This document shows positions 1 to 33,198 of a stretch of 33,198 nt of DNA, one piece after another. Source of the stretch: Candolleomyces eurysporus (taxonomy: Eukaryota > Basidiomycota > Agaricomycetes > Agaricales > Psathyrellaceae). The position numbers and the translations under genes were made by a program. The notes beneath the pieces were generated by a model. It was not told the origin of the DNA, made no database searches, and saw nothing but the letters and a program-made list of their open reading frames with translations. Location: positions 1 to 33,198 of the forward strand of contig JANBPK010001556.1 of NCBI GenBank assembly GCA_027579435.1, written 5' to 3'. The number at the start of each line of letters is the position of its first letter. Position 1 is the stretch's first letter.

Positions 1-1331
1 AGGGAGGAGCAAAATTGGACGAATCAAGACAACTTTACAGGCTCTGCTCGAGCTTCAAAGGAATCACGTACGTACGGGCTTTTTGGAGCAATGATCCGCC
101 CTTGACAATCTTGCGTTGCAGGCTACTTCGGTGGGAGCTTTCATGACGAAAGTTTGACCATTCAGCCAAGACATTCACAACGGATTGCGCATCTCGCGCC
201 GGTTGGGCAAAAGCTAGAGGCCCCAAAGCCCAAGTTGGAGAGCCTCGTGCTGGATTCTGATATGCTACTTTCGAGCACCATGTTCCTGGACTGGACAATG
301 GAACTTCTCTCTTGGTGTGCACCAACTCTCACTCATTTCGACCTGCGGTGCCGTGAAACACTAGGCGAGACCTGGTGTGTTTTCTTCTCGGGAATCAACC
401 TCCCATCCCTTCGCGCCTTCAAGATCGAAGCTCTCAAAGATGCCATAGTCCACCCTTCAGACATACTGCACTTCCTCTCCAGACATCCAAGTATACGAGA
501 GCTCATCCTCCTTCACGGGATCCAACCCCTGACTTCAACGTCGCGCCCGAGCTCACTCCCCAAACCTATTCTTCCCAGCCTAAAGCAGGTGATAGCCTAT
601 CCTACCTACCTTCAATGGCTCCTGAGCGATGAAGAGCAATGCCCTGAGCTCAAGGAAATCACGCTCCTCGCGGGATCTTCGTTCGAACAGTACATATTAA
701 ATCCATTCTCAGTCTCCTACGACCCTCTGGATAGGGCGCTCGAAAACATCTTACTATCTCGATCGCATAAGCTGGACCTCATCGGCTTCCGTTTCGCTGC
801 AGTTCACCCCGACCTCGATGCCTGGCTCGAATCGCACGTCGTCAACATCAACGAAGGAGTCAACTCCCCTCGCTTCCAAGTTTCCAAGTTCGTTCACACG
901 AAGCGTCTGCGAATCGACTCGACGAATTCTGTTAACATTTTAAATGGTTGGGACTCGGGTTCGGGTTTGCAAACGGGTCGGCGTCGGCTTGTGCTGGTTG
1001 CACGGTTCGCCGGGTTGTTTCCTAATCTCGAGTATCTGGAGCTGGGAGATATCGAGGATAGCGATGGATGCAACATCCCACTGGTAATTGGTGTTCTCAG
1101 ACAGTATTGTCCGCAAGTTAAAACGCTAGGGATCGGCCGCGAAGTTTCCGTAATAGATGTTGATCGGTTTGGGCGAGAGGGGGGAGCGTTGAGCGTCATT
1201 CGAAGTCCTGCGTGGCAGTGGATCCGCGAGGTAAGGATCGCAGTGTCTTCATATCTCTCTCGCTCTAGTTGATGCTAATTTCAACAATTCCTTCTTTCCA
1301 GCTTTCCCACACCGTCGTCAAGCGGCGCTAA
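1..1331 (+). CDS. F-box/LRR family protein, paralogue 1 (5' end outside window)
   Basis: This is the 3' part of a gene whose paralogues carry an N-terminal F-box. Inferred exons are <1-67, 122-1230 and 1302-1331, giving 401 residues without the missing N terminus. Intron 1 (68-121, 54 nt) has donor GTACGTACGG and acceptor TTGCAG, at the same phase-1 site as in the three neighbouring paralogues. Intron 2 (1231-1301) has donor GTAAGG, a GCTAAT branch-like motif and acceptor CCAG; without it translation would stop at 1272. The protein matches its neighbours through blocks such as SDMLLSSTMFLDWT, PSDILHFLSRHPSIR and RFAGLFPNLEYLEL, a leucine-rich repeat layout seen in fungal F-box proteins. By family it would be a substrate receptor of an SCF ubiquitin ligase; the substrate is unknown. 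It runs opposite to its three paralogues. The last exon is the least certain part. Confidence 0.75.
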
Positions 1332-1820
1332 AACACCACTGCCCATGCGTGAATTGGGTCCCGGTCTCTACGAATGTACTGTATGACATTTTGGGAAGAT
1401 CCATGCAATTTGTACATTTTTTTCAGCGTTTAGACGCAGTGTGTAGGGGCAACGGCAGCAACAAATGTCGCTGACAGTTAGCTGAATGACTTTTTGCCGT
1501 CGTGTGTTCAGCGAACAAGGTGTCGATAAACAACGAGCGAGCACTTCCTCACCTACCATTGCTACATGTTTGTATCATAATGCCTGTCTGACTGTCTGCT
1601 CGTCTTCACTGTGTATCAGTCCGAAACGAGACACCACTAGCACTACGTGTAAAGGAGTATGTATATGTGTACTTGCGATGGAAGATGATACAAGAAAACG
1701 ACACGAGAATGAGTTCGAGAGTAGAGAAGCCATGAAGCTCGTTATTAGGTTGCAAAGGTAAGCAATTGAGCAGACTCGTATTTCATACATATACAGTCAC
1801 GAAGCTCACCACCGATGCAA
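1332..1820. other. Intergenic spacer between convergent F-box genes
   Basis: This 489-base stretch separates the stop of F-box paralogue 1 (+) from the stop of paralogue 2 (-), so it should hold both 3' untranslated regions. The short open frames here resemble nothing I recognise. No repeat or RNA gene was seen. Confidence 0.6.
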
Positions 1821-3571
1821 CTAATTGACATTCACCACATCCCCAGACCCCGATCGCCCATACCGAACAATATCGATCGCAGAAGCATGCCCGATCTTCA
1901 CTTTCTTAACCTGAGGACAATGCTGTCTGATAGCATCCACTACCAGTGGGATACGATTGGCACTGGCCCTAATATCCAGCAACTCTAGGTACTCGAGGTT
2001 CGGAAACAAGCCGGCGAACCGTGCAATTAGCTCAAGCCGACTCGGACCCGTTTGCGAATTGGAAGAGCCTACGACATCGAGAGATTGAATCGATTCGATT
2101 CGCAGGTGCTTTGTATGAATGAACCTGGGAAGGATGTGTTCACTTCTTCTCGATAGGTTAATTTGGGCGTTTGGACCACCACCAGCAGAGCTGCCGATAT
2201 GCGATCGGAGCCAGGCATTGAGGCCGGGGTGGTCTGGTGGGAGACGGAAGCCAATGAGATCCAGCTTGTGTGATCGAGGTAACAAGAAGGTTTCGAGCGC
2301 TCTATCCATGGGGCTGCGAGAGAGCGGTTGCAAAAGTTGAAACCGGCATTCAGGGAGAAGCGTGACTTCCTTGAGCTTTGGGCATTGCTTTTCATCACGC
2401 AAGAGCCACGGAAGGTAGCTGGGGTGCGCAATCACTTGCTCCAGGCTGGGAAGAATAGGCTTTGGGAGAGAGCCCATGCGTGATATTTGCAGCGAAAATT
2501 GGATCCCACGAAGGAGGAGGAGCGTTCGAATACTCGAATGTTTGGAGAGAAATTGCAGGATACCCGATGGCTGGATCATGGCCGTTCCGTTTGCGATCTT
2601 CAAGCGTTGGAGGGATGGGAGGTTTATTTCAGAGAGGAAGTACTGCCAAGTCTCGCGTCGTGTTTCATGGCATTGGAGCTCGAGGTGAGTGAGAGTCGGT
2701 GCACACCAAGAGAAGAGTTGTATTGTCCAGTCTAGGAACATGGTGCTCGAGAGTAGCATGTCGGATGCCAACACGAGGCTGTCGAGCTTGGACTTTGGAA
2801 CCTCTGGCGTCCGACCAAAGGACACGAGGCGGGCAATCCATCGTGAACGTCGTCTATTAGGCTGGGCTGTGGAGGAGCTTTCGCTACGAGAGTTCTCATC
2901 AAAATATCCTGCATTAGAAGATCTTTAGGGCAAACCAGTACTCCGTAAAGCCCGTACGTACGAAGTGTTGGTTCCCTTGAAAATTCGACACCACTTGAAG
3001 CCACCATCTGCTCCCGTTTGCTGAGGTAGCTGAAGAATTCATGCCCACCGCTCAATTTGACTCTCTTGCACCCTCTCGTCAGCGAAGAGGTCAGCAGGTC
3101 AGCGTAAAGCTTTGTCCATTCGCCCATCGTGAATACAGGGAGGAAAAATGACGCTGCTGTGCCAGGAACAGTTGCGACCCTGTCTTTCGCCCAACTATCC
3201 AGGTCCGTCAAACACAACTCCAAGTCCTTGACCTCCAGCCTCTTCACAATTGCGTGTAACTCCTGCACCTCCTCCACAAGCGTCTCTATATCCTGACTAA
3301 AGTCATACTGGATATCGTTAATATTCTTGATAGAAAGACAGCATCGTATGGCACGTAATCCGTGCTTTGGTGGCGGGTAACACGATATCCACCCATGCAG
3401 AGGACTTGTGAGCCTGAATTTGTCGAAGAAGTAAGGGAAGACGAGGGCGTTGAGGTCTCTGCAAGTACACCCGAGGTTGCACAGAGCAGCTTCGTCCAGC
3501 TGGCTGAAAACTAGTAGTAACAGCTCGGGAGGTAGATACAAGAACTTGGAAGTGGTGAATCCGAGTCCCAT
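1821..3571 (-). CDS. F-box/LRR family protein, paralogue 2 (complete)
   Basis: Two exons, complement(1821-2908, 2962-3571), give 565 residues. The intron (2909-2961, 53 nt) has donor GTACGTACGG and acceptor ATGCAG, is phase 1, and sits at the position shared by the family. I chose the ATG at 3571 because the F-box follows at about residues 10-50 (FLYLPPELLLLVFSQLDE, then CNLGCTCRDLNAL). A family-specific middle segment and a C-terminal leucine-rich region follow, ending with a block on HCPQVKKVKIG. F-box proteins bind Skp1 through the F-box and present targets to an SCF ubiquitin ligase; that role is inferred from the family. It is head-to-tail with paralogues 3 and 4, with about 310 bases between each. 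It has no frameshift or N and is the best-preserved member of the cluster. Confidence 0.85.
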
Positions 3572-3879
3572 GGCCAACGTTGAACCATTCAGACCCCTAA
3601 TCAGGCTGTTAGGCCCTGAACAAACATGTGCAAATCTTTCCGGCTGTCAATTGGTGCCTGTATTTCTGGCCTCATTTCTCGACGACTACGAAAGGCGTTG
3701 ATATGGAATCTGAGAAGGGACGTCTATAGTTCATTAGTTACAGAACTGTATGAAAATATGTGAGGGAAGGCTCAAGCGTGGAACTTCAAAGACGAAAGTT
3801 TTTTTAGGTTGCAAACATAAGTAATCAGCGAACAGACATATTGTACATGGTACAGCCGAAGAGCTAATTACCGCTTCAG
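3572..3879. other. Intergenic spacer, F-box paralogues 2 and 3
   Basis: This 308-base spacer holds the promoter of paralogue 2 and the 3' flank of paralogue 3. It resembles the spacer at 5632-5954 (shared words such as CTCATTTCTCGACGACTACG and GGAACTTCAAAGACGAAAGT), so the duplicated unit included the intergenic DNA. No gene was seen. Confidence 0.6.
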
Positions 3880-5631
3880 CTAGCTGGCGTCCACCACATT
3901 CCCAGACCCTGACTGCCCATACTGATCCATATCTTTCGCAGAAGCATACCCGATTTTCAATTTCTTGACCTGCGGACAGTGCTGTCTGATAGCATCCACT
4001 ATAGGTGGGATACGACTTTCAACATGGCTATAAATGCCCGGCAACTCCAAATATTCGAGGTTAGGAAATAACCCAGCGAACAGCGCGATCAGCTCTAGCC
4101 GACTTGGACTCGTTTGCTTTTGCGAATTGGAGGTGCCACGACCTGGATCTACGATGTTGACACAATTCACCGAATCGATTCGTAGGTGTTTTGTATGAAC
4201 GAATTTGGGAAGGATGTGTTTTCTTGTGACGCTAGTTTCGGCATTTGGACCACCAGCGGCAGAGCTGCTGACGTGCGATTGTAGCCAGGCATCGAGGTCG
4301 GGGTGCTCTCGTGTAAGGCAGAGACCGATGGTCTCCAGCTTGTGTGATCGAGGGAGCAAGACATTTTCGAGCGCTGTATCCACGAGGTCGTAAGAGAGCG
4401 GACGAAGGAAGCTATACCAAAATCCGGTGAGAAGTGTGATTTCCTTGAGCTCAGGGCATTGGTTTTCATCGCGTAGGAGCCACTGGAGGTAGGCGGGAGA
4501 GGCTACCACCTGCTCCAGGTTGGGAAGAATAGGGGTTGGGAGTGAGCTCGGTGGTGACGGTGAAAGGTAAATCCCGTCAAGGAGGAGGAGCTTTCGTATA
4601 CTCGGATGTCTGGAGAGGAATTGCAGGATATCTGATAGCTGGACCATGGCTTTATCGTTCGCGATCCTGAAGTGTTGGAGGGATGGGAGGTTTATTTCCG
4701 AGAAGAAATAATGCCAGGTCTGGCTTAATGTTTCGTGGCATTGGAGCTCAAGATGAGTGAGCGTTGGCGCACACCAAGAGAGGACTTGTATCGTCCATTC
4801 CAGGAACATGGTGCTTGAGAGTGGCATGTCGGATGCTAACACGAGTTTTTCCAACTTGGACTTTGGAGCCTCAACCTTCCGACCAATGGACGCGAGATCG
4901 AGTATCTGTCGTGAACGTCGTTGGGCCGTGGAGGAGCTTTTGTTGCCGAAGCTCTCATCGAAATATCCTGCAACCCAATTTCGTCAGAAGACAAGACTCT
5001 AAAGAATCAGAGCCCGTACGTACCAGGCGCTGGTTCCCTTGAAGATCGATCACCGCTTGAAGCTTTGGGCCTCTGCTTCTGTTGCCAGAAGCAACTGAAG
5101 AATCCATCGCTCAACTTGACTCTCTCGCACCCTCTTGTCAGAGAGGTAGTCAGCAGACCAGTATAAAGCTTCGCCCATTCGCTCGTCGCGAGTACAGGCG
5201 GGGAGAATGACGCTGCCGTATCCGAAACAGTCGTGACCCTTTCATTCGCCCATTCATTCGGATCGGTCAAACACAACTCCAAGTCCTTGATCTCCGACCT
5301 CTTCACAATTGCATGTAACTCCTTCACCTCCTCCACGAGAGTCTCTATATCCTGGCGGAAGTACCAATGGATAGTCCTGATATTCTTGATGGAAAGACAG
5401 CATCGTATGGCGCGTAAACCATGCTTTGGTGGGCTAAAACATGATATAAAGCCACCGAAAGACCGTTTGGGGCCGTATTGGTCGAAGAAGTATGGGAAGA
5501 CGAGGGCGTTGAGGGNCTTTGCAAGTACACCCGAGGTTGCACAGATCGTTTTCGTTGAGCTGACCGAGAACCAGTAGTAGCAGCTCGGGAGGAAATGCCA
5601 AGAACTTGGAAGTGGTGAATCCGAGTCCCAT
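3880..5631 (-). CDS. F-box/LRR family protein, paralogue 3 (one N interrupts the frame)
   Basis: Two exons, complement(3880-4967, 5024-5631), with intron 4968-5023 (56 nt, donor GTACGTACGG, acceptor TTGCAG, phase 1). The F-box (FLAFPPELLLLVLGQLNE, CNLGCTC) and the rest of exon 1 lie in different frames because of an N at 5516. Aligned to paralogues 2 and 4, the sequence around the N is one base too long. Skipping the N gives an uninterrupted 564-residue protein whose exon lengths fit the phase-1 intron. I therefore treat the frameshift as a sequencing pad rather than a mutation. The C-terminal half carries the family's leucine-rich blocks (SDMPLSSTMFLEWTIQ, LFPNLEYLELPGIY). By family, a putative SCF ubiquitin-ligase substrate receptor. 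It could still be a pseudogene if the extra base is real. Confidence 0.75.
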
Positions 5632-5954
5632 GGCCGTCGTGGAATCAGAAGCTTCAGATACACCTTCAGTTGAGGGGTTTCTGGCCCTGGGACAAATATG
5701 TACAAATATTTCCGCAAAGCCCACCCGTCGATTTGGCGCCAGTATTTCTGGCCTCATTTCTCGACGACTACGAAGGCGTTGACTTGAAATTTGAGAAAGA
5801 AACCCATAGCTCATTATCTACACAACTGTACAGAAATATGTGAGGAAAGGCTACTGCAGATGCGGAACTTCAAAGACGAAAGTCGTTTTTTAGGTTGCAA
5901 GGGTAAGTAATTGAGCACACAGATATATAATACATAATACGGCCGAAGAGCCAA
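5632..5954. other. Intergenic spacer, F-box paralogues 3 and 4
   Basis: This 323-base spacer is homologous to the one at 3572-3879. It contains the promoter of paralogue 3 and the 3' flank of paralogue 4. No gene was seen. Confidence 0.6.
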
Positions 5955-7697
5955 TTACCGCTTCAATTTGCTGGCTTTCACCACATTCCCAGACTGCGCA
6001 AAATGACCAATATCTATTGGAGGACCATACCTGACCTTCAATTTCTTGACCTGCGGACAATGCTGTCTGACAGCATCCACCATCCGTGGGATAAGATCAT
6101 CTTCAGCGCTAATCTCCAGATACTCGAGATTAGGAAACAACCCGGCGAACCGCGCAATCAGCTCGAGCCGACTCGGACCCGTTTGCGTTCGCGAATCGGA
6201 CTTGGGGTCTGAAGAGTTGACGATGTCCCAAACGGACATCGAATCAAGTCGTAGGTGCTTTGTATGAACGAACCTGGGGAGGATGTGTTTACTTGTTCCG
6301 GGTAGGCTACTTTGGGTGTTTGGATCACCAGCGGCAGAGCTGACGATGTGCGATTTCAGCCAGGCATCGAGGCTGAGGTCATCTGATGGAAGACGGAGAC
6401 CGATGTTCTTCAGCTTGTGCGATCGAGGGAGTAAGACATCTTCCAACGCTCTGTCCAGGAGGTCGTAACGTGTCCGACGAAAGAGGCTACGCCTGAATCC
6501 GGTGAGAAGTGTGATTTCCTTGAGCTCAGGGCATTGGTTTTCATCGCATAGGAGCCACTGGAGGTAGGCGGGATAGGCTACCACCTGCTCCAGGCTGGGA
6601 AGAGTTGGCTTCGGGAGTGAGCTCGGTGGTGACGGTGAAAGGTGGATTCCCTTAAGGAGGAGCGTTCGTATACTCGGATGTCTGGAGAGGAAGTGCAGGA
6701 TATCTGATGGCTGGACCATGGCCTTATCGCTTGCGATCTCAAAGTAGTGGAGGGACGGGAGGTTTATTTCTGAGAAGAGATAATGCCAGGTCTCGCTTGG
6801 TATTTCGCCACACCGAAGCTCGAGGTGAGTGAGCGTTGGTCCACACCAAGAGAAGAGCTGTATCGTCCAGTCCAGAAACAAGGAGCTCGAGAGTAGCATG
6901 TCTGATCGCAACTCGAACTTCTCTAACTTGGGCGTTGGAACCTCAAGCTTTGGCTTCTGACCAACGGACGCGAGATGGGGAATCCGCCGTGAACATCGTT
7001 GAGTCGTGAAGGAGCTTTCATCGAAATATCCTGCAACCCAATATCGTCAGGGCGCAAGGCTTCAAAGAATAAAAGCCCTTACGTACCAGGCACTGGTTCC
7101 CTTGAAGCTCGAGCCCCGCTTGAAGCCTTGGGGTTCTGCTCCTGTTTCGTGAGGTAGCGGAAGAATTCGTTTCCATCATTCAACTGGAGTCTCTCGCACC
7201 CTCTCGTTAGACAGGTAGTCAGCAACCCAGTGTAAAGCTTTATCCATTCGCTCATTGTGAGCACCGGCGGGGAGAACGATGCTGCCGTGCCAAGATCAGC
7301 TGCGACCTTGCCTCTCCCCCACCAATCCAGCTTCGCCAAACACAACTCCAATTTCTTGACCTCCGACCTCTTCACAATTGTATGCAGCTCCTTCACGTCC
7401 CCCACAAGCGTCCCTATATCCTGATTGAAGTAATAATGGATGCTCTTGATATTGACGGAAAGACAGCATCTTATGGCGCGTAAGCCATGCTTTGGCGCTG
7501 AATAACATGCTATCCAGCCACGCAGGGGGTCTCCGNAGTTCGTATCGGTCGGAGAAGTACAGGAGGGCGAAGGCGTTGAGGTCCTTGCAAGTACACCCGA
7601 GGTTGCACAGATCAGCTTCGTCGAGCTGACCGAGAACCAGTAGTAGCAGCTCGGGAGGGAGATCCAAGAACTTGGAGCTGGTCGATTCGAGCGCCAT
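5955..7697 (-). CDS. F-box/LRR family protein, paralogue 4 (one N interrupts the frame)
   Basis: Two exons, complement(5955-7030, 7087-7697), with a 56-nt phase-1 intron (donor GTACGTAAGG, acceptor TTGCAG). The ATG at 7697 is the first before the F-box (FLDLPPELLLLVLGQLDEAD, CNLGCTCKDLNAF). An N at 7536 splits exon 1 between two frames. Between flanking words conserved with paralogue 2 this copy is exactly one base longer, so skipping the N restores a 561-residue protein with the correct intron phase. The C-terminal half keeps the leucine-rich blocks (SSLFLDWTIQLFSWCGPTLT, LFPNLEYLEI). By family it should act in an SCF ubiquitin ligase. It is the member nearest to LCB1, and a decayed fragment related to this family lies at 24190-24545. 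Confidence 0.75.
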
Positions 7698-8330
7698 GGC
7701 CGTTGATGACAATGAATGAAATCCCCTCTTATCTGCAAAGATATGTTTTCGATCAGTTTGCTACTGTTTACTCTTGCTCTTTATCAGGCTCGAATCAGGC
7801 TTGTCCTTCGAATTCTGCATTCTAAGATTGACTGCAAGATTGACTGCCGAGAGTTCTCGCTTTGACCGTCATTGCGAATGTCTCAACAAGTCCTTTCTGC
7901 ATTCTTAGGTTGCAATCTGCCGAGTGTCCTCCATCAGTACGTCGTCCTCAGCAGGCGTTACTCAAAGCAGCATCGTCACCGATCTGATTCCCTATTGGGA
8001 CAATGGTAGACATACAAAGAAACATTGAGACTGAACGAGCCCATGGGGAGAGAAAAGTCATTGAAACCATCAGGCTGGCAAAGGTGGTATCGAGGTAATT
8101 ATCTCCTGGATCCATCCATGTCATAATATTGCATCGACGCACGTATCTATGAACGTAGGTATAAAGTATCTATGTATTCGAATTATCGGGAAAAGGGGAG
8201 CACTACATTAGCAATAAAATACCACCATTCAGTCATCCATCTTCTCAACCATCCGCCCTCTCTCTCCCCAGCATCAGCTTGAACTCAATTAATCACCAAT
8301 TTCACTGGCCACGAAACCACGAATAAGGTA
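7698..8330. other. Intergenic region between F-box paralogue 4 and LCB1
   Basis: 633 bases between the start of paralogue 4 and the stop of LCB1, both on the - strand. It should contain the promoter of paralogue 4 and the LCB1 3' untranslated region. The 64-codon open frame at 7948-8142 resembles nothing I know and I do not call it a gene. Confidence 0.6.
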
Positions 8331-10334
8331 TCACTTCCTCCTCCCAAGCACCTTCACACAAACCGCCTTAACAACACCCACAGCCTTCTCAATCTCCTTC
8401 CTCGTCAACCCCGCACTAATCGCCAACTTCAAACCAGGTCTGGCCTCAACGTTCTCCTGGCCCCTCAGCCTCTTCGCCTTGGTGACCATAACGTTCTGAC
8501 TAAGACACTCATCCACGATCTCCTGCAGTAAGCGTTCCTCAGCTTCGATAACTTCAGGGTGCAAAAGAAGCTTCTCGTGGTGGTCCCGAGTATGCTTGGT
8601 CGGTGTAAGCATAGCAGCCGAGACAGGGTGCAAACTCCCCGCAGTCGAGGGCGGTGGGGAGAGGGGCGCTGGCGTACCCACCGACGACGAGGACGAAGGC
8701 GAAGAGAGGGCGTTAGAGGTGGAAGCGGCAGGTGAATAAGCAGGCTTGATCTGAATATGAATAAGGGGCGAAGCAGGGTGCGAAGGGATGGTGATATATT
8801 CCACTTTATCCAGGATCGCTCGTGCGGCTCGGACGTTCTCTTGCAGGGTTTCGAAGATGGATGGTGTGCTTCGGAAGATGTTGATCCCTTCGGAGGCGCT
8901 GACGGCGAGTAGAGCGGGCATGGCGGCGGAGAAGACGAAAGAGGGTCCGTTGATCCGCTGTTTCGAGTGTTAGCCAGTGTCAGTGGAAGACTGGAGAGAG
9001 GGAGCGAACCTGATGGTCTACGACGATGTTGGAGCCTGCGCAGAAGCCTCCACCGGCACAGAGACCGATAGCGCATGAACCGATGAGCATGTCAACTTTC
9101 GAGGCCTGGATAGCTAGGCGTTAGTGGGTGTTCGCCAGGCGGACGAGAAAACATACAGGGACGTTATAAATTTCGGTCAAGCCGCGGCCCGTGCGCCCGA
9201 CAGCGCCAAAGGAGTAGCTCTCGTCCAAGAGGAGGCGGTACTTGTACTTGTACTTGAGCTCAATCTATAGAGTTGATGTTAATGAGCTTACTCCAACGGT
9301 CAACGAAACTTCTCTACTCACGATCTTTGGCAAGTCAATCATAGCACCATCCCGTTCGAAGATACCCTCAGTGATGATGAACCGTCTAGTCAACGGGCCT
9401 CTCCTTTTCTTCCTGTCCTTTTCAATGCTTTGCAAAACTGCTTCCAGGCTTTCCAAGTCGTTGTGGTCATACCAACGAACGGTCGAGCGAGAGATCTGGA
9501 TTCCCTTTTGGATGGCGAAGTTTACACCGCGGTCGGCAACGATGATGTCGCCACGCTTGCAGAAGGCGGGGATGACGGAAGAGACGGTGGAGAAACCTTG
9601 AGAGTAGAGGATGGAAGCTTCCGTGCCTAGGAAATCGGCAATGTCGCGCTCCAGGTCCATGTGAACATCTGAAAAAATGGCGAACATGGGTCAGCCTAAT
9701 CTTTCAAGAAATACAGGGGGAGTTACGCACCCAAAGTACCGTAGAAACCAGGTGGACCGCAGCTACCCAGCCCATACTTTCGAAGAGTCTCAACCGCACG
9801 CTCTTTGATGTACTCGTTGCCAGCTAGACCAGCGAAGTTCAGACTGGCAAGGTTAACTGCGGTCTTTCCAGTTGAAACGAGCTTCGGCTTGACGCCGTTC
9901 TGTCCAGCGACGATGGGCAGGGCATGGAGGTCGTACTGTTCAGAGGGAGTAAGAGGAGCGCCGAGTGGTTCAGGGGCCCATTCGTCCACAAGTTCGTCGA
10001 TTTCCTACACACAAACTGTTCATTTCACGGCATGGACCAGGAAATAAGCCACTCATACCTTCTTGTTAAATTGAATAAAATGTGACCCAGTTCGGTCTGC
10101 CCTCGTTCTCGACTGCAACAGGGTGCGAATCGCGAAAACGACCAGGATGAGCTCCAAGATGGTTCTGCCGGGGTCATTCTGGTGGGATGACTTGACGTAT
10201 CGCTGGATTACGGCCGAGCCAGGCAGTTTGTAGAACGTGGTCTCGAGAGTCGTCAAAGCCTGCGCGAGGAAGCTGAATACCGGCTCCAATGTTGAGCTGG
10301 TCGTTGTCGTCGTGAGGTTTATCGTGTCGGCCAT
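8331..10334 (-). CDS. LCB1: Serine palmitoyltransferase subunit 1 (LCB1)
   Basis: Six exons, complement(8331-8957, 9010-9105, 9157-9264, 9322-9668, 9731-10004, 10059-10334), give 575 residues with all phases closing; introns are 51-62 nt. LCB1 pairs with LCB2 in the ER membrane to condense serine with palmitoyl-CoA, the first step of sphingolipid synthesis. Visible features are a membrane segment at about residues 58-74 ([15 protein letters not shown]), the block [14 protein letters not shown] (about 168-181), whose cysteine corresponds to human SPTLC1 C133, DVHMDLE just after it, and [15 protein letters not shown] (about 313-327), where the catalytic partner has its PLP lysine and this subunit, as expected for LCB1, does not. 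An insert rich in Ser, Pro and Thr lies at about 441-487. The start at 10334 gives the usual short lumenal N terminus. A scrambled partial copy lies at 24560-24750. Confidence 0.95.
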
Positions 10335-11244
10335 GGCAGTCGTTCAACGTCGTCTCAGGGTGCTCCGAGTGACTCCCTCGACTCTCGAGGGGATAGAGGG
10401 AGGTGACGAGATGGGAAAGGGAGGGCCGCGGAAAGTTTGCTGGCGGACGCTGGTCGATTTTACGTAAAGCGCAGTTTTCCGTCAGTCCTCGGAGGCCTCG
10501 AACGCCTCTCCTCTTGCCACCATCCATTCAATAGTCTCAACCAGGTCGTATGGGCACCGAGCTATGTCTATCTGAGAATAAAATCGAATAGTTTTTTCGC
10601 TGCCAATTTGTTGCTCCGAAAATGGGACAATGGTCGAGGCAAGGAGGGATGGCAGTAGCCTCCTATAGCCAGACTGGCGCATTTGCTTTCACTCCGTTCA
10701 AGGGAGACATCCATTTCTCTCTACTCAATTTGAAAATATGTTCCCTCACCGGGATCAGGAGACAGGGTCATCTCTATCATCGTTCGGAGTGGTCTTCTTC
10801 GTTCTGAAACCTTGGCCAGACCTTGGTTCTGACCGCGGTATGACCGCCCAAGAATTTGTCCCAAGATCTACGACCCGTTTCGGTTTGCGAGAGGTAGAAA
10901 CAGCGGTCTTGAGACTCAGCCACGAGCTCGTGCCTCACCGCTGCCCCATAGGCTCTGAACGAGCTACTCAAAAGCCATTCACACAGGGAGAGGCTAATCC
11001 TTTGTCTATTCCCGATGTTTCCCCAGGTCGTTGAATCTAGATCTTCAGTGCTCACCTCCGCTGAGGACGAGTCTCCTGTGTGAACCTCCTCTTTCCCGTG
11101 CTCTTGAGAGCGCCCAAAAACACCTGACTGGCGGAGTTTGACTAGCGGAGTTTGGGTGAAACCTGCATCATGCGTCTACGTCCAGATTCCGCAGATTTGC
11201 CCTCTTCCCACACTTTCCACCACTCAGACGCGGTGTTTAGAGAG
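10335..11244. promoter_or_regulatory. Divergent promoter region, LCB1 (-) and intronless F-box gene (+)
   Basis: 910 bases separate the LCB1 start codon from the F-box start codon on the opposite strand, so both promoters must lie here. I see no clear TATA box. The whole region is repeated at about 24752-25610, indicating that the copied F-box gene kept its upstream sequence. Open frames here are short and unsupported. Confidence 0.55.
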
Positions 11245-13134
11245 ATGCCCCCCGCTGGGTTCTTTGACTGCCCGACGGAAATTCGGGATGAGATCCTTTC
11301 GCACTTCCCTATAGGCAATCCTCCTACCCTGCAAGGTCTCCAGCTAGGACTCACTTGCAAAAGCTTATACGAGATCTTGGGACCCGTGATCGTGAAGGTA
11401 CAAGTAGAGCGGCTGCTGGAAGCTACCAAGACGCGCAAGCTTCACTTACACAGGGTCGACCCTTCACCAACGTCCCATCCTCAGGCTGTGCGGGTGGAAA
11501 TTGGATCGGAAGGCTGCGCCTACCACTGGTGCTCAGTCGATACATCATACCGCGATGCTACCATCTATGACCTTTTCTACCGGTCTGATTTAGAGTACGA
11601 CTTTGGTATCACCTACCAGGTGACGTCCGAAGATCAAATCTCGAGTGCCGTCGAGATGTGGTGTCTACACAGTCTACTCTCGCGATCGCAACGATTTCGG
11701 TGCATTCGATTATCCTTACAAGGCCCCCTATTTCGAACAGAAGAAGACAAGACAGTAGCATGCCAGTGGACGAGAGCATTCCTCAAACTCCTCGAAGTCT
11801 GCGCTGAACAGCCAGGGATGGAAATCACGTTTACCGATGCCAGTTCGACTTGGAGGAGTGGCTTTACAAAATTCGAGCGTCTTTTTGTCCAGGAAGGCAC
11901 ACTCCATCTTAAACCATCATTTTTGTCTTCGATCCCATCTTCCCTTCTTAATTTTCTAAGGAAACCTTCAAACATGAACACTACCCGATCTCAGCCGGTT
12001 CTCCAACCAATCGACTTCGTCTTCCCTTCCAAAACGTTCACCAGAAGTCAGTTGTCCCTACTGAAGCTGTCGGGTGGGGGATTATTCAGTCTCCAGTGTT
12101 ATCCTTTCCTCCACCACCTAACTCTCCAGTCCTCCTCAACGCTGACGAGGTTGCATCTCAACCGTTGCACACTTCTGCCGGATGATTGGCGAGCCATGTT
12201 GTCCTGTTGGAAATTTTCTCAACTATCCCATTTCAGTATTCGGGAATCGACGGTACCATTTAATGTTTTGGTTTCATTCTTGCGGTGCCATCCCACCCTT
12301 ACCAATGTTCACCTTTGGGTACACGAAGTCGATGCTCAATCGACCACGGCTCTCATCGACGAGGAGTTTCTCCCCAATGTCCGTCAAATGGTTGCATCCC
12401 CCTCACTTCTAATCCCAATCATGTCGTCCTCCTTATCGTTCTCTTTCGGCTCGACTGTATTCAAGAAGAAATCCGAGATCTTTCCACTCCTCGAAGACTT
12501 GGTGCTTTCGCAAGAACACGATTTTCTCCGCGGGCGCCACGCAGCGCTCAAATTCGAGGACATATCCAAAGTCCTCTCACTGATTGCTGTGCGACGCTGC
12601 CCCACGACCTTGCCCAAATTGCACACATTGTCAATACGTACGGTGTATCAAGCCCAAGAAGCTTTTGAGGGGTGGTTACGTGGTGTCATAGGCTCAGGAG
12701 CAACGGCCGGCAGCTCCTCTTCCTCTTCCTCCTCCGCCGCAGCCTACGCGTCTTACCCAATATTGAATCTTCCCCTTCGCGGCATACCAGAATTCCACAT
12801 TTCCGCATTTTCGGCTCGGTACAATTTCGGGGTCCTCTGCAGGGAACCCACTATGGACGTCGATCCTAACCTCGTCGTGGACTTTGTTGGACGCCCCTTT
12901 GGCCATGGGAGGTCAACGGGCCTTCAGAAAGTAGTCCTGAGTGACATTTTCACTGGCTGTTCGAGATCTGCTATTAGATGGGGGGTTACTTGGCGGGAAG
13001 CGGATAAGATCCCCCCTGCGATTGGACGGATTTGGGAGAGGTGTGGGGATTTGGAGGAAGTTAGGTGTCTTGGGTATGCCACACTCGATCTTAGTGTGGA
13101 GAAGGTCTGGAAGAGGCCTCCAGGGCCACCGTGA
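11245..13134 (+). CDS. Intronless F-box protein, copy A
   Basis: A single 629-residue open frame. The frame is open further upstream, but I chose the ATG at 11245 because the F-box starts just after it (FFDCPTEIRDEILSHFP, then LGLTCKSLYEIL, about residues 5-45) and because in copy B the upstream ATG is followed at once by a stop. The rest resembles LRR-type fungal F-box proteins, with leucine-spaced blocks such as LHHLTLQSSSTLTRLHLNRC and a Ser-rich stretch near residue 520 (codons at about 12714-12740). It differs from the 0-7.7 kb F-box family in sequence and in lacking the intron. By family it is an SCF substrate receptor; the target is unknown. A near-identical copy is at 25611-27522. Confidence 0.85.
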   Translation: MPPAGFFDCPTEIRDEILSHFPIGNPPTLQGLQLGLTCKSLYEILGPVIVKVQVERLLEATKTRKLHLHRVDPSPTSHPQAVRVEIGSEGCAYHWCSVDTSYRDATIYDLFYRSDLEYDFGITYQVTSEDQISSAVEMWCLHSLLSRSQRFRCIRLSLQGPLFRTEEDKTVACQWTRAFLKLLEVCAEQPGMEITFTDASSTWRSGFTKFERLFVQEGTLHLKPSFLSSIPSSLLNFLRKPSNMNTTRSQPVLQPIDFVFPSKTFTRSQLSLLKLSGGGLFSLQCYPFLHHLTLQSSSTLTRLHLNRCTLLPDDWRAMLSCWKFSQLSHFSIRESTVPFNVLVSFLRCHPTLTNVHLWVHEVDAQSTTALIDEEFLPNVRQMVASPSLLIPIMSSSLSFSFGSTVFKKKSEIFPLLEDLVLSQEHDFLRGRHAALKFEDISKVLSLIAVRRCPTTLPKLHTLSIRTVYQAQEAFEGWLRGVIGSGATAGSSSSSSSSAAAYASYPILNLPLRGIPEFHISAFSARYNFGVLCREPTMDVDPNLVVDFVGRPFGHGRSTGLQKVVLSDIFTGCSRSAIRWGVTWREADKIPPAIGRIWERCGDLEEVRCLGYATLDLSVEKVWKRPPGPP

Positions 13135-13590
13135 CCTGGGCGTTAACAGAGTTTTGGACCAAGTACATCCATGCATCAGCGAAATTATGTTCCAATACGG
13201 TCCCAGATTTAGAAGTAAATATACTTGCGTTGGGAGCGTGTTCTGGTTATTGAGGACACAGGTTCTACATGTTGAATCTGTTGGGTCGAGATTTCGTGGA
13301 TAACGGTACAACAGCAGATCGGTCCTCAACATCTTCTAGTGTCCACAACCAGGTGCTACCAACTGGGTTGGAATGCGCCATGAACCCTGCTTATCACAAT
13401 CAAGGGATATTTGCACACAGATGTCAGTCCAAGCTTCTTCAATCATTTGGGCATATCTATTTTCTATATTTTTCTATTTTTCTTTCTATTTCTTTAAGAG
13501 AAAGTAGCTGGGAAAAATGTGTTGATTATTATATAAGCAAAAACCGCTAGAGGGAAGGGAACTGGATCTCTTCCTCAATAACAGGTGAGC
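13135..13590. other. 3' flank of F-box copy A
   Basis: The first ~320 bases match the 3' flank of copy B (27523-27850) and should be 3' untranslated and downstream sequence. After about 13455 the two copies lose similarity and a T-rich stretch begins. No gene was seen. Confidence 0.6.
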
Positions 13591-13599
13591 GTGAGGACA

Positions 13600-14373
13600 A
13601 TATTGTTGACATAGTTGACTACTCAGAGTTCAAAGGAGTTCTGGACAATCTGCCCCATTCAATGTAACCCGAGGCACGTAATATCCACAACAACTGTTCC
13701 TTCTTTGTAGTGAACAGACCCAAGAGCAGCCATATCTGTAGGAGAGCAACCAGCTCTTGAGCAGAGAGTGACAAGGGGAAATTGGCTAGTGAATCGAATT
13801 GGTTGAGGGTGTGTCTGATTGGAATTGACAGAAGGAATTGACCAAGGGTAAGGCTGATACCTCCCACTAGTTTGAGGAGGATGACAATGTTGATGCAAAT
13901 GTACTTGTGGTTGAGCGTCCACTGTGTTCTCAGTGAGAGCAGACACAGGGTAAGGAGTCGAGATTTGTCTGTCAGGCACCAGGTACAAGTAGATGAGGGT
14001 TGATTCTTGAGAACAAGCTAAAGAACTACTGTACAGTTTAGCTCGGTATTTATACTACTTGGGAAATCAGGCTAGTCCAGGCTGGCTCAACTTCTTTGAC
14101 CAGCATCAGTGCTTCTACTGTTCCTACTTGATAACTATTGAGTTCTGTCAATGAATACCAACTACTAATAGTAAAAGCGGGGCAAAGGGGAAAGGTTAAA
14201 GGGCACAGTCAGGGCAAAGGGGCAAAGGGCATAGGGTGTCCTTGGGCTAAGGGTCAAGACTGGGGCAAAGGGAAAGAATAATGTGCTACTAAGGAGATAA
14301 GTCCAAGGGAGTTTGAGTCAAATACAAGTAAACAATAGAAAAAAAAGATACCCTAGGGTTATTACATAACACT
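13600..14373 (-). mobile_element. Probable LTR-retrotransposon fragment (LTR and start of internal region)
   Basis: On the - strand a candidate LTR starts near 14373 with TGTTATGTAATAAC, has a TATA box (GTATAAATACC, near 14046-14056) and runs into a CTCAAGAATCAACC region near 14010. An open frame then begins around 13988 and reads a Pro/Gln/His-rich stretch like the start of a gag protein, continuing in overlapping frames to about 13620. No protease, integrase or reverse transcriptase is present and I found no second LTR, so it would be a truncated relic. Copies of a GGGCAAAGG-like word at 14175-14275 lie in the candidate LTR. The element type is not certain. Confidence 0.4.
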
Positions 14374-15785
14374 AGGTACATAGTCAGGTCCTGGCTGTAT
14401 CTCTCTCTTTACACTCGATATCATCATTCACTTGCATTCCTCTTGTCTCTTGTGTCTGATTCCTCTTTGNCTCCCCNATCTTGAATCATCTCTGACAACT
14501 CCCAAGCCTTCATCGTACTATTGCCCCTACTCTAGGCACTCCGTATCTCTCTGTGCTCCATGTGTTCCTTCTTACCTATCTTGGGTTCTGAAGCTGTCCT
14601 TTGGTCCTCATCCTCATTCCACATCAGTTCACAAATCAGGTTGGCTCTTCAGAAGCCCTCAACCAAGTCATTTGTACTTCCAAATCTGGCAACTGTCATG
14701 TTTAAATGACTTAACAGATTTGCCATCATGTCCTCAAAGCCACAGAGTGCCATTACACCTTCCACTTAGCAAATGTTAGGGCGAATGTCCTTTGTAGTGT
14801 GCATACCCTCTGCCTACACTGTACCTCACCAGGTCAGGTGCGCAGTGATGGTTCTGAATTGTTTCACTACCCTTTGGATACATTCACAGGGCCTTCCTAA
14901 TACAAAGCACTGCTGCCAAACCATTGTACTTGGGTCACTGAGCCAGATCCCTGAGGGCTGCTAAGTCTGAAGCCAGGAATTGCTTCAACTCTCAGTTTTG
15001 CAATGTTCAGAGTTCAGAAGACATGCTATGTTCTGTTTGTCGTTATTGCACCTTAGTACCTTAATTCAGAAGCACTTCCAAAGAAAATTTCTATTGTTTT
15101 GCAATTTTTTTTGAGGGTCTGCAGGCAAGAGCCACTTCACTGTTCAACCCAACAACAATGCTTGACAAAAGAGAACAGTGATCTGGGCCAAAACTGTGAA
15201 TCAAAAAACTGGTTCAGCAGATGTACCTGGTCTTGGTACAATGTACCTGAGTCAAAATGCCTCAGAAAATCTTGTGTAGCACAGATGCAACACTTGGCTT
15301 CTCTCATCATTGGCAGTCTATCATGTTTCCAGAACAGTGTGGCATTGATTGAGCATAGGCTAGTGCATAAGTAAAGAACCCAGAAGCACCAAATACAGAA
15401 AAATTGAGAGGTGTAACATGGGATGAAAGGTAGGTAGTACATCTGGAATAGAAAACCCAGGAACAATAGAACAAGAAGTGCAAAAGAACAAATAGAGATG
15501 AAGGGCAGATACAGATGCTTGATCCAATTGATGGGTGGCAAAACATGCAAAAATGTGATGGCCCAGCTTTGATTGCATGAGGAAGTGTGAACTGGATTGA
15601 GTTTGAGGCCTGATATGATGAACAGTTCAAAGTGTTACAATTAGAGGAACTGTCAATATTTGAGCAAGAGAAAGGGAACACACATGGCCAGTCTTGCAGA
15701 TTGTGTGCTGGGAATGCTGATCATTCCTTTAATTCTTCAACTGTGGCACAGCATCAGTGAAACAAGATCAAAGGCAGAAGAAGAG
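14374..15785. other. AT-richer region without a recognisable gene
   Basis: About 1.4 kb with two Ns (14470, 14477). The longest open frame (15137-15550, -) is Cys- and Phe-rich, resembles no family I know and overlaps another open frame in a second phase, so I do not call it a gene. The right-hand end borders the last inferred exon of the codon-exon gene. Confidence 0.5.
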
Positions 15786-18700
15786 CTACACACATCTTGG
15801 GTTGTCACAAGATAGGTCTTGAATGAGGCAATCAGCCTGGGATGAATTTTCCACAAATGCAGTGAAAAGTTCCTTAGCAATGGATTAGTTGAGTTGCGGA
15901 TCATTCAGATTCCTGAGAAAGTGGACTTACTTCCTATACAATAGATAAGCCAGATGATGAGAAAATCAGGTTCATGAGGAAGTGAACCTACAAGCTATAC
16001 AATGGATGAGGTGAATAGAAAGAAATCAAGGTGCATGATGAAGCAAATTTACTTTCTATACAGCAGATTAACTGAATGGTAAGAAATTCTTGTTGATAAG
16101 GAGACAGACTTACTCTCTATACAACAGATTGGCTGAATGGCAAGAAATTCAGGTTTGTGAGAAAGCAGACTTACTTCCTATACAACAGATGAGCTGCTTG
16201 GCAAGAAATTCAGGTTTGTGAAGAAGCAAACTTACTTGCTATACAACAGATAAGCTGAATGGCAAGGGATTCAGGTTTGTGAGGAAGTAGACTTACAAAC
16301 TATACAAGAGATGAGCCAAATGGCAAAAAATTCAGGGTTCATGAGGAAGAAGACTTACTGCCTATGCAAGAGATGTGCTGAATGGTAAGAAAATCAGGTT
16401 TATGAGAAAGTAAACTTACTGCCTATACAGCAGATGAGCTGAATGGCAAGAAATTTGGGTTCATGAGAAAGCAGACTTACTTCCTATATGACAGATGAGC
16501 AGAATGGAAAGAAATGCAGGTTCATGAAGAAGCACACTTACAAACTTTACAACAAATGAGCTGAATGGCACAAAATTCATGTTAAGGAGGAAGCAGACTT
16601 ACTTGCTGTACAACAGATGAGCCGAACACCAAACACATGAGCAAGCAGACTCACTTCCTATACAACAGATAAGCTGAATAGCAAGAAATTCAGATTCATG
16701 AGGAAGCAGGCTTACAGCCTATATAGCAGATAAGGTGAATCACAAGAAATGCAGGTTCATGAGGAAGCAGACTTACTGCCTTTACAACAGATGAGCTAAA
16801 TGGCAAGAAATTCACATTCACAAGGAAGCAGACCTACATCCTATGCAACAGATAAGCTGAACAGCAAAAAATTCAAGTTTATGGGGAAGCAGACTCACTT
16901 GCTATATAGAAGATGAGCTGAACAGCAAGAAATTTGTGCTCATGAAAAAGCAGACTTACATACTATACAACAGATGAGCTGAATTGCAGGGAATTCAGAT
17001 TTATGAGGAAGCAGGCTTACTCCCTATACAACAGATAAGCCAAATTCCAAGAAATTCAGATTCATGAGTGAGTAGACTCACTCGCTATATAACAGATGAG
17101 CTGAATGGCCAGAAATTCAGGTTCATGAAGAAGCAGACTTACTTCCTATACAACAGATAAGCTGAATGCCAAGAAATTCAGGTTCATGAGAAGGCAGACT
17201 TACTTGCTATGCACCAGATAAGCTAAATGCTAAAAATTCCAAGTTCATGAGGAAGCAGACTTACAAGCTATACAACAGATGACCTAAATGGCAAGAATTT
17301 CAAGTTGATGAACCAGACTCACTTCCTATAAAACAGATCAGTTGAATTGCAAGAAATTCAGCTTCATGAAGAAGCAGACTAACATCCTATACAGCAGATG
17401 AGCTGAACAGCCAGAAATTCAGGTTAATGAGAAAGCAGACTTACAAGCTATACCACAGATAAACAAAATGGCTGGAAATTCAGGTTCTTGAGAAGGCAGA
17501 CTCACAAGCTATACAACAGATGAGCCAAATGGCAAAAAATGCAGGCTCATAAGAAGGCAGACATACTTCCTATACAGCAGATGACCTGAATGGCAAAAAA
17601 TTCAGATTCATGAAGAAGCAGACTTACTTGCTACACAACAGATGAGCTGAATGGAAAGACATTCAGGTTCATGAGGTAGCAGACTTACAAACTATACAAC
17701 AGATGAGCTGAATCCCAAGAAATTCAGGTTCATAAGAAAGTGGACATACCTCCTATACAGCAGATGTGCTGAATGGCAAGAAAGCCAGGGCCATGAGGAA
17801 GCAGACTTACTTGCTATAAAACAAATGAGCTGAATGGCAAGAAATCAAGGTTCATGAGAAAGCAGACTCACACCCTTCACAGTAGATGAGCTGAACAGGA
17901 AAAAATACAGGTTCATGAGGAAGTGGACTTACACCCTATACAGTAGATGAGTAAATGGCAAGAAATTCAGGTTCATGAGGAAGCAGACTCACTTCCTATA
18001 CAGCAGATGAGCTGAATGATAAGAAATCCATGGTTATGAGGAAACAGACTTACATCCTATCCAGTAGATGAGCTCAATGGCAAGAAATTGATGTTCATGA
18101 GGAAGCAGACTTACATCCTTTACAGCAGATGAGATCAATGGCAAGAAATTGATGTTCATGAGGAAGCAGACTTACATCCTTTACAGCAGATGAGCTGAAT
18201 GGCAACAAATTCAGGTTCATGAGGAAGCAGACTTACTTCCTATATGATAGATAAGCTGAATAGAAAGAAATTCAGGTTCATGAGGAAGTAGACCTACAAA
18301 CTATGCAACAGATGAGCTGAATGCCAAGAAATTCAGGTTCATAAGAAAGCAGACTTACAAGCTATACAATAGATGAGCTGAATGCCAAGAAATTTAGGTT
18401 CATGAGGAAGCAGACTTACTTCCTATACAGTAGATAAGCTGAATGGGAAGAAATCTAGGTTCATGAGGAAGTAGACTTACCTCCTATACCACAGAGGAGC
18501 TGAATGGGAAGATATTCAGGTTCATGAGGAAGCAAACATACAAGCTATACAACAGATAAGCTGAATGGGAAGAATTTTAGGTTTATGAGGAAGCAAACTT
18601 ACAAGCTATACAACAGGTAAGCTGAATGGGAAGAAATCCAGGTTCATGAGGAAGCAAACTTACAAACTATACAGCAGATGAGCTGAACGGCAAGAAATTC

Positions 18701-19538
18701 AGGCCCATGAGAAACCAGACTTACATCCTATACAGCAGATGAACTGATTGGCAAGAAATTCAGGTTCACAAGGAAGCAGACTTACTCCCTATACAACCAA
18801 TGAGTTGAATGGGAAAAAATTCAGGTTCATGAGCAAGCAGACCTACGTTCTATACAGCAGATGAGGTGAACGATAAGAAATTCAGGTTTGTGAGGAACCA
18901 AACTTACTTGCTATGCAACCAATGAGCTGAATGGCAAGAAAACCGGGTCCATGACAAAGCAGACTTACATACTATACACAGATGAGCTGAATGGCAAGAA
19001 ATTCATGTTCATGAAGAAGCAGACTCACAAGCTATACAACAGATGAGCTGAATGGCAAGAAATTCAGGTTCATGAAGAAGCAGACTTACATACTATTCAG
19101 CAGATAAGTTGAATGGCAAGAAGTTCAGCTCATGAGGAAGCAGACTCACTCGCTATATAACAGATAAGTGGAATGGCAAGAAATTTGGGTTCATGAAGAA
19201 GCAGACTTACTTCCTATACAACAGATAAGCGGAATGCCAAGAAATTTAAATTTATGAGGAAGCAGACTTACAACCTGTACAATAGATGAGCTGAATGAGG
19301 AGAAACTCAGGTTCATGAGGTAACAGACTTACTTCCTATGCAGCAGATGAGCTGAATGGCAAGAAATTCGGGCTTGTGAGGCACTAGACTTACTTTCTAT
19401 GCAACAGATGAGCTGAATAGCAAGAAATTCAACCAAATAGACGTACGGTCTACTCCGGTCAATGTGTTTGCAACCAAGGTCGTTTATATGCGCATCCAAG
19501 GAATCAGGTACATTGATGCGGATAAATTCAAGCCGCAT
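15786..19538 (-). CDS. Putative gene built of single-codon exons (about 61 exons, ~96 residues)
   Basis: Inferred structure on the - strand: exon 1 at 19538-19512 (ATG, nine codons, MRLEFIRIN, donor GTACCT); one-codon exon ACC at 19449-19447; 58 one-codon exons from 19396-19394 down to 15933-15931, spaced about 61 bases; last exon 15872-15786 (starts ELFTAFVENSS, ends TAG). All joins are phase 0. Every triplet is flanked by AG and GT, and none is a stop. Counted as codons: GAA 12, CTT 8, CAA 7, GAT 6, TTT 5, GCA 3, TAT 3, two each of AAA, GGA, CGA, GAG, GGT, one each of AGA, GCT, AAC, GTT. First bases are G-rich (29 of 58), as in normal codon first positions. The product would be acidic and rich in Glu, Leu, Gln and Asp, starting K-E-V-E-R-Y-L-Y-Q-N after the Thr. 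A phase-2 reading using an exon 19538-19447 is also stop-free. Function unknown; transcription and splicing are unproven. Confidence 0.5.
15873..19446 (-). repeat. Tandem array of ~61-bp units, each a minimal intron plus a variable triplet
   Basis: 58 triplets at about 61-base spacing are flanked by units that read, on the - strand, GTAAGT at the start, CTNAY about 14-18 bases before the end, and TATAG at the end. By eye, GT is kept in 58 of 58 and AG in 58 of 58. The first six bases are GTAAGT in 38, GTGAGT in 9, GTAGGT in 4, GTATGT in 3, GTAAGC in 2, GTAAAT and GTTAGT once each. CTNAY is kept in about 49. Unit lengths vary (for example a 49-nt intron between 16605 and 16655, 55 nt between 17267 and 17323), but the space between AG and the next GT is always three bases. 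The left edge unit (15873-15930) is strongly diverged yet is still 58 nt and keeps GTAAGT, CTAAT and AG. The right edge unit (19397-19446) is 50 nt with GTACGT. Confidence 0.95.
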
Positions 19539-19787
19539 TGTGGATTCCGCAGAGTCAATGAACGAGTGTCAAATCATCCAATCGTCATTCATTAGTGTGA
19601 AGGGCTTTTTGAGAAACAGCACGTTGCACCTACCATGATTTCGCTGGTCCTCAGATGACGAAAATGCATTATTTCGTGCCCTTCCTGGCTTGGACTGTCA
19701 TTTTCGTAATCCTGCTTGGAAGGGAGCGTGAACCGGGTTTGACACCGTCGACTGCACCCTTTATGCTTAGCGCTTCCTCTGCTCTGG
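19539..19787. promoter_or_regulatory. Spacer between ULD gene and codon-exon gene
   Basis: 249 bases between the stop of the ULD gene and the first ATG of the putative codon-exon gene, both on the - strand. A promoter for the latter would have to be here unless the two are co-transcribed. A donor-like ATG-GTAGGT near 19635 could start an upstream non-coding intron. No TATA box is obvious. Confidence 0.35.
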
Positions 19788-20667
19788 TTAAGACGAAGCA
19801 TGTCTTGAAGTTACGCACCAAACAAGCCACCCTTGGTCCAAATATGTTCCAAGTTTCGTCCTTCCACATTTTGGACATATGCCCGTTTTCGCAAAATCCC
19901 TCACCCATTCCCGCTTCACCAACATGCTCATTACCAGCTCCTCCCCCACCAACGCATCACTCCAATCCCGAGCATCGACCAGCGTCCCGTTTGAACGCGC
20001 GATACAATACCGTCTCTCGACAACACGCTCCTCACCTACCTTTCCTTCGAAATGCTTGCTCAAAGTATTGTGAAGGTCCTGTAATGTTAATTTGGGTCAG
20101 GTGCCCGTTGCAAAAGGTTTCAGCGCAATCCTGAAATCATCTCTCACCTCGTACGTGGCGACGATCGACCAAGGGAGAGTGAAAGTTTCGCCTAGCGCGT
20201 CCGTGATGAATACTCCGTTCGCATTGGTGAACCCCATAGCTCGAGGCAGCCTCCTTTGGAGAAGTTGAAGCATCCGTAACAACTCTGCTTCCCGGGCTAC
20301 GACAAATATGGTGCATTTCACGTAGGAACACAATCTACCACTGAAAGACGACTCACATTCTGCCGAGTTGTTATTGTAGACAACCAGGTTGCCTGCCACA
20401 TTGTTGAACGTCGCTCCATGACCAATTGAGAAGTTGCTGCTCTGTGAAAACATCTGAGAGCCGCTCGACGGTGCAGGCTCTGAAAGTGGCGATAGCCTTA
20501 TCAACCAGTCTCTCGCTGCAGAAAAACGACTCACGCTCATCGCCACTGGGCGGATTACCAGTGTCCTTGCCCCGTCGCAGCCTCAGAAATCTTCGGCCCA
20601 ACAGTGGCAGAAAAGCCATGCGCCAGCCCTTGCCCTTCTTCGGAGGTGAATTGCCGGTGCGATCCAT
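19788..20667 (-). CDS. Ubiquitin-like-domain (ULD-type) fungal protein
   Basis: Four exons, complement(19788-20078, 20148-20296, 20357-20479, 20535-20667), give 231 residues; introns are 55-69 nt with GTGAGT or GTGAGA donors, and all phases close. The middle carries NFSIGHGATFNNVAGNLVVY (residues ~54-73), a motif common near the start of Agaricomycete regulatory proteins. From about residue 108 a ubiquitin-like fold of the fungal type follows (FITDALGETFTLPWSIVATYE, then HNTLSKHFEG, RYCIARSNGTLVDARDWSDA), closed by a CPKCG pair of cysteines (about 203 and 206). Members of this family are small proteins of unclear function; a signalling or binding role is inference only. The C terminus may be longer if a GTGCGTAAC donor near 19812 is used. 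It lies just upstream of, and points toward, the codon-exon gene. Confidence 0.7.
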
Positions 20668-22029
20668 GTCAAGACGGCGGTTCGATGGTCGAAGGAGAGA
20701 GAAAAGACACTTNGGGGGAAGCGTGGAAGCGAGGGCAGGTATTGTGACGAAGGGTGGTGTCAGGCACGAGACAGCCTGTAGGTGATAGTGATGTGCGCAA
20801 TCGTTCGATAGATCGAGTAGTTGGGCGCTTATCGCACGATTTGGACCGCGATAAGACTAATCAGATGTCCCAGGGTTTTGGTACTGTGTCCACGGGGACG
20901 AGGAAGACTGACTTATCTATTCATTCTATCCGCTCGATCGGGTATACATACATCGTGAAGGCCCTCATGTTCCCAATCAAGAGTCATGTGAAAGACAGAA
21001 GAGGTATGCAAACCTCAAGGCCTGATGCCATTCCACAGATACTGAGGCTTCCTGATGCCGATCCGAGCGATCGATAGTTAGAGCATAGAGTCAGTCCAGG
21101 AAGTACAGTACACGTTGGAACCTACAGGGAATGACGGACCTTTATGCCGCTCATACCATGATTCCATTTACGGACGGAAGCAAGAGCGGTGGCGGCGACA
21201 TATTCAACAGTGTTGTACAAAGCCCACTAGGAATTCGTTAATCGCCAAGAGAACTACTCAAAAAGAAGAGATAAGTGTGGTAGCCTGAGTATACATAGTC
21301 TTGGGAAAGCGGGGATGACACCAGGCAACCGCTGACCGCCTGATCACCATCGTATTGGGACAGAGCGGTGTAGGGCAACACCTGAGCCTCTGTTGCTGTG
21401 GGCTCGCGTGGTAGTCAGCAGTCGAACCACTGTTTCCAGCGGGCACCGTGCGCACCTACCTAACCACAGCGAGAACGGTGCAGAGCACAATCGAAAGACG
21501 TACTATGATAATCAGGGCTCCAGCTAGAGCATACCCAGTCCGATGCGGCTCCCAATGTATCCCTCCCATTTCCATCCCAGAACTGGTTTTGCATCTCTGC
21601 GGGCCGAAAAATCCGGTCTACGGTTCGTCAGATCGAGTGAATTTTGAAGAGATCTAGTGAGTCAAGAATAAAGAAAACACGCACACCGACGCGTCGGGTC
21701 GTTCCGAGGCGGCAGCGAAAACGCAGGCTGGCGGGGAATTGTTTGCCACTTGCGCGTGTTACCAACCAAACCGTCGCTCATGATAGGTTACTCCTACCTC
21801 TCAGGCCTCATGCGAAAGTGTTCACCTCCACCTTGAATGTATTGCCCCTTCTCGAACCTTTCAACTAGCTTGTTCGAGCTCCGTCCTGAAGTTCTCACTT
21901 CCATGAACTATAGACAACGGGGTCGCCTTCGACTTATACTCACTTTCCTCGAAACATTCAAAGTCCATTGGTACAACTCACAGCACCACCATCCTCTACC
22001 GAACACCCAACTCCCAGAATCCAGAAACT
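20668..22029. other. Region without a supported gene
   Basis: About 1.4 kb with one N (20713). Open frames are short and unlike known families. On the - strand around 21460-21540 one frame reads a hydrophobic run (TGYALAGALIIIV) that could be a membrane segment of a small or decayed protein, but no start, stop and splice sites could be fitted around it. The first 100 bases should include the ULD gene promoter. Confidence 0.4.
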
Positions 22030-23260
22030 ACTGCTCGGTCATTGCGCCAGTCCCGTAAACGACGGCTCCCTCTGCATGCTCCTCTTCCAGTCCCATTCCT
22101 CCGAGAAGAGCGAGGACTTCTACGCTTACCCACCGATCGCCCCGCATTCATCGACGCCGCAGGAGATAGTCTTTCCAGAGGGGGGTTGAAAGCATTGACG
22201 TTGGGAGTGGGATTGGAGCTTTGTAACCTCGTCGTTCTTCCCTNCCCCCCGGCCGTGCCGAACTACGCGTCCTATCAGGAGACAACGTCGTCATGATATT
22301 CAGCCTGGGTCCGCTATATTGGCCATTCATGCTGTTGGAGTGAGTCTACCCTCGCTCACCCCCACCATCGATTCTATCCTCAGCTGATCTCTCTTCTCAG
22401 CGCTGTCGCAGTCAGACTCAAGATCGCCCTCGCGACCAGCACCTCTCTCGAACTCTCTTATCAGTCGACCGACAGGAGAGCACGTATGCTCGTCGTTGCT
22501 CCATCTCACCTCTCCATCACAGTCGAGACGTCCGTAGCCATCCTCAAGGTCTCCGAATCCGGGGCTCGTGCACGTATCTGGGTCATGGCTAGATTGTGGA
22601 ATTGCGATCAGGCTATTGTGATTCAGAGCATCGACGGGCAGGGCGTTTGTTGGGATTCGGGAGGTTGAAGAGTGAGAAGGGATTCGCTGAAGCCCAGGCA
22701 GATGAAGCGGTATACATTTACTACGGCTCTGCTCCAACTGTGAGCTCGTCGTTTTTTCGTCCTAATCTTGCGTTCTTTGGTATGACGTCTGTAGAAAAAA
22801 GCCAAAGGCATTAGGGTACGTACCATGCCTCGCTCCCGTTGAAGCCGGTTCGACTGACAGATATCTGGGAGTCATCTCATCGAGCAGCAGGCTCCATCTT
22901 CAGAATAGCTTGGAAGGTCTCAAATTGACCCGGGCNAAAAAATGACGTCTTGTTGGTTCTTTTACCATTCTACCGCTTCTTCAGTTCGTCTTTTTTAGTC
23001 TCCAACGCGAAACGTTGCTTATTCATGTGGTTTCCAATGACAGGTCTCATCGTACATCTCCATTAGAGTTTCTATCTCGGATTGCCGACAGCTATCGTCG
23101 CATTTCGGGCCAACGGCGTTCTGTCAGGCGATATAAAATACAGAGTCATGATGGCTATGATCGTAACTCTGATCTTACAGGTGTTAGCCTGGCATCCAGG
23201 TAAGCAGTGTTTCTACGTTTGCGTGCTCGAAAACCCTGAGCGATCGCTATGGCCGATGCG
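22030..23260 (+). pseudogene. Decayed acyl-CoA ligase (AMP-binding, 4CL-like) fragment
   Basis: Pieces of an adenylate-forming acyl-CoA ligase can be read in order but in shifting frames: DRPAFIDAAGDSLS (about 22128-22170), GDNVVMIFSLGPLYWPFMLL (about 22280-22337), a possible intron 22342-22400 (GTGAGT to CTCAG), then VAVRLKIALATS, ARMLVVAPS and ARARIWVMA, ADEAVYIYYGSAPT (about 22700-22741), where the family has its Ser/Thr/Gly-rich ATP-binding loop YSSGTTG, and YLGLPTAIVAFR with YRVMMAMIV and QVLAWHP (about 23070-23195). The ATP loop has lost its key residues, in-frame stops occur (for example near 23055) and the C-terminal domain is missing. Two Ns (22244, 22936) may account for part of the frame loss, but not for the stops and the damaged motif. 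Intact relatives activate aryl or fatty acids with ATP and CoA. Confidence 0.65.
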
Positions 23261-23264
23261 ATAA

Positions 23265-24185
23265 ATCAATATCATGAGACTCTTTTCACATTTCGAGTTC
23301 TCGATGGAGTCGTCTTGCGAAAATTGGAGTCTCGATATTTTGGTCAAGTTCAGAGAACTCGTTCCTATCGATTGTCTCCATTGAGCCCACGTCGTATAGC
23401 CTAATACTCTACACATAGATACTTCTCTCATCTTCATTTGAATCATTTCTGAACTCCTTTACATGACGAGCAGGATACCGTTGATTGTCGTTCCCACTAA
23501 TGCAACCGTGGTTGAACAATTTTGGTCGTATAAGATCGTATCAAGCTGCCAGAAGATGTTAATTATCGATTCGTTCTCCTAGTATTCTCCTAGTCAGAGT
23601 AGTGGTATTACTGGCCAAGCTCGACCGCTTTTACTGTACATGATGATTGAGAATCGACAGGTATACGTCCTGATATTCCACCGTCCACCAAGGCCACCAC
23701 GAGCTCCCCGGATGATCCAACCACCACTCCTTCGGATCCATAGCGCTAGTGTGTGCGCCGGGGGCATTCGCCCAGTTTGAAGGAATTGTCGAGGTCTTTG
23801 ACCTGTCCGGGGTCCGACCTGGGTGAAGGCGACTTGAAGTTGTGCGACATCGTAGGCGATATACTTGCTTCGACTTGAGCATTATTATTCTTCCTCTTCG
23901 AGAAGAATTTAAACCATTTAGACAATCGCTACCGTGCACGCTTCTTTGAACCTTTGATGATGGGAGCCGTTGGAAAATCTTCAAGCTTCTCTTCGAAAAC
24001 TTGCGGTATGTTTGCCGCGATACACTGAGGAGGGTCGCCAGGTTATAGAGCAAAGAAATGCCAGATTGGCAATAAGGTACCTGGCAGCTTTTTGAAACCG
24101 TAACTTTGAGCTACCTGCGGGTTTGGTTTTGGCTGACCGGCGAAGGGACTTACATATCGAAAGATTTAACCAATGTTTCGTCAGG
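23265..24185. other. Decayed region with unassigned open frames
   Basis: About 0.9 kb. The first 120 bases may continue the acyl-CoA ligase relic (a frame with FRVLDGVVL). On the - strand, 23631-24053 is open for 140 codons and ends in a Trp-rich stretch (PKEWWLDHPGSSWWPWW); a second - strand frame across the same bases also reads like protein but has stops. I recognise no family and make no gene call. Confidence 0.3.
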
Positions 24186-24189
24186 AGTG

Positions 24190-24545
24190 TCACTTTCTTG
24201 AGTCCGAGGCTTCGCTTTTTATCACGCAGGAGTCACCAACTACAGGTGTGATCGCTGGTCGCCTTCCCCAAACGAGGAAGACTAGGCTTTGGGAGGCGTG
24301 GCCGTGATAGTCTTGGAAATTGAATCACATAAAGGAGGGAGAGCTTTTGTATACTCGGATGTCTGGAGAGAAAGTGCAGGACGTCTGATGGATGTCGGCG
24401 TTTCCGAAATCGAAGTGGTCTGGGGATGGGAGGTTGATTTCCGAGGAGAATTGTTGCCNAAATCTCCCTTGACGCTTCGTACCAAGAGAGAAGTTGCATT
24501 GTCCAGTATAGGTCCGAGAGCAACAAGTCGGATTTCAACAAGAGG
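24190..24545 (-). pseudogene. F-box/LRR family fragment (relic of the 0-7.7 kb family)
   Basis: The - strand reads pieces of the middle of the tandem F-box family: SDLLLSDLYWTMQLLSWYEA for the family's SDMLLSSTMFLDWTIQLFSW block, then PSDVLHFLSRHPSIQKLSLL and PKPSLPRLGK, with a frameshift and an N at 24459 between them. The F-box, the first exon and the C-terminal half are missing. Its 5' side is joined directly to an LCB1 scrap, whereas in the intact locus over 2 kb lie between the corresponding points. Confidence 0.8.
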
Positions 24546-24559
24546 GTCGCTATCTGGGA

Positions 24560-24750
24560 GCAAACCTGGTGGTCAACGACGATGTTGGAGCCTGCGCGGA
24601 AGCCCCCACCGGCGCAGAGACCGATAGCGCATGAGCATGTCGACTTTCTACAGTGGATAACTGGATGTTAGCGGGGTTTCGACTGAACACCAGCTCCAAT
24701 GTTGAAATGGTCGTTCTTGTTGTGAGGTTTATTGTGTCGGCCAGTTGTTC
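24560..24750 (-). pseudogene. Two fused LCB1 scraps
   Basis: Bases 24563-24665 match LCB1 exon 5 and its flank (9010-9115), with a six-base loss near GCGCATGA. Bases 24687-24750 match the start of exon 1 (about 10283-10350), with the start codon deleted (GTCGGCCATGGCAG became GTCGGCCAG). Exons 2-4 and 6 and most of exon 1 are absent, so no product is possible. Confidence 0.85.
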
Positions 24751-25610
24751 AACATCGTCTCAGGATGCTCCGAATGACTCCCTCAACTCTCGAGGTAAAA
24801 GAGGGAAGTGATGAGATGGGAAAGGGAGGACTTTGCGGGCGAACGCTGGTCGATTTTACGTAAAGCAAGGTTTCTCATTCCGTCACTCGGAGGCCTGGAA
24901 CGCTTTTCCTCTTACTACCATCCATTGAATATCCTCGACCGGGTCGTATGGGCACCGAGCCATGTCTGTCCCGGAATATGATCAAATAANTTTTTTGCTG
25001 CCGATTTGTTGCTCCGAAAATATGACAATGGGCGAGGCAGGTAAGGATGGCAGCATCTTCCATTTCACCCTACTAAATTTGAAAATATGTTCCCTCACCA
25101 GGATCAGGAGACAGGGTCATCTTCGTCATCGTTCGGAGTGGTCTTCTTCGTTCTGAAGCCTTCATCAGACCTTGGTTCTGACCGCGGTATGACCGCCCAA
25201 GAATTTATCCCAGGATCCATGGCCAGTTTCCGTTTGCGAGAGGTGGAAACAGCGGTCTTAAGACCCAGGCACGAGGCCTCACCACTACCCCATATGCTCT
25301 GTACGAGGTATCAAAAAACCACTCACGCAGGGAGAGGCTAACCCTTTGTCTATCCCCGATGTTTTCCCAGATTGTTGAATCCAGATATTCAGTGCTCACC
25401 TCCACTGAGGACGAGTCTCATCCCAACAATTTTCTGGGCGAACCTCCTTCTCTTCCCGTGCTCTTGAGAGCGCCCCAAACACCTGACTGGCGGAGTTTGT
25501 GGGTGAGACGTGTGTCATGCGAACCCTTTACAGCATCTAAAGAGTATTCAGATTCCGCAGCTTCGCCCTCTTCCACCCCTTTCCACCACTCAGACGCGGT
25601 ATTTGGAGAG
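24751..25610. promoter_or_regulatory. Duplicated upstream region of F-box copy B
   Basis: 860 bases homologous to 10351-11244, so it should hold the promoter of F-box copy B. It contains an N at 24990. The upstream ATG at 25517 opens a frame of only seven codons, which supports 25611 as the coding start. Confidence 0.55.
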
Positions 25611-27522
25611 ATGNCCCCCCACTGGATTCTTTGATTGCCCAACGGAAATTAGGGACGAGATCCTTTCGTACCTCCCTATAGGCAATCCTCCTACCCTGCA
25701 AGGTCTCCAGCTAGGACTCACTTGCAAAAGCCTATACGAGATCTTGGGACCTGTGATCGTGAAGGCACAAGTCGAGCGGCTGCTAGAAGCTACCAAGACA
25801 TACAAGCTTACACTACACAGGGTCGAACCTTCATCAACGTCCCATCCTCAGGGTGTGCGGGTGGAATTTGGATCGGAAGGCTGCGCTTACCATTGGCGCT
25901 CAGTCGGTGCATCATACAATTCGCCATACCGCGATGCTGTCATCCATCACCTTTTCCACCGCTCTGATTTAGAGTACGACTTTGGTATCACCTACCAGGT
26001 GACGTCCGAAGACCAAATCTCGAGTGCCGTCGAGATGTGGTGTCTACACAGTCTACTCTCGCGATCGCAACGATTTCGGTGCATTCGATTATCCATACAA
26101 GGCCCGCTAATTCGAACAGAAGAAGGAAAGACAGTAGGATGCCAGTGGACCAGAGCATTCCTCAAACTCCTCGAAGTCTGCGCCGAACAGCCAGGGATGG
26201 AAATCACGTTTACCGATGCCAGCTCGACTTGGAGGCGCGGCTTTACGAGATTCAAGCGTCTTTTTGTCCAGGAAGGCACACTCCATCCTAAACCATCAGT
26301 TTTGTCTTTGATCTCATCTTCCCTTCAAAATCTTCGAAGGAAACCTTCGAGCATGAACACTACCCCATCTCAGCCGGTTCTCCAACCAATCGATTTCGTC
26401 TTCCCTTCCGAAACGTTCACCAGAAGTCAGTTGTCCCTACTGAAGCTGACGGGTGGGGGATTATTGTTCAGTCCCTCGTGTTATCCTTTCCTCCACCACC
26501 TAACCCTCCAGTCCTCCTCAACGCTGACGAGGTTGCATCTCAACCGTTGCACACTTCTGCCGGATGATTGGCGAGCCATGTTGTCCTGTTGGAAATTTTC
26601 TCAACTATCCCATTTCAGTATTCGGGAATCAACGGTACCGTTTAATGTTTTGATTTCATTCTTGCGGTGCCATCCCACTCTTACCAATGTCCACCTTTGG
26701 GTACACGAAGTCGATGCTCAATCGACCACGGCTCTCATCGACGATAAGTTTCTCCCCAATGTCCGCCAAATGGTCGCATCTCCCCCACTCCTAATCCCAA
26801 TCATGTCGTCCTCCTTATCGTCCTCTTTCGGCTCGACTGTATTCAAGAAGAAATCCGAGATCTTTCCACTCCTCGAAGACTTGGTGCTTTCGCAAGAACA
26901 CGATTTTCTCCGCGGGCGCCAGGCAGCGCTCAAATTCGAGGACATATCCAAAGTCCTCTCACTGGTTGCTGCGCGACGCTGCGACACGACCTTGCCCAAA
27001 TTACACACATTGTCAATACGTACGGTGTATCAAGCCCAAGAAGCTTTTGAAGGGTGGTTACGTGGTGTAATAGGCTCAGGAGCAACGGCCGGCAGTTCTT
27101 CTTCCTCTTCCTCCTCCGCCGCCTACGCGTCTTACCCGATATCAAATCTTCCCCTTTGCGGCATACCAGAATTCCACATTTCCGCATTTCCGTCTCGGTA
27201 CTATGACAAAAGCATTGACCTATGCATGGAACCCACCATGAACGTCGATCCTAACCTCGTCGTGGACTTCGTCGTGCGCCTCTTTGGCCATGGGAGGTCA
27301 ACGGGCCTTAAGAAAATAGTCCTGAGCGACATTTTCACCGGCTGTTCTACCTTCCGAGTTGATGGAGGGAAGGTTATATGGCGAGAAGCGGATAAGATCC
27401 CCCCTGCGATTGAACGGATTTGGGAGAGGTGTGGAGATTTGGAGGAAGTTAGGTGTCTTGGGTATGCCAGACTTGATCTTAGCGAGGAAAAGGTTTGGAA
27501 GAGGCCTCCGGGGCCACCGTGA
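25611..27522 (+). CDS. Intronless F-box protein, copy B
   Basis: Paralogue of the gene at 11245-13134, with 636 residues once the N at 25614 is skipped. After ATG the copy has N plus six Cs where copy A has six Cs, so the N is an added pad. The F-box (FFDCPTEIRDEILSYLP, LGLTCKSLYEIL) follows the start directly. Most of the protein is close to copy A, including the Ser-rich stretch. Differences cluster in four places: a four-residue insertion after residue ~115, an altered loop around 26466-26480, a changed block at 27201-27232 and a changed block at 27346-27375. The frame is otherwise open, so the copy is likely still functional or recent. By family an SCF ubiquitin-ligase substrate receptor of unknown target. 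Confidence 0.8.
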
Positions 27523-28007
27523 CCTGGGCGTTAGCAGTGTTTCGGACCAAGTACATACAAACATCAGCGAAATTATTCTCTATTACGGTCCCAGATCTAG
27601 AAGTAAATGTGCTTGCGCTAGGGAGTGTGTTCCGGTTATTGTTTACAAGGGTTCTACTTTTCGGACCTGTTGAGTCAATATTCCGTGGATGGCGGTACAA
27701 CAATAGATCGGTCCTTCCTAATGCTCAACGTCTTCTAGTGTCCACAGCCGAGTGCTACCGACTGGAATGCGCCATGAACCCCGATTGACATGATCAAGGG
27801 ATATTTGCACACGGATGTCACAGTCCAGGCTTCTTCAATCATTCGGGCGTATTTCCCGCTGCGTGTCTCTTGATCTGAACTTCTCAACGTCAGCTGCCTT
27901 GCTGCCTTTCCCCAGCTTGTGTATCTTCATGCCGGCCTTTGGCCTGTCTACTTGGATCCCATATAAGAGAAGTACTCACCTGAACGCGACGTGCATCTCA
28001 GGCTGCC
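27523..28007. other. Spacer between F-box copy B and carboxylesterase 1
   Basis: The first ~330 bases are the duplicated 3' flank of the F-box gene; the last ~155 bases are unique to this copy and form the carboxylesterase promoter. No gene was seen. Confidence 0.6.
27959..27968 (+). promoter_or_regulatory. TATA-box candidate for carboxylesterase 1
   Basis: CCATATAAGA lies about 45 bases before the ATG at 28008, a reasonable place for a TATA element if the leader is short. Judged on position and sequence only. Confidence 0.45.
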
Positions 28008-30369
28008 ATGTTGGCCTTTCACCTCCTCGTCTGCGGCGTTCTTGCGGCTGCCATGGTTCATGCCCTTCCTGAAGTCAAAGTTCGCGGAACCACAATTTCA
28101 GGACGAGATATCTCGAGCAACGTCGAGTTCTTTGGTGGTCAGACCTTTCTTCCCTCTGTCATTCGATCCTGAGAACGGTACCGATGCTCATCTATACGTA
28201 GGCATCCCGTTCGCTGAGCCGCCTATCGGCGCGCTCAGGTTTCGACCCCCGGTGTTCAAGGTTCAGTTGAATACAACAACTTTCGATGCAGGCAAGTATG
28301 GGAAAGCCTGCATTCAACTGGTATGTCGACACTCGATTTTCCAGGGATGCTAAATCTTCGCTGTCTCAACAAATATAAGCCGCTAGACGTAGATCCTTCG
28401 AGCCAATCCGAAGATTGCTTGACCATTAGTATTTATCGCCCGGCGGGGGTGAAGCCGTTAGCCAGGCTACCTGTTGTGAGCCATGAATCTTCGATTATTT
28501 CAATGGATAAAACTGAACTGAGCGAGTCCCCGTCAGTTATTATGGACGTGAGTTGTGAATCACGTCGACATGTCATGGCCATTTTGACTCTTCACTATTA
28601 TTGCAGCTATGGTGGTGCATTTGTCATTGGATCTTCTAGCCTGTACGATGCTACAGAACTCGTGCAACGCAGCATCCAAAGGGTGAGGGATTTCCAGCAT
28701 AACCAAAGTCTCTGAAAAATGACTGTCCACAGAAAACACCAATCATCTACGTCAACTTCAATTATCGTTTGGGTCCTCTGGGATTCCCTCAAGGTCAAGA
28801 GGGTATGAACTTCCCAATTACTCTGCTTCGAGTTCTTATCCTTCCATTCTTAGCGGATGATCGACGGGCACTTAATCTTGCACTTGAAGACCAAATTACT
28901 GCATTGGAATGGGTACAAGCCAATATTCATTTCTTCGGAGGTGATAAAAACAAGGTAGTTTCCTCATGATTTTTAATTGGGACTCTTTGAGGTCCAATGC
29001 TTAATTGGTCTTCGATAGGTAACTATCTTCGGCCAAAGTGCTGGAGCCATCATGACTGGGGTGTTGCTTCTGAGCCCCATACTCGAACGGTTGGCTAGGG
29101 GAGCTGTAAGTAAATTTTCTCTATTATCACGCCCAGGGTGCTCGCGTTTGATTATTTTGTTCTCTCAGATACTCGAATCTGGTTCTTCGAATGGACTCGC
29201 CTCATTTACCGCTTCACGGCACGAAGGCTCTTGGCAATATTTCGTCTCACAAGTTCCTTCCTGTGCGAGCGTCGCAACGTCTGGGAACACGTTTAGCTGT
29301 CTTCAAAATGCAACTACCGAAGAAATCACTATAGCTACATTACAAGCCGACTCAATCACTGAATTTGTGTGGACTCCCACTCTTGATACCGGACGCAACA
29401 GTCTGTACCCCGACCTAGCTTCTCGTCTTTACTCTAAAGGACGTTTCTCGAGACTGCCTTTCATCGCGGGTACCAATCGTGACGAGGGGACGGGATTTGC
29501 TAGCCAGCAGCCATTGACTAATGAGGATCTCAAGGCGATGCTCATCGGGCTCAATACCTCTCCTGGCGGTTCACCCGGGATTGAGGCTACGGCTGACAAG
29601 GTGCTTGCGCTCTATCCGGCCGATCCTGCTGTGGGATCGCCATATGGAACGGGAAATGAATTGTTTGGGCTCCCAGCGTCGTACAAAAGGCATGCTTCTA
29701 TCTGTGAGTGCATGGATATTGCCACCGCCGTGCTTGAACGTAACAACTTATATTTTGCAGTGGGAGATATGACCTTCGAAGCTCCTAGGAGGATGTTGTC
29801 TCAAGCGGCCGCAAAATTCGGCGCTAAGTCCTATGCCTATCAGTTTACCGACCCTCAGGCCATACCAGCTCTTGGAGGTACATTCGATTCCCGATGCTTT
29901 CGATCATGTTAGTCGATTTGATGCTTACCCACTCGTTCGATCAGTGCCCCATACCGCTGAAGTTCCTTACGTCTATGGCCAAGTTCCCCCAACTGCTGGT
30001 GCAGCTTCGCAAAATCTTAGCATCGCGGTGATGGATTATTGGATCTCTTTTACGGTGTCTTTGGATCCCAATGATGGGAAGGGAGTAAAACGTGAGTGCC
30101 TTGCTACTCACAATCGCTTCTTAGATACTCCATTTAATAACCAATCGTCTTGGATTTCGTTTGTATAGGCCCCAGATGGCCTCAGTACAAGTACGCAAAC
30201 CAGGTGAGCCTCGTCAAAAGTCGTACCTTTTGAATGTACCGATTGACGCGATTTTTGTTTATAGGTGCTGTTGCAGCTCGAAGGCGGCAACGCCACAGTC
30301 ATTCAGGACGATTACAGGAAGGAGCAGATAGCATTCCTGAACAAAAATGCCCAAACTTTCAACCGTTGA
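28008..30369 (+). CDS. Secreted type-B carboxylesterase/lipase 1
   Basis: Thirteen exons: 28008-28137, 28202-28320, 28380-28475, 28537-28547, 28607-28682, 28733-28802, 28854-28954, 29019-29105, 29169-29703, 29761-29877, 29945-30091, 30169-30203, 30265-30369. They give 542 residues with every phase closing; introns are 50-77 nt. Residues 1-20 form a signal peptide. The alpha/beta-hydrolase has PFAEPP, the SEDCL block, YGGAF for the oxyanion hole, the nucleophile Ser208 in GQSAG, Glu336 in NRDEGT and His450 in PHTAEVPY. Exon 4 is only 11 nt (TTATTATGGAC) but is needed to read LPVLLWTYGGAF and is conserved in the neighbouring gene. GQSAG replaces the usual GESAG. The first donor is uncertain (28138 or 28135). 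It should hydrolyse carboxylic esters outside the cell; the substrate is unknown. Confidence 0.88.
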
Positions 30370-30500
30370 ACCTCTGTGCCAACGCCTCGAGGGAAGAACC
30401 TATGCGAAAATCGGGTCAAGATCTTTGACTACGAGCCTGTAACATATGACATTCAATCTGAGTCGGAGAAACTCATGCAAATTGTCCTTTTATTCCCGCC
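30370..30500. repeat. Inverted 3'-flank repeat, left arm
   Basis: The ~130 bases after the stop of carboxylesterase 1 match the sequence after the stop of carboxylesterase 2 read on the other strand (31210-31341), for example GAGGGAAGAACCTATG and GTAACATAT.ACATTCAA. The two genes therefore derive from an inverted duplication that included the 3' flank. Confidence 0.75.
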
Positions 30501-30564
30501 TTCTCTTCAACCTTTAGAATAAGGTCAGCTTTTTCAAAAATGACCCAGCGACAAACGGACCCTG

Positions 30565-30645
30565 CAGCGACACTGGGGTCATTCCAGACTATTTCAGAAA
30601 GGAGCAAATAACGTTCCTGAACGGCAATGCCGAAACTCTTAGTCT
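30565..30645 (+). pseudogene. Relic of a carboxylesterase last exon
   Basis: A short + strand frame reads VIPDYFRKEQITFLNGNAET, matching the last exon of carboxylesterase 1 (VIQDDYRKEQIAFLNKNAQT). Nothing of the other exons is seen, so this is a scrap of a third gene copy between the two convergent genes. Confidence 0.7.
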
Positions 30646-31209
30646 TTCGGCGTCACATCAGTTTCCGGGGACATGTATTGTGCGGACGAAGACAAAGAAT
30701 ATGTGACTGAAAGGCACATTTGAGATATACAGAGGGAAAATAGACCCGTGTTTCGTGTCTTTGGCCAATGACTACATAGAAGTGGAATCTGGGTTCGAGA
30801 GTCTATCTGCCAAAATGCGAACACAATGACAAATGCGGAATCACCCGAGCGGTTCTGCAGTGTTAGGCCTTAGGACAGACAACGCGGTAATATAATGGAT
30901 ATCTATATATGTATATAAATATGCATTTGTGTGTGTGTGTGTGTAAGTTTCCAAGGTCGTACTTCGCTCAAGACTGAGCACCAGCTCTGCTGACACCCAG
31001 GCCGCTCACTGGCCCTCCCTCAAATCACAACCTGGGAGGCTCCCTTCGATGATACCAGATTCCTCGAGCGTCGTTTTCGGAAACGTGCCATTGCCGCCAG
31101 AAATCATGGTTCTCTGTGCTTCCTGAGTTAGTTTGGGAGTGGTAGTCGACGCTTGTCGCCGCCGTCAGCACCGAGGTCGTTGTTGCAAAATGACCTCAAT
31201 CTAAACGGT
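30646..31209. other. Centre of the convergent carboxylesterase pair
   Basis: About 560 bases without a recognisable gene. It holds an AT-rich stretch (30895-30922) and the dinucleotide repeat described separately. Open frames here are short and have no recognisable motifs. Confidence 0.5.
30929..30944. repeat. GT dinucleotide microsatellite
   Basis: Eight GT repeats in a row, directly after an AT-rich run. A simple-sequence repeat with no evident function. Confidence 0.9.
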
Positions 31210-31341
31210 GACAATGCGGAAGGGAAAGCGCAATTTGCCTGAGTCTCTCCGATTCAGGTTGAATGTTATATGTTACAGACTCGTAGCTAGAGACCGTGAC
31301 CCAACACATAGGTTCTTCCCTCGGGAAATCAGCATAGATAT
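31210..31341. repeat. Inverted 3'-flank repeat, right arm
   Basis: The 3' flank of carboxylesterase 2, matching 30370-30500 on the opposite strand. Confidence 0.75.
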
Positions 31342-33180
31342 TCAACGGTTGAGTGTTCCAGCATTTTTGTTCAGGAATGATATTTGCTCCTTCCTGAAAT
31401 CATCTTGAATAACCGTGGTGTTGCCGCCTTCCAGCTGCAACAACACCTAGATATGATGAAATTCAATTTAAACGGTGGGTTCAAAGGGGAAGATTCTTGA
31501 TGAAACTTACCCGGTGGTTAGACTTGTACTGAGGCCATCTGGGGCCTAGTATACATACGACATCCACAAGGGATAGTGAGCAAATGGAATATCTAAGCAG
31601 CAATTGGGTAGCAAGGCACTCACGCGCTACTCCCTTCCCATCGTTAGGATCCAAAGATACCGTAAAGGAGATCCAATAATCCATCATGGCAAGGCTAAGA
31701 TTTTGCGAAGGTGCACTAGCAGTTGGGGGAACTTGGCCAAAGACGTAAGGAATTTCAGCGCCATGGGCCACTGCATCGAATAGGTAGATAAATACCAAAT
31801 CGATTGATACGAGACTGAAGACATCGGGATCTTACGTACCTCCAAGAGGCGGTACGGCCTGAGGGTCGGTAAAGTGATAGCCGTAAGACTTGATGCCAAA
31901 TTTCGCAGCCGTTTGAGACCACATCCTCCTGGGAGCGTCGAAGGTCAGATCCCCCACTGCAAAATGAAATTTGGTAAGAGATTTTAAGCGCGGCGGTGGT
32001 GGTATGCACCATGCACTTACTGATAGAAGCATGCCTCTTGTACGACGCCGGGAGCCCAAACAATTCATCTCCAGTTCCGTAGGGAGAACCAACAGCAGGA
32101 TCGGCCGGATAAAGCTCGAGAACTCTGTCGATCGCAGCATCCAAAGCACTTGGCGAACCGCCGGGAGAGACATTGGCAGCGATGAGTGCTGCTTTAAGAG
32201 CCTCGTCCGTCAATGGCTGTTGGCTCGCAAACAACGTTCCCTCATCACGATTGGTACCCGCAATGAAAGGCAGCCTCGCAAATCGTCCTTTGGAGTAAAG
32301 GCGAGAAGCCAAGTCGGGGTATAGACTGTTCCTGCCGGTGTCGAGAGTGGGAGTCCACACGAGCTCAACGAGTGTAATGGCTTCGAACATGGCTGCAGTG
32401 ATTTCTTCGGTAGTTGCACTTTGGAGGCAGCTAAATGTGTTCCCGGACGTGGCGACACTCGCGCAGGAAGGAACTTTTGTTACGAAGTTTTGCCAAGAGC
32501 GTTCATTCCGAGCGGCAGAGAAACTGGAAGGTCCGTTGGAAGAACCAGACTCGAGAATCTGGACGAAAGTATGAGTGAGCGGATGCAGTAAAAGGAGTAA
32601 GGGAAGAGGCGTGCTTACAGCTCCCCTTGCCAACCGTTCGAGCTTGGGGTTCAGTAATAACACTCCAGTCATCATGGCTCCAGCACTTTCGCCAAAGATC
32701 GTTACCTGTCGGAACGCAACTAGATCCGGATATAGTCGAAAATACGAATCATGAAGCAAATACCTTATTTTTGTCACCCCCGAAGAAATGAATGTTGGCC
32801 TGCACCCATTCCAATGCAGCGATTTGATCTTCGAGGGCAAGATTCAGTGCTCGTCTATCATCAGCTAAAAATGAATGAATGAGAGTTCTAAACACGGAGA
32901 TGGTGGGGCATCGTACCCTCTTGACCTTGGGGGTATCCCAGAGGGCCGAGACGATAGTTGAAGTTAACATAGATGATGGGCGTTTTCTGCAGACAGTGAG
33001 TCTTGATCGAAAACCGGTGTCGGTGAAGGTTCCTCACCCTCTGGATGCTGCGTTGCACGAGTTCTGTGCCATTGTACAGGTTAGAAGACCCAATGATGAA
33101 TGCGCCACCATAACTACGAGGGATGATAAGTGGAAAGAGCGTAAGACCTTGACACCATACAGAACTCACGTCCATAACAA
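31342..33180 (-). CDS. Type-B carboxylesterase/lipase 2 (5' end outside window)
   Basis: Ten exons are visible, complement(31342-31446, 31511-31545, 31624-31770, 31840-31956, 32021-32558, 32619-32705, 32764-32864, 32917-32986, 33038-33113, 33170-33180), coding 428 residues; the signal peptide and first exons lie beyond the window. The first visible exon is 11 nt (TTGTTATGGAC), the counterpart of exon 4 of carboxylesterase 1, with acceptor ACAG and donor GTGAGT. Nine of the ten exons have exactly the same length as in gene 1, and the tenth (the 538-nt exon) is three bases longer. Catalytic motifs are YGGAF, GESAG, NRDEGT and AHGAEIPY. It is convergent with gene 1 and part of an inverted duplication. 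It should act as an ester hydrolase on an unknown substrate. The reading frame is intact throughout. Confidence 0.88.
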
Positions 33181-33198
33181 CTGTCCACGGGGGCTTGC

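Follow-up and report, generated by a model that had tools for sequence, protein, structure and literature searches.

A mushroom gene family in which part of the coding region is predicted to be split by introns at every codon

According to the sections of PMC10526429 used here, schistosome micro-exon genes (MEGs) carry 10 to 20 exons per gene, mostly of 15 bp (6 to 81 bp; 3 to 81 bp in the abstract), with introns of 0.1 to 5 kb. Aphid bicycle genes have about 17 exons on average with internal exons in phase 2, and megacycle spreads ~2000 residues over more than 100 microexons, or about 20 for each (PMC9168663, in part). Single exons of 3 bp in Drosophila homothorax (PMC7392893, in part) and of 1 nt, with read support, in Fusarium CYP621A (PMC12940212, in part) show that the spliceosome can include such exons, but they are isolated events and not a run dividing a whole protein region. 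At the ratchet points of recursive splicing in long introns, acceptor and donor lie back to back and each step regenerates the donor (PMC8605326, in part). Introner-like elements and stwintrons are described cases of near-identical introns that multiplied within a fungal genome (excerpts of PMC4457414 and PMC8469720). Our literature searches returned no description of a gene with a run of one-codon exons.

We analysed a window of 33,198 nt from Candolleomyces eurysporus (GCA_027579435.1, contig JANBPK010001556.1, positions 1 to 33,198, forward strand). TRF found a repeat at 15903-19431 with a period of 61, 58.1 copies and 78% matches, in agreement with the array, period and minus-strand orientation of the original prediction, which had also claimed 59 successive one-triplet gaps of 17 triplet kinds. 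Parsing of the minus strand gave 58 junctions, all of the form AG-NNN-GT, which together with an ACC at 19449-19447 make 59 one-codon gaps; the triplets were of 17 kinds including ACC, and none was a stop. The 57 introns separating the 58 junctions were 49 to 59 nt long, and 51 were exactly 58 nt, so no array unit had been skipped. The run exceeds what chance would give: a strict chain search went for 59 steps on the minus strand of the array, for 0 on its plus strand and for at most 2 in 1-15000 and 20000-33198 of the window. The GAT GAT GAT at 18178-18056 was judged by eye to be a true unit duplication, one of a few in existence.

All array junctions were in phase 0, also with both flanking exons, and the predicted minus-strand gene, from the ATG at 20667 to the end of the last exon at 15786, forms a single open frame of 348 codons in 65 exons: five ordinary exons, 59 one-codon exons and a last exon. 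The downstream join was as the original prediction had it. However, the upstream exon was not the one with an ATG at 19537, and the proposed gene of 96 residues gave way to a longer one of ULD_2/zinc-ribbon type. ULD_2 (PF22893) matched residues 111-190 of the joined model with 58.6 bits against a curated cut-off of 24.5, and 17 related proteins were found, 3 from C. eurysporus and 14 from five other species. The deposited model P0001 stops short of exon 5 and the array. The last 15 codons of exon 5 are under strong purifying selection (synonymous fraction 0.60 vs 0.19 expected). The following intron is longer than the array introns. Its donor read GT[AG][AG]G[TC] in 27/27 aligned copies; the alignment lacked 5 of the 32 loci, which the exon motif search had overlooked. 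In the same copies the first one-codon exon was preceded by AG in 26/27 and followed by GT in 26/27 and GC in 1/27. Among 28 copies with a last exon, for whose choice in-frame reading was a requirement, the last intron was 57 to 59 nt in 22, RC(V/L) stood at this place in 24, and the next codon was not a stop and the frame continued in 12. Substitutions in the last exon showed no purifying selection (synonymous fraction 0.217 vs 0.240 for neutrality).

Table 1. Predicted features of the array gene in the window.
Feature	Position	Strand	Basis
Exon 1, ATG at 20667	20535..20667	-	Matches start of annotated partial protein P0001 (H1R20_g15362); in-frame join
Exon 2 (GATFNNVAGNLVV region)	20357..20479	-	In-frame join in gene model
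Exon 3, ULD_2 ubiquitin-like domain begins	20148..20296	-	Pfam PF22893, E 7.1e-16, joined model
Exon 4, remaining ULD_2 and CPKCG half of zinc ribbon	19819..20078	-	Pfam; related proteins
Exon 5, zinc ribbon (CRRC half) up to ...HFRHLRTSEIM	19634..19751	-	Acceptor fixed by homologues reading GWRVCRRC
Intron leading into array, 184 nt, donor GTAGGT	19450..19633	-	Donor kept in aligned copies
First one-codon exon, ACC (Thr)	19447..19449	-	NNN flanked by AG and GT, same place in copies
Array, 58 one-codon exons and 57 introns of 49-59 nt, peptide KEVERYLYQNGDFLLEELFEDDDEGGQEFQELLDELQERGYQDAAEQFEAAFQERKLE	15931..19396	-	TRF; junction parsing
Last intron, 58 nt	15873..15930	-	Phase 0 join
Last exon ELFTAFVENSSQADCLIQDLSCDNPRCV and stop	15786..15872	-	Phase 0 with array

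The array family was present at 33 loci in the C. eurysporus genome, with array introns of 49 to 65 nt. At 32 of them, 342/343 junctions were exactly 3 nt and the remaining one contained an N; the acceptor was AG in 340/343 junctions, and the donor was GT in 339 and GC in 3, although the junction profile rewards AG and GT and lost sites are therefore under-counted outside the window. With the gap left free between 0 and 8 nt, 3 nt scored best in 339/343 junctions and 0 nt in none; three of the four exceptions were AG-NNN-GT on inspection, and one (L014) read NGAT. No stop occurred in 333 clean triplets, compared to 18.6 expected from base frequencies. AA, AG or GA stood at positions 2-3 in 159/282 triplets not beginning with T but in 0/51 beginning with T (Fisher 9e-17); the array units are related, so tests that treat them as independent, here and below, overstate. 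Net indels had affected 61/305 introns, and 48 of these were not multiples of 3. L046 was excluded from these totals, its 34 junctions having been chosen by a pattern that demands a 3-nt gap; scored with the gap likewise left free, 29/30 of its junctions were 3 nt, and the last one read CAG-GAA-GT. Its inclusion brings the totals to 377 junctions and 0 stops in 367 triplets. The assembly contains Ns, and short arrays may be collapsed. Stops or non-triplet gaps in related arrays, which the original prediction had named as evidence against itself, were absent from these same-genome loci save for the junction containing an N.

The unit showed position-specific constraint, at odds with a plain satellite. 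Column diversity was highest at the triplet (0.71/0.64/0.58), lowest at eight splice-signal columns (mean 0.03, with two branch-site columns picked after viewing the diversity table), and 0.18 at the other intron columns (highest 0.40; p 6e-6). The GT and AG columns carried 1, 3, 1 and 0 substitutions, compared to 24 expected. Between L026 and L046, in register over 34 units, 7/102 triplet sites differed (6.9%) as opposed to 259/1563 sites of the intron interiors (16.6%; p 0.0076). Over the 11 units shared by L026 and L031, the triplets evolved no slower (5/33 vs 65/461, p 0.80). Both pairs were spotted through the likeness of their peptides, a choice that favours conserved triplets.

Two paralogs have arrays built on different introns. 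The old paralog L047/L049 showed a strict chain of 11 AG-NNN-GT steps, compared to at most 2 in 500 dinucleotide shuffles, while TRF detected no repeat in either piece and intron identity was 0.74 vs 0.71 for shuffled sequences. L043 has a different intron sequence, a chain of 9 and the peptide RYRLRMLKW. Homology of the two intron families was not supported (p 0.076). A search with a CAG...GTAAGT-pair pattern for unrelated single-codon arrays gave 23 matches, one of which (C1004) lay outside the array loci, compared to 4 in the control. In view of the column-wise constraint and the old paralog, we rejected a satellite without function.

These observations make it quite likely that the array consists of 59 one-codon exons split by ~58-nt spliceosomal introns and would encode the C-terminal tail of a protein of ubiquitin-like/zinc-ribbon type, because consecutive AG-NNN-GT junctions, one open frame, splice-signal constraint, the lack of stops and paralogs built in the same way all point to real one-codon exons. 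The claim that the coding sequence is cut into single codons came through checks capable of refuting it and gained support from column constraint, stop-free 3-nt gaps, paralogs and, in the longest of the in-register comparisons, the better conservation of triplets than of introns. Three nucleotides leave no room for U2AF/U2 and U1 on one exon simultaneously, so every intron would be recognised across itself (intron definition), and removal would therefore probably be stepwise. Each ligation would set the next GTAAGT right behind the growing exon, resembling ratchet-type recursive splicing with one codon left per step. Since all junctions are in phase 0, any donor-acceptor pair would keep the frame, and skipped units should shorten the tail and leave the protein intact.

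The one-codon exons may be real, with differing subsets left out of most transcripts, so that the array would generate in-frame tail variants instead of one fixed tail. We regard this as a possible but less likely reading: near-identical introns with equally strong sites, all in phase 0, would allow any pairing, and close paralogs differ in their arrays, but 31/34 residues are identical and in order between L026 and L046, which suggests that a defined sequence matters. It is improbable that the array is a satellite within one ~3.8-kb intron removed whole (donor 19633, acceptor 15873), with the inner sites as relics. The outer donor and acceptor are likewise in phase 0; however, relics would not be free of stops or conserve GT and AG better than the remainder of the unit, and exact triplets persist where the repeat has become unrecognisable. 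Nor do we expect read-through of the exon 5 donor to terminate the protein a little further on (TSEIMVGATCCFSKSPSH stop), or the protein to end ahead of exon 5, as P0001 has it, with the array in the 3' UTR or outside the transcript. The Coprinellus micaceus relative P0013 does stop 10 residues past FRHVRTSQVK, and P0001 terminates ahead of exon 5, but the donor is conserved in 27/27 copies with many indels behind it, and nothing would keep stops out of an array that is not translated. A separate small gene that starts at ATG 19537 and has the array in its centre is very improbable, since, although an ATG and a possible GT are present there, the 27 aligned copies are rich in indels between exon 5 and the first triplet, and by eye they keep neither the proposed donor nor the ATG frame.

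Under the preferred reading of 59 one-codon exons, the predicted tail is probably a helical, fast-evolving region that is strongly acidic in the window. Its amphipathic periodicity had a p of 0.0055 in the window and was not significant in L026, L033 and L046. No homologue of the tail was found among 5.77 billion proteins, including as a continuous sequence, and PDB and Pfam gave only weak matches (E 0.03 or more). The predicted tryptic peptide GYQDAAEQFEAAFQER would comprise 16 residues from 16 exons.

As a gene model, the locus is a micro-exon gene in the sense of many consecutive tiny exons, with a single open frame across 59 AG-NNN-GT steps, and it is predicted to be an extreme form of split gene. 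Like schistosome MEGs as covered in part by PMC10526429, the array genes form a family in which tiny exons, mostly of lengths divisible by three, follow one another and hamper automatic annotation. However, the exons here are 3 nt with up to 59 in a row, the introns are near-identical at ~58 nt, and these sizes (3 bp and 49-65 nt) lie outside the 6 to 81 bp and 0.1 to 5 kb given in that text. Many single-phase microexons and a rapidly evolving product recall aphid bicycle genes and megacycle, but the junctions are in phase 0 rather than phase 2, each exon gives one residue rather than about 20, and the available portion of PMC9168663 does not describe megacycle introns as a repeat array. The array also differs from recursive splicing. 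Ratchet points are not known to leave an exon, whereas the array would leave a codon at each of 59 steps with ~58-nt introns between, and in none of the 343 junctions did the acceptor abut the donor.

Concerning the origin of the introns, units with 0/56 flanking differences (97 pairs) differed in their triplets by 0.63 per site, compared to 0.67 for distant pairs, and adjacent identical triplets were slightly in excess (27 vs 19.3, p 0.033). Triplet identity was thus unlinked to intron similarity, and the introns of the family seem to have multiplied independently of the codons. A history in which intron and codon were duplicated together in tandem and then mutated was unsupported, since the triplets differ even between units with identical flanks. 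The signal from comparing linkage of intron halves with linkage across triplets was weak. The multiplication of near-identical introns in a fungal genome is a likeness to introner-like elements and stwintrons, insofar as the excerpts cited above describe them. The copies are distributed differently: introners occur dispersed over many unrelated genes, whereas high-identity copies of the array introns lay only on array-locus contigs among the matches listed (best of 363), which speaks against dispersed introners.

Taken from sequence, it is about an even call whether the full picture holds: a mushroom gene family that splits part of its coding region at every codon, with introns that multiply as units of their own without carrying codons, and an all-phase-0 array that would let the spliceosome build the tail residue by residue, skipped subsets still being in frame. 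Studies of exon size limits, intron definition and recursive splicing usually proceed site by site; with 59 consecutive 3-nt exons and tens of paralogs in old and young versions, step order, fidelity and skipping would be directly measurable. If true, intron gain has here run to saturation, with one intron per codon and codons and introns evolving separately, and the family would represent a class of coding sequence overlooked by deposited gene models.

The - strand of the window was parsed for AG-NNN-GT steps, and 59 successive ones were found from 19449 to 15931. The triplets (ACC first, then 58 of 16 kinds) contain no stop, in agreement with the uninterrupted one-triplet gaps of the original prediction. 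The 57 introns between the 58 triplets measured 49 to 59 nt, with 51 at exactly 58 nt, and therefore no gap hides a further unit (one predicted intron plus its triplet). A fixed-rule chain search returned 59 steps on the - strand of the array and 0 on its + strand, and elsewhere (1-15000 and 20000-33198) the longest chain was at most 2. For the window alone, 2.9 stops were expected among the triplets, and Fisher's test for AA/AG/GA after T gave 0.005.

The gene proved larger than the ~96 residues previously proposed from an ATG at 19537, as five ordinary exons lie upstream with a frame that stays open through the array. Their translation contains a ULD_2 ubiquitin-like domain, which scores 58.6 bits against a Pfam cut-off of 24.5, and a zinc ribbon (CxxC..CxxC). 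Exon 5, ACC, the 58 triplets and the last exon share a single frame, and the joined model has 348 codons plus a stop. The database search found 17 related proteins, three of C. eurysporus and 14 of five other species, and eight of the 17 were inspected. Four relatives from Ephemerocybe and Coprinellus extend beyond the zinc ribbon and fixed the joins (GWRVCRRC); beyond the motif FRHVR (FRHVQ in P0008) they continue for another 12 to 50 residues. The deposited partial protein of this gene, P0001 (H1R20_g15362), departs from exon 4 prematurely, stops short of exon 5 and does not include the array.

Exons outside the one-codon array in the joined gene model
Feature	Position	Strand	Remark
Ordinary exon 1	20667-20535	-	upstream of array
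Ordinary exon 2	20479-20357	-	upstream of array
Ordinary exon 3	20296-20148	-	upstream of array
Ordinary exon 4	20078-19819	-	upstream of array
Ordinary exon 5	19751-19634	-	upstream of array; HFRHLRTSEIM runs into the donor at 19633
Last exon	15872-15786	-	joins array in frame; stop

The assembly comprises 65.9 Mb in 1296 contigs, and the window corresponds to contig C550; Candolleomyces is a genus of Psathyrellaceae, Agaricales (PMC11277608). A one-unit pattern search of the genome gave 245 matches. Loci were sampled from the unit pattern (29), with further paralogs through the exon 4-5 protein and one, on C1229, through intron DNA. Including the window, 39 paralog loci were counted, leaving out five weak exon 4-5 protein matches (C82 twice, C222, C469, C221:52330). 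The 61-bp array family was present in 33, other arrays in two (L043; L047 with L049), and none in three (L044, L045, L048) within the 1.6-2.8 kb examined; L041 is cut off by a contig end. A large number of arrays have only 3-16 units, and Ns occur in several; unit counts beyond the window are minimum values because a short-read assembly may have collapsed these arrays. At about 4850-5010 of the reverse complement of L029, an unrelated stretch (CTTTGGTACTACGGGG...) breaks an array intron and resembles a mobile-element insertion. Separately, the downstream flanks of L010, L016 and L018 have ~290 bp in common, in inverted orientation behind the genes, perhaps a mobile element.

Junctions of 32 loci were scored over the 12 nt preceding and the 9 nt following each, with the gap free from 0 to 8. 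The gap was 3 nt in 339 of 343; three exceptions (L018, L026, L032) read AG-NNN-GT on inspection, and that in L014 reads NGAT. L046 gave 3 nt at 29 of 30 junctions, and the remaining one also resolves to 3. The acceptor was AG in 340/343 and the donor GT in 339/343 and GC in 3/343, although lost sites outside the window are under-counted because the scoring profile rewards AG and GT. After 10 N-containing triplets had been dropped, 0 of 333 were stops, compared with 18.6 expected from per-position base frequencies. AA, AG or GA occupied positions 2-3 in 159 of 282 triplets beginning with A, C or G but in 0 of 51 beginning with T (Fisher 9e-17, the true significance being weaker because the units are related). 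Net indels occurred in 61 of 305 array introns, and 48 of these were not multiples of 3.

In the 244 standard-length units, 1, 3, 1 and 0 substitutions fell in the GT and AG columns, compared with 24 per column on average; no other column among the 58 of the intron had a diversity as low as these four (0.01, 0.02, 0.01, 0.00). Mean diversity was 0.03 at eight splice-signal columns (1, 2, 5, 6, 46, 47, 57, 58), 0.18 in the remaining intron columns (highest 0.40), and 0.71, 0.64 and 0.58 in the triplet columns. Positions 46-47 (AT of CTCAT), which we take to be the branch site from general knowledge of fungal introns, were so designated only after the diversity table had been inspected, and column 38 is as low. 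A or T made up 298 of the 333 third triplet bases, compared with 60% in last exons; C was rare at this triplet position (6/333), and AA, TT and GA were favoured in positions 2-3. NTA, which would create TAG before the T of the donor, occurred 6 times, and NTT 72 times. The scarcity of third-position C and the preference for AA, TT and GA would be explained only partly if new TAG or CAG acceptors are avoided where the exon ends.

L026 and L046 stay in register over 34 units, and their triplets differ at 7/102 sites compared with 259/1563 in intron interiors (p 0.0076); 31 of 34 residues are identical and two of five changed codons synonymous. Triplets were not slower over the 11 units of L026 and L031 (introns 65/461, triplets 5/33, p 0.80). 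Both comparisons are biased toward conserved triplets because the pairs were picked up by similar peptides. Purifying selection is strong at the end of exon 5 (synonymous fraction 0.60; neutral 0.19), and none was detected in the last exon (0.217; neutral 0.240), which was chosen with frame as a condition. Of the 32 loci, 29 contain the last-exon motif and 28 an in-frame exon, with a last intron of 57-59 nt in 22 of these; RC(V/L) is retained in 24 of the 28 and the frame continues past it in 12 of the 28.

L043 (C1160) has a 69-bp period and a different intron (GTGAGTCACTTTGATG...GTTGTCCAG), with no support for homology to the 61-bp family (p 0.076). Its strict chain has nine steps (RYRLRMLKW); six introns are 84% alike, and the triplets 27%. 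The array of L047/L049 (C234) is older. TRF reported no repeat in either piece, and mean intron identity was 0.74, compared with 0.71 for shuffled introns. Eleven successive strict steps are kept (8 in L047, 3 in L049), compared with a longest chain of 2 in 500 dinucleotide shuffles; by eye the run can be followed for ~20 steps, although a few of its sites have decayed (donor GTCCAT, acceptor AA). In L043 and L047/L049, an FRH- or FCH-type exon leads into the array, and both arrays end K-W by eye, ahead of a last exon. A repeat that has dissolved while the predicted one-codon architecture is retained provides the strongest single argument for reading the triplets as exons.

Triplet difference is independent of flank difference, being 0.63 per site at 0/56 flank differences and 0.67 in the most distant bin. 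Neighbouring introns had few variants in common (14%, compared with 7% for random pairs). Near-simultaneous copying of one intron sequence, unaccompanied by codons, would fit. Intron insertion between existing codons would account for the copying pattern while leaving the exact 3-nt spacing unexplained. Downstream of the array, L031 and L034 have the same 260 nt, yet their last triplets differ; some exchange between loci is visible here, and a chimeric assembly could give the same picture.

The window also holds several related ORFs in a row (154-7738, with single Ns), one of which (2732-3577, -) has an F-box-like domain (PF12937, E 3e-9). Two long + strand ORFs (11152-13134, without a Pfam match, and 25510-27522) code for almost identical proteins (TEIRDEILS...). 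Carboxylesterase (PF00135) is represented by two genes or gene fragments in opposite orientation (29052-29912, +; 31755-32840, -), and an aminotransferase class I/II exon (PF00155; 9265-9687, -) presumably derives from a serine palmitoyltransferase subunit.

The predicted tail of the window gene is acidic (net -15), with 64% helix-favouring residues and helical periodicity (p 0.0055), which was below significance in L026, L033 and L046. Protein database searches returned no homologue of the tail, and there was no significant Pfam or PDB match. The array introns would be recognised by intron definition and removed stepwise, each ligation setting GTAAGT behind the growing exon. Skipped units would keep the frame because all joins are in phase 0. 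Judged from titles and abstract openings in the open-access literature, we found no description of runs of one-codon exons; the closest relatives were schistosome MEGs, bicycle/megacycle genes, a 1-nt exon of Fusarium, recursive splicing and introners. We rate the predicted one-codon-exon architecture as categorically new; in a stricter view, it would be an extreme variant of micro-exon genes.
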